NCBI GenBank assembly: GCA_012932295.1
Contig: JAAONU010000018.1
Span: 6,318,206 to 6,382,205, forward strand
DNA: 64,000 bases
Direction of reading: 5' to 3'
Origin: Cyclina sinensis
Lineage: Eukaryota; Mollusca; Bivalvia; Venerida; Veneridae
Below are positions 1 through 64,000 of the stretch, piece after piece. A model generated the notes under the pieces. It was not told where the DNA came from and ran no database searches. It saw only the letters and a program-made list of their open reading frames with translations. A program made the translations under genes and the position numbers. Every line of letters starts with the position of its first letter. Within the stretch, counting starts at the first letter, position 1.

Positions 1-210
1 TTACATCATATATTTCTACTTGACTTCTACATTGAATATATACTCTAACATGTATAATAAATAGAAGGCAGAAAAGATCATCAAATCCCTGGAAAGATAA
101 CCAACCATTTAACCAAACAAGTGCCATACTTCTTCAACTGATTAATAAATTTCATTTATACTAGAGCAGATAGGAAACAGTTAAAATATATATAGCCATG
201 AAGTTCTTAC

Positions 211-911
211 CTTTCTTTGCAAAAATTCAATGTCAGCTTCAAAGTATTGGCTTGTGGTATTGTTTATAACCTCAACAACTACTGCCGTACAAGCTCTAAT
301 GCCCGATGTTGGAAGAACACTTCTACGATCTAAGAGGGCATTCATTAGACTAGATTTTCCCGACCCTGTCTCACCAACCACAGCTATCACAGTCTTTGGA
401 GACTCAAATCTCTTCTCGATATCTGTTAGTTCTTGTCTGGTGGAAATAAGTTAAATACATTTCCTATGAATTATGTTACTGATGTACTGTATTACTATGC
501 TACTATCATGCAAAATTTTTATAAAGATTTGTTACAAAAATTTCACAGATAAGTTCTTTTCCCAGGCACACTTAATAGCCTACAGTCTGCAGCTAGGGCA
601 TTCACATTTTAAATCAATTAATGTGCTTTCCATATCAAAACAATGTTCAATCTTAACAATATAACATTTTATAAAATACTGTTCATCATCATGCTTTCAA
701 CTTGAGAATTTTCATGCATGAAAATCAGTTAAAAAGAGATCATACAATATTTTCAAAGAAAGAAAAACAACGTTTAACACTAATTAAAGAACTACATGTA
801 TTTCTTTTAATGAAATATCAAATTTACCTCCATGCCACAACTCTTGGATTCTGCCTGAGTGACATATTATCTTCAAGCATAGCTTTCATTTTGTTGACAA
901 CGGAACGGCAA
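211..911 (-). other. GTPase-encoding exons (N-terminal helix, P-loop)
   Basis: Exon 828-911 begins one base after an AG acceptor and encodes CRSVVNKMKAMLEDNMSLRQ and on. Exon 211-436 encodes RQELTDIEKRFESPKTVIAV, then GETGSGKSSLMNALLDRR, PTSGIRACTAVVVEV and EADIEFLQRK, with donor GTAAGA. G1 (GxxxxGKS) is intact and a conserved Thr sits where G2 is expected; G3 and G4 would be beyond the left edge. The 'ESPKTVIAVVGETGSGKSSLMNALL' type of segment is characteristic of SLIP-GC-like large GTPases in invertebrates. Confidence 0.8.
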
Positions 912-3900
912 CTGCATAAATGAACATATACAATATTTACTTAACAGTAAAAGATCTGAAAGATAACACAGCAGAAGTAATTAAGAAACAAGAAAAGTAC
1001 AAGAAAAGTAATTCATTTCACAAAATTCAGCAGAATACTTGTATCACATTTGTTTTGTTTCAGTTTTTTCATCACTACATTTTAAAAGAAAGTCTATGTA
1101 AATACATCATTATTTTATTTTACCTATTTACGTGTTTGTCTACATCTTCCAGTACTGCAAGTGCTTGGGACTTTTCTCTGTTTTCAGTACGACTATATAT
1201 TATTTCAGTAGACTCCCTGGCGCCCTCTACAGGACTCGATGATGGAAAATCATCTCCTGCCTCCTCTTTTATACGTCTTTTCGCCCATAACTTCTCCAGT
1301 AAGTCTTTAGCCTTGCTTCTAGAAGCTTTTGGTTTTGAAGTATCTCTTGCCTTAATCTCTAACTGTTCTGTGACCCTGGTAGCTTGGGTTGCTGTCAGAC
1401 TATCTAAATCTGGTGTCTGGGAACTGTTCATTAACTGAGTAGAGGAAAGGTGTTCAGGCGAAGGCACTGAAGATACTGGTGTTTTACACTTTTCGGAACT
1501 ACGGATAAATGATGGAGTTTTGAAAGGTGTTACTGAAGATTTTGTTTCTTTCTGAGGTGTTGACAGACTTGAACATCTTAACCAAGTATTATCTTTTCTC
1601 TTCTTTGCTGACCCCTCATCATCTTCAGATTCATTTTTTCTTTTTGTTAATAATTTACTTTCTTCATGTCTGTCTTCTGCATATTCATCAGTAACATCAA
1701 CCACATCAGGTTTCTTATTCATAGAAACTTCTATAGTTTCTTTTTCAGATTCACTGTCACAGAAGTCAAAATCTAAGTCTACCGTATCCTTCTTTCCTCT
1801 CTCTGTTTCCTGGTCAGTACTTTCATTGTCACCTTCATCTTCAGTTTCCTGATTCAGGAAATTTTCTAGTGGATCACTACTGTAACCATCTGAAATACTG
1901 GTTTCTGGCTTCCAACCTGTATCAGCTGTTTTGCCATTATCACTACTGTAACCATCCGAACTACTGGTTTCTGGCTTCCAATCTGTAGCTGCTGTATTGC
2001 CATTATCACTAGTATTCTCACTTCCATTTCCATCTAGGTCTGTGGAATTTTTTACACCAGGAAGATCCATATCATTGGTATCATAATCAATGATTGTAGT
2101 CTTTGAATGTTTAGCATTAATAGTCTTATTAAGACCATTATCTGCAGTGATCAGGTTTTCTGTCCTCTTTTGTTCAGTGGTAACCTCTACAATACTACTT
2201 TCGCTATCTGTATCATCTTCATTTTCATCATCACTTGTATCATTTCCAATTAAACCCTCATCATTTTGGACAGAATATATATCACTCTCGCTACTATCTT
2301 CAACAACTTCATCTCCACTATCATCCAAATGACTAAAATCTATTTCTGGTGAAACAAAGCAATCTTCATCATCAGAGAATCTACAACTTAACTGGCTTGA
2401 AACCTCCTCCTTGTCTCCTTCCTTCTGAAAGAGCTGGACAGCACAGCTGTTTGTCTTAGCTACATCTGACCTGCTGTGGTTTGATACTTCCTGCTTTGCA
2501 ATTATTGGTGACTGTGACTGACTAGGGTCCAAAACCTGTAAATTAGTTTGTTGTGAAAATGCTTCAACATTAGGATATGCTTTGTCTGTAACACAACTGA
2601 TTTTTTGTTTATATGGTGATTTAAAACCTGACAACAGGAGACTAGATTTAATTACGCTCTCAGAATCTATTTCATTATCTGTTTGACACATACTTGATTC
2701 AGCCCTATCTACTTCTGCATCAGAAATTTGAAACTGTAAGCTAGAATTTTCATCATCAATAGGATCTTCAATGTCCTCTGAAACATCTGTCGTCTTAATG
2801 TCAGAAGTAGCTTCTTTCCCATTACAGCCTTCTGCTTCATTTACAATTCTTATTCCTTCCTGCAGTGAGTCATCAAAACCAATGTTACTGACATCCGTAT
2901 TTTCACCCTGTAACTGACCTTCTACATTTTTAGACTCTCCATTTTTCATTTCTTTTTCATCCGTGTCTGACTCATTTTCAGAAGCAGTAGTACCATCTTT
3001 ATTTTGATCTAGCTCACTACATATGTTTCTTGAACTTTCTTCCATACCCATGTGATTTATTTCATCTGGACGCTGAATTACTTCATCATTTCTGCACAGA
3101 CTATTTACATCAGTGTGCTGATAAACAGAAATGTCAGATATTTGCTCAGGGGCTTCCAGTTCAAGTAGTTTGTAGTCTCCTGCTGTGTCTTTCAAGTAAA
3201 TGTAACCTGCATTAGATGCTGACTTATCATTCAATTCATATGATTTCTTTGACCAGAACTTGAAAAATCGTTTCATTCCTTTCTTCAGGTTCTTCAATCT
3301 TTTTTGACTGGCTGTTAAACCCTTCTCTTCCAATTCCTCATCAGATTTGTCAACAGTCTCTCCTTCAAAAGCCTCTTCCATTTTTTCCTGCTTTTCAGTT
3401 TTACGGCTATAATTAATCATGCTACTATGTGCATTCTCATGAAAACATTGGTCCTCAGTTTCGGCCACAGATTCTTCATCTTCCACATGTTCACCAGAAC
3501 TTTGGACATTCAATAAAATGTTGGTTGTTTCACTACAATGTCTTTTCCTTTCAATCTCGTTAGCTATGTCATCAAATCCACATGACATTTTTCTCTTTCT
3601 ATGTACATCAGTCTTATCTGAGCATTTCTCTTGCTCGTTCTCACTTGTAAAATGCACTTCATTCTCTTTTGCAGTACCTTTGTATTCATCATCCTTTTTG
3701 TTTCTAGTGAAGTCCCCATCAAAATTTTCTGAATCTTCTGAACTATCTTGTTTTGCACTGCATTCCATTTCTTCATAACAAATTTTGTCATCCTCACCAG
3801 GTTTTCTGTTTAAATCAACAGAACTATGACTTAAGTTTGATTGACAACTTACAGGAACTTCTGTCTTCATCTCTTTCACTTCATCATCACTTTCTTTCTC

Positions 3901-6900
3901 AGACTCAGGGTTTCTGCATTGTGCATCCATTGTATCATCACTTTCAAAATCGCTCATGTGCCTCTCACTGTCATTGTCACTGAACTCTACAGAATTAGAT
4001 AACATCATACCTGGTGTTTCACCCTTCTCGTCCATGACTAAACTAGGAAGATCTAAAATCAATATGTCAGATGAATCACTTTCGTCAGTCGCTACCTTTT
4101 CATTTTGTTCTGTTTCAATATTATTATTGTCTCCATGTCCAATCAATACACATTCACGTTCATCCTCCTCTTCTTTACATTCATTCATCTCAAAAGTTGC
4201 TGAATTTTGTATGAAGTCACTTTTAGGAACTTCAGGAGAAACATCTTGCAAATCTGGATTTTGTTTCTCCATCACTTTGTTAGCAACTGCTAATGTAGAC
4301 AGAATATCATTGGACTGCTCAGTAATGTCTGAAATATTGTCTTTTTCCTCACTAGACGTGTCAGTGCATGAACAGACCGAGTCATCAGCATTTTCATTAC
4401 CTTCACGAGATGAATCAAGTTCAGCTTTAACCAAATTTTCTTCAACAGGTGCATTAGCTGGGTCAGTCATTCTAATGCATGCATGCAAAGACTCATCAGC
4501 ATATATAGCACGCTCAGTTTCCTCACTGACTTCCTCATTCAGATTGTCATTCACAGTCTCAATGTGAACAATATTCTCTACACTGCTAGGACCTTGCTCT
4601 GTAGCAATTTTTCCATTCACAGTTCTCCTACTTAATCTTGATGTTATTACCAAGCCCGTTTCATTGAAGTCTCCATCACTGTCTCCATCTTTATCTGTAT
4701 GTCCAGAGAACATGGCTTGACTTGTCTGAATCCCCATTTCTTTGGTTGGAGACACATATACCTGCTTTTTACTTTCACTGGCTACATCTACATCACACTG
4801 GCTTGTCTGTATGCTTGCATCTTTTGTGGGGGATTTTATTGGCATCGTATTAGTCAGCTGGTAATCTTTGGCGTTCTGAACTTCATTCTCTACTTCCCCT
4901 CTCAAGGCACTCAAATCATTCATAATAGAATGGAATGTTCCTTCAAGAGCTTTCAAGTCTTCTCTATCATCAAATGATGAGTCACCATTTTTTGTAGCCT
5001 TGTTCTCACGCTGAAGCAAACTGACATCAACCTTGTTTTGTTCATTTTCAATTTTGTTACTATGCCCTCCTGTATTTACTAGCTCATTCACTTTATTCAA
5101 TTCTGGCAGGTTATTATTCAAAGTATTTCCAACTGCTAGCTCTTCTATATTTGTCTCATCAGACTTGTAGCTGTCTTGACCTTTCACTAACCTTCTGGGT
5201 TGTTCTAAACCTTTAGATATACCAGTTTTGTTACTGTCTGGAGTTGCAATGGCTATCTTAACACTTGGTAAACCAGCTGCAGAAGTCGTCTCTGTGTCCA
5301 TGACAGTTGTCATATCTATTTGTTCATCACTACTTTCACTATTACCTTCCATATCAGAGATTTCAGATGCAGATCTATTACATTGCCTGTCTTCCCATGC
5401 CTTTTTCTGCAACAAAACAAAATGAGCAATGGAATGTTGACATTTAACTACACTCAAACTGTCAGTGAAGACAGATATATATAATCAGACTGATGTACAT
5501 AGAGTGGGACTGATGTACACAGAGTGGGAATGATGTATATAGTCTCCATGCATGGCTTGATCATTTAAAAACAGCTTTCAGTAATTTCCTTCACAAACTC
5601 CAGATATTTAGAAATAAATTATAGATTGAGCCCCGATGAAATTTGTAAAATGCATTAACTTACAAGTTGTCTAACATCGGCAGTTGAGAAGCACTGGGTC
5701 GTCTGTCGTGCAGCTCTCTTTGATTTCCTAGAGGATCTGCTGCCACTGCTCTCAGCTGGTGAAATAGGCTCCTTAAATCCACTTGCTTCCTGCATAAATA
5801 TAGTCCAGATAACATATATCTCACAGTAAACAATAGGCATTGTAGACTTGCTTCATAAGCATGCTTTAAACAGTAAGCTGTCACAAATACTCTGAAAGGG
5901 TGTGCTGAACAAAAAGACAGTGAAAAAATCTTTGAAAAGGCTAAGGAACTAAAATGTGCTTTAACAGGTTTCTAATTGACATGATGCATCAAAAATCTAA
6001 CATGGGTCTGTAACAAGTAAAAGGTGACATTATTAACAAAACTACTGCTGAAATTATACAAGTATATGTACTGCTGGTCACAAACCTTATTTTTCCTCTC
6101 AGTTCCTGTGTTCTTGTTCCTTCTCTCACAGCTGCACATTTCAAACTGCAAGTTATCAAAGCTTCATATGCATACAACCATTACATAACACCTTTACTTG
6201 TTTATGGAACTATCAACTTTAACTGAACAAGTTTCAGACTTTTCTAGATAAGGCTTGCAAAAGAAGTTCTTTTATTTTACCCATATTTTGGTTGTCAAAT
6301 ATATTAAATACATTGCAAACAAGAAATCGGTAGAACCAATGGATGCTCCCCGAATAAATGCCAATTCCAAAAGGGCTATTGTTTAATATGTATTTTTTTT
6401 AAAGTATGAAAAATAACAAAGGGCAATAACTCCTAAATTATGCAAAGTAGAGTTACGGTTCTTGCACGCTGCACTTCTCCTCATAGAGATCTATCTACCA
6501 AAAAAGTTTCATGCTAATATATCTTATACTTCGTGAGATATGCCCAGGATAAAAAAATAAGCATGAGAAGTTTCAAAAGGCAACAAGTCAAAAGTTAATA
6601 AAGAAGAGTTATGGTTCTATGGGATATAATATTCATTTGGTAGCCATAAACTTGCATGTTGTCTAAATTTAAAAGTCTTTCACATACCATAAACTGATTG
6701 TCAGAGTCAGGCTGACGTGATCGACTGCCTGCTGGGAGTCTGGCACCACAGGGATGCCCAAATGTTACCCTGTCTCCCTCTCGCAGCACACAACTTCCTA
6801 TCAAAAGAATGTTTATCAAACATTTGCAGGAACTTTGTTTTTTGTTAAACCTGGGTGTTCAATGGTTACAAACACTATATAAAGCATTTATTTTACCAGT

Positions 6901-8885
6901 AACTGAAACAGGAAATAGCTATTAAGATTTCAAAAACTGTTTGAAAAGTCCCAAATATTTGTATTTTCTGGTAAAAAATTTTTTTAAATGAATGTTTTTT
7001 GAGAAAAACAGAAAGTTTTGCCACTACTAACTTGCATTATATATTCATAGTATGCAGCATAGAAACTTTTCTTGAAAACAAGCAACTTTTCTCTATTAAA
7101 TAGAATATTTCATTTTGATTTCCCACTAGAAAAAAAAAAAAAAAACTTTCTGCATTTGCATGTCATTTGTTATCTGATCATAAATTATGTTATAAACATT
7201 TAACAAACAATGACAAACCTGCAATTTTTATATTGTTCACAAACACACCATTCAAGCTGTCATCATACAATCTATGCTGGTTCCCACTTTGTCTGACAAC
7301 ACGAGCATGGCAACGTGACAAACTGGCCGACTGTATATGATTACTAGAATCAATGTAAAAGTCCACCTGAACAACGCTCCGCCCTATCATGTATGTTACC
7401 CTGTAAAAGCTGAAACAAAGTGTTACTATAAAAATCATGGAACAACATTGGGCAAGCTCCAGAAGGGCTTACTGAGTGTTTTTTTTTTACACCTGTTGTC
7501 GACGGGATGGACACAGACAACTCAACCATGAAAATGGACTTGACACACTGATATATCTGTGCGACAATCTATAGAAATTTACCAATGTCTGAGTCGGTGA
7601 CCCCCAGTACATATTCCACACAACTACATTATGTACTGTGGGATAACTGACCGCAGATTATTTGTTTTTCATGAATATTTATTAGCAATGGGAAGTAACT
7701 CCTCGTCGAATGAGATTCCGCAATACAAACAGATACTCTTCAGTGAATAATGAGAAGTTACTGAAAATAGACATATTTCCCAAGATTTAAACATGGGCGC
7801 GAAAGGCAAATTGAAACGAGTACTTTCATTGGCTGAGATTGCGCAAGGGAAATCTTTCAGAAACCAATGAAAGTAGGTTACCAACCAACTGTCCCATGGT
7901 AGATAAATAGAGTGAAACGGAATGGATCGAACGTGGCTTTCCGACGATGTGTCTGAGTAAGAAATCATGTAATTAATTTCCACTATTTTTTTATACTTCT
8001 GGGTCAGATTTTGACTGAATTTAAGTTCATTTTCCCAGTTGCTTTTGATCTATAGTTCCTTGATAAACTTTTATTACAGTGTTAAACCTGTTTATCTATG
8101 CCAAAAATCCTATAAATGCCAATCATCTACATGACACATCTAAACTGTATCAAGGAGAGAATATTTGAAACTAAACAATCTTTTTAAAGATCATAGGAGC
8201 AGAGCTTAATAATCTTAACAAAAGAGACAATATATATATACAGCATGGAGGTGAAAGGTGTGTGTATGTGTTAGAGCGGGGTGAACATGTTATAGGCAGA
8301 GCTACATTGTTGCCACAAAAAAAACCTGCAATCTTGTAGGATTGAAAAAACAGCTGTCTGAGCCAAAATTACATGAAAAAAGAGCAAAACCTTGGGCAAC
8401 AATGCTTTAGATTATCACAAACATACTTTGCTATCTTTGCAAACTCTCTGCTAAGAGTTGGACAGACACAAATCAGGTCAGACCTGGTCAAATTTTGGCA
8501 GTCATGCCATTAATCAGACAATTTTTGGGAAGTCAGAATTCTGACAACAATATTAACAGCATCCGCTATATTTTTCACCCTTTAAATGAGATGCAATTTT
8601 AAAAACTAGATTTGGTCTACTGTTTTTACCTGTTACAATAGTTGTTGACCTTCAAGAAGAATGCATTTATATTTGACCAAATATATTTTAAACTTATGCT
8701 GTCATTCAAACTGCTATAACCATACAAATACATGCAGTAGCTATCATTTCTATTGTTATTTATAATTAAATCATTAAAACTTACTCCATGACACTGACGA
8801 CCCCATTCTTGCTGGCTGGTTTCCCAATCCGTCGAAGATGGTACATGGGCAGGCCATCCAAATTCAAATTTGATTGATCAGTCAT
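211..8885 (-). CDS. FHA-domain / long acidic linker / SLIP-GC-like nuclear GTPase, multi-exon, 3' end beyond window
   Basis: Eight exons are read on the minus strand: 8785-8885 (ATG at 8885), 7219-7400, 6688-6797, 6086-6145, 5664-5789, 1124-5406, 828-911 and 211-436. Every junction has GT/AG and phases agree, giving 5,172 nt or 1,724 codons without a stop; the 211 donor shows more exons lie to the left. Residues ~15-130 form an FHA fold (YMIGRS, SLSRCHARV, SLNGVFVNN, DRVTFG), closest in layout to TCF19. A basic NLS-like stretch follows (RKSKRAARQ), then ~1,430 residues of acidic, Ser-rich sequence, then a dynamin-type GTPase start with P-loop GETGSGKS and switch-like PTSGIRACTAV, as in NUGGC/SLIP-GC. 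FHA domains bind phosphothreonine and SLIP-GC is a nuclear GTPase, so a nuclear phospho-dependent role is inferred. Exon 1 carries 20 nt of 5' UTR after an AG acceptor (exon starts 8905), so an upstream non-coding exon is expected. It could be two genes, but the phases argue against that. Confidence 0.82.
1124..5406 (-). other. Giant 4.3-kb exon: acidic disordered linker with nuclear-type motifs
   Basis: One exon of 4,283 nt (1,427 codons plus AG) lies between acceptor tttgttgcag|AAAAAG and donor AATAG|gtaaaa. The product is dominated by Glu, Asp, Ser and Thr with few hydrophobic runs, so it is probably disordered. Visible motifs are DILILDL (SUMO-interaction type, near 4040-4085), basic NLS-like clusters (HRKRKMS, KKGMKRFFKFWSKK, SAKKRKD), repeated SPTK..IQTSQ motifs near 4717-4835, one SDTDE, and many CK2-type S-D/E-D/E sites. 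The last ~45 residues (EKSQALAVLEDVDKHVNS) look helical and run into the GTPase N-terminus. No other function can be assigned from sequence. Confidence 0.85.
1876..2010 (-). repeat. 66-bp in-frame tandem duplication in the giant exon
   Basis: Two head-to-tail copies of a 66-bp unit encode two near-identical 22-residue blocks (WKPETSSSDGYSSDNGKTA then GWKPETSISDGYSSD). The length is a multiple of three, so the frame is kept, and only a few substitutions separate the copies, so the duplication looks fairly recent. Confidence 0.8.
6360..6600. repeat. Fragment of tandem-core dispersed repeat in an intron
   Basis: The text 'gggcaataactcctaaattatgcaaagtagagttacggttcttgcacgctgcac' resembles the unit type at 18345-18835 (gagttatgg, gttcttgcacg, catcgtctcat). 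It lies in the intron between coding exons 3 and 4 of the FHA-GTPase gene. Only about one degraded unit is present. Confidence 0.4.
7795..7876. promoter_or_regulatory. E2F-type site next to paired inverted CCAAT boxes (candidate internal promoter)
   Basis: GGGCGCGAAA (7795-7804) matches an E2F site. A perfect 12-bp inverted pair, TACTTTCATTGG (7821-7832) and CCAATGAAAGTA (7864-7875), places two CCAAT boxes ~35 bp apart around TTGCGCAA-type sequence. It sits ~400 bp upstream of coding exon 2 of the FHA-GTPase gene. E2F plus NF-Y is common in S-phase promoters, but activity is only inferred. Confidence 0.3.
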
Positions 8886-8905
8886 GTTTTAATGTGTTCA
8901 GGTAA

Positions 8906-9447
8906 CTGAAATATCAAAAACAGGAATAAATATTTCTGTAACGAATCATTTGCAATACAGAGGTATCCACACACCCTTGTACATAAAACACCCAACTAAC
9001 ATATTCTTTCTAGTTCAGGCTTTGTATTTAAACATTTACATGAAGATATAATACTTTATCAACATCTGTTTCTATGCATGCCAACAGTTTTTGGTCATTA
9101 CAGAAAATTTATGTTCAGCTTTGTCTTGCAGGGCTTTAATACAAACCTAGGTCTAAGACTGTATAAATGCATATATTTCAATTGCAGTAGTGTGGTGAAT
9201 GCATTTGAAAAAAAAAAATCTTACTAAAATTCTGTAAAAATTGTAGTTTGCACTAGATCCAGTGTATATTTCCATCATTCCAGTACGAACAAGTTCTGAC
9301 GTAAATTTCTAAATGTATGTAGAGGCAATGCTATGTACTAAATATTCAGGCCCTGTGGTTTTAGAGAAGAAGAAATTTTAGGTTATTCTTTGAAATGTGT
9401 ACATTGTATGTACAAAACAATGACCACAGGGACATAGTTAAAGAATC
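8906..9447. other. Sequence upstream of the FHA-GTPase gene, nothing assigned
   Basis: AT-rich non-coding DNA with a short A-run near 9207. It probably contains an intron of the 5' UTR, since coding exon 1 starts after a splice acceptor. No first exon or core promoter could be identified with confidence. Confidence 0.4.
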
Positions 9448-9455
9448 TTGGTAGC

Positions 9456-10267
9456 TAGGGCTGTGTATCAGTCAGAATGATCGATACGATATATGTATCG
9501 ATACAAAATGATCTATATTCAATATACCATATGATATTTATAAAAACAAAAAAAACCATTAAACTGATTCATGATAAATATACCGGCAACTGATGGATGC
9601 GGTGAAATGTCTATTTTATGGGTTCTTCTCAAATGAGCAGCAAGGTTGGTGGTGTTTCCCCCCTTGCTTGTAACAGTTATTTGGCACAATTTACATAAAG
9701 CCCCATCTAAAGCTTTAGTAAAATACTGCCAAACTTTATTTTTTGGCAGTGGCATATTAAATTTATTATGATTATATCTATATATTATTATTTTCCCCTT
9801 ATATATGCAGACGATCTTTCGAACGTAATTATCTTCACACACGGAAAGTATTTTGTGCGTGAATAAATTCCATCCACGCCTTAACTCCTCAGTTTAATAA
9901 TATTAAATATATTGATCATTGACACAATTTAGTCGTCATCTATTTATTTGTCTAATTTTAAATGCCTGTTATACCTAAATATGAGTTATTTTGTATATTC
10001 GCAAATGGCAAAAACCTACCGTCAATACCTACAGACATCAACGGTTGTATTCCTGATAGTGGAATTGATCTTTTAGATCTGCTAAGTAATTGACTAATTG
10101 TCACACATTAAAATAAAAACGGCGCCATAAACAAACTGTCATAATGTAAACTTTAAATAACTTTGTTTTTCGTTCGATATTTTGACTGATACGGAAACGT
10201 TCGATACGATGTATCGAACTTCTTATACCGATATTCGATTTAAATTGAATACCGGTACGCACCTCTA
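9456..10267 (-). mobile_element. Short hAT element (812 bp) with 8-bp target-site duplication
   Basis: The ends are imperfect terminal inverted repeats: TAGGGCTGTGTATC on the left and TAGAGGTGCGTACC (complement) on the right. They are flanked by identical 8-bp duplications TTGGTAGC at 9448-9455 and 10268-10275, the size typical of hAT transposons. Subterminal copies of GTATCAGTCA..AT..TCGA occur in inverted orientation near 9464 and 10171-10194, and GATCGATAC/GTTCGATAC palindromes lie near both ends. Inside is one coding exon for a BED zinc finger; the catalytic RNase-H-like region is missing, so it cannot move by itself. Confidence 0.85.
9584..9755 (-). CDS. BED-type zinc-finger exon inside the hAT element
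   Basis: From an ATG at 9755 the frame reads MPLPKNKVWQYFTKALDGA and then CKLCQITV, LAAHLRRTHKI and SPHPSVA before a consensus donor (CCG|gtatat) at 9584/9583. The Cys-x2-Cys ... His-x4-His spacing and the leading aromatic VWQYF define a BED finger, the DNA-binding N-terminus of hAT transposases and ZBED proteins. The frame continues upstream without a stop to 9842, so the true start is uncertain. The donor has no visible partner exon in the element. It may be a stranded transposase exon or a source of exonised BED domains. Confidence 0.65.
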
Positions 10268-10275
10268 TTGGTAGC

Positions 10276-11378
10276 GGTCAACTTGGTCATGCTGCACATT
10301 AAACATTTAGACTCATTCCCTGTGGATTTGCAGGGCTTGTTGTGGCTCCTTGGACATTATTTTGGTAGAGGTCAACAGAGAAAGAATGCTACACACCAAA
10401 TGCAGAGCTTTGGTCTGGTAGTTTTAGATGCTTTTTGAACTATTAAGATGATTTTTGAAGTTTTGCATTTGAGTTACCAGTTTTTGTAGCAAGCTGTTGT
10501 CAGCCTAGTATAGTCAGTATTGACTTTTGGCAGCACTCTATGCTCTAAAGATACAGGCGACAAGATGAAAATTAATATTGTTGACTAAGTAAGGGGCCAT
10601 AACTGTAACAGTTCCAAACAAATCTATACAAAAAACCCCAGGTGCCTAACTTCACATGCTGATCAACATTCCTGTAAAGTTTCTTGACTCTAGCTTAAGT
10701 GCTTTTGGGGCTACAGGCGACACAACTTTTTGGGACGGATGGACATACAGAAGGACAAGGGCAAATCTAAATGCGCCCCCCCCCCCCCCCCCAACAAGAG
10801 TGGGAGCATAAAAAACTGGATGATTCTGTTTAAAGATTTTCCAAAAATGAGAATTGAAAGTATTGAGTGTCAGTATTGCTATTTTTAGAAAGGCATGTTT
10901 ATATTAGGTCATTTAGAGTAGAAAATGGCGGATAAATCTTGATGTAAAAGGTCAGCTCGTAAAATTAACAACCAATAAGAAACAAGATCAGATATATCAC
11001 ATGAAGATCATAGGTCACGAGACAGCTGAATGACTGCTGTGTTTATCCAAGCCAGTTGTCAAAGCAACATTATAATTACAAAAGATAAGGCACCATGAAG
11101 TATGGACCCATGGTCGTGTGATCAAAATAAGTAATCGGAAATGATTATGTAATTTATCCCATAAAAGTCAACGACAACATGAAAAAGTTGAAGCCCTAAA
11201 TTTGCAATTTACAAGATACTGACCCTATTTGCATTGGATAAAACACAACATGTATCATATATAAGATTTGTAAATCTTTTTACTTTCAGATCACTTTATT
11301 ACTCAAAATTTATACTTGCCAACAGATTTCCAAATATATTGTTTTTCCATTTTGCTCTGACAAATGGCACATATAAAT
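10276..11378. other. Intergenic DNA with decayed dispersed-repeat end and poly-C run
   Basis: Around 10560-10760 the text (ggggccataactgt, cttcacatgctgatcaacatt, cgacacaactttttgggacgg, acagaaggacaagggcaaatc) looks like the microsatellite-bearing end of a tandem-core element. It is followed by a ~20-base C run at ~10774-10793. The remainder to 11378 is AT-rich with no recognisable gene. Confidence 0.4.
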
Positions 11379-13520
11379 ACAAGAGGGCCATGATGGCCCT
11401 AGATCGCTCACCTGAGTATTTTGGCTGTAGGTTTGCTGTTCAGCAGTATTTCATGTTTAAATTGAAAATATGTAAGTAATGTAAATATAAATATGTAAAC
11501 ATGTAAAATATCAGTCAATAAATACAGGCTCTATGACAAAAAGTAGAAATATCTATCATAAGCTATGGTGACCTTGACCTTAACCCAGTGACCTCAAACC
11601 AACAGAATATAGGATCCATGCAGCGAAAATTTGCTGTAGCTATAAAACAAAAAGTAAGTCAAAAATATAGGTCATGCGATGACATTTTTGAAATGGGAAC
11701 AAAAAACTGTGCATACGGTCCTAATTTCATTGCCATAGTTCCAAAAACAAAAAGTAGGTCAGTGGGTCAAAAATATAGCTCATGCGATGACATTTTTGAA
11801 ATCGGAACAAAAAACTGTACACATGGTCCAAATTTCATTGCCATAGCTCCAAAAACAAAAAGTAGGTCATTCAGACAAAAATACAGGTCATCGATGACAT
11901 TTTTGAAATCAAAACGAAACCCCACGGGAGGGGGGATGACCCCACTGTGGTCACCGTGCATACTACCAAATATCTTAGCTCCAGACCTTGCAGTTTGTGA
12001 CAAGAAGATTTTAAAAGTTTTTTTGCTATATAACTCTATTTAAAACAGGTGACCTCTCGGGCGGGGCCAGTTTTGACCCAGGGGCCATGATTTGAACAAT
12101 CTTGGTAGAGGTCTACTAGACAATGCTCAACACCAAATATCTAAGCTCCACGCCTTGTAGTTTCTAAAAAGAAATTTTTTAAAGTTTTCCCTACATGTAT
12201 ATAACTCTATGTAAATAAAATAAGCCCTGGGCGGAGGTCAGTTCTGACCCCAGGGTCACAATTTGAACAATCTATGTAGAGGTCCACTAGATGATGCCTC
12301 ATACCAAATATCTAAGCTCCAGGCCTTGCAGTTTCTGACAAGAAGATTTTTAAAGAATTTACTATATAACTCTATGTAAAACATGTAATCCCTTGGGCGG
12401 GGCCAATTTTGACCCAGGGGCCATGATTTGAACAATCTTGGTAGAGGTCTACTAGACAATGCTACACGCCAAATATCTAAGCTCCATGCCTTGCTGTTTC
12501 TGATAAGAAGATTTTTAAAGTTTTCCTTATATAACTCTATGTAAATCAAGTGACCCCGAGGGCGGGGCCAGTTCTGACCCCAGGGTCATAATTTGAACAA
12601 TCTTTGTAGAGGTCCACTAGATGATGCATCATACCAAATATCTAAGCTCCACGCCTTGTGGTCTCAGACAAGAAGATTTTTAAAGTTTTCCCTATATAAC
12701 TCTATGTAAATCAAGTGACCCCCAGGGCGGGGCCAGTTCTGACCCCAGGGTCATTATTTGAACAATCTGTGTTGAGGTCCATTAGATGATGCCTCATACC
12801 AAATATCTCAGCTCCATGCCTTGCGGTTTCTGACAAGAAGATTTTTAAAGTTTTCCTTATATAACTCTATGTAAATCAAGTGACCCTCAGGGCGGGGCCA
12901 GTTCTGACCCCAGGGTCATAATTTGAACAATCTTTTAGAGGTCCATTAGATGATGCCTCATACAAAATATCTCAGCTCCAGGCCTTGTGGTTTCAGACAA
13001 TAAGATTTTTAAAGTTTTCCCTATATAACTCTATCTGAATCAAAAGACCCCCAAAGCGGGGCCATTTTTGACCCAGGGTCATGATTTGAACAAACTTGGT
13101 AGAGGTCCACTGGACAATGCTGCACACCAAATATCTAAACTCTAGGCCTTGTGCTTTCTGACAAGAAGATTTTTAAAGTTTTCCTATATAAGCCTATGTA
13201 AAATAAATTGACCCCCCCGGGTGGGGCCAAATTTGGCACCAGGGGCATAATTTGAACAAACTTGATAGAGGTCCACTAGACAATGCTACACACCAAATCT
13301 TAAGGCTCAGGGCCTTGTGGTTTCAGACAAGAAGATTTTCAAAGTTTTTCCTTTAAGTTGCCATAGCAACCAGAGTTCTTGATGGAATTGAATTCTTTGA
13401 ACAACTTTGGTAGAACTTCATGCAAGGAATATCCCAGGCATGTTTCATCATTGTTGGCTCAGCAGTTTAGGAGATATTGTTTAAGTCAAATTGTTGACAA
13501 TGCACGCCGCCGGACATTCA
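11379..13520 (-). mobile_element. Pearl-like tandem-core element, family A, copy 1 (truncated)
   Basis: It begins ACAAGAGGGCCATGATGGCCC, a terminus with a perfect GGGCCAT/ATGGCCC hairpin shared by several elements here, then TCGCTCACCTGAG. After a unique stretch come about nine tandem units of ~166 bp, each with CCAAATATCTAAGCTCCAGG, a 'gacaagaagatttttaaag' block and GGGCGGGGCCA. The other end stops in 'ccgccggacattc' and lacks the AGCTCACCTGAGC terminus seen at 45869. The copy is inverted relative to the one at 45869-48526. Confidence 0.75.
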
Positions 13521-14334
13521 ATCCCAAAAGATAACAATAAAGAAAAATGAAGACAGTGAAAGTTATAGTATACATTTGTTTATGTTTCAGTTATTTCCAT
13601 ATAAATAAATAACAAGATGTAAAACCATGAAAATTTGCTTTTTTGTTATAATTTTGATAACTTTTCATTAAATAATACATATATGTACATACCTTTTAGT
13701 TATGTTTTCATTATTTCCTTAGTTTTATATCTAATAGGAAATATATTTTCATCAAAATAAAATTTTTCTCCCATAAATCTGGTGATTGTCATTTTTATCA
13801 ACACTTTTTTAACTGAAATATTTCTCTCCCAGTAACAAATATTATACCATCATAAAGAGAATTCATTCCTGAGAAAATTATATCTGTATCACTAAAAGCT
13901 TAAATCAAGAATTCATACTGAAAATTTTCTTTGAAGGAAGTAGGTGTAATATTATCAAAATTTATCAAAAACCTGTATGTGTACAGTGTAGTGGTATTGA
14001 TCTCTTATCTATGTGCCTGCTGTTACCAGTTTATTGATAAGCCTTTGCAGTACAGTGACAATATACAGGATTTTTTGTGGGAAAGAGTTAACTGTTCAAA
14101 GGTAGATTCTAATTCTTTTAAACTTTTACAATTCATTAACTTTGTCTATGTCCTCGCACAAGGGGTTTGACAGAAAAGGAAGATAAACTTTCCTTCATTA
14201 ACTCCCTAGCCCAGGATTTTTAGGCTTATTCTATAGCCGATATTGGGTCATATTCCCAATTGAAAATAGTATCTTTTTTCCCAAAAAAATCAGAAAAATT
14301 CCCAATGGAAATTTCAAAAGAGAAAAAAATAAAA
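13521..14334. other. AT-rich intergenic DNA, no gene seen
   Basis: Low-complexity AT-rich sequence. A 79-codon frame at 13931-14170 has no recognisable domain or splice context and is not called. Confidence 0.4.
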
Positions 14335-16865
14335 TCAAGAAGCGCTGCAATGCAACGAAAACCAGGTTTTCAACGACCAAGTATTGATGTGACAGGAATT
14401 AGGAAAAAAATATGGCAGTGAAGAAAAAATGATGCTGTTCTTTTGGTACCAACACAGGAAGTTGGTTTCAATAGTTCACAAGGCAGTCTGAAGGACAGCT
14501 AAATCCCCTTCCGCAGCAGACATGAATATGTACTTCTTGACCTTTAACAAACCATGACCTTGATGTTGTGCCATGCATATTATAAGAACATAGTCTCATG
14601 ATAGTAATTATTTGTGCCAAGTTATTTAAAATCTTCCATAAAGTCAAAAAGTTATGGAGAAAATTTAAGCTTGACCTTGGGGTTAGCAACCTGGAAGTTG
14701 GGTTCTGCACACCATGTCATAGTGGTGATCACTTGTGCAAAGTAATTAAAAAACTTTTCGTAAGCCAAGTTAGTAAGTTATAGAGCAGATGTGAAATGTG
14801 GATATTTGACCTTTAGCTGTGACCTTTTCCTTGTGGGTAGCAACCCAATTATTGCGCTCTGCACATCGTCTCTTAATGGTGATCACTTGTGCCAAGTTAT
14901 TTGAACTTATTTCAAAAATTTTTTAGCGGTTGAAAGGTATGGAGCGGACACGAAATGTAGACTTTTAACACTTGACTTTTAAGTGTTACCTTGAACTTGG
15001 GCGTAGCAACCCAATTATTGTGCTCAGCACATCACTTCATAATGGTGATCACTTGTGCTAAGTTATTTAAACAAAATTTCAGCGGTTTAAAAGTTATGGA
15101 GTGGAAACAAAATGAAGACTTTTTAACACTTGACCTTTATGTGTGACCTTGACCTTGGGGGTAGCAACCCAATAATTGTGCTCTGCACATCGCCTCATAA
15201 TGGTGATCACTTGGGCCAAGTTATTTCAAAAAATTTTCAGCAGTTTAAAAGTTATGGAGCAGACACGAAAGTGTTACGGACGGACAAACGGACGGATGTT
15301 GGGTTCTGCACATTGTGTCATAGTGCTGATCACTTGTGCAAAGTAATAAAAAAACTTTTCGTAAGCCAATTTAGTAAGTTGTAGAGCAGACGTGAAATGT
15401 GGATATTTGACCTTTAACTGTGACCACGACCTTGTGGGAAGCAACCCAATTATTGTACTCTGCACATCGTCTTATAATGGTGATCACTTGTGCCAAGTTA
15501 TTTCAACAAATTTTCAGCGGTTTAAAAGTTATGGAGCAGACATGAAATGTACACTTTTTAACACTTGACCTTTCAGTGTGACCTTGACCTTGGGGGTAGC
15601 AACCCAATTATTGTGCTCTGCACATCGTCTCATAATGGTGATCACTTGTGCCAAGTTATTTCAACAAATTTTCAGCGGTTTAAAAGTTATGGAGCAGACA
15701 CGAAAGTGTTCAGATGGACAGACTGAGGAGGGGGATTAAAAAAAAAATATACCGGATACCTGTGTAGCAATGCCAGGCTGTATTTTCATGTAAGCTACAC
15801 ACATGCCAAGTTAAGTATCAATAGGTCAAAGTGTGCTGAAGTTATTGAGTAGAAGCTGAAAATTCTATTGTATGCAAGTGACCTTGACCTCGCTCCCAGA
15901 TATTTTAGTAGCAATCCCAAGCTGCATCTTAATATAAGCTACCCACACAGCAAGTTTGGTGTCAATAGGTCAACGCAAACTCAAGTTATTACGTGAAGAC
16001 TGACTTTCTTTTTAATTAAGAAACAGTGACCTTGTTCACAGACACCTGGGTAGCAATCACAAGTTGCATCTTGATATAAGCTACTAACATTCTAACTTTG
16101 ATGTCAATAGGTCTATGCAAACTCAAGTTATTAAGTGGAAACTGAATTTCTATTTTTAGCAACAGTGACATTTACCTTGATCACAGACATCTGGGTAGCA
16201 ATCCCAAGTTGTGTCTTGATATAAGCTACACACACCAAATTTGCTGTCAAGAGGTCACAGCTAACTCAAGTTATTGAGCGGAAACTGAATTTCTATTTTT
16301 AGCAACAGTGACCTTGACCTTTATCATAGTCACCTGGGTAGTAATCCTAAGTAGCATCTTGATGTAATCTAACCACGTACTAAGTTTGGTGTCAATAGGT
16401 CAAAGCAAACTGAAGTTATTGAGCAGTAACTTAATTTCTAATTTTAGCAACAATGACTTTGACCTTTTTCAAAGACATCTGGGTAGCAATCCCAAGCTGC
16501 CTTTTGATATAAGCTACCAATACACCAAGTTTAGCATCAATAGGCCAAAGCAAACTCAAGTTATTGAGCGGAAACAGAATATCTATTTCTAGCAAAATTG
16601 ACCTTGACCTTGATCACAGACTCCTTGGTAGCAATCTGGAGTAGCGTCTTGATATAAGGTACCCACACACCAAGTTTAGTGTCAATAGGTCTCAGCAAAC
16701 TGAAGTAATTACGTGAAAACTTAATTTCTATTTTTAGCAACATGGACCTTGACCTTGATTAAAGACATCTGGGTAGCAATCCCAAGCTGCCTCTTGATAT
16801 AAGCTACCCAGATAGTCCTGCGTCTATGGGCCAAGGCCAACTCAAGTTATTGAGCGGAAACTCAT
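14335..16865 (+). mobile_element. Tandem-core element, family D, copy 1, interrupted by family C
   Basis: The left terminus (gcgctgcaatgcaacgaaaa, with a GAAAACC/GGTTTTC hairpin, then 'aagtattgatgtgacagga') matches 55846-55985. After an inserted block of family C (14480-15735) it resumes at 'gatacctg' and continues as ~7 units of ~144 bp containing 'tagcaatcccaagctgc', 'atataagctaccca' and 'gtgaccttgacc'. The right terminus present in copy 2 (hairpin near 58762) is missing, so the copy is truncated. Confidence 0.7.
14480..15735 (+). repeat. Family C tandem array with a 600-bp higher-order unit
   Basis: About eight units of ~150 bp carry 'tgatcacttgtgccaagtta', 'agcggtttaaaagttatgg' and 'tgaccttgaccttgggggt'. 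Units starting GTTGGGTTCTGCACA at 14698 and 15298 are much closer to each other than to their neighbours and lie 600 bp apart, so a four-unit block was duplicated. Each block ends in a GGAC-type simple repeat (ggacggacaaacggacgg; agatggacagactgagg). Confidence 0.7.
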
Positions 16866-17740
16866 AACAATAATTACGCTAATTGTACTGTGATAGCACT
16901 ATATTAATAAGTTATAAGAAATCTCTAATTGGTTTACTACATAAAGAAATTTAGAAGGAATTATAGTTAGACTAAAGTACAAGCAACTGACTGAAACACC
17001 AAAAAAGTATTTACAATATTGTTCGACAAAATTGTTTCCACGAGTCTAAATAATCGGATTGAGTATGAAATAACGCCAATTTAACTGAAAAATCGTTCCG
17101 CACTGAAACCCTTGCAGACAGTGCTATGGCAAAATAAGTCAAGATGTTAAAATATCACAATACAACATCATGTTAATAGGACTTATTTTCCCTCAAATAA
17201 TATCGGTGGCAATTGCTACTTTCGATTTCGACTTTCAGAAAAGGGCCGTCAGAAAATCAGGTTCTTGCTTTGTGATCAAAACAGCGAAAAGGCTGCAACA
17301 TGAATAAAGGTTGGAAAAACATATCTGTAACTGGCAAAAAATAAACTTTTTTAACATTGAGAGTTTACCCATATCATTTATTTAACTGTCAAACGTCAAA
17401 GAGATCTTCATATTTTTGTCCCACGATTTTTTCCCACCAGACATGCGCAAAACAATAATTAAAAAATGACACTAAAGAAGAAAAATCACCAACAAGAACT
17501 ATTTTCAATTTCAATTCTATCTATTAGTAAGAACCGCCGCCTACTAGTATATCCTACGAGGAAAGCGCGTCTAGCAGCATTTCTTAAGAGCTTTCTTGAA
17601 GCTCTTGACAGTCAGCGAGTTCACCGTGCAGTTCCCCAGGTGGTTCTAGCTCACTACAGTACAGTATCGTTTTGACAAAGAGCAATTGTTAATTGTTCAT
17701 TGTGAGAGAGTGGCGCAGACTAGATGCCCAGGGGCAACAT
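16866..17740. other. Non-repeat intergenic segment, no confident gene
   Basis: This is one of the few stretches free of the tandem-core repeats. A 69-codon frame at 17466-17675 includes RKARLAAFLKSFLEALDSQR but has no recognisable domain and no clear splice sites. It is noted but not called as a gene. Confidence 0.35.
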
Positions 17741-18835
17741 ATGTTATAATGACAAAAGGATGAAAAATTGAGGAATTGGTTTGTGTTCAAATTTAGTAGA
17801 AATGTTGGAGATGGAATGGACATACGGACAAAGTTTCGCTAAAATATGACATTTCTAAGACGGGGATAAGTTCCGACTTCATGAAAATTAAAAATGAACA
17901 AAACGAAACAATATGAAAGCCCCTCAAAGCACTTCTGCTTAATGTACCTTATAACTGTGAAGTTTCAACAAGGTCCCTCGATCAGAAATATTTTAAGTAA
18001 TGCTCTAGAAAAAGTAAAGAATAACAAACGGAAATAATTCAAAATCTAAGCCATACAGATATATGGGTCTTGTGCTCTGCATTTCCTCTACTTGACCTCT
18101 ATCTCTGTGTGAAGATTCAACAATGTCTGCATGCTTGATTATTGAGTTTTGCTCCGAACAAAAAAATAATTATTATCAAAATGAATGAAAAGGAGGTATG
18201 GTTCTTGCATCGTATACCAAATCTTACCAAGATCTATAGCTATCCACTAACACAGTTTCAAGTCAAGGTGTGGCTTATAACCTTATACTTATATTACTAT
18301 AAAAGTAACCTTTCAGACCAAGTTTAAATATAAGTATGTCGCTGCGACATTGACAGTCAAGCTAAGGAAGCGGTTCTTGCACGTGACACATCGTCTCATC
18401 AAGGTGAATAAATGTGCCGAGGTATTTGAATATCCTGTATAAATGGAAAAGTTATTGTGTGGAATATGTCTATAATAAACATTTTTACCTTTAGGCTATC
18501 ACTGTGACTTTGATCTTTGAACCAAGAAGCAGGGTCTTGCACGCGACACGCAGTATCACCAATTTAACAAAAGTGCCAAGGTATTTTAAAATCATTCCAT
18601 GGAGAAGTTATGGCCCTGACAAGCAAATCAGTCCACATTTATCTTTAAGCTGTCACTGTGACCTTTACCTTTGAGCTTAGAACCTTTGTCATGCGCACGA
18701 TATGCCATCTCATCTATGTGAAAAAAAGTACCAAGGTATCTTATTCTAAATTCTTTCATACATGGTGAAGTTATGATCCGGACAAGCAAATCTTGGACGG
18801 ACTAACAAACGCACGCATATACACCGAACCGCAAT
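17740..18835 (+). repeat. Degenerate tandem-core element, family G
   Basis: From ~18345 about three ~165-bp units are readable: 'gttcttgcacg.gacac', 'catc(g)tctcatc', 'gtgccaaggtatt', 'gaagttatg', 'gtcactgtgaccttt', ending in 'tggacggactaacaaacgcac', a GGAC-type tail. 17740-18345 is more decayed but has similar phrases (acatacggacaaag, cataca, gacctctat). Termini are not clear. Confidence 0.5.
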
Positions 18836-20561
18836 TGTGACAAATATGTCGAGCTCATCGTAAGCGGGCTTAATATATCTATAAATGATCTAGAGTTGTT
18901 TGTCACTGTTCTCTCTGGAATATTGTTTGTTTCATATTCAGTAAACTTTTTTGATTCAGTTGATCTTCCTAGTCTTCTCCTAACCAGATACGCATCCGAA
19001 TCAACTGCCAGCACCATACTCCCAGCCATCTTGAAGTGCACCACCAATCTGCTGTATGTACGATGGTGTAACATAGAGTCCAGTTTCCGAGTCTGCAGTA
19101 TATTCGTAAACTCATTCATCTTTCTTATCTTTTAAAAGTTTTGAAAAGAATGTCGAAACTCGATCAGTTTTTTTTATTCCTGCCATCGTATTCGTGCTGA
19201 TTTTAATCCAACTGCTGTGGTCTCAGTAAGGGTACTGAGTACTTACCCATTGCCCTCTACAATGCATTTAGCTTTTTATGTTTTGCATGTTTAGGTGCTG
19301 TTGCATGCATAATTGTTATAATTATAACTTCGTGCTCTTTTTTCCTCTCTACTTTTAGACTGTGTAGGTAGGAAGGCTGTGTTTTCTGACTGTTTTTTCT
19401 GATAGCCTTTCTCACGTTTTTATATTTATTCAGAATAAATCTTGTACCAAGCCTCTGTTTTTTTTTTAATTTTATCTTTTTTTTTTCAAATAAAAACGTG
19501 TGAAAAAACTGCATAGATAATTAAACACCACAAACAATTAACGAAAATGAGAGCTCAAAGGGTCTCAAATGATTCAAGCTGTGATCTTACTAGTGAAATA
19601 AAGGCAGTTTTACGGCATTCCACTGAAGTTTCTTCTCAGGAAACCAAGTATGGGGCTAGCCCTTATGCAAATGCTCGTTATATGTGATGACCAAATTTTA
19701 ACCCTATGACATTACTACGTCGAGATAGGGACCGGAATCAATATGTTTCAAAACTGTCACGTCTTATTCATAAAAATGTGTTGTTTTATTCCGTATACGG
19801 AGGATGTAGCACTTTAAGCATTAAATTCCATAAACCACATTGTCGCCAATTTGTCCAGTTCCACTAAACCTTTCTGAGAAGCGATGTGGTCATTTTGTTT
19901 TTAAATTTCCTGCAAATAATCACGTGCAAAAAGGCGTACTTGTGATTTGATACTTAATGGTAGGACAGTTCCTTATGGAACGCTGGAATCAGCTCTTTAA
20001 ATGTTCACCCTCCACGACAAAATTCACTGATCTTGATTTCTACTCTCCTGCGAATCGGTCGAATGTTTAATTTTCTTACCTCTGCTAAAATTCAAATTTC
20101 AGAACGATATTTTTATTTTTAGACAGGGAAATCCACAGTTACTTTTCAGCCAATCAGTGACTAGCCTACAACGAAATGTCCATACATACAACCCATAATG
20201 TAAACAAACAATGCACGTTTGCATGTTACTTATGTATTTCATTTTTCAAAGTGTTTTTTAACATGTACACGTAAACAAACCAGTAAAACTATCAAAAAGG
20301 TTAAAATCACGAGGGTGTGGCTGTTTTTAGACGTTTAATTGCTGTATTAAGATGTTAACGTAAACGGGTAGTACAAATGTGTTTACAGAAAACACCTGTC
20401 TATTTATAGCTTTAGCAATCACATGATCGTTTAAACCAATGAAAAATGGTTTCAAGATTTTTCGGTTACGGGGATATTGGTGCACTTTCATTGGTTGTTT
20501 TAAAGTTAATTGTAAAGTTCAATATCACAAATCTACTCGTATTAAAGCAGCAGTGTGTAAT
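18836..20561. other. Intergenic DNA with poly-T tracts, no confident gene
   Basis: T-rich tracts lie at ~19458-19490. Two overlapping opposite frames at 18802-19135 lack homology that I recognise. CCAAT-type motifs near 20436 and 20493 (accaatgaaaaatgg; ctttcattggttg) could be regulatory but no gene start is seen nearby. Confidence 0.35.
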
Positions 20562-20860
20562 CCCGCCCGCTTAGCTCAATAGGTAGAGCACTGGATTAGT
20601 CATCCATCTGTCGTTGGTTCGACCCCTGGGCAGGGCGAAATTTCTCCGTGACAATTGTTCTCAGACATTGTGTCTGATGTTCATTTGTCTCTCACCGCTG
20701 ATTCAGAGTAGATCATGTGGGAACAGTAGTCAGTCACTTGCGGAGAAATTGGCAATTACTGGTTAGTTATCCAGGGAAACCGGTTAGGTGGACTGACCGC
20801 CGAGATATAACCTGTATGTTGAAATCGGCGTTAAACCCCAAAACAAACAAACAAACAAAC
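20562..20860 (+). mobile_element. tRNA-derived SINE, copy 1
   Basis: The head is tRNA-like with an A box (TTAGCTCAATAGGTAGAGC) and a B box (GTTGGTTCGACCCC), closed by GCCCGC/GGGCAGGGC. A body (tttctccgtgacaattgttc, gtcagtcacttgcggagaaa, ggtggactgaccgcc) follows, and an (AAAC)n tail ends at 20860. It is nearly identical to the copy at 32696. RNA polymerase III transcription is expected from the boxes, but it is not a functional tRNA gene. Confidence 0.85.
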
Positions 20861-21217
20861 AGCGCTGTGAAGTAACGTAGTGTATTCACATAGTTGCTGA
20901 GGGAGCGTACTTGATTCAAGACAGATGACAACTACTTTCGTAGCTGTTCATCAGCTCCTATTTTGTGAAAGAGATGGTTGTGTGGACCTGTCGAAAACTT
21001 TACTTAATTCTAATATTGCTACATCCTTAAGAAACTGCCAATTGTTTGAATTTGGCTTTTTCTCCTTTAAAAACGCCCGAAAAGTATTTTTATTATTATT
21101 AGCTAATGAAAGGGCCGTTTTGACTTACGCCGATTTGACCTAGATCGTTTGTAAATCTACATCTACATAATACTGCTATAAAATCGTTGATATTTTTTAT
21201 GGTTTTATTGGAGTTTA

Positions 21218-21305
21218 TCGCCAGCGGCGGTCAGTCCACCTAACCACTGCTCCTATGTATCCAACCAGTTTACTAACCAATTTCTCCGCAAGTGACTGAC
21301 TACTT
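21218..21305 (-). repeat. Fragment of the same SINE body, reversed
   Basis: 'gcggtcagtccacctaacca' and 'aatttctccgcaagtgactg' are the reverse complement of the SINE 3' body seen at ~20735-20800. The tRNA-like head is absent, so it is a 5'-truncated or decayed copy. Confidence 0.65.
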
Positions 21306-21490
21306 CGTCACTTGCTTCAGGGATGAGGGACCGGCATAAAATCTTGAACGATTACACTAAGCAGGCGCGTTGTCTGGGAATAGCTGTTAAAAATGTATGT
21401 TCTGTGCAATTTAAATTATTTTAATTAATTAATAGATAAGAGCAAGTTAGAAGAAAACTTCAAGACTAAGATAAAAAGATAAAGGACATT

Positions 21491-22484
21491 ATTATGCCCC
21501 CTCTTCAAAGAAGTGGGGGTATATTGCTTTGCAAATGTCTGTCTGTCGGTCGGTCCGACGGTCCGTAGACCAAATGGTTTCCGACCAATAACTAAAGAAT
21601 GCTTAAGCCTAGGAACTTCAAACTTGGTAGGATAATTGTCCATCACCAGTAGATGACCCCTATTGATTTTGGGGTCAAGGGGTCAAAGGTCAAGGTCACA
21701 TTGACCTTGTAGGTAGAAACGGTTTCCGACCAATAACTAAAGAACGCTTAGGCCTAGGGACTTCAAACTTGGTAGGATGATTGTCCATCACCAGTAGATG
21801 ACCCCTATTGATTTTGGGGTCAAGGGTCAAAGGTCAAGGTCACATTGACCTTGTAAGTAGAAACGGTTTCCGACCAATAACTAAAGAACGCTTTGACATA
21901 GGTTCACTAAACTTGGTATGCTAGTTGGTCATCACCAGTAGATGATCCCTATTGATTTTGAGGTCATTAGGTCAAAGGTCAAGATCACAGAAACCTTCAT
22001 CCTAAAAACGGTTTCCGATCAATAACTAGAGAATGCTTTGACCTAGGTTCACCAAACTTGGTATGCTGGTTGGTCATCACCAGTAGATGACCACTATTGA
22101 CTTTGAGGTCATTAGGTCAAAGGTCAAGATCACAGAGATTTTCATCCTTAAAACGGTTTCCGATCAATAACTAGAGAACGCTTAACGCTATTGATTTTGA
22201 GGTCATTAGGTCAAAGGTCAAGCTCACAGAGACTTTGACTCTAAAAACTGTTTCCGATCAATTACTAGAGAATGCTTTGACCCAGGTTCACCAAACTTGG
22301 TATGCTGGTTGGTCATGACCAGCAAATGACCCCTATTGATTTTGAGGTCATTAGGTCAAAGGTCAAGGCCACAGGGACCTTGATCCTAAAGACGGTTTCC
22401 AATCAATAACTAGAGAACACTTTGGCCCAACCACAAGCAATTAGGTGCTGCTGGGGGCATTTATGTTTTACAAACATTTCTTGT
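21491..22484 (+). mobile_element. Tandem-core element, family E, copy 1
   Basis: Left end ATTATGCCCCCTCTTCAAAG forms a short hairpin (GCCCCC..GGGGG) and leads into TCTGTCGGTCGGTCCGACGG. The core has about seven ~145-bp units with 'tttccgaccaataactaaag', 'ttcaaacttggtaggatga', 'ccatcaccagtagatgaccc' and 'aggtcaaaggtcaaggtca'. The right end has an ATGTTTTACAAACAT hairpin followed by CTTGT. Same orientation as the copy at 26351-27457. Confidence 0.8.
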
Positions 22485-23600
22485 ACTGATTTAGAATTGG
22501 TAGAAAGGATGCAGCTGCACAGTAAAGATGTCTAAGCTTGGGCTAGCTTGTAAAGACACAGGTAGAACATTCCACAGACGAATACTTCTGGGGAAAAATG
22601 AGTAAGAGTGAAACTGTGTCCTTGAGTATGGTATTAGGTAGTTCAGGTTTCTGTCAGATGGTAATGGTCAACCCTCACAAGATTGTGTTGGATTTTTTTT
22701 TTTGTATAGGAGAGTAACAGAGCTGATTTTACATCTCTGCTCTAAAAGTTGCCAATAAAGATCTTGTAACATTTTGGACACACTACTTGTGTAATTGTAC
22801 TCATTATATACATATCTGGCAGCTGATCTTTGGACTTGATCAATTTTATAAATGAGATATTTTGCCAAGGATACCAAACCGCGGAACAGTATTCTAACTG
22901 GGGCCTCACATAGGTTTTATAGGCAGTTTCTATTGCATTTTTGTTTGAAGTTTTGACATTTCTTTTTATAAATCTTAGTGAATTGTTGGCTTTAGCTGTT
23001 ATGTTATATATGTGATTTGTCCAGGAAAGACCTTTACATATTGTTACACATACATATTTAGCAGCCTCAGTTAATTTTAGTTCTTTACCATGAAGTTTAT
23101 AAGGAAATATAGGATGTTTCCTGCGGCTGATTCTAAGGATTTCACACTTATATCTGTATTAAATTCCATGGACCAATCAGAATCCCAGTTTTCAAGGCTG
23201 TTGAGATCTTTATGGAGGGTTTGGACATCTTTGGTGGATTTGATTGTAAGGTAAATTATTGTATTGTTTGCGAATAGTCTAACTTTTCCCTTGACACTGT
23301 CAGGGAGGTAATTTTTATATGAGAGGAAGAGGCAAGGACAAAAGACCCAGCCTTGAGGCACACCTGACAAGACGGATAGATTGTCAGAGTTTTGATCATC
23401 AACAACAACCTGCTGAATGTTACCATATAAGAATGACCTGGTCCATGGTCGAGATGACCTCAGAATTTAACACCTAGTCTATGTAGTTTAAGGAGGAGTT
23501 GGTGATAGTAGACTTTATCAAAGGCTTTACTGGAGTCCATAGCTTTGATATCAGTCTGTTGGCCTTGTTCTAAGTTGTCCTGGACTTCATTTGAGAAATA
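22485..23600 (-). pseudogene. Decayed LINE reverse transcriptase (jockey/CR1-like, C-terminal part)
   Basis: Broken minus-strand frames read as a non-LTR reverse transcriptase. They show 'SSKAFDKV' (motif A region, ~23520), 'SGVPQG' (~23365), a catalytic box decayed from F-A-D-D to FANNTIIYL (~23265), 'SLENWDSDWSMEFNTD' (~23170), and the C-terminal 'KIDQVQRSAARYVYNEY..SVSKMLQDLYWQLLEQR' type segment (22700-22850). Stops and frameshifts interrupt it and the two catalytic Asp are lost, so it is inactive. No endonuclease domain or 5' end is visible. Confidence 0.75.
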
Positions 23601-24087
23601 CGACCGTTCTGACCCGTTTCCTCCACACGAGGCACCAGCATTTCCAGTTTTTTTTCGTAATAAATCGGCATGATAGTAGGTATTTTCTTTCTTCTTATTA
23701 AATTTCTTTGAGTCTGTTTATTGAAGAGTTTCTTCCCTTGAGCTGTCAAATTTTTGGGCATACTTCAGGTTTTCCTCTGAATAACGTAGTCCTAGTAAGT
23801 TTTTTTTTCATAGAAGTTTTTCAAATACTTACTGATTTTAAACTTAATAGTTTTATTTGCATAAATACGTCAGACAGTTCGTCTTTAACGTACCAAAGGG
23901 TATGCCAACCCCACCCACTTCGAGGGAAAATTAGTGATAAACTGATAAATGAAGCCCATCAACATGAACTTAAAATCGCTTAATACGTCCTCTTTATATC
24001 GTGTTATATATATATATAATATGACATCGCTAAACTCCTTGCCTTGTTTATTTGTGTTACCTTGTAGAAAATTTCAAACTTGTAGTC

Positions 24088-24530
24088 AAAATAATTCAAG
24101 TGACGTCCTGAGCATATTCTGAGATATTTTTGCTTTGGGTCAGTGTAGCAGAGGTATAATATGGCATTTGTACTCCCTTGCCTATCAGCTAGCTTTTATG
24201 GCGACGTGGTATAGTGTCTGCTTACTAATCGAAAACTGCTTGGGGGCAGGTGGATATTGCCAGGTTACATTTGGCACCCAAGTAAATAACTCACAAGTTT
24301 AGATGTGATGGCATCCTTAGAAAGTCCCACAGACATTCATTATTCTAAGAATTCTAGGACGAATTCTAAAAGGAGGGGGTGTATGTAGCAGAGGTATAAT
24401 ACGGCACTTTTACTCCCTTGCCTATCAGCTAGCTTTTATGGCGACGTGGTAGAGTGTCCGCTTAGTAATCGAAGGTACCCGAGTTCTAACCCAGCTTGGG
24501 GCAGGTGGATTTTGCCGGGTTACATCAGAA
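24088..24530 (+). repeat. tRNA-like repeat in two tandem copies, plus duplicated flank
   Basis: 'gtagcagaggtataatA' and 'cctatcagctagcttttatg' lead into 'gcgacgtggtagagtgtccg', an A-box-like block, at ~24145-24290 and again at 24385-24530. The second copy retains a B-box-like 'gagttctaaccc'. A third copy is at 62176-62300. The ~57 bp just before (24088-24145, 'gacgtcctgagcatattctg') recurs at 25613-25672 without the tRNA-like part. Confidence 0.55.
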
Positions 24531-25010
24531 TCTCCCTATGATATTGCTTAAAATAGAAAGTGCATTCCAGCTATAAATGTTTGTGAAAAGAGACATCAAA
24601 TCAACATTGAAGCATTGGGGTCATTTCAGATAAAATAGAACCAACTTCTGTCTATTATATTAAGACAAACTGTCACTTTAATGCATATTCAAACAGAAAC
24701 AACCTTTAAAAACCAAACAAATCATTTGACCTTCTGTTTTAGCTTTAAAGATTTTTAATGTAACATCAAATAATTTTTATTATGTTTATTTGTTTTTTTT
24801 AAAAAAATCTGAATAACAAAGAAGAATAAGGAATATCACAGTCTGTGAAAGTTTTGAAAGCTTAAACTACAACCTACTAAAACTTAATTATAAAGAAACA
24901 GGTGTATAAAGAAATTTAAACATGTGTAGTGCTTGATAAAGGTGAAATGTCACTTTAAGTTGTCCATCTGTAAGAACCTGTTACCTTCTTCTGACATCAA
25001 ACAGTCTTAA

Positions 25011-25208
25011 CCCTTTACTCCATATTTATGCATTTTTACCCATGTGCGACCAGTGTAGATCCAGATCAGCCGTTCGATCAGGATCTGCACTAGTCGCTTT
25101 TTGGTCAGAAATAACCTAATGTATCAAAAGGCAAACACACGGATATGCCGGCTGATCTGGATCTACACTGTTTGCCCAAGCCATAAAAGTGTATATATGG
25201 AGAAAGGG
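25011..25208. mobile_element. Palindromic MITE, piggyBac-like (198 bp, TTAA flanks)
   Basis: TTAA occurs directly at both ends (25007-25010 and 25209-25212) and the element starts CCCTTTACTCCATAT and ends ATATGGAGAAAGGG. The inverted arms extend ~65 bp each, including AGTGTAGATCCAGATCAGCC (25039-) and its complement (25150-). TTAA target sites and CCC/GGG termini are the piggyBac signature. It has no coding capacity. Confidence 0.75.
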
Positions 25209-25212
25209 TTAA

Positions 25213-26350
25213 GTTAATGCTTAAGGAACCTAGAAAAAAAAAGTGAAAAACAAATAACATTCCATTAGTAGTGAAAGACATTTGATCAAGAGTAGTAAAA
25301 AAAAAACTCAGAAAAGGCTCAGTTAAACTGCTTTGGGATAAATCCAGCTCACTGTAGGCAACAATTTCATAACAAGACCCTTCTCTAGTATGTACATAGA
25401 GGCTATGAATTGAAACCTTCAGCATTAAGAAATCTTTGTCGGATGGTATGTCTCTATCTTTTTGGTTTCTTGATGCTGCAGATTTCACTTCATAGCCTCT
25501 ATCCTATACAGAAACCCCATATACTGACTAAAATTATATTTATAAAATACTAGTAGTGAATTTAATAAGTCTGTTTTAAAAGAAAAACTTTTAATAACAT
25601 CCTTCCACCAACTCAGAATAATTCAGGGGACGTCTTGAGCAAATTCTGAGATATTTTTGTTTTGGGTCAGAATCTTGGAGGCAAGATATTAATTAACACA
25701 TACAAAAAATAAAACAATATCTCAGCTTGCGTACAATTAGGTGGACTATCCTTCCACCAAGATGAAAAATTAAATAAGGTTTGTTGAAATTGACAAAATT
25801 TATGTTTTCAGTAAGGATAATTATTGCTTTTGGGTCATTGTGGCCCTCTTAATCTTTGTCTTCTGTTAGGTCAAGAACAGATAAGAGAATGGTCATAAAG
25901 TGGAGTTTTCAGATTTTCTTGTCAGATGGTTTAAATCAGCCAAAAAAAAAAAATAGATACAGTCATGTATAATGCTTGATAGTACTCTGTTAAGTTTGTG
26001 TACATTTTATTCAACAACTTGCTGGAAATAACTTATCAGTATTTGAATCAGACTCTCATTTTGTATAAAAAAAAGTATGGTACCAGTATAAGCCTTCATG
26101 TGTGATTTTTCTTTGGCTGTTTAACTGTTTTATAATTAATTCTTACTTAATAACTTAAATATTACCTTGAGTAATGACTGCACTTGAGGCATTCCAACTT
26201 TGACATCAATTTCTCAATGACATCAAATTGACCAGATTGTTGATTTTGTCACATCACATCACATTGTATTTCAGCCAGTCAGATGAGAGTTAATGTTTAA
26301 AGAATTGGTTTTAAACAAAAACGTTTAGTGTTGGTAAGAGTCACTCAGTA
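25213..26350. other. AT-rich intergenic DNA, no gene seen
   Basis: Contains the 25613-25672 duplicate of 24088-24145. A 127-codon frame at 25105-25488 overlaps the MITE and has no recognisable domain; it is not called. Confidence 0.4.
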
Positions 26351-27457
26351 ATTATGCCCCCACTTCAAAGAAGAGGGGGTATATTGCTTTGCAATTGTCT
26401 GTCGGTCCGTCGGTCCGTAGACCAAATGGTTTCCGACCAATAACTAAAGAATGCTTAGGCCTAGGAACTTCAAACTTGGTAGGATGATTGTCCATCACCA
26501 GTAGATGACCCCTATTGATTTTGGGGTCAAGGGGTCAAAGGTCAAGGTCACATTGACCTTGTAGGTAGAAACCGTTTCCGACCAATAACTAAAGAACGCT
26601 TAGGCCTAGAAACTTCAAACTTGGTAGGATGATTGTCCATCACTAGTAGATGACCCCTATTGATTTTGGGGTAAAGGGGTCAAAGGTCAAGCTCACAGGG
26701 ACCTTCATCCTAAAAACGGTTTCCGATCAATAACTAGAGAAAGCTTTGACCTAGGTTCACCAAACTTGGTATGCTGGTTGGTCATCACTAGTAGATGATC
26801 CCTATTGACTTTGAGGTCATTAGGTCAAAGGTCAAGATCACAGAGACTTTCATCCTTAAAACGGTTTCCGATCAATAACTAGAGAACGCTTTGACCTAGG
26901 TTCACCAAACTTGGTATGCTGGTTGATCATCACCAGTAAATGACCCCTATTGACTTTGAGGTCCTTAGGTCAAAGGTCAAGATCACAGAGACTTTCATCT
27001 TAAAAACAGTTTCCGATCAATAACTAGAGAACTCTTAGGCCTAGAAACTTCAAACTTGGTAGGATGATTGTACATCACCAGCAGATGACCCCTATTGATT
27101 TTGGGGTCAAGGGGTCAAAGGTCAAGGTCACATTGACCTTGTAGGTAAAAAATGGTTTCCAATCAATAACTTGACAACCCATGCGCCGTTGACCCTCAAA
27201 CTTCATATCTGCATTTGTCTTGGCCAGTAGATGACCCCTATTGATTTTGGGGTCAAAGGTCAAGGTCACATGTATGTCAAAACAATTCAGACCAATAACT
27301 TGGCTACCAAATGGCATCGGGTTTTGTGGACTGTGAGACTTACATTTTAGACAACATGTATATTTGGTCACTAGGTCAAAAGTCAGTCACAATAATCTGG
27401 CCACATGACTAATTGGCTGCCGATAGGGGGCATACATGTTTTACAAACATATCTTGT
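26351..27457 (+). mobile_element. Tandem-core element, family E, copy 2
   Basis: It has the same termini as copy 1: ATTATGCCCCCACTTCAAAG at the left, ATGTTTTACAAACAT then CTTGT at the right, with a GTCGGTCCGTCGGTCCG block near the left. About seven ~145-bp units follow. Most units contain consecutive nuclear-receptor half-sites (aggtcaaaggtcaaggtca). Confidence 0.85.
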
Positions 27458-27830
27458 TTTATGTAGCTTTTTCTTGCATGATTACTCAATGTTGACAAAA
27501 TATACTTCTGGGATTATAACCTTGTTTTCTGAGCCACCTAGGCCTGATCCATTTGAAACTTTATATGCCAACTGATTGATATAACTACCATTGCATTGTG
27601 TAGATATTGCCAAATCAGAACTGAGTTATGGCTTTGGAACTGTTGCAAAGTGGTGGCTCCACTGCCCTTCTGTCTTGCTAAAGTACACAATTGGAAGGTT
27701 CTTTTATGTTGCTGATCTGGATTTCCAGTTTGTTGTTATTTATTGGTGTGTTACCTTTGCTGATAGTTAAAATAGCCATTTTTTAAAATAAAATTTCTGA
27801 AATTATTCTAACAAGACACCTTTTTAGCTC

Positions 27831-29554
27831 ACCTGTCACGTAGTGACAGAGTGAGCTTTTCTGATCACCTTTTGTCCGTCCGTCTGTGCGTCCGTCCGTC
27901 CATCCACAATTAGTTTGTTAACACTCTAGTGGTCACATTTTTGCCTCAGTTGTCATGAAACTTGGTCAGGATGTTTGTCTCATTAATATCTCGGACGAGT
28001 TAGAACATGGGTTATCAGGGTTGGAAAACTAGGTCACAGAGCCCAAATATAGAAAAACCTTGTTAACACTCTAGAGGCTACTTTTTCAGTCCAAATATCC
28101 TGGAAATTTGTCAGAAAGGTTCTATCGATGGTTTCTAGCTCAAATTCAAATATGGGTCATCTGGGTTCAAAAACTAGGTCACAGAGCCCAAAAATAGAAA
28201 AATCTTGTTAACTCTCTAGAGGTTACATTTTCAGACCAAATAATCTGGAAATTTGTCAGAAAGGTTGCTTTGAGGATTTCTAGGTCAAGTTTAAATATGG
28301 GAAATCTGGGGTCAAAAACTAGGTCACAGAGCCAAAATATTGAGAAACCTTGTTAACACTCTAGAGGTAACATTTTTAGCCCCAATAATCTGGAATTTTG
28401 TCAGAAAGGTTGCTTCAATGATTTCTAGCTGAAATTCAAATATGGGTCATCTGGGTTCAAAAACTAGGTCACAGAGCCCTTAAATAAAAAATTCTTGTCA
28501 ACACTCTAGAGGTGACATTTTCAGCCCAAATAATCTAGAAATTTGTCAGAAAGGTTGCCTTGAAGATTTCTAGATCAAGTTCGAATATGGGTCATCTGGG
28601 GTCACAAACTAGGTCACCGAGTCGAAATATGGAAAAACCTTGTTAACATTCTAAAGGTAGCATTTTCAGTCCAAATAACCTGGAAATTTGTCAAAAAAGT
28701 TCTATTAATGATTTCTAGCTCAGTTTTGAATATAGGTTTTCTGGGGTCAAAAACTAGGTCACAGAGCCCGAAAGTAGAAAAACCTTGTTAATTCTCTAGA
28801 GGTTGCATTTTTAGCCTTATTGTTCTTGAAATTTGTCAGAAAGGTTGTTTCAAGGAATTCTAGCTTAGATTTGGATATGGGTCATCTGGGATCAAAAACT
28901 AGGTCACATGGTCTAAATATGTAAAAAACTTTTTAACTCTCCAGAGGTTACATTTTCAGTCCAAATATCCTGGAATTTTGTCAGACAGGTTTTTTTGATG
29001 ATTTCTAGCTCAAGTTGGAGTATGGGTCATCTTGGGTCAAAAACTAGGTCACAGAGCCCAAATATGGAAAAACCTTGTTAACACTCTAGAGGTAACATTT
29101 TAATTCCAAATAACCTGGAAAATTGTCAGAAAGCTTAATTCTATTGTTTCTAGCTCAAGTTTGAATATGGGTCATCTGGAGTTGAAACATCTAGGTCACA
29201 GAGCCCAAATATCGAAAAACTTTGTAAACACTCTAGAAGCTACATTTTAAGTCCAAATGTCCTGGAAATTTGTCAGAAAGGTTGTTTTGATGATTTGTAG
29301 CTCAAGTTTGGATATGGGTTATCTTGGGTCAAAAACTAGGTCACAGAGCCTAAATATCAAAAAACCTTGTTAACACTCTAGAGGTAACATTTTCAGTACA
29401 AATAACCTTGAAATTTGTCAAAGAGATTGTTTCAATAATTTCTAGGTCAAGTTCGAATATGGGTCATCTGGGGTCAATTAACCAGGTCCATAGCAACTTT
29501 GTTAAAAGCAGTCATACTCAGGTGAGCGATACAGGGCCATTATGGCCCTCTTGT
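27831..29554 (+). mobile_element. Tandem-core element, family B, copy 1
   Basis: The left terminus, TTTTTAGCTCACCTGTCACG, is a hairpin (AGCTCAC..TCAC gta GTGA..GTGAGCT). It is followed by CCGTCCGTCTGTGCGTCCGTCC. About ten ~145-bp units with 'aaactaggtcacagagccca', 'cttgttaacactctagaggt' and 'gaaatttgtcagaaaggttg' make the core. The right terminus is CTCAGGTGAGCGAT, the GGGCCAT/ATGGCCC hairpin and CTTGT. Confidence 0.85.
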
Positions 29555-30849
29555 TTCCCTGTCTGGACTAATGTTGTTCAGGCTCTGTCTGACATGCTAA
29601 CCAGTAAATTCTTTTGCCTTTTCAGTATGTGACCACCATACCATATTGGATAGACTAGTAATAGGCCTCCTTTGTGCAGATATTAAATTCAGCATGGTCA
29701 CCAAGGCAGCAGTATGGTATCTCGTCTGACTGTACTGCCTTTTACAAATGTATAACCAGTCATGAAATTTGCAGACAAGGCAACCTTACTGAACTGTGTC
29801 TTAAGAAAATGCAAATATCATTTATTTTTCTCTTTATAATAATTACAGCTACGTTTAAAGAAATCGTCATTTGCCCCAACTTGGTGTAAAAATAGCAAAA
29901 ATTCAATATCACTGTGACCCAGATACAGATGTATTGGTTAAAAAGCATGTCAATATTTTGTATAGTATTGAAAACCTTTAAACATAATATTTACGGCATT
30001 CTGTATTTATTATAATGCAAGAGTAATTCAACCTTAGTTATAATTAAAGCTTGGAGGTATTTGTCACCTTAATGAATAGGCATATCAGCTTTTAGCAACA
30101 AAAGTAGTTAAATAACCTAGTATTGGGTGATATACCTCAAGCTATATACAATAATTGCACTCGGCTAAATTGTGTAAGATAAGATATTTTCATTTGTAAT
30201 GAATCGAATTGTTCAACATATATGGTAAATTAGACCGGTGATAAATTGATATTTGCATTCCTTTGAATAGAACTGGATTTTATATTGTTTGGTAATAGAG
30301 GTAAATATTTGCTTTGAATCAAATGTAATTGTAATGTATGATTTATCAGTTTGATCTATCTTTCTAGATAACACAAATTTTAAGGCTAATATCTGAAATA
30401 GAAAAGATCAGCTGTTTGATTATATATTGGAGGAAAGTAAGCTCTGATAGAAAAAAATGTAATTGGGTTATTTACAAAGTGAAATAATTTCAATCAGATG
30501 GAATTTTCAGGTTTGTAAAATTTAAATGACTCTATTACTGAATAAAAGAATGTGGTGTAAATGGTGTCATTTACAAAAAAAATGAACTCACCTTTGGTTA
30601 AAGTACCAAATCTTTGGTTAATTAACTTATGCACATATTTTTGGTAATCTTGTTAGCATTGGTGGTTTATCAAGGTAAAATGAACTTCATAATCAAGACA
30701 TTATGATCTATGAATTATCAGTTTATTGTGATTTTTATTTACACTGGGGAAATAGTAACCATTTGATAATTGTTTTATTACAAATTAATACATCTGGTGA
30801 GAAATAATAGCTAAATATTAGTAGGCAGACATATATATATATACATGTA
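29555..30849. other. AT-rich intergenic DNA, no gene seen
   Basis: No coding frame with domain or splice support. A (TA)n stretch lies at ~30828-30842. Confidence 0.4.
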
Positions 30850-31288
30850 TTAAAGAGGCTGTACTCCAGATTTGACATAAAAATTTTTTTTTTATAAATT
30901 ATATATTTAGATGCCGTGAGATTATAACAACATAATATTTTACTTCAAAACTGATTATAAAAGTCAAAATAGAATAAAAAAAATATTTTCGCTCCAGCCT
31001 GATTTGAACTCTGGACCCTCATGTTAACAAAATATTTCCACCGCTTTTACTGTCACTACCATCGCCGCATGTGTTATTACAGATATTTACTTTAAATCTT
31101 ATACGATATAGTTATACCGTAGCGTTACGGTATAGCACTTTGAAAGGGAAAAAATCAATTTATAATGTAATTATTTGACTTATTTTTTGTCAGTAAGTTA
31201 TTTTTTAAGCATTAGTCATAAATATTACAAGAAATTTATAATACAAGAAAACTTTCTTTTTTTGTCATCTGGAGCACAGCCCCTTTAA
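30850..31288. mobile_element. MITE-like element (~439 bp) with 26-bp terminal inverted repeats
   Basis: The left end TTAAAGAGGCTGTACTCCAG and the complement of the right end, TTAAAGGGGCTGTGCTCCAG, match in all but two bases and continue through a GAT(TT)GACA block. An internal stretch near 31000-31060 has a reversed B-box-like 'gatttgaactctgga', suggesting a tRNA-related core. The target duplication is unclear (TA or TTAA). Confidence 0.6.
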
Positions 31289-31503
31289 TTATGCGGAAAA
31301 ATATATAAAAAAGCTGCGACAGTTATTTTAAACCAGTGTGTTTCATAAAGAAATATATAATGGTTGTATTGCATAAAAAAAGAATATAATTATGTCATGT
31401 CACATCACATGACTCTTGTGTAGAATCAACAATGTTAACAGTGTTTGATTTGAATTTTTTTGTGGGATATTCCTTGCAAGTTAATTATTTGCATGTATTT
31501 AGT

Positions 31504-31690
31504 GGTGGCGTGGCTGAGTGGTTAACGCGTCAGACTAGTAGTCAAAGGATTGCTAGCTGGTTCAGACCCAGTCAGGGGCAAGCCGTTGTTTCCTTGAGCA
31601 AGAAACTTTACACTCATTTCTTAGTACTGGTTAGTTCCAGGAACGGATTCGAGAGTGTGTCTATAAGCTAAAAGCTTCCTACACAGTCGA
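31504..31690 (+). mobile_element. tRNA-derived SINE (Ser/Leu-like head)
   Basis: GTGGCGTGGCTGAGTGGTTA is a class-II tRNA-like A box and GCTGGTTCAGACCCAG a B box. The body has 'ccttgagcaagaaactttac', a motif reminiscent of several metazoan SINE cores. The 3' end near 31690 is A/T-rich and no clear duplication was found. Confidence 0.65.
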
Positions 31691-32695
31691 ACTAAAATAA
31701 ATTTGGTTAAACTAAAAACTAAGTTAATTAATTTTTCTAATATGTAGTTATCTATCAGGGAACAATTGCAAGTTTCCATGGATACTGAATGAAATTGTAA
31801 GACTTCCTTTTTGTGTTTAATTATTTTTTTCCATACAGACACAGTTAGTCTATGAAACAGTTTTTCCATGACAGTTTGTCTCATTAAACCTGCAGTATAT
31901 AATTATTCATTTTGGTTGGACGCAAAATGAAAAAGGTCTGTTTCAGTAATCAATAGATAATACGATACTACAGTTTAGGAAAAGTTTAGGAAAAGTGATG
32001 AAGAGAAATGTTTTAATGTTGCCAAGCAAACTTCATTATTTCTAAAAAAAATGTTCTTTTTTTACAGATTTTAAAATACAGTCTTTAGTTATAAAGAATA
32101 AGACACACTTAAAAATTCATTTCTTGTGGGAAAGGTAACTTCTGAATTATACAATATATGTGATTAAATAATTTTAGGGTAGGAAAGAATTGTTACTTGT
32201 TAAATTTGTAAGATCATTTAGAGACCTTGTATGATATTGGTAAAAATGTTTAGTCACTTTAGATGTAAACGTGTTAAAATTTACATAATATCAGTTACAG
32301 TAGCTAAGCTTTTAATTTTTCATACCAGTTTTACAGTTTCACTATAACAGAATGTAAATGTATCTTTTTATAAAGCTGGGAATGACATATGTGCATGCTA
32401 TCAGTTCATCCTAACAGTCGTAATTATACTAAGAAATTACATCTGGTTGATAATTGTGATTAATTTTACTCATACTGTGATACAGTAGCAGGAAAGTTAG
32501 TATACATTTACTAATTGCTACACCATATGGGTTGTTGTTACATTTCTAATGATCCGAGGCTCCCTGAGTAGCTTGTTTGTGTGTGGCACGGCAGGGGTGG
32601 GGGGTGAAATAGTGCTAGATACGGAAAGCATCCCATTGGTTCTTGGAGGTACATCAGATCTTTGTTAAACATCTCATCTAAAACAAAATTAACTG
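31691..32695. other. AT-rich intergenic DNA, no gene seen
   Basis: No feature can be supported apart from the 15-bp sequence AAACAAAATTAACTG (32681-32695), which is the left target duplication of the adjacent SINE. Confidence 0.4.
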
Positions 32696-32989
32696 ATAGC
32701 CCGCCCGCTTAGCTCAATAGGTAGAGCACTGGATTAGTAATCCATCGGTCGTTGGTTCGACCCCTGGGCAGGGCAGAATTTCTCCGTGACAGTTGTTCTC
32801 AGACATTGCGTCTTATGTTTATTTGTCTCTCACCTCTGATTCAGAGTAGATCATGTGGGAACAGTAGTCAGTCACTTGCGGAGAAATGGGCAATTACTGG
32901 TTAGTTATCCAGGAAAACCGGTTAGGTGGACTGACCGCCGAGATATAACATATGTTGAAATCGACGTTAAACCCCCAAAAACAACAAAC
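32696..32989 (+). mobile_element. tRNA-derived SINE, copy 2, with 15-bp target duplication
   Basis: Same family as 20562-20860: A box TTAGCTCAATAGGTAGAGC, B box GTTGGTTCGACCCC, same body and A-rich tail. AAACAAAATTAACTG flanks it on both sides (32681-32695, 32990-33004), a target-primed (LINE-mediated) insertion hallmark. The unbroken duplication implies a young insertion. Confidence 0.88.
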
Positions 32990-33493
32990 AAACAAAATTA
33001 ACTGTTGGTAGTAATAAAATTCAGTACTGCCTCTAAAATAACTAGTTAGCTAATGAGGACAATGACTAGGTATATTCTATACTGTTCATGCATGGCAAAG
33101 AATCCAAAGATTGTAGATAACTTGTTATATTAGGATCATTTCAACTGAATTATTTTACATTAAGTCTGTAATTTGAAACTTGTTGTGATAAGACATTCAT
33201 TACATTCAACAGTTAATATCATGAAAGATGTAATTGTTTACTAGAGAATTCTTTACTTTTCAAAAGAATTCTTGTCATTGAGTTAAAACCCTTGTTTTGA
33301 AGGTTTGATTCAAATAAAGCTTTTTTTGTTTGAATTAAAAAGCACAACACGGTGCTCTTGTATATGCAAATTTTGGTGTCTGAAAATTGTAATGTTTGGA
33401 TTGTTTCAAAGTAAGGTTTTCAATGTTACTGTCTCTGTTTTCTTGTTTCCAAATAACTATGATGAACACATTTTCCTCTGTCAAGTGTGTGGA

Positions 33494-33830
33494 CTGCTTT
33501 ATGTTAGTAAATTGATTTATCTGGTTCAGTTGTATTCTCACTTAACTGTTAAAGCAACAATTACAAAGACATTTTATACTACATACCATGTATACATGTA
33601 TGTATGGACAGATCAGTGGTCCACTGGTTATGTCCTGGACTTCTTAATCAATGGGTCACAACACTGATCCACTGCTCCTCCACTAACATTATAAGTAGTC
33701 TTCAAGCTGAATTTCTATGTATTGGTACTGTATTACTGCATGAGCATGTAGGAGAATGTGGCATGTCTCTAGAATGGGATGCTTTCTTAATACAACCTAT
33801 ATAATACAACTCTTCGGGAACTGTTGTACA
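33494..33830 (+). repeat. Older copy of a local ~320-bp duplication carrying a decayed SINE
   Basis: Starting at CTGCTTTATGTTAGTAAATT it parallels 34822-35140 through 'agttaaagcaaca', 'tgtatgg..agatcagtggtcca' and 'tctctagaatgggatgcttt'. The tRNA-like part is badly mutated here. The match includes ~105 bp upstream of the SINE head, so either the element is longer than its tRNA-like part or a host segment was duplicated. Confidence 0.65.
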
Positions 33831-34483
33831 TAATTATGGCACTGGTAACCTGTCCTGAAGTTAGATATACTGAAATTTCACTTTGTATCATATGAAACAG
33901 GAAATTGTTTGTGTGATACAACAGGCAGTAAGTTTTGCATTTAATCCAATTTAAGTATATTTTGCTACTTATTTTGTGATGAAGACAGCACAATTTCAAT
34001 TTTCATAGCGTTTGTTTATAATTAATGACAGGGTTGGTGGGGGGAACTGGTGAACATGACAAAGAAATTGCATTATATTTCTAACCTGAGGCCACTATTT
34101 GTCAAGTGCAGTGATTCTACAAAATAGTTGTCAGATATTTTCATACTTTAGATGGACATCATAATTTTTATGATTTGATGATGATAAAGGTTGCATGTTA
34201 TAGATATATGAATATAATTATGTGTTAGATATTTTTATTGTTCTTTTGCATCTGGATTGTATGTTAAGATAAGAGTGGGTAAATATATATTTAAATTGTT
34301 TTGTTTTTCTGTGAAAAATAGAATTTAAGACTGAAGGAGTGATTTAAGACAATACAGTTAAAAAGCAGGTATCCTTTAAGGGAGATGTCCATGTGAACAT
34401 TATTATTAAAATTTATTTATAATATCTTTCATTCTTTCATTTTGAGATGATTTTTTTCAGATGTATCTCAATTTCATTTTCAG

Positions 34484-34637
34484 ACAAACAGGTGTGTTGG
34501 AGTGGATTTAGTGGATAAAAGACCAATTGTGAAGATGTGAGGATTTATAAAATTACAGAAATTATAAAGTACACATGGCATGAGATGTGAGCCCTATCAG
34601 ATGTGGAATGACAGAGCCTATAGTGAATGGAAATCAG
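34484..34637 (+). other. AKTIP: AKTIP first coding exon (mostly 5' UTR)
   Basis: An acceptor (atttcattttcag, ending 34483) and donor (ATCAG|gtaatt, 34637/34638) bound this exon. The ATG at 34627 follows an in-frame TGA and gives MEI+R across the junction, in phase with the next exon ([10 protein letters not shown]). An earlier non-coding exon upstream is therefore expected but was not found. Two out-of-frame ATGs precede it. Confidence 0.55.
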
Positions 34638-37600
34638 GTAATTACATTGTTCTCTTTATTCTTTGATGCAATATTCACATATATTTGGTCTTGTGGATAG
34701 GAAGCTCCCTTTTGAGGTGTGTTTGAGACCCTATGTAAGCTCGTAATTTATGAAACTTAAAAGTTTCTTACTAGCCTAGCAACCCTAGTACTTATACAGT
34801 AGGCACTAGGTAACAACCATCTGCTTTATTTTAGTAAATTGATTTATCTGCTTCAATTGTATTCTCATTTGACAGTTAAAGCAACACTTACAAAGACATG
34901 CATTTTATACTATATATTATATATCATAAATATGTATGGGTGGATCAGTGGTCCAGTGGTAACGCACTGGACTGGTAACCCAGGGGTCCTGAGATCGACC
35001 CCCCGCTCCTCGACCAACATTTCTAAATGTCTTTCCGATGAGATGTTAAACCAGTGTCCCATGTATCAGTGCTGTACACTAAGCATGCAAAAGAACCAAG
35101 GGTGTCTCTGGAAAGGGATGCTTTCTGTAAGTATCCACAACGACATAAAATAACTAATCTCTGCAGGGGGCGTCGGTCATATGGGCAACTGGTACCGACA
35201 ATAAATAAATTCAGATAGATAGAAAACAACCTTCTTTATCATGACTCATATAATTATGGTCACAGCATACTAGCCTAAACAAACTTCCTGCGTAATAGCT
35301 ATACTTTGTACAGTTTTGGTTTACAAAGAGGCATGTGTTTATTGAAAATTATTGTACAAAAGAACTTTAAGGTCCATCACATTCTCAATGCTACCTCAGA
35401 ATTAACTGGATACTCACTTGTATTTTAAACTGTAATAGTTGTGAAATGTTGAACTTAGGAAAAAAAGCTTGTATGTATTGTATATCCTTTAATCTTAGGG
35501 TCACAGTTCATGGGTGTGCAGGCCATAGTTTATACATTTTTCCATAAATGACCCATTTTGCCCAAGTATCATCTTGTCTGAATTGTTATGTCTTGTCTTA
35601 CTAAGGCCAACTTTTTTATTAATTGTTTTATAAGATTTAAAAAAAAGATATTTTTTTGTGTGTGTGGTGCTGGGGGTGGGGGGCATGGGGAGGAATAAAA
35701 ATAAAATTATACGAGTCAATCAAAAAAATAAAATCTGTATATTTTTTCTTGTTTGTTTGACCACTGAAAATGAGATATTAATTATATTGCTCAGTATTTA
35801 ATATGCAATTAATACCCTGATTGTTTTCAATATGAGTTTATTAGAGGGTGTGAGTGATTCAGAAGCAGATTGCCAGTATAATTATAAGAGTTCAGTACAA
35901 GTCTTCAACCAGATTTGGTCTGTCTGGTGGTACAATGGTTGGGGGTCTCCCTGTCTGTTAATTATAATATATGTAATTAGAACAAAGATATACTTGTATG
36001 TATTCCAGATGCAGTTGATAAAGCAATTAATTATTCATGATGATATTAACTAATTTACAATCATAGATTTCAAAAAGTGTTGATCTAAGGGAAAGTGTTT
36101 CTTTTAAGAATTCTGTTCTGGAACCTTTGTTCATATTTTAACAAAGAAATAAACAAAGACTTTATGAAAATGTGACAGTTTTGACAAATTGTTCATTTCT
36201 GTGACCACCTGCATATGCTAATAGCAGATTTTATCAGGTTCTTGTCACACATATTACATGTGGGACATCTGTTTTATGGAACTTACAAAATTTCACATTT
36301 TGACAAAAGGAAAAATTAGAAGTGAAAACCACTGCAAATGACAGGATGTAAGGGAACTGTGAAATGTGCAAGAGCTTTTTTAGAATTTGATAATACAGTG
36401 TTATTGTTTACCCTGTTTCCTGGGATATGTCTGTGTAAACACATTTAATTCACCAGGGGATTACTGAAATAGGTTTTTATCAAAATATACAGATTGTAGT
36501 AAATAGAGTATAGACTCTGGTAATTCAAGGTGGTAGAAATTTAATGTGATTGAAATTGTGTTCTTCTTCTAAAAGGATTATAAAAGCCTGTCAGATACAT
36601 AATGGGAGATTGATTTAATGTTGATTTACTGTTGTTTTGTGAAAAGACAGGTGACATTGTAAAGCCCTTTCATTATAACATTGCTGGATGTGTAACTTGT
36701 TGTATCTGTTTTGATATGACTGAGTAAAAGGGCAATAAGTTTCAATGCAGAGATAGCTAAATTCTTCCAAAGTGATATTTGTGGGAAAAAGTGACATTTG
36801 AGATACTTTGCTAAGGTAACTTCAAAGATGAGGTGTTTATTTTTGACACTGTCTGTTACCTGACAATTACAATGTTAATTACCTAATTGCCACTATTGAT
36901 TGCATAGATTAAAGTCATCAATTTTCAATAATTGGTTAACAAAGGGATGGTAAATAGTTTTGTCAAACAAGTGTGTGATTAAAGGATGGTATCACTGATA
37001 AGGGGCCATCACAAAGGGAGCACTTGATAATTTGCCAATGCTTGTCATTCACAGTTGAAATAATGTGTTGATGGAAGGGCACCTAAATTTACTTTAATTA
37101 TCATTTGTGTCTGTGGTATCAAAAGGAAGTGATATTATGATTTTTATCTTAATAAACAATCTGGAAAAAAGTAAGAAAAAGTGTGAAAAATGTGATTTTC
37201 TGTTGTGTAGAGTTATAGCTCAGGTTCTCAACTGGATATATCAGTCATTCTGTGTTAAACCTTCAGATGTGCTAGTTGTTCTTTTAACTGTTCTCTGTTC
37301 CCTGAAGAATTGTTTTATGTGGATTTTATGTAAATGATTTATGACAATGTGTATAAGGTGTGCTAGAGTTCTAAGTTCAGCTGTGACTGATCCAGGCAGT
37401 GGTGTATCAGCGTCTCAAAGTGTTCTTAGAAGAATATATGAAGTGACAAATTTCGCAGCATCCAGTGTAAAATATCTCTCTGGAATTGTGTTTGATGTGA
37501 CATGTGTTTCTATACTCTTTGGTGTTTCTGCATTAACTGTTGTCTCCAGAAAACCGTCATCCCTCAGGAAAAGAAGAAAGGTAACTAAAAATGTATATTC

Positions 37601-40600
37601 AACTGTGCAATTCAGTAGACAAACTTGTTTATTATATCTGAGATATCTGCTAGAAATTTTTAGCTTTTGTTCAGACAAAAATTCTTTGTTATATTGAGTA
37701 TAAATTGTAAGGGATAATCCAAAAATTGTCTGTGGAAATATTTTTTATCTTTCCTGTGCAGTAACATTATTATTGAAAGCCAACTATCAGAATCTTTAGT
37801 ATCATCAAGGCCCCTTGATCTGTTAGACTGATAAAAAGTCAGCTTTGAAGTCATTTACATGTCAAGAGTTAAGTGGTTCTGTAGATAAGTAACAGATATT
37901 ATGTAAGGGCTTGTTGATATCCATCTGTCTACCCTAATCCACTGACTAATGCCCAACAAGCTGCCATAAATCAGTCATATGATAAGAATTGTAGCAAATG
38001 TGTGGCTTGATATGAATCTACCCCCCATCCCTCACCACATGGACACTGTGTGAGAGATTTATTTTTTGTCAGAATCACCTTGTCATTTGACTTTTGCTCA
38101 CAAAGACTATAAGTCTTTCCATTTAATTTGCATTACAAGCTTACTCTTTCAATAATCTCCCTGTATTTTCATATAGAGGAAGTTTTGTTCTTACCATATA
38201 TAATGTTAATCTATACCATGTGTAAATGTCATTCACATTTTTGGCCATAAAAATAAGTTTTAGCGTGTAAAAAGGAGAAAGGACATCAGCTCATGGCTGG
38301 TTTGTGTGTTATATCTATATTCTCAACCTTTTTACATTATATGCTTAGCAGTTAGCGGCAGAAAATCAGACTAAAAATTCCTGTTTTCAATTTTATTAAG
38401 AAAACATATCATTGCCAATTAGTTTAACAAGTTAAAAAAGAACAGATATTAAATTAATTAACCAAATGACTTTGTTATTGGCTACCTGGTTTTGCATGCA
38501 TTAAAGCTCAGGAAAAATTATTAATGATTTCAGTGTTAGTACTTAGGGATGACATCTTGTTGAAACATAACTTAATGAAAGTCTGTTGTAATCTTTTAGG
38601 GAAAGAGATAATAGTACACCTTAATTAAACAAGAATGATTTTTTATTTGTTTATTTATAGAAACCATGCATGTTTTAACCTCTCTTTGAAGCCTCCTGAA
38701 GTGTGTCATGTACATTATTGGAAGACAACAAAAGAAATTGATCACCAATTGTTTTTGATTTTGGTGAACTTGTTATTTGATAGCATGACTAAACAGACGA
38801 AGGTGAAACTTTCCATGGTACATTTTTTGAAGAAAAAGGGAATATTTAGGATTCATATGTTCATCATTCGAGCAGAAAAAATTGAAATAAGTAAACATAA
38901 GTGGTTGACAAATGGAGGAAATTATTTTCTTATCGTAGTGCTTTGAAATAAAAATGCGTAAATATTGGGAAAGAAATACTAAGAATTGAGAGTGACAGTG
39001 GTGTTGAATTGTAAATGGAAGTTGTATTTGTGGCATTAATTGTAATAGTTTTCATTGTTAGATGTCTTCTTTTTAGTTCATATACGAGAATTAGAAGTGA
39101 CCAAAGCTCAGACTGTGAAATGAGAGTATTGCATAATGAACGTAACTTTGGTCATAAATGACTGGGTGGATATGGAAAATTTGCCAAAAACAATGATAGA
39201 TGTTTTAAATGGCATGTTTAAGGATAATCGTGACTTCTCTTGGCGTGTGCATGGTATGCACGATAAAGTTGTGATGAATATAATGTGGTCAAATACAAAT
39301 GAATCAAATCCTGACTTCCCACAGAAGACTTTTACGCTGTCGTCTGCTGCTAATGTAAGCTGCCGATTTTGGAAAATGTGCCTTGTTTTGTTGATTTCAG
39401 AATTCAAAATAGACATTTTGGTATCTAATGACAGTAATTTTGACTTGTTTGTGATCATCCTATTAAGTAACACAGTCCTGCTTTTCAAAGTAATCAAGAC
39501 TGTACAAGAAATTTTGCCTTCAAAGTCAGCTAACCAACCATTATGATGATTTACCCAGAATTCAGTAGACCGTCCTTGTTTCTTACAACATTTCAAGTGT
39601 TGTAGCAAGTCTATGAAGCTGCAAAGCATACTTTGAAAATGATTTAAGATTTTGTAGGTCATAACCTTATAAAATAAAGTTACCCTTCTGTTGTCTTAAG
39701 AGCACATAATCTTCAGACCTTTAATGTTTCTTCAGGTTGATGATATCAACTGAATTCATGTTGTAATGCATTTCTTGCCTTATTTCTCTAAAAACTATTT
39801 TAGCAAATTGACACATTATTCTGCCTGCAAATGAAATGTCTACTTGATAATAGTTGATGTTTATCTGCACTGCATTTGTAACAGCCCAAATAATTGTACA
39901 ATTTTCATGTCATTGTATCACAAACATGTCTGAAATAGATATCAGAGATAAAGTTCATAGTCTAAGAAGAAAAATTGAATGTCTTTATCTGTTTCGACTA
40001 TGAATATAAATTGCTTAATTACAGATCAACTCATTAAATATAAGTTATTGAAGGAATATAATTAGAGACCCTGGAAATTACTGTGTAAAAGTTGATGTTG
40101 GTATAATTGTTGATTGTATAAAAAGTGTGCAATGATTTATTCATTGAAAATCTGATGTAAATTATAAGCCAGTTAGTTCAGTATGGTAGTTAATTTTAAA
40201 TTTATTGCTTTGTTTGAAAAACAGATGTAAAGTCTGTTGGAAAATGGTGTGATTTTCCAACATGGTATTATTAAAGACATATTTTAGGATAATAAAAGTG
40301 ATAGAGTGATAAAGATAAGATCATGTCATTACAGACTGCTGGATTACCACCACAGAGCTCAGCTGAAGACAATACTTTGAAAACTACTGTTCCAGCACAT
40401 CAGCCTGTAACCCCACCCACTGCTGTGTCAGAGAAAACAGTCATCCCTGAGGTCAGGGTAGAGACAGTCACAGACAGGAGGGAAGGGCGTAAAGTGAGTT
40501 TGTTTGTTGACAGTGTAATTCTTAACATTTGCCCAAAATGACAATTTTCTTCAAGAAATCATGATCAGTTAGTTTTAGATTTTATATAGGCTGATTTTAT

Positions 40601-43600
40601 CTAAGATATCTTTAAGATATAAAATGGTTTACTTAATTTATCCCCCATACCAATTTGAAGTCACCTTTTTATAGCAATGATAATGTAAAAGGTTGCATAC
40701 TGTTTTAAACTTGCAAAATGTTTTGAATGGGGCTTTCCATTGCCTTCAAACCAGGAGGCTGATTTTGTTAAGAAGATAACATCACAACAAACATTCCTAC
40801 TGATTTATCTCACTGTAAAAAAAACATTCTGTGCTAGTGATTGTCATATGTATCTTTTAAATTCATTATAAATTGATTTTTTTCTGGCTAGGTGCTGCCC
40901 CCTATCCCTGATAGTGAAACGGAGGCTGAGATGTCAGCAAGTGTGAACAGTAAAAACAGTACAATGACTGGTGGCAGTGGTAATGGCCAGTTTAGACTGG
41001 AATATATCCTTATGAATGAATAGTATGTATATTAATTGGAACTTTACAAGGATGGAATGCATTCTGAAAAATCCCAGGCTCTAAAAGATCCAAATTCATG
41101 CATGTTGCGTCTTAGATAACTTTAGAAAAAGACAAACAATACCCAAAGTATTGATTCTCTCGTGCAGTTGTCAGAGATTGAATTAATATGCTGAAGTCGG
41201 TTTGCACTCAGCTGTAAAAATGCATATAAAATAAATTGTCATTAAGTTGGCGAAATGAATCTTGTTATAATGCAGGATAAACATTAATTCATTGCAAATG
41301 CCTTTCATAGAGAAAACTGACCAGAAATTAATTATTCTTGATCTATATCAAATATGTTAAAAGTCAGATGGCTCATATACAGTAAGTCAAATTACTGTCA
41401 AAAGAATTGCAATATGGTGGAATTACGGATTCCTCTATACATTTTGTACTTTTTGCTAGGAAAGTAAGGTTTGATGCTACAAAAAATGTGATGGAAAAAA
41501 AAAATATTATCGGTTTGCCACAGATATGGATAAGTGCCTGTATCGGTGAATATGTAAGGGACTGAACAATATATATTTTTTTAAATTTGTTTTTTTAACT
41601 GTACACTGTAATAGGTGTCTAAAGTACTGGTTGTGTAGGTGAATGAAGTAAAAAAGAATTCTTTAAGTCATACAAAGGAACAAAATAGTGATAATTTAAT
41701 GAAGTTATTTATGACATGTATACTGATTGTAAACATTACACTTTTTCAGCAATATGTTACACAAACAGAAATTACCAGGCATTTATGTGATACCTTCAGC
41801 ATTGTCTCCCCTTAGTAAGTAGATTCAGGACTTTTTGTTCAACTGTTTGCTTAGTGGTATGTTTAGATGGTCGGTATCAGAAATTGTAGTTCTGACCTTT
41901 AAGTCACAAATTTTAGTACTGTTAGAATGATTAGTTATATTAAACTTTAATATTCTTCCTGTTGGTACAATATCTGATCCGTTTACCATGAAGTAAAAAA
42001 TCTTACCTGGTAGTATTATATATAAACTGTCTCTGCAGTAGTTTAAAATGGAATACTTCAGAATATTTTTACAGAAATATACATCATAGAGACTATTCAA
42101 AATTGTCCATATTTGCATTATGACGTATTTCCTGCACAGCACTGATTTGAACGTTGGTTCTTCGTTATTTAAAAAATTATTTTCTTGATTGAAACAATAG
42201 TACTTTAATACCAATACAGTTATAAGAACATGTTTTCCTGCCTGCTAGAATCTTTCCTAACAACAGTTCAACAATTACACATATGAGGAAATATTCATCT
42301 TAGTTTTCTGCCTTTCAGTATGGAATGGTGTAATATTTATTCGACAAGGACTCTACCAAGAAGCTGTGTTCAGATTTAACCTCAACATTCCTGAGAACTA
42401 CCCCAACGGGGAATGCCCTGTAAGTAATATAACTTCTTTAGACCTACATATTTTTATATACCAATGATTATTATGTTGTTTTATGAAGATACAGTTGGTA
42501 TTATGAGTACACTTAAAGTGAATGAAATACTCATAAAGAACATTGCTAATTCGGAAAATTATAAATCAAAAAACTGGCATTGGTATTTGACACAAGTGAT
42601 CTAAAAAAAGTTTAGATGACAAAGCAAGATTTACTTAAAACCCTTTTTGAACCTCATATTAAAGATCTGTTTCTAAACTTAATGGTTAGAAATAAAAAGT
42701 GATTAGAAATTTGGAATTAAGTTTTGAATTAAGCTAGTCATTCAAACAGGTCAAATTGACCAGAAGACAGTGTTGAAAGTATTGAATATAATGTTTGTGT
42801 GATGTTAAATGTAAGAATTTTGTTTTAATATACATGTTTCTATATTTCAGAGAGTATTTTTTGAGTTCCCAGTCTTCCATCCTGTAGTGGATCCCAAAAC
42901 AGGAGAACTGGATGTGAAAAGAGAATTTAAGAAATGGAGGTGAGTTGAGACTGACTGTAAAACCTAAGTATCAAGAAAAAGTGAATCAGTAAAGTGAAAA
43001 GAGGGAAATAATGGGACTACTTAAACATATCATGGTACTAATATCAGAATTCTGTAGTGAGAAAGACCTTAACTAAATAGTTAATGAAAACTATCCTAAG
43101 CAGTAATTTCCTATCACACTGCACTACAGTTTTTCTTATGATATGAAGTAAACTACATGTAGGTCTGTGAATTAAATTATGTACTTATATTATTTCAGAC
43201 GGAATACCAATTACTTGTGGCAGGTGCTTTTGTACATACGTAGAATTTTCTTCAAAATAGACCCAAAGTGTCCTTCTAATACAGAGGCAGCGGAATTGTA
43301 AGTTCTTCCTTTCATACACTGTGCACAAACCATAATTCAATTAGATGAATAAAATAAAAGGTAATCTAGAGGTCTGAGTTGAAAAATGGTGAAGAAACTT
43401 CTTAAGATTTTAGCTTTTTTTTGGCTAAAGGCTTTTGTACTTGTCAAATGAAGTTTATCTGAGGTTGTGCAAAATTGGAATAATAATAAAAGTAGATAAC
43501 ACCAGTAATGTCTTATATTCTACAGCCTTTGGTGGGGAAAAAGGTATTTATTGAGGGTTGAATGCAAAATAGTGCCATCGTCTTCTTTATTTCGTAGCAG

Positions 43601-46600
43601 TTAGAATATATTCATTCACCCTTTGTTGTATAATTTTGTTTGCATCAGTAAGATTTTAAAAGGCAATTTTTGAAACTTTGCCTTTTCTGGTCAATAAATG
43701 TTTGTCTTGATAATTTTAATATACCTTGGTGGACTACACTATACAAAACATTGTTACTATCTTGTAAAAGGGGTTTATTTTCATTTCAGATATGAACGTA
43801 ACATGGAACTGTTCCGAAAAAGGATAGAGGAAACTGTACGCTCAAGTAAAGAAGTGCTATATAACCCCATAGAGTCTAATGATGCCCACATGATTAGGTA
43901 GGCATGTGTAAAAAATGTACAGCAGGGAAAGGGGTCCATTACAGTTTCTTCCTAGGAAGGCTTGTTAGATGATTCATAGTCTGATATTCCATTGATGCAG
44001 TCTTTGAAGACAGTACAGATATCAATGCAAAAGCATATATTTGAAAAAGGACTGTGTCTATGCATTTAGAGTTTAGAGGTCGATAGTTAAGTTTGCTGCT
44101 GGGTGACTTAGCTGAGATAATGATGATCAGAACAGACCTAATACAGCCATTAGACTAAGAACTTTTGAAGCTGAAATGTGAAAGAAATTTCCATGTATGT
44201 TTTGATGCCATAGCTGAGAAAATAGTGACCATTAATGCCAAAGGGGCAATGTTTCCACATATTGTAGTTCTAATATTCTGTTTGAAGATATGTGCTTGCT
44301 TATTTTATTTTTAAAATAATCAGGGATTTGTAAAAATCATTCAGATTTTTGTTACATGTACTAGTAAGTGTTTTAATAAAATTGAAACCTTAATTCTCAA
44401 TTGGTTTTGTGCAGTTCCTGGGTCCTTTCTGTGTATTACACTTAACTGAGCTTTCTGGCTTCTGTTGAGATGTTCAGCTGTGATTATGCTCTGTTTGTCA
44501 TTCATTCACAATGTGCAGAATGACCTGCAAAATTGAAAACAATGTTAAAGTTAATAAAACTTGCAGTTGCAACTTAATTGATTTTTCTCAAAACATCATC
44601 TCTACAACTAGCATCAGCTTACTGCTGTTGCCAAGTATTTAGCTGTAGCTGTCCCCCATTCATAGGAGTACAAAACTGCAATGAGGTCAGATCTGAACCA
44701 GGTCACAGGGTCAAAGGTTAAACAGGAGAAATTAATTTGTATTTGAATTTACTCTCTTCAAATTAAAAAAAAAAAAGTCCCGGTAGTGCTAAATGTGACT
44801 GGTAGTTGCCTCTCATCCTTGGATCAGAGTCCAACCAAGGATGCAATTTTGATCATCTGATCAACTGATTTCTGTCTTTTGTTTTAGTGAGTTCAAATAT
44901 AAAAACTTAAATCTGTTCAACTACCCAGAAACAGTATGCATGGTCAGTCACTTCTATGCCATCAGATAGCTGGATGGTCTCTCTTAAATTAGTTGAAAAG
45001 AAATATATGAATAAATTCCAGATGTGCTGATGCTAAAGATATAGTTATGTTCATAAACTATGCAAGACTTACTGTATCATGGTCTTGGGTCTAAGTTGCT
45101 TTCAGTAATAGTCTTGATTTTTTAAAGAAGTTTACAAAGAGATATAAACATAAGATATAAGCTCCAATTACAAACAGCAAAGAAAATGTGTCCTAGGCTA
45201 TCATTATGTCCAGATTCTTCAAAGGTAATTTCTTTATAAGAAATACAGACTGGATTTTTAAGTAGGAAACATCACAAGATTTGAGATTTCTCTTGAAAAG
45301 GTCAAGGTATTTTTAGCCTACTTTGGTTCTTAAGCTATTAATATTAGACTTGGAACTGTTTGAATTTGTTGTTTGCATATTTATTTAATGCTTGAAACTG
45401 CTGTTGCATTACATGATGACAGTGTTCAGTAAGACAAATTAAAATCAGTTTTAATTACCTTTTAATTATCTTAATTTTCATTCTGGTGTTACTTCAGGTT
45501 TTCCCCATGGGACAGCAGTATTCATGATGAAGCCAAATCAGATATGCTAACACGCAAGGTAAAGTCGTCATCTAAATCTAAGTCAGGTAACTCTGTTGTT
45601 TTTGGTTTTAACCCATGGTTACTAAGCACCATCTTCCACAGTGCACATCCAAACATTCCTTTGCTGTCTTGAATATCACTGTCTGGCTACCTGACTTTAC
45701 AATAACATTTTTCCCTCTATATACATACAGAACAATATTTGCTTTAACCTAGAGTTAAATACAATGCAATGGGTTGATTTAATTGATAAAATTTTATTCA
45801 TTTTGTTTAGTGGTATAGATGTCTGTTTTTTAACCTTTACATTGCTAATATGTGTTTAAGCTGTTTGCTTTTTAGCTCACCTGAGCACAAAGTGCTCAGG
45901 GTGAGCTTTTCTGATCAGTCTTTGTCCGTCGTCCGTCCGTCCGTCCGTCGTCAACTTTTCATTCAAACGACATCTCCTCTGAAACCAATGGGGCAAATTT
46001 AATGAAACTTGCCTGGGATGTTCCTTGCATGAAGCTCTACCAAGATTGTTCAAATGGTTCTGGTCCATTGCATTTCTGGTTCACTGGAGCTAAAAATAGA
46101 TTTTATAAGTTGGATCTTTAAAAATCTTCTTCTCCGAAACCACAAGGCCTGGAGCTTAGATATTTGGTATGAAGCATCATCTAGTGGACCTCTACCAAGT
46201 TTGTTCAAATTATGTCCCTGGGGACAAAACTGACCCCACCCCAGGGGTCAGTTGATTTTACATAGAGTTATATAGGGAAAACTTGAAAAACTTCTTGTCA
46301 GAAACCACAAGGCCTATAGTTTAGATATTTGGTATGTAGCATTGTCTAGTGGACCTCTACTAAGTTTGTTCAAATCATGGCCTCTGGGTCAAAAATGGCC
46401 CCGCCCCGGGGGTCACTTGTTTTAAATAGAGTTATATAGGAAAATCTTAAAAAAATCTTCTTGTCAGAAACCGTAAGTTATAGAGCTTAGATATTTGGTG
46501 TGTAGCATTGTCTAGTGGACCTTTACCAAGTTTGTTCAAATCCTGTCCTCTGGGTCAAGAATGGCCCCGCCCCAGGGGCCACTAGTTTTACATAGAGTTA

Positions 46601-49020
46601 TATAAGAAAATCTAAAAAAAATCTTCTTGTCAGAAACCGTAAGTTATAGAGCTTAGATATTTGGTGTGTAGCATTGTCTAGTGGACCTCTACCAAGTTTG
46701 TTCAAATCCTGGCCTCTGGGTCAAAAATGACCCCGCCCCAGGGGCCACTAGTTTTACATAGAGTTATATAGGAAAATCTTAAAAAATCTTCTTGTCAGAA
46801 ACCGTAAGTTATAAAGCTTAGATATTTGGTGTGTAGCATTGTCTAGTGAACCTCTACCAAGTTTGTTCAAATCCTGTCCTCTGGGTCAAAAATGGCCCCG
46901 CCCCAGGGGCCACTAGTTTTACATAGAGTTATATAGGAAAATCTTTTCAAAAATCTTCTTGTCAGAAACCGTAAGTTATAGAGCTTAGATATTTGGTGTG
47001 AAGCATTGTCTAGTGGACCTCTACCAAGTTTGTTCAAATCCTGGCCTCTGGGTCAAAAATGACCCCGCCCCAGGGGCCACTGGTTTTACATAGAGTTATA
47101 TAGGAAAATCTTAAAAAATCTTCTTGTCAGAAACCGTAAGTTATAAAGCTTAGATATTTGGTGTGTAGCATTGTCTAGTGAACCTCTACCAAGTTTGTTC
47201 AAATCCTGTCCTCTGGGTCAAAAATGGCCCCCCCAAGGGGCCACTAGTTTTACATAGAGTTATATAGGAAAATCTTTTCAAAAATCTTCTTGTCAGAAAC
47301 AGTAAGTTATAGAGCTTAGATATTTGGTGTGAAGCATTGTCTAGTGGACCTCTACCAAGTTTGTTCAAATCCTGGCCTCTGGGTCAAAAATGACCCCGCC
47401 CCAGGGGCCACTAGTTTTACATAGAGTTATATAGGAAAATCTTAAAAAATCTTCTTGTCAGAAACCGTAAGTTATAGAGCTTAGATATTTGGTGTGAAGC
47501 ATTGTCTAGTGTCCTCTACCAAATTTGTTCAAATCCTGGCCTCCGGGTCAAAAATGGCCCCGCCCTCGGGGGTCACTTATTTTACATAGAGTTATATAGG
47601 AAAAACTAAAAAATCTTCTTGTCAGAAACAAGAAGGCCTACAGTTAAGATATTTGGTATGTAGCATTGTCTAGTGGACCTCTACCAAGTTTGTTCAAATC
47701 ATGGCCTCTGGGTCAAAAATGGCCCCACCCCAGGGGTCACTTGTTTTACATAGAGTTATAGAGGAAAATCTTAAAAAAATCTTCTTATCAGAAACCGTAA
47801 GTTATAGAGCTTAGATATTTGGTGTGTAGCATTGTCTAGTGGACCTCCACCAAGTTTGTTCAAATCCTGGCCTCTGAGTCAAAAATGGCCCCGCCCCAGG
47901 GGCCACTAGTTTTACATAGAGTTATATAAGAAAATCTTAAAAAAATCTTCTGGTCAGAAACGGTAAGTTATAGAGCTTAGATATTTGGTGTGTAGCATTA
48001 TCTAGTGGATCTCTACCAAGTTTGTTAGAAAAATGTCCCTAGGGTCACTATTGGCCCCGCCCGAGGGGTCACAAGTTTTAAATAACAATATAGAAGAAAA
48101 TCTTTAAAAATCTTCTTGTCTGAAACCACAAGACCTAGAATTTTAAAATTTGGCATGAAGCAAGCTTTATCAAGCTTTTTCAAATTATTGGATTAGGTTA
48201 AAGGTCAAGGAGGCTAAAAGTAGATTTATCTACTGTACCTCATAGAGCCTTCATTTATAGACCAATATCTTTGATATTCAGTATAGAGGTTCCTTGCATG
48301 GACCTCTACCCATGGGTAGGGTTTGAGGTCACTGGGTCAAGGTCAAGGTCACCATAGCTTATAATAGATATTTCTACTTTCTGTCATAGAGCCTTTATTT
48401 ATTGACTGATATTTTACATATTTGGTTTGTAGGCACTTACATATTTTCAATTAAAAAATGAAATACTGCTTAACAGCAAACCTAAGTACTCAGGTGAGCG
48501 ATCCAGGGCCATCATGGCCCTCTTGTTATTTAATAAAGCCATTGTTGTTTGATCAAACATTAACTTGTCTCCCAGTCTGGTGTTGTTATGCATGTCTGTA
48601 ATGCTTTTATATAAAAATATGAGCCAATGTATTGTACATGTTTTCATTTCAAATTCTGTTGTGTGTGTGTTTTTTTTTTATCAAACTCTTATTACCATCA
48701 CTAAGCCACTTATTCCTAATCACTAACATCTGTTAATTTCTTAAAAAGAACAGACTATTAGGTAAATTTTACTGTAACAATGGTATTTAATGGAATAGAG
48801 TCACTATTTTGTACTAAATGATCAGTAAAATTCATAAATTGCATTAATTTATATCATTTTTCATAGATGAACTGTAAAATGATATGAAATTCATTTTTTT
48901 TCTCTCCAGAAAAACCGAAGTGACCTTGAAACAGAACCTCATAAAAGGAATGGATTGTCCTGGATAAAACCCGGCACAACACAGACTTTCTCACAAGAGG
49001 ATTGTAATTCTGTGTATTGA
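34627..49020 (+). CDS. AKTIP: AKTIP / Fused toes (FTS) orthologue, catalytically inactive E2 variant
   Basis: Eleven exons are read: 34627-34637, 37550-37580, 40335-40493, 40892-41022, 41750-41814, 42319-42419, 42851-42939, 43199-43297, 43790-43897, 45498-45558 and 48910-49020. All have GT/AG sites and matching phases: 966 nt, 321 residues plus stop (human ~292). The UBC-like fold starts [20 protein letters not shown] and includes [49 protein letters not shown] and [20 protein letters not shown]. The C-terminus has [17 protein letters not shown] and [10 protein letters not shown], both AKTIP signatures. Where active E2 enzymes have HPN plus a catalytic Cys, this has FHPVVDP and no Cys, as expected for FTS. 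Known role: with Hook and FHIP proteins it forms the FHF complex that links vesicles to dynein; AKT1 binding and telomere roles are reported in vertebrates. The N-terminal ~90 residues are divergent, and the first two exons are the least certain. Confidence 0.9.
34931..35220 (+). mobile_element. tRNA-derived SINE just inside AKTIP intron 1
   Basis: GGTGGATCAGTGGTCCAGTG gives an A-box-like head, 'cctgagatcgacccc' a B-box-like site, and the body has 'cgatgagatgttaaaccagt' and 'ggcgtcggtcatatgggcaa'. The tail is AATAAATAAATTCAGATAGA. It is better preserved than the related copy at 33600-33830. Confidence 0.65.
35221..37549. other. AKTIP intron 1 remainder, no gene seen
   Basis: AT-rich intronic DNA after the SINE. 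It includes a T/G-rich run near 35655-35690 and no supported exon. Confidence 0.4.
39077..39354 (+). CDS. Candidate alternative first exon or stray coding module in AKTIP intron 2
   Basis: A pyrimidine-rich acceptor (tcttctttttag, ends 39076) is followed by a leader with an in-frame stop and an ATG at 39136. The reading frame [20 protein letters not shown] continues with [18 protein letters not shown] to TLSSAAN, 73 codons, at a consensus donor (GCTAAT|gtaagc, 39354/39355). The donor is phase 0 and the next AKTIP exon (40335) starts in phase 0, so splicing would add this N-terminus to AKTIP in frame. The composition looks coding (Trp, charged residues), and the module resembles small uncharacterised modules I associate with bivalve proteins, which is recall rather than an alignment. 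No domain is assigned. Confidence 0.4.
45869..48526 (+). mobile_element. Pearl-like tandem-core element, family A, copy 2, in AKTIP intron 10
   Basis: Left terminus TTTTTAGCTCACCTGAGCAC with hairpin (CTGAGCAC..GTGCTCAG) is followed by TCCGTCGTCCGTCCGTCCGTC. About 13 units of ~166 bp follow, with 'gagcttagatatttggtgtg', 'agcattgtctagtggacctc' and 'gaaaccgtaagttatagagc'. A unique end contains 'gtcaaggtcaaggtcacca', then CTCAGGTGAGCGAT, the GGGCCAT/ATGGCCC hairpin and CTTGT at 48526. It is the most complete family-A copy and occupies ~80% of the intron without touching the splice sites. Confidence 0.88.
46540..47540 (+). repeat. Dimeric higher-order repeat inside the family-A array
   Basis: Units alternate between 'cctgtcctctgggtcaaaaatggcc' and 'cctggcctctgggtcaaaaatgacc' types (near 46540, 46710, 46870, 47040, 47205, 47370). 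A TTTTCA insertion before 'aaaatcttcttg' also recurs every second unit. The repeating block is thus ~332 bp, two monomers, in about three copies. Confidence 0.65.
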
Positions 49021-51109
49021 GATTGTCCATCTCTGAAAAACTGAACAGTTCCTATTGGCATTTAATTCAGTGATAAATATTTTGTCTGATTTCACATTAT
49101 GGGATAAGTCTGAAAAGAAAAACTGTGGTAGACTTCTACATGCTGTGTTATGGGTATCATTTATCATGTAGACTCAAAAATGGGAAAGTGTTAAAACATA
49201 TCACTGACTCTGAGATTAGTTTATAAATGAATTATATGTCTTTAGTATGTGTGAAATTATTTATGACTGCAGTAAAAATATATTTAGATGCCAGTTACTT
49301 ATGGCACTTGAAATAAAATAAATGAAATATTTGAAATATGTTATACAAGTCACAGATTAAAAAAAAAAGAGTAATATGATAAATTTGCAATTTGAATGAG
49401 AATGAAAGCATTGTATCCTAGAACTCATTCTATTACACAACTGCAATAATAAATTGTGCTTTCATCATTTGGAAGAGAAGTACTTTCTACAAGGCATATG
49501 TATTTTACATAAGAGAATCTAAAAAGGAGAGCAGTATTTTTAGAATTCCTGTCTGGTGATGTCAGATATTTCATCAGTCGTTTGAAGTAGAAAATTTATA
49601 ATAGCATTAAAGATTGAAGAAAACAAGTTATTTTTGACTTTATGATCTAAATCAAGGTTGTTGACAACGAACTAGAAATAACCTTTGTTTCCTAACTTTC
49701 CTTACATTTATTTCAGGATATTCATGTTAAGTAGTTTTTTTCATTTATGGCTCGTAGAATTTTCACTTTTCTTTCTTAAAAAAAATATGGATAGCATTAT
49801 ATAGAAATTCATGTCAAGATTGCAGTTGTACATGTGCTCTAGGTTTCTAGTGAAGAAATTGTTTTTTATGAATATTTTTGCACCCTGTAACAAATAAGAT
49901 TTATTTTGAAGTATCGGCAAACTAATATTAAAATGATCAGCATATTTTCTAGAATATTTTAATGTTGGGATAAATGAATTGAGGTGTCAGAGCAGAACAG
50001 TTCTCAGTGCTACTTTATTAGGAAGCTGAGAGAACGTTTTCGCTTTCAGTCCTGTGAATGAAAAAAAAAAGAACAACAACAACAACATTTGAACTTTGGT
50101 CAGTGTCGTTAGCAGTTATTGATTTGTGTTGCAGAAATGAACATCTGCTAAGTTCTTAGAATATTTAATGATTGGAATGAATGAAAGAAGAACATAAAAT
50201 TGAAACTTGTGATTAATTATGTTAATTATTTTGTATTAAGCTATTATGCAGGAATTATTTTATAAGATTTTTTTCTGTATCATAATGATATAAGAATGTA
50301 AGTTACTGTAAATTTATGTTAAAATATTCTACTGTCAGACCACAATGGTCTGATCTTAATGCTACAGAAATGAATTGTGCAATATAAGACAGTACATGAA
50401 AACTATTATGTTTTGCTATAAATAGATTTTTGTTTAAATAGATGTTTTTGTATACCTTAGTGTGAATTTTTAGGGCCATGAGATTAAGTGACACCTGAGC
50501 AACCACAGGGTTATCTCCCTGTCTGTTAGTAGAAAACATTTGTAAATCTTTTTTACAGAGGGAAAGAATTCGTTTTGTTTGGACATTTTCAAAGTTGAAA
50601 TTTTGTGAAAATTGATTATTTTGCTATAGTCACATACTTTATATTTCAGTGTTTTTTTTAGGAAGTAGAGATGGCTCAAGTCAAACCAAACCATGAAAAT
50701 ATGCAATGAATAAAACGAAAAACACCATCTTTTTTCTTAGCTTTTCCATACCAGATTCTAAAAAATTACTAGCTTAGTTGTTTGAAATCAATATAGATCT
50801 TAAATAGGAAATGCACTCTGTAAATAATTCCCCCTTGGAGAAATTTAACTTGAATATGTTATCACACTTCTGTGACTCCACTAAACAAGTTGACAATATG
50901 TAGGGGAAAATTCATTGGCTTTTAAAATATGGTGGTAATTAATCATCACCATGTGTACATTAGCCATGATTCGGTCCAAGTTCAAGATCACAGAGCATCC
51001 TTTAAGACCAGTAAAATAGCATCAGTTCCTCCATGTTCAAAGAATTTCTTCATACTATTAGTCACAAAACCACTGTAAATCTACCAATTTATGCGTTTCC
51101 AATTTCCTA
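49021..51109. other. AKTIP 3' UTR and downstream AT-rich DNA, no gene seen
   Basis: No coding frame with domain support. An (AAC)n microsatellite lies at ~50072-50087. Confidence 0.4.
49312..49317 (+). terminator. AKTIP: Polyadenylation signal AATAAA of AKTIP
   Basis: AATAAA lies 292 nt after the stop codon, overlapping a second AATAAA in 'aaataaaataaatg'. Others further down are possible, so the true 3' end may be longer. Confidence 0.45.
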
Positions 51110-51391
51110 TTAAATTGTGATCAGGTTCTTTACCCTGAGACTGCTTCCTGTACTTTTATAATTGGCATGGAACCACAGTTTTTCATCAAAGATTACGCCT
51201 AAGTACTTATATTTTTTGGCTAAGTTATTATAACCAATATGGTAACTAAATTCGGTAGGTGGTTGTCGTCCTCTTCTAAAGTGAATACGTTTTGATTTTT
51301 CCATGTTTAATACACACCATCTCTTGCACCATTTACGGAGCGTATCGAGCATAGTTTGCAGGTCATGTTTGGATTTCAACATACAAATCAA
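51110..51391 (-). pseudogene. LINE reverse-transcriptase fragment
   Basis: The minus-strand frame reads SKHDLQTMLDTLRKWCKRWC, MEKSKRIHFRRGRQ and KKYKYLGVIFDEKL. This is the post-catalytic 'thumb' region of non-LTR retrotransposon polymerases (L..W...W.L..N..K...M.F...., YLGV.D..L). Only ~95 codons remain, with no catalytic motif, and it differs in sequence from the LINE at 22485-23600. Confidence 0.7.
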
Positions 51392-52059
51392 GGATTTATG
51401 CTCATCTACCTATATTTGGGCAGATTTGAAACAAATTATTGAAAAAATGTGATTTGTTGTGTTCAAAATATTCTGCTTATGGACAGACAGATGGAAATAT
51501 AGTCAGTTTGGGGAATAACATAATACATTCCTTTCACAGATAATTCAGAGCAACCTCTTAGGCTACTACTGGTATGAAAGGTGTATCGATAATGGATCTG
51601 ACTGGTATGAGATGTCATTCATAAATTTTTATTCTTTGTATCAAACACAAACCAATAATTGTCTTTCTCATACTATTTATTGATCAAAACATAACTTTCA
51701 TAGTAAAAAAAACACATCCAAGCACTATACCTGTTTGGCTTTCCCTTACACAGTAAGTCTCTAAAATCTGATTGGCTGACTTAAACTTTGTCCTATCACC
51801 AGCCCGACATGGCAGACTGATGAGAGAATAAATCCAGATTTTACACCTACACAGGCAAACTGAGTAGCACTTTATTATGCTTTAAAACAAAACAAAAATC
51901 AAAGTAAAGCTTTGTGGAGAATGTGAGTTCAGATAATGTCTTGAAAAAATCTTGAATATTCAATAACAGTTCTGAAAGCTTCAAAAAAAACCCCAAAAAC
52001 TAAAAACAAAAAAAAAAAAACAAATAAAAAAACAAAAAAACAAAAAACTACTCAAAGAA
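51392..52059. other. Intergenic DNA ending in an A-rich tract
   Basis: An A-rich low-complexity tract spans ~51980-52058, directly abutting the next element. No gene seen. Confidence 0.4.
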
Positions 52060-53045
52060 ACAAGAGGGCCATGATGGTCCTAAATCACTCACCTTAGTCC
52101 CATTGCTCTGGGGGCCAAAACTGGAACCCATGATGGGATCAGGTTTGTTCAGGAAAAGAAAAGAGATCTAATGTTTATAAATTTTTTGTGAAAGCTTGGT
52201 GGAAATTGAATAATGCGAGCCTAATACCATGACCTAAGGCCGAAAACAATTTTTTAACATGTCACCTTGACGCCTGTTACCTCAAACCCCACTCACTGGT
52301 AGAGGTCAATGCAAGAAACCTACATAGCAAATATTTAAAATATTGATCAATAAATGAAGGCTTCATAATGAAAAGGTAGAAAAATAAAAAATTTTCTGAC
52401 CAAATTTATTAGAAGATTTCCCTGTGTAAGTCCATACAAAATATGCCTATTTTGGCCCTTTAACCCATGACTGGAGCTGGCCAATATAAGAAAGGAATAA
52501 AGATCTAATGCTGGTCAATGTTTAGTAGAACTTTGGTTGAAATCAAATAAAAAAATAAAACCATTACAATGTGCACAATTCAAACCAAAACTGGAACTTC
52601 TATCATGCAGACAAAGCGAAATATGCCTGTTTTGTCTCTATCTGGGCCCATAACTCCATAATGCATGATGAGATCAGGTCACTTCAAGAAAAGAACCAAG
52701 ATCTACTGGTGATACAAGTGATGAGATCAGGCCACTTCAAGAAAAGAACCGAGATCTACTGGTGATAAAAGTTCTTTGCAAGTTTGGTTAAAATCAAATA
52801 AAAAATTAACCTTCTATCATGCAGACATCGCAAAATATGCCTGTTCTGCCCCTATCAGGGCCCATAAATCCATAATGCATGATGGGATCAGGGTGCTTCA
52901 AGAAGGAATTGTCTGGTGATTCAAGCTCTGTACTGTGCAAGTTTGGTACAAATTAAATTATAAATGAAAATTCTGTCATGCAGACAAAAAATTGATGCAC
53001 ATAACGCATGCACGGATGATGGACATCAGGTGATCATAAAAGCTG
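52060..53045 (-). mobile_element. Tandem-core element with GGGCCAT hairpin terminus, copy 3a
   Basis: It begins ACAAGAGGGCCATGATGGTC. The core has units with 'gatgggatcaggtcacttca', 'agaaccaagatctactggtg' and 'gtttggttaaaatcaaataa', ending in 'cacggatgatggacatcagg', a GGAC-type tail. This core differs from family A but shares blocks with the adjacent copy 3b, so it is a mosaic. The far terminus is missing. Confidence 0.6.
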
Positions 53046-53405
53046 ATGATGGGTTTTAATACTTGTATGTCTGGTTGAAGTTTTTCATTTTGGTAAGGAA
53101 TATTTCCAAACTGAAGTTGAATTTGCAATGAACTCAATACACTAAAATATATTAAATGTTTAAAACTTGACAGCTTTTGTATTTGTTTAAAATACACCTG
53201 CTATGTAGTCAAATGATACAATGAAACTAAACACTGTGAAAAAGCAACAAGAAATCCTATCAAATGTTCATTTTCAATACACTGAGCAAACAAAACTGAT
53301 TATTCAGAAAACTAAAGTTGCACAAAAGGTACACAAGAACAATGCAAAATACTAGTAAACCATAATGGACACACACACTTTCAATACTTTCAAACAGGTA
53401 AGTAG

Positions 53406-54535
53406 ACAAGAGGGCCATGATGGCCCTTTAATCACTCACCTGAAAAAACTGCAACTTTCTTCACATACCAAATATCTAAAATCCAGGCCTTGCGGTTTCT
53501 GACAAGATGATTTTTTAAGTTTTACCTATGTCAGTCCATATAAAACTAAGTGGGTTGGGGCCAATTTTGATTTTTAGCCTTGGTGACCTTGACCCTAGTG
53601 AATTAAAATCCAACCCAAGGACAGATGCTTATGATAAATACATACCAAATATCTAAGGTATACAGTATGTCAATAAATGAAGATTTAAGCAAGTGGTTTG
53701 TAAGTTTATCAAAGCTCTGAAACCATGCAGACATGGCAAAACAAGCCTATTCTGGCCCCCATACCTCTGAAACACATGATGGGATCAGGTCAGTTCAGGA
53801 AAAAATGGAGATCTATTGTTTATAAATGTTATGTGAAAGTTTGATTGAAATTGAATCCGTTGCAAGCATAACACTTTGACATAAGGTAGTGTGTTTTTAT
53901 CAACCTCTAGGCCTTGTTGTTTCAGAAGAGAAGATTTAATAATTTTTCCCTATATAAGCCTTTGTAAAATCATTTGGCCCCTAGGGCAGTGTCAATTTTG
54001 AGTCTGGGGCCACGATTTCAACAAACTGGTAGAGGACCACTAGACAATGCTATGTACAAAATATCTTAGCCCAAAGCCTTGAGGTTTCAGACAAGAAGAT
54101 TTTTTAAGTTTTCCCTATATTAGCCTATATAAAATCATGTACCCCTCGGGCAGGGTCAATTTTGAGCCTGAGGCCATGATTTGAACAAACTTGGTAGAGG
54201 ACCACTAGACAATGCTACATACCAAATATCTCAGTTCTAGGCCTTGCAGTTTCAGAGACTAAGATTTTTTTTAAATTTTCACTTTTTAAATCTACTTTTA
54301 TCTATCTAATATTTAGCTCATCTGGCCTAGATCTACAATGGACCAGAACCATTAGAATAAATTTGATAGAGCTTCATGCAAGGAACATTCTGGCCATGTT
54401 TATCAAATTTGGCCTGCTAGTTTCAAAGGAGTTGTCCTTTGAAGTAACTGTGAACGACAGATGCCAACGGACGATGGACAATCACTGATCCTAAAAGCTC
54501 ACGAGCTGCGTGCTCAGGTGAGATAAAAAAATAAT
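53406..54535 (-). mobile_element. Tandem-core element, family A relative, copy 3b
   Basis: A second ACAAGAGGGCCATGATGGCC terminus starts here in the same orientation as 3a. Units carry 'taccaaatatctcagttcta', 'agacaagaagattttttaag' and also the 'catgcagacatggcaaaaca' block of 3a. The far end shows 'gacggatgccaac'-like text, 'ggacgatggacaatcactga' and an AGCTCACGAGC..GCTCAGGTGAG terminus, so this copy keeps both ends. Confidence 0.7.
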
Positions 54536-55845
54536 ATTATTTTGTTGACATAAGTAAATAAATAAGATCTGACTCTTTAGAAAATTTTATTTCAACAACA
54601 TGAATGATTTGAACTAAACTAAAATGTTTATCTTTCACAAAAGATCATCTTTAAATATACCTATTACCGCACTGTTACTGCAGTTTGTTCAGTCAGCCTT
54701 AAGAGAAAAAAACCCAACTTGCCCAAGGATCACCCTTGGTTTTCCAATACATTTTAACGATGAAAAACAACAACAAACTTCTTAATTCTTTACATGTACA
54801 AAGAGTTGGTTTTGTTGTGAAACATATCACTACAATTACATGTATTTATGATATGAATTTTGAGGGGAGGATGGATAGGGGATTAAAGCCTTGGAAGACA
54901 CTGGAAGAGTAAAAAAAAACAACAACAGAACAGGTAAGTGAGATATCATCAACTGAATTACTTATAACAGAGATATTCCAGGACATAAACAGAAGTTAGG
55001 CAGCAAGCAAACGGGTCAAACATTCAAAGATCTATGAACTTAACAAATCACTAACAACTTCAAAAACTTGTAATCTCAATTAAAATTTGATAGCATAGGA
55101 TTATTATATAGAGCTCAATACTGAAGATAATAAGATAAATCTGAAGTGACCAGCATTGTTTCTTTAGAGAATAACAGTGTAAATGAAGAATATGGCCTGT
55201 AAGCTTCTACTGTATTATTAGTAAGCAAGAACTACATGTACTCTTGTGCAAACTGTGAAAGCACTTGCATAAACATTTATCCATAATTCACTTTTTAAAA
55301 ATCTACAAACAAAAATAATACTTGCTGGAAATAACTTACAGAGCTATCATTACATAATGCAATGTTTCGATATCACTGATTTTAAAATATAATTGTTATG
55401 GAAATAATTCCAAATTGACCCTGTGACCTCAAAGTGGGTGTGGCGGACAGAGCTCATCAAGCTGCATGCACCTGTCAAGCTTGGAGGCTGTAAGTGGAAG
55501 GATTTCCGTGTTATGGTCAAGGTTAAAGTTTTGTGACAAAGAAACACACAGACAGACAGACAAAAATCAATATGCCCTCCCTCTGGAGGCAAAAGAAATC
55601 AATTAAGATATATTCTAGATATTAAACATACTTCTCCAAACTCTGCAGAGTGAATACTATAATTACAATATAGTTATCGCAGACACAACTTAATATGACA
55701 CAATAGTTGAATGTAAATAAAACATTTACTCAAACAAAAACCATGGCCACATTGGTTACAGATGACAGAGGGAAGTAACTCTGCACAGAGATTGGTGTTA
55801 CTGATAATTTATAATAAAGCTACATAAGCACTTGAAGCTAGTAAT
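54536..55845. other. Intergenic DNA with a single-unit repeat fragment
   Basis: At 55395-55595, 'gacctcaaagtgggtgtggc', 'tgcacctgtcaagcttggag' and 'acagacagacagacaaaaat' look like one unit and the GACA tail of another tandem-core family. The rest is AT-rich with an (AAC)n stretch near 54918 and no gene. Confidence 0.4.
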
Positions 55846-58787
55846 TTGCGCCGCAATGCGACGAAAAACAGGTTTACAATGACCAAGTATTGATGTGACA
55901 GGAATGAGGAAGAAATATGGCACTGAAGTAAAAATGATGCTGTTATTTTGGTACCAACACAGAAAGTTGGTTTCTATAGTTCAAAATAACAAGAGGGCCA
56001 TCATGGCCCTGTATGGCTCACCTGAGTATGACTGCTTTTAACAAAGTTGCTATGGACCTGGTTAATTGACCCCAGATGACCCATATTCGAACTTGACCTA
56101 GAAATTATTGAAACAATCTCTTTGACAAATTTCAAGGTTTTTTGTACTGAAAATGTTACCTCTAGAGTGTTAACAATGTTTTTCCATATTTGGGCTCTAT
56201 GACCTAGTTTTTTAACCTAGATGTCCCATATTAAAACTTGAGCTAGAAATTATCGAAGCAATCTCTCTGACAAATTTCCAGGATATTTGGACTGAAAAAG
56301 TAGCCTCTAGAGTGTTAACAAGGTTTTTCAATATAGGCTCTGTGACCTAGTTTTTGACCCCAGATAACCCATATCCAAACTTGAGCTACAAATCATCAAA
56401 AAAACTTTTCTGAGAAATTTCCAGGACATTTGGACCGAAAATGTAGACTCTAGAGTTTTTACAAAGTTTTGCGATATTTGGGCTCTGTGACCTAGTTTTC
56501 GACTCCAGATGACCCATTTTAAACCTTGAGCTAGAAACCACAGAATTAAGCTTTCTGACAAATTTGCAGGTTATTTGGAATTAAAATGTTACCTCTAGAG
56601 AGTTAACAAGGTTTTTCCATATTTGGGCTCTGTGACCTAGTTTTTGACCCAAGATGACCCATACTCCAACTTGAACTAGAATATATAAAAAAAACCTGTC
56701 TGAAAAATTTCCAGGATATTTGGACTGAAAATGTAACCTCTGGAGTGTTAAAAAGCTTTTAACATATTTGGGCTCCATGACCTAGTTTTTGGACCCAGAT
56801 GACCCATATCCAAATTTGAGCTAGAAATCATGGAAACAACCTTTCTGACAAATTTCAAGGACATTTGGACTAAAAATGTAACCTCTAGAGCATAAAAAAG
56901 ATTTTTCTACTTTCGGGCTCTGTGACCTAATTTTTGACCCCAGAAAACCTATATTCATAACTGAGCTAGAAATCATCGATAGAACCTTTCTGACAAATTT
57001 CCAGGTTATTTGGACTGAAAATGTTACCTTTAGAATGTTAACAAGGTTTTTCCATATTTGGACTCTGTGACCTAGTTTGTGACCCCAGATAACCCATATT
57101 CGAACTTGATCTAGAAATCCTCAAGGCAACCTTTCTGACAAATTTCCAGACTATTTGGGCTGAAAATGTAACCTCTAGAGTGTTAACAAGATTTTTCTAT
57201 TTTTGGGCTCTGTGACCTAGTTTTTGAACCCAGATGACCCATATTCAAACCTGAGCTAGAAATCATAGAAACAAACTTCCTGGCAAATTACCGGATTATT
57301 TGGTCTAAAAATATTACCTCTAGAGTGTTAATAAGGTTTTTCAATATATGGGCTCTGTGACCTAGTTTTTGACCCCAGATGACCCATACTCCAACTGGAG
57401 CTAGAAATCGTCAAAGCAACCTACGTGACAGGTGAGCTAAAAATAAATCAGATACCTGAGTAGCAATGCCAAGCTGTATTTTCATGTAAGCTACACACAT
57501 GCCAAGTTGAGTATCAATAGGTCAAAGTGTAATGAAGTTATTGAGTAGAAGCTGAAAATTCTATTGTAAGCAAGTGACCTTGACCTTGCTCCAAGATATC
57601 TAAGTAGCAATCCCAAGCTGCATCTTAATATAAGCTACCCACACAGCAAGTTTAGTGTCAACAGGTCAACGCAAACTCAAGTTATTACTTGAAAACTGAA
57701 TTTCTTCTTTAAAGCAACAGTGACCTTGACCTTGTTCACAGACATCTGGGTAGCAATGCCAAGTTGCATCTTGATATCAGCTACCCAAATATTAAATTTC
57801 GTGTCAATAGGTCTAAGCAAACTCAAGGTATTATGCGGAGACTGAATTTCTATTTTAAGCAACAATGACATTTACCCTGATCACAGACATCTGGGTAGCA
57901 ATCCCGAGTAGCGTATTGAAATAAGCAACCCACACACCAAATTTGCTGTCAAGAGGTCACAGCTAACTCAAGTTATTATGTGGAAACTGAATTTCTATTT
58001 TTAGCAACAGTGTCCTTGACCTTGATCACAGACACCTGGGTAGCAATCCCAAGCTGCCTCTTGATATAAGCTGCCCATACACAAAGTTTGGGGTCAATAT
58101 GCCAAAGAAAACTCAAGTAATTGAGGGGAAACTGAATTTCTATTTTTAGCAACAGTGTCCTTGACCTTGATCACAGACACCTGGGTAGCAATCCCAAGCT
58201 GCCTCTTGATATAAGCTACCCATACACCAAGCTTTGTGTCAATAGGCCAAAGCAAACTCAAATATTTGAGCTGAAACTGAATTTCTATTTTTAGCAACAG
58301 TGACCTTGACCACAGACACCTGGGTAGCAATCCCAAGCTGCCTCTTAATATAAGCTACCCATACACCAAGTTAAGTGTCAATAGACCAAAGGAAACTCAA
58401 GTTACTGAGCAGAAACTGAATTTCTATTTTTATCAACAGTGACCTTGACCTTGATCACAGACACCTGGGTAGCAATGCCAAGCTGCCCCTTGATATAAGC
58501 TACCCACATACCAAGTTTGGGGTCAATAGGCCAAAGCAAACTCAAGTTATTGAGCAGAAACTGAAATTCTATTTTAAGCAACATTGACCTTGACCTTGAT
58601 CACAGACACCTGGGTAGCATTCCCAAGCTGCCTCTTGATATAAGCTACCCATATACCATGTTTGGGGTCAATAGGCCAAAGCAAACTCAAGTTATTGAGC
58701 GGAAACCAAAAGTTGAAGCTTGCCCGCCCAAAGCACGCCCGCCGACTTCAGCATTACAATAACCAGTTTTCGTTGAAAACCTGGTTA
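55846..58787 (+). mobile_element. Tandem-core element, family D, copy 2, with nested family B
   Basis: Left end 'gcgccgcaatgcgacgaaaa ... aagtattgatgtgacagga' (55850-) matches 14335. Family B is inserted at 55989-57443, after which the D sequence resumes ('agatacctgagtagcaatgc') with eight to nine ~144-bp units. The right terminus at ~58762-58787 is a GTTTTC/GAAAAC hairpin, complementary to the left-end hairpin. Confidence 0.75.
55989..57443 (-). mobile_element. Tandem-core element, family B, copy 2 (nested in family D)
   Basis: It is the inverse of the element at 27831: it begins ACAAGAGGGCCATCATGGCC, has about nine ~145-bp units with 'gggctctgtgacctagtttt', and ends ACGTGACAGGTGAGCTAAAA. 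The D-family flanks on both sides show it landed inside an existing element, giving the relative order of insertion. The GTCC simple repeat of copy 1 is missing. Confidence 0.8.
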
Positions 58788-59395
58788 AAAACAATTTATT
58801 CTATGAGTAGAAACTAAAATGTAATCTAAGTGATTGAGAAGTAACCTTGTTACTTAAAGAAACGAAAATGTATACAGCAATTGTAAATAAACAAACATGT
58901 TTATAATGGAATGATATACCAGTACATATCCAATTTGGATAACTTGAAATTCTTTCAGGAGACCTGTGTCACTATTTGTGGTGAAAAATAAATACACATT
59001 CCCTAATACAGAAAATAGAGGGTATAACTGAAAAACAAAGTACTATGAAATCTAAGAACTGTTTCACAAGATCTGTTTCTGACCTTTACCCGCAAATTGT
59101 GATAGTGTCAGATATACATCTTTATGCTCAATCAAAACAAAATTCATTTCTCTAAAAAGTAATCTGAATTTTGCTCGACTAAACCAGTATCTTCTTGTTT
59201 CAAGAGAAATAAAAATTCAAATTCAAGCTAGTGTCTTTGGACTGAATAAGTTCTCATACACAAAAGAGTGATTGTATTAATGCTTAGTTTATGTTTAACA
59301 TGTATCAACAAAACAGTCAGGAAAATAATGCTTTTTACATAAAACTGGGTAAGGACGAGTTTAAAATTTTGTTTGACCTCTATAAGACCTACAGA

Positions 59396-59887
59396 AATAG
59401 AGAATAATAGGTTAGTGTCTTAATATGAGAAAATTTATCTGGTAAGGCGTAGGAATTTATCGGGTGAGCCAAATAAATTCCGCAGCCGAGCCGGATAAAC
59501 TTTCTCAATTAAGACACTAACCTATTATTCTATTTATCCTGTCACATCTGGCATTTAGAATAATTTACTTGATATTGAAAATCTGTCTTTAAAGTGTTTC
59601 AAGTTAGGATAATGTCAAGGTTATCCGCCAGGTGTACATATACACAAAAAATAGTTCCAACGTTTCGATAATTTTATTTCCTTAAATGATCACTATATTG
59701 TAAGATCTAGATATTGAAATATTTAGTTTTTATTCAAGTAGTCTCTGTTTGTAAGAACAACAATTTTATCACTTCCTTCTGATTTTAAACACAAAAGTAG
59801 TCCATGACGTATCATGTGCCGTATAAAGCAAAATTTATACGACCCCCCTTTATCGGGTCGGATATGAAATAATTGACAGGATAAATA
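59396..59887. repeat. Long palindrome and nested inverted repeats (MITE-like)
   Basis: Arms 59396-59439 and 59493-59534 pair over ~38 bp (ataataggttagtgtcttaa against its complement). The ~50-bp loop contains a further GGAATTTAT/ATAAATTCC pair. A second inverted pair, TTTATCCTGTCA (59532-59543) and TGACAGGATAAA (59874-59885), encloses the following ~340 bp. No coding content was seen. Confidence 0.6.
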
Positions 59888-60037
59888 AAAGTATATTGTA
59901 CGGTACTGATGTTCTTAATTCTTTATATTTTCATATTGAAAAAACATTTATACTATTATCACCTGTAAATCCAAAAATTTTTATTCTTCAAAAAGGTAAA
60001 CCTAGATAAATGAATACTTCCTTGAGCTAAGGAATCA

Positions 60038-60043
60038 TTTATT
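60038..60043 (-). terminator. PLA2G15: Polyadenylation signal of the PLA2G15 gene
   Basis: AATAAA on the minus strand lies ~87 nt after the stop codon at 60130-60132, a reasonable distance for a short 3' UTR. Confidence 0.4.
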
Positions 60044-60129
60044 TTGGAAGGCTATATCATTTAAAATAATTCTTTTCATGAAACAGTTTTGTTCACCAAA
60101 GGTTACCACAATGATGAACATTAGTGCAA

Positions 60130-62830
60130 CTATCTTTGAGAAACTAGTATTTTTTCTATGTAAGCAATCACATCTTTCCGGTTTAAAATCTGCATGTGTT
60201 CTGCGGCATCAAAGGTCTGATGATACACAGGCTGTTTTTGTTGCTTCCGGAATCGCAGACATCCCAGCAGGCTTCGAATGTTGACCGTACCATCACCATC
60301 ATCGGGTATGGTTTTTGGATAGCCATCCTCCCATGTCTTGTTAGTGTACACAAACATGCCAGGCGTCGAAACATTGACACCATGCAGACAGTGCATCTCC
60401 ACTCCCGGGGCTGTCAGAGGGTTAATTAACTTGTGTGTGTCCTCCCACATCATGTAACCTAGAAAAGCAACCAAGTTTAAGAAACATCTTAATTTGTGAT
60501 ATTTGCAGAAGTTACTAGTTATAAGTAAACAGGTGTTCAAATGTTTTATGAGACTGTTTTGACCCATTTAAACAAAAGCACAGTCTTGCCTTATGAAAGT
60601 CTAAGAAATAATGAAATCTTATATGATTTAAACATATAATTATGTTTAATATTGAAATGCATGATACATATTTACTTATTGTGTATTACCAATAGAAAAT
60701 AAAGTATACAAGACCACAATGAAAACAGTTTAACACAGATTATCTCAACAACAATGAGTAAACAACATTTTTATTGCTGTTCTTACCAGTTTCATAGTCA
60801 ATGTCCTTGAAAAGCTGCTTGTAATCTTTCACAGTATAATTTCTTCCAGGGGCCACAACAAGGACCTCATCTTGACCCCAAAATTCATTGGAGGGCATCA
60901 GCCATGCTGTGCTAGGCATACTCCTCTGTTCTCGTCGAACATTTATTGACTTTACAATTGGTACATTCAAATTGTCACCTACATTGACAAAATCTTTAGT
61001 TATACATATTGTCAAAGCTACAACCAGGTTGTAACAGACATTGTATTTTTGATGATGGAAAAAAGTGACCAATTTTACACAACTTAAGTTGGTGTGGGAT
61101 ATGCTACATAACTCAGAAAATAAAATCAATGTTTTATTCCATTACAAATTTACGTTGTGGATAATGATATTAAAAAATCTAGGGGAAAAGTATTTTTGCT
61201 AGACTTCATGGCAACTCATGACCTGGTTAATAGTTTCTACAGTATTTCTACTGGCTTTATAAAGGAACAACTAACACTTGATTTCAAAGTAGGGGTAAAA
61301 TAAGTCCATGATTTGGTGCCAACATATTGGACAATCAACACAGAGGTTACAAATTCATTCCCCAACTACTTCAAAGATTAGCAATGTCCAATAAAATGAG
61401 ACGTTACACTAAGCTCCAATGTATAAGTAATTTCAACTAAACATGAACAAAAAATTGGTTGTGCCTTTAGAACTGAGATGATTATTTATATCTTGAACCA
61501 TTCCCAAAAGCCATTTTTAATCTTATGGGGCACTGGCCAATATAATGAGCATCAAGTTCTAATAATATAAAAACTAAAATTGATAAAAGATACAAGGTAC
61601 AGAATGACAACTCACCTGAGATCATAAGCCTAATAGGCTTTGCTGCCCCACCCCATACACCAGCCAGGGATATAAAACTCTTGATAAATTTATCCTTCCA
61701 AGACTTGGTCATGTGATTTAAGAGGTAAAGTGTAACTGGGTTTCCCATGCTGTGCCCTAGCAAAACCACTTTGTTGTTGTTGTTCTTGTAATATGTCTCC
61801 TCTATAAGGGACTTCAAATTGTTGAGGAATTCATGCAATTCATCTAAAAATATGAAAGTACAATATTTTAATGCTATGATTCATAGTAATTACATCTGCC
61901 TGAAGGCACTGAAATCATTATGATCTTTTATCAAAACTGAAGAAATGGGTAAGATAATGTTTTCAAGAGCTTTTCTATAAGCAAACTAGGTTGCATCCTT
62001 CCAATTTACCATTATGATAAACATTTGGATGACAACCATATAACATAACTTACACATAACTTATTACTGGGGTCACTCAATTCAGAACCCATACAGACTG
62101 GGATGATTAATGCTAGGCAATATGAATTTAGTTTTGTTACACCTACACTCTAAATAAATCATTATATAAACATATGTAGGAGAGGTATAATGTGGCACTT
62201 CTCCCTTGCCTATCAGCCGGCTTTTATGGCGATGTGGTAGAGTGTTTCCTTAGTAAGTTCAAATCAAGCTTGGGGCGAGTGGATTTTTCTGGGTTACACA
62301 TAATTATATATAAAAGGTTAAGGAGTTCAAAGATTGGTGTAAGACCACTAAATTTCAAGCAGCGTTTTTGATCAACTGTTAGTGGTCATTAAGTGAATCA
62401 GCAGCATTATTTACAGAAATAACAGGAAATGCACAAGTATAGTTATAAATTCTAGTGTGAACATATTTTGGGTCATCAGCTGCACATACAGTAAAAACTA
62501 ACAAGGTGCTAGGAAAGTAAATTCCTTAGTACATTTAAATACAAAGATTCTTTATTTGCTTAATTACTTGGTGCCTTCCTAAAGTCATATGGAGCCTTGA
62601 TTACTTACCTGGTGCCTTCCTAAAGTCATATGGAGCCTTGATTACTTACCTGGTGCCTTCCTAAAGTCATATGGAGCCTTGATTACTTACTTGGTGCCTT
62701 CCTAAAGTCATATGGAGCCTTGATTACTTACTTGGTGCCTTCCTAAAGTCATATGGAGCTCCCCTCAATGTCATGTTTCTAACATACCCCCACTTGTACA
62801 TTGCACTGGCTATGTTGTGGAAATAGGTTG
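60130..62830 (-). CDS. PLA2G15: Lysosomal phospholipase A2 group XV / LCAT family, C-terminal exons
   Basis: Four exons on the minus strand with matching phases: 62732-62830, 61616-61843, 60787-60978 and 60130-60458 (stop TAG). The 5' part, including the signal peptide and lid, lies beyond 64000 or in unread sequence. Readable family signatures are WGYVRNMTLRGAPYDFR, KVVLLGHSMGNPVTLYLLNH (nucleophile Ser in GHSMGN), FISLAGVWGGAAKPIR, TAWLMPSNEFWG, NYTVKDYKQLFKDI, MHCLHGVNVSTPGMF, DDGDGTVNIRS (catalytic Asp) and AAEHMQIL (catalytic His). All three catalytic residues are thus present. Several N-x-S/T sites (NMT, NYT, NVS, NKT) fit a glycosylated lumenal enzyme. The family hydrolyses and transacylates phospholipids in acidic lysosomes; PLA2G15 is preferred over LCAT from the overall pattern. 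About 280 residues are covered. Confidence 0.9.
62176..62300 (+). repeat. Third copy of the tRNA-like repeat, in a PLA2G15 intron
   Basis: 'aggagaggtataatgtggca', 'cttgcctatcagccggcttt' and 'atggcgatgtggtagagtgt' match 24145-24290 and 24385-24530. The B-box-like part is partly lost. It sits in the intron between exons 61616-61843 and 62732-62830. Confidence 0.55.
62562..62760 (-). repeat. PLA2G15: 41-bp minisatellite made of the exon 3' end plus splice donor
   Basis: Five head-to-tail copies at exact 41-bp spacing (GG at 62570, 62611, 62652, 62693, 62734) each contain the exon end (CTCCATATGACTTTAGGAAG..CACCA) and a gtaagt-type donor. The copy nearest the exon supplies the real donor (CACCAA|gtaagt, 62732/62731), which keeps the frame. 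Reading into the next copy gives AGT AAG TAA, a stop. Two inner copies have CACCAG|gtaagt, a stronger donor. Confidence 0.85.
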
Positions 62831-64000
62831 CTGAAATAAATAAATATAATTCTATAAAATTGTGGCTTACTTTTTTCATATTCTTATACTGATACAAACT
62901 ATGGTATAATTTTCTTTCAGCAGCCATCTACAATGCCAAAGTTGACAAGAGATTAATATAAACTGCAGTCTATTCATTTTAAATTGAAGGGTAACATTTT
63001 ATGCTGTCTTTTTTTATACCAAAAATATATCAAAAGATCTGAATGACATTATCTGCAGTACAATAGTAAATTATTTTGACCCCCAGTGTATGTATTATTT
63101 CTCTGTTTTTTAAAATCTATACCTTAAGTTTAGTATCAGATCTTTGACCCTATTTTTAAATAATATTTTGTCTTTTGCAAGTTTGTCTGTATATATCTCC
63201 TAAGCATACTATTTATCAAGAGGGTAATTTGTCTTTCCCTTGAAAAAATATCTGTCACATTACTCAGTCTCGTATAACTCATTTTCACTTATATAACACT
63301 GAAATAATTATTTCTTTTGATCTTTGAACTATAAACATTCACTGAAGCTTAACTTCCTTGTTCAATTAGACGAGGAAATATTGTATTAATAGCATTGTTT
63401 ACAATATTGATCAGAACATGAACTTGACAGTAAACAACTTGAGATTCAAGAGTTTAGGAGGCATTCATACTTACAACAATAATTGTTATACACTGATGAA
63501 CCAGTTGATATCAAATTTGATTTTAAATGACTGTAACAACACCACCTGCTCTTTCCCTCTAAAAAGAGCACATTGGTGGTCTACTGCTTATATACTTGAC
63601 TGCCGTATTTTGCCATATATAACGCGTGATCATGTATAACACACACAGATTTTTCGAGTTCGTTTGAGCAAAAAACACTTTGTCGGGTACATACCGCACT
63701 AACAAAAATCTTGCCCGCACACCTCTGATTTTTGCGGGAAAATCTGCAAGCAGGTTAACCTGAGACAAAGTGAGACTATTTGATATGATGTAATTTCTTT
63801 CTGATAAATTGGTTGGTCCTAAAAAGAACTGTCGTATCTCTGCATGCGAATGTCTCTACTTGTTTCACTCAATTTATTAGCATAGCATTCTAATTTCAAA
63901 CGTGTCAACACCTTTTCAAAATTCTCAACATCTTCTCAAATATCTCAACATAAACTGACAGTAATTGACAAACAAAAGAAAAATCAGTCAACCTTAATCG
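62831..64000. other. PLA2G15 upstream intron or flank, nothing firm
   Basis: No further PLA2G15 exon was recognised. Around 63600-63780 the text 'cgtattttgccatatataacgcgtgatcat' and 'tcttgcccgcacacctctga' looks like the end of a DNA-transposon-derived repeat (pogo/mariner-like 'tataacgcg' type), at low confidence. Confidence 0.35.

What the first reader, a model, noticed from the sequence alone, without database searches (positions are those of the whole stretch)
211..8885. FHA domain fused through a ~1,400-residue acidic linker to a SLIP-GC-like nuclear GTPase
Eight exons join in phase into one reading frame with an FHA domain at the N-terminus and a dynamin-type GTPase after a giant exon. 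As far as I know vertebrate NUGGC has no FHA domain and FHA proteins such as TCF19 or MDC1 have no GTPase. The last residues of the giant exon run directly into the GTPase N-terminal helix, so exon and GTPase belong together, and phases tie the FHA exons to it. This would be a phosphothreonine-reading large nuclear GTPase.
Basis: partly seen in the sequence, partly recalled or inferred. Interest (0 to 1): 0.8.

Follow-up and report, generated by a model that had tools for sequence, protein, structure and literature searches.

The report
Phosphothreonine-reader domain on nuclear-type GTPase
This clam gene encodes one giant protein that joins a domain which usually reads phosphorylated proteins to a dynamin-like GTPase through a long floppy acidic arm; the same build recurs in worms, amphioxus, sharks and reptiles, so it looks like an old protein design rather than a clam oddity.

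Summary
Confirmed, with corrections. On the minus strand eight exons join in phase into 1,727 codons without a stop: an FHA domain (Pfam E 1.7e-12), a ~1,460-residue acidic linker (mostly one 4,283-nt exon), then the start of a dynamin-type GTPase cut off by the window edge. Exon 2 starts at 7409. All seven junctions align ungapped to a Mercenaria protein. The fusion is not bivalve-specific: 57 of 192 fetched relatives (near-copies included) carry both domains, among them Capitella, bivalves, amphioxus, sharks, rays, a newt, turtles, squamates, alligator and tinamou; two are transcript-type sequences. Most phosphothreonine-pocket residues are near invariant; one (N of NG) is not. A relative's modelled GTPase resembles bacterial dynamin-like proteins and mitofusins. 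Eight of 16 examined relatives have a tail enriched in SUMO-acceptor-like sites. Likely mechanism (inferred): a phosphorylation-recruited dynamin-like scaffold, probably nuclear. No description was found in the searched library. Not MDC1 or TCF19 (no BRCT or PHD seen; SQ/TQ not enriched). The relation to mammalian NUGGC and TCF19 could not be tested.

The parts
8785..8885 (-). Exon 1 (start codon ATG at 8885; N-terminal part of the FHA region, residues 1-34)
   Evidence: in-phase join, GTAAGT donor; aligns to Mercenaria
7219..7409 (-). Exon 2, core of the FHA domain (GR, SRCH, SLNG, VNN); acceptor corrected from 7400 to 7409
   Evidence: Pfam PF00498; relatives read VMDFYRVTY or close variants across the junction
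6688..6797 (-). Exon 3, end of the FHA domain and the conserved extension GHP...RQP.S..FMF
6086..6145 (-). Exon 4 (FEMCSCERR..., last conserved FHA-extension residues)
5664..5789 (-). Exon 5 (basic stretch RKSKRAAR, then CFSTADVRQL)
1124..5406 (-). Exon 6, 4,283 nt: acidic linker without Pfam match; two SPTK(D/E)xxIQTSQ motifs, basic helix-like block LKKGMKRFFKFWSKK, block SKAKDLLEKLWAKRRIKEE
828..911 (-). Exon 7 (segment before the GTPase: SCRSVVNKMKAML...VVAW)
211..436 (-). Exon 8, start of the dynamin-type GTPase with P-loop GETGSGKSS and PTSGIRACT; gene continues beyond the window start
   Evidence: Pfam PF00350 E 5.5e-08

Best explanation
This is one gene, the counterpart of Mercenaria LOC123549787, encoding a giant protein with four parts: N-terminal FHA domain, long acidic linker, dynamin-superfamily GTPase of SLIP-GC/DUF7605 type, and (in relatives, beyond this window) a C-terminal tail that in many bivalves and amphioxus bears SUMO-acceptor-like sites and a terminal SIM-like motif. 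From its distribution I infer that the architecture was present in the common ancestor of bivalves, annelids and vertebrates. How it most likely works (inferred): the FHA domain docks on a threonine-phosphorylated nuclear partner, the linker gives reach, and GTP-driven pairing or oligomerisation of the GTPase heads clusters or remodels the bound complex, with the tail tying it to SUMO-rich assemblies in those invertebrates. Shown: gene structure, domains, recurrence of the fusion, pocket residues, a predicted dynamin-like fold of a close relative. Inferred: phosphothreonine binding, nuclear location, clustering, any role in genome maintenance or immunity.
Against: No transcript of this species was seen. 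The own genome could not be searched, so the rest of the gene is inferred from relatives. The pocket asparagine (N87 here) is T, S, R or K in 45 of 60 rows, so ligand choice may differ or binding may be lost, above all in deuterostomes. Sixteen of the 72 proteins from the first two searches lack a detectable FHA, among them both hemichordates, coelacanth, lungfish, a long Haliotis model and three algal proteins; at least two look like models that start too late (Argopecten P0009, B. lanceolatum P0020). Of the 120 from the third search 117 lack it, including short Mya, Haliotis, Mytilus and Sinanodonta copies. Inside Bilateria the tree does not follow the species tree: vertebrates split off first and amphioxus and hemichordates group with protostomes (98%), perhaps a long-branch effect. 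SUMO-site enrichment is missing in 8 of 16 relatives, among them Capitella and the five vertebrates examined, and the tail of the window's own protein is unseen. [ST]P enrichment is not clear in Dreissena (z 1.7), Potamilus, the oysters (z up to 1.6), amphioxus (1.8) or the vertebrates. The AF2 model of a Mytilus FHA protein was poor (mean pLDDT 41).
Confidence: 0.7

Rival explanations
1. Two neighbouring genes: an FHA protein and a separate SLIP-GC-like GTPase, wrongly joined by reading across.
For: No cDNA of this species was available. Mytilus coruscus and M. edulis models P0006 and P0007 show the FHA without a scored GTPase, and short FHA-less GTPase copies exist in bivalves.
Against: Phases fit at all 7 junctions and homology is continuous across each. 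The fusion appears in several phyla, in one Trinity ORF and one 15.7-kb Logan contig.
Confidence: 0.03
2. A specific version of the scaffold model: an MDC1-like DNA-damage scaffold in which a GTPase takes the place of the BRCT repeats; FHA reads damage signals, ATM/ATR phosphorylates the linker, and the GTPase assembles foci.
For: N-terminal FHA plus long acidic linker. Mammalian SLIP-GC is described as a nuclear GTPase of AID-expressing germinal-centre cells (titles and citing passages only). A small local cluster STQL..SQTPD..ATQ is kept in part in clams (sequences).
Against: SQ/TQ sites are not enriched in the linker: 11 against 10.9 in shuffles, and z lies between -1.3 and 1.6 in the 16 relatives. 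No BRCT match in Mercenaria, Mactra, Mya or amphioxus.
Confidence: 0.2
3. An innate-immune or mobile-element-restricting nuclear GTPase, like Mx or GBP proteins in logic, with FHA as the kinase-controlled switch; duplicates expand and shed the FHA.
For: Long-branched FHA-less copies in Haliotis, Mytilus, Sinanodonta and a second Mercenaria gene; dynamin-superfamily fold with Mx among the matches.
Against: No expression data; most FHA-bearing copies of bivalves and vertebrates have much shorter branches.
Confidence: 0.2
4. The FHA is a structural remnant that no longer binds phosphothreonine; the protein is a plain large GTPase scaffold.
For: The N of the NG pair is replaced in 45 of 60 rows.
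Against: G, R, S and H of the pocket and the SxxG..VN frame are kept in 57 to 60 of 60 rows, apart from V91, which is V in 53 and I in 7; loss of function would not be expected to leave them so constant. The clam keeps NG.
Confidence: 0.15

Closest known systems
Long FHA-bearing 'uncharacterized' / 'nuclear GTPase SLIP-GC' database proteins (Mercenaria LOC123549787, Branchiostoma lanceolatum NUGGC, Sceloporus undulatus SLIP-GC)
   Same: Same domain order FHA, long linker, Dynamin_N, DUF7605
   Different: Predicted proteins in databases; I found no paper that describes the architecture. The clam FHA keeps NG where the deuterostome rows shown have TG, SG or RG
SLIP-GC / NUGGC (mammalian nuclear GTPase of germinal-centre B cells)
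   Same: Dynamin-type GTPase family; database names of the relatives point to it
   Different: Mammalian NUGGC is recalled as about 796 residues without FHA; its sequence was not retrieved, so descent from the FHA form is untested
TCF19
   Same: Has an FHA domain; an alligator fusion protein is named 'transcription factor 19' by its source; TCF19's FHA has no known ligand (PMC13114050, passages)
   Different: 345 residues with FHA and PHD finger, no GTPase named there; no PHD seen in the present family
MDC1
   Same: N-terminal FHA and long acidic region (recalled)
   Different: MDC1 ends in BRCT repeats (recalled); here a GTPase; no SQ/TQ enrichment
Bacterial dynamin-like proteins (BDLP, SynDLP) and mitofusins
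   Same: Predicted fold of the GTPase half of a relative: G domain, neck and helical trunk
   Different: Those act on membranes (recalled); here FHA, acidic linker, and long helices inserted after the G4 motif

Membership tests
FHA domain | Profile match above Pfam's cut-off | tested here: met
   PF00498 48 bits against cut-off 20.7
FHA domain | Pocket residues GR, SxxH, SxNG, VN (motif recalled) | tested here: met
   G43 R44 S65 H68 S85 N87 G88 N92 in the window; across the 60-row alignment these are kept in 57-60 rows except N87, in 15
FHA domain | Binds phosphothreonine peptides | not testable with these tools
   needs a binding assay
SLIP-GC / NUGGC GTPase family | Dynamin_N profile match | tested here: met
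   PF00350 33.5 bits against cut-off 27 on the truncated window part; 54.2 bits in Mercenaria
SLIP-GC / NUGGC GTPase family | G1, G3 and G4 motifs intact | tested here: inconclusive
   G1 in the window; G3 and G4 lie beyond the window; in Mercenaria DLPG 1882 and TKTD 1948
SLIP-GC / NUGGC GTPase family | DUF7605 region after the GTPase | tested here: inconclusive
   beyond the window; present in Mercenaria E 1.1e-11 and in Mactra, Mya and amphioxus
SLIP-GC / NUGGC GTPase family | Nuclear location | not testable with these tools
   only basic stretches such as RKSKRAAR and KRKNESEDDEGSAKKRK
SLIP-GC / NUGGC GTPase family | Orthology to mammalian NUGGC | not tested
   no row named as mammalian among the lists (one search lists the best 120 of 187)
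MDC1 | BRCT repeats at the C-terminus | tested here: not met
   tested on full-length relatives: no BRCT in Mercenaria at E up to 0.1, nor in Mactra, Mya or amphioxus at E up to 0.01; the window's own C-terminus is unseen
MDC1 | SQ/TQ cluster | tested here: not met
   11 against 10.9 expected from shuffles
TCF19 | PHD finger with FHA | tested here: not met
   no PHD in Mercenaria, Mactra, Mya or amphioxus; none listed for the window parts (where 25 of 37 matches of one part are shown)
Dynamin superfamily, BDLP/mitofusin-like fold | G domain with neck and helical trunk | tested here: met

The most novel reading that the evidence does not exclude
The ancestral animal SLIP-GC protein was a phosphothreonine-reading dynamin-like GTPase. 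Lineages such as mammals lost the fusion, and human TCF19 (FHA half) and NUGGC (GTPase half), both reported in germinal-centre cells (passages), are separated counterparts that still act together on phosphorylated chromatin. The fused form in clams, sharks and reptiles would then be the key to a lost partnership and would predict a TCF19-NUGGC interaction.
Probability: 0.12. Interest if true: 0.85.

Novelty: new variant of a known kind. Interest (0 to 1): 0.62.

Why it matters
It shows that a GTPase family known in mammals from germinal-centre B cells has, in many bilaterian animals, an attached phosphothreonine-type reader and a very long acidic arm. That gives a concrete hypothesis for what recruits this GTPase family (a kinase signal read by FHA) and predicts ligands and partners that can be tested in animals that keep the fusion. 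It also corrects the impression that the fusion is a clam peculiarity and raises the question of whether, when and why mammals lost it.

Tried and rejected
SQ/TQ cluster (ATM/ATR platform): rejected for this linker, 11 against 10.9 in shuffles.

Tandem LC8 (DYNLL) motifs at SPTKDASIQTSQ and SPTKEMGIQTSQ: two copies of this kind in the window, Mercenaria, Mactra and Mya; one Dreissena model (P0002) has one, the other (P0004) none by the pattern used; Argopecten has KDASIQTSP. They fit the anchor rules only loosely, and the three SIQT peptides in the passage I saw of PMC6607443 (DAZL, FMN2, TMV) were listed as non-binders. Kept only as a possibility.

Two-gene rival: rejected on junction homology and wide recurrence.

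Fold search with the FHA model of Mytilus P0007: not done, the model is too poor (pLDDT 41); residues 137 to 1035 were predicted without secondary structure.

The count of FHA changes on the trees (14 and 7) is blurred by gene models that begin too late.

PDB by sequence: the FHA finds only weak matches (best E 0.0035, Dun1) and the GTPase only weak ones (best E 0.00028, BDLP).

Literature: SLIP-GC with GTPase gave 14 papers, with neither term in a title or abstract; nothing for NUGGC with 'FHA domain' or SLIP-GC with bivalve; at least three of 'FHA domain', dynamin, 'large GTPase', 'nuclear GTPase' gave 3 papers, judged irrelevant from the search listing; one search gave 9, none of them primary. 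Searches were too broad to inform. The two primary SLIP-GC papers are not held, so they are known here only from citing passages. Of PMC9654647, PMC10912573, PMC6607443, PMC12187134 and PMC13114050 I saw passages.

Full report
Observation. The minus strand carries eight exons that join in phase without a stop, with GT at 8 of 8 donors and AG at 7 of 7 acceptors. Comparison with relatives corrected exon 2: the acceptor lies at 7409, giving VMDFYRVTYMIGR as in Mercenaria. The joined product has 1,727 residues and runs off the window start. The FHA domain scores 48 bits against Pfam's cut-off of 20.7 with either acceptor and the truncated GTPase 33.5 against 27; the giant exon has no Pfam match. 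A 1,427-codon open frame has a chance of about 1e-46 at this base composition.

One protein, not two. Mercenaria P0001 aligns through all seven exon junctions without a gap, with 9 to 18 of 20 residues identical around each. Five of the seven relatives of the first search carry FHA and GTPase in one model: Mercenaria, two Dreissena models, Mactra and Mya; the two Mytilus models show the FHA only. The second search adds Solemya, oysters, Potamilus, amphioxus, sharks, rays, a newt, turtles, squamates and alligator; the third adds Capitella, a tinamou and a Trinity transcript P0082. With an FHA profile, 59 of 192 fetched proteins have the FHA and 57 have both domains: 54 of 72 from the first two searches and 3 of 120 from the third; isoforms and near-copies are included in these counts. 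P0061 holds both domains in 4,963 codons on a 15,670-bp contig and matches newt P0062 at about 82% over two long segments, which by inference is spliced RNA.

History. On the GTPase tree the 25 bilaterian rows lie on one side of a 99% branch. Molluscs, hemichordates, amphioxus and vertebrates come out as groups there, and Capitella sits beside the molluscs; but their order is not the species order, since vertebrates split off first (98%), so the deep branching should not be trusted. The FHA tree shows similar broad groups with weak support (5 of 21 inner branches starred) and places the window beside Mercenaria at 83% identity. FHA-less SLIP-GC-like copies of Mya and Saccostrea sit inside the bivalve fused groups, so loss of the FHA after duplication, or a truncated model, is likely there. 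Sixteen of the 72 proteins of the first two searches show no FHA, both hemichordates, coelacanth and lungfish among them; Argopecten P0009 and B. lanceolatum P0020 look like models that begin too late. In the fungal, green-algal and diatom rows fetched the GTPase was found without FHA. P0082 as sister to Bilateria is not rejected (p-AU 0.265). No row named as mammalian is among the lists (one search shows 120 of 187), so the origin of mammalian NUGGC was not tested.

Anatomy. FHA: G43, R44, S65, H68, S85, G88 and N92 are kept in 57 to 60 of 60 rows, while position 87 is T in 40, N in 15, S in 3, R in 1 and K in 1. Linker: D+E 22%, K+R 11%; conserved blocks in the clams include a pair of SPTK(D/E)xxIQTSQ-like motifs, a basic block LKKGMKRFFKFWSKK and SKAKDLLEKLWAKRRIKEE before the GTPase. 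SQ/TQ pairs are not enriched. [ST]P pairs are enriched in the window (16 against 8.5, z 2.8), Mercenaria, Mactra, Mya and Solemya (z 2.5 to 4.7), less so in amphioxus (1.8), Dreissena (1.7) and Ostrea (1.6), and not clearly elsewhere among the 17 sequences; proline-directed kinases could act there. Linker length varies in that call from 214 residues in P0082 and 243 in Capitella to 3,624 in a shark. Most of Mytilus P0007 after its FHA was predicted without secondary structure at pLDDT below 50. GTPase: the model of Mya P0075 (pLDDT 80.2, pTM 0.78) matches bacterial dynamin-like proteins and mitofusins and has long helices after the G4 region. Tail (relatives only): [VI]KxE sites number 2 to 4 against 0.1-0.2 expected in 8 of 16 relatives, namely Mercenaria, Mactra, Dreissena, Mya, Solemya, two oysters and amphioxus; Potamilus has 1 against 0.4; Capitella, P0082 and the five vertebrates show 0 or 1. 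Eleven of the 57 fused proteins end in a SIM-like motif, all of them bivalve or amphioxus; four green-algal GTPases end similarly. That these are SUMO and SIM motifs is recalled knowledge of the consensus, not a test.

Mechanism. The best reading is a phosphorylation-recruited dynamin-like scaffold, probably nuclear: FHA docking on a phosphothreonine partner, a flexible acidic arm, GTP-driven pairing of heads, and in some invertebrates a SUMO-linked tail. Only the anatomy and its conservation are shown; ligand, location and activity are inferred. SLIP-GC in mammals is described in papers that cite the primary work as a nuclear GTPase of germinal-centre cells, with an expression pattern like that of AID (passages; the primary papers are not held). 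The DNA-damage and immune readings listed as rivals are narrower versions of this and overlap with it, so their odds need not add up with it to one.

Novelty. The protein exists in databases as predicted models, some named SLIP-GC or NUGGC, but the searches named under Tried and rejected found no description of the FHA fusion; most subscription journals are outside that library. I file it as a new variant of a known kind.

Noticed in passing
window 11964-13352, 14907-16810, 21572-22422, 26424-27268, 27998-29477, 46114-48127, 56066-58706: Many tandem arrays, most with units of about 145 to 166 bases, with similar unit sequences recurring in separate arrays; by eye the unit at 27998-29477 looks like the reverse complement of that at 56066-57409.
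   Followed up: no
window 60130-61880, minus strand: Exon-like ORFs of a lecithin:cholesterol acyltransferase family protein (PF02450, E 2.4e-16 for one piece, 0.0049 for another).
   Followed up: partly
window 9519-9893, minus strand: BED zinc finger (PF02892, E 7.1e-09) just upstream of the FHA exons, perhaps from a transposon.
   Followed up: partly
window 23077-23466, minus strand: Reverse-transcriptase fragment (PF00078, E 1.7e-05, below the curated cut-off).
   Followed up: no
window 32703-32774, plus strand: tRNA-Thr gene with anticodon AGT.
   Followed up: no
window 1873-2011: A 66-base, hence in-frame, tandem duplication of 2.1 copies inside the giant exon.
   Followed up: no
P0068, P0070, P0071, P0171 (green algae): SLIP-GC-type GTPases of green algae without FHA also end in VIDLT-like tails, as clam and amphioxus proteins do; possibly an old shared C-terminal motif.
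   Followed up: no
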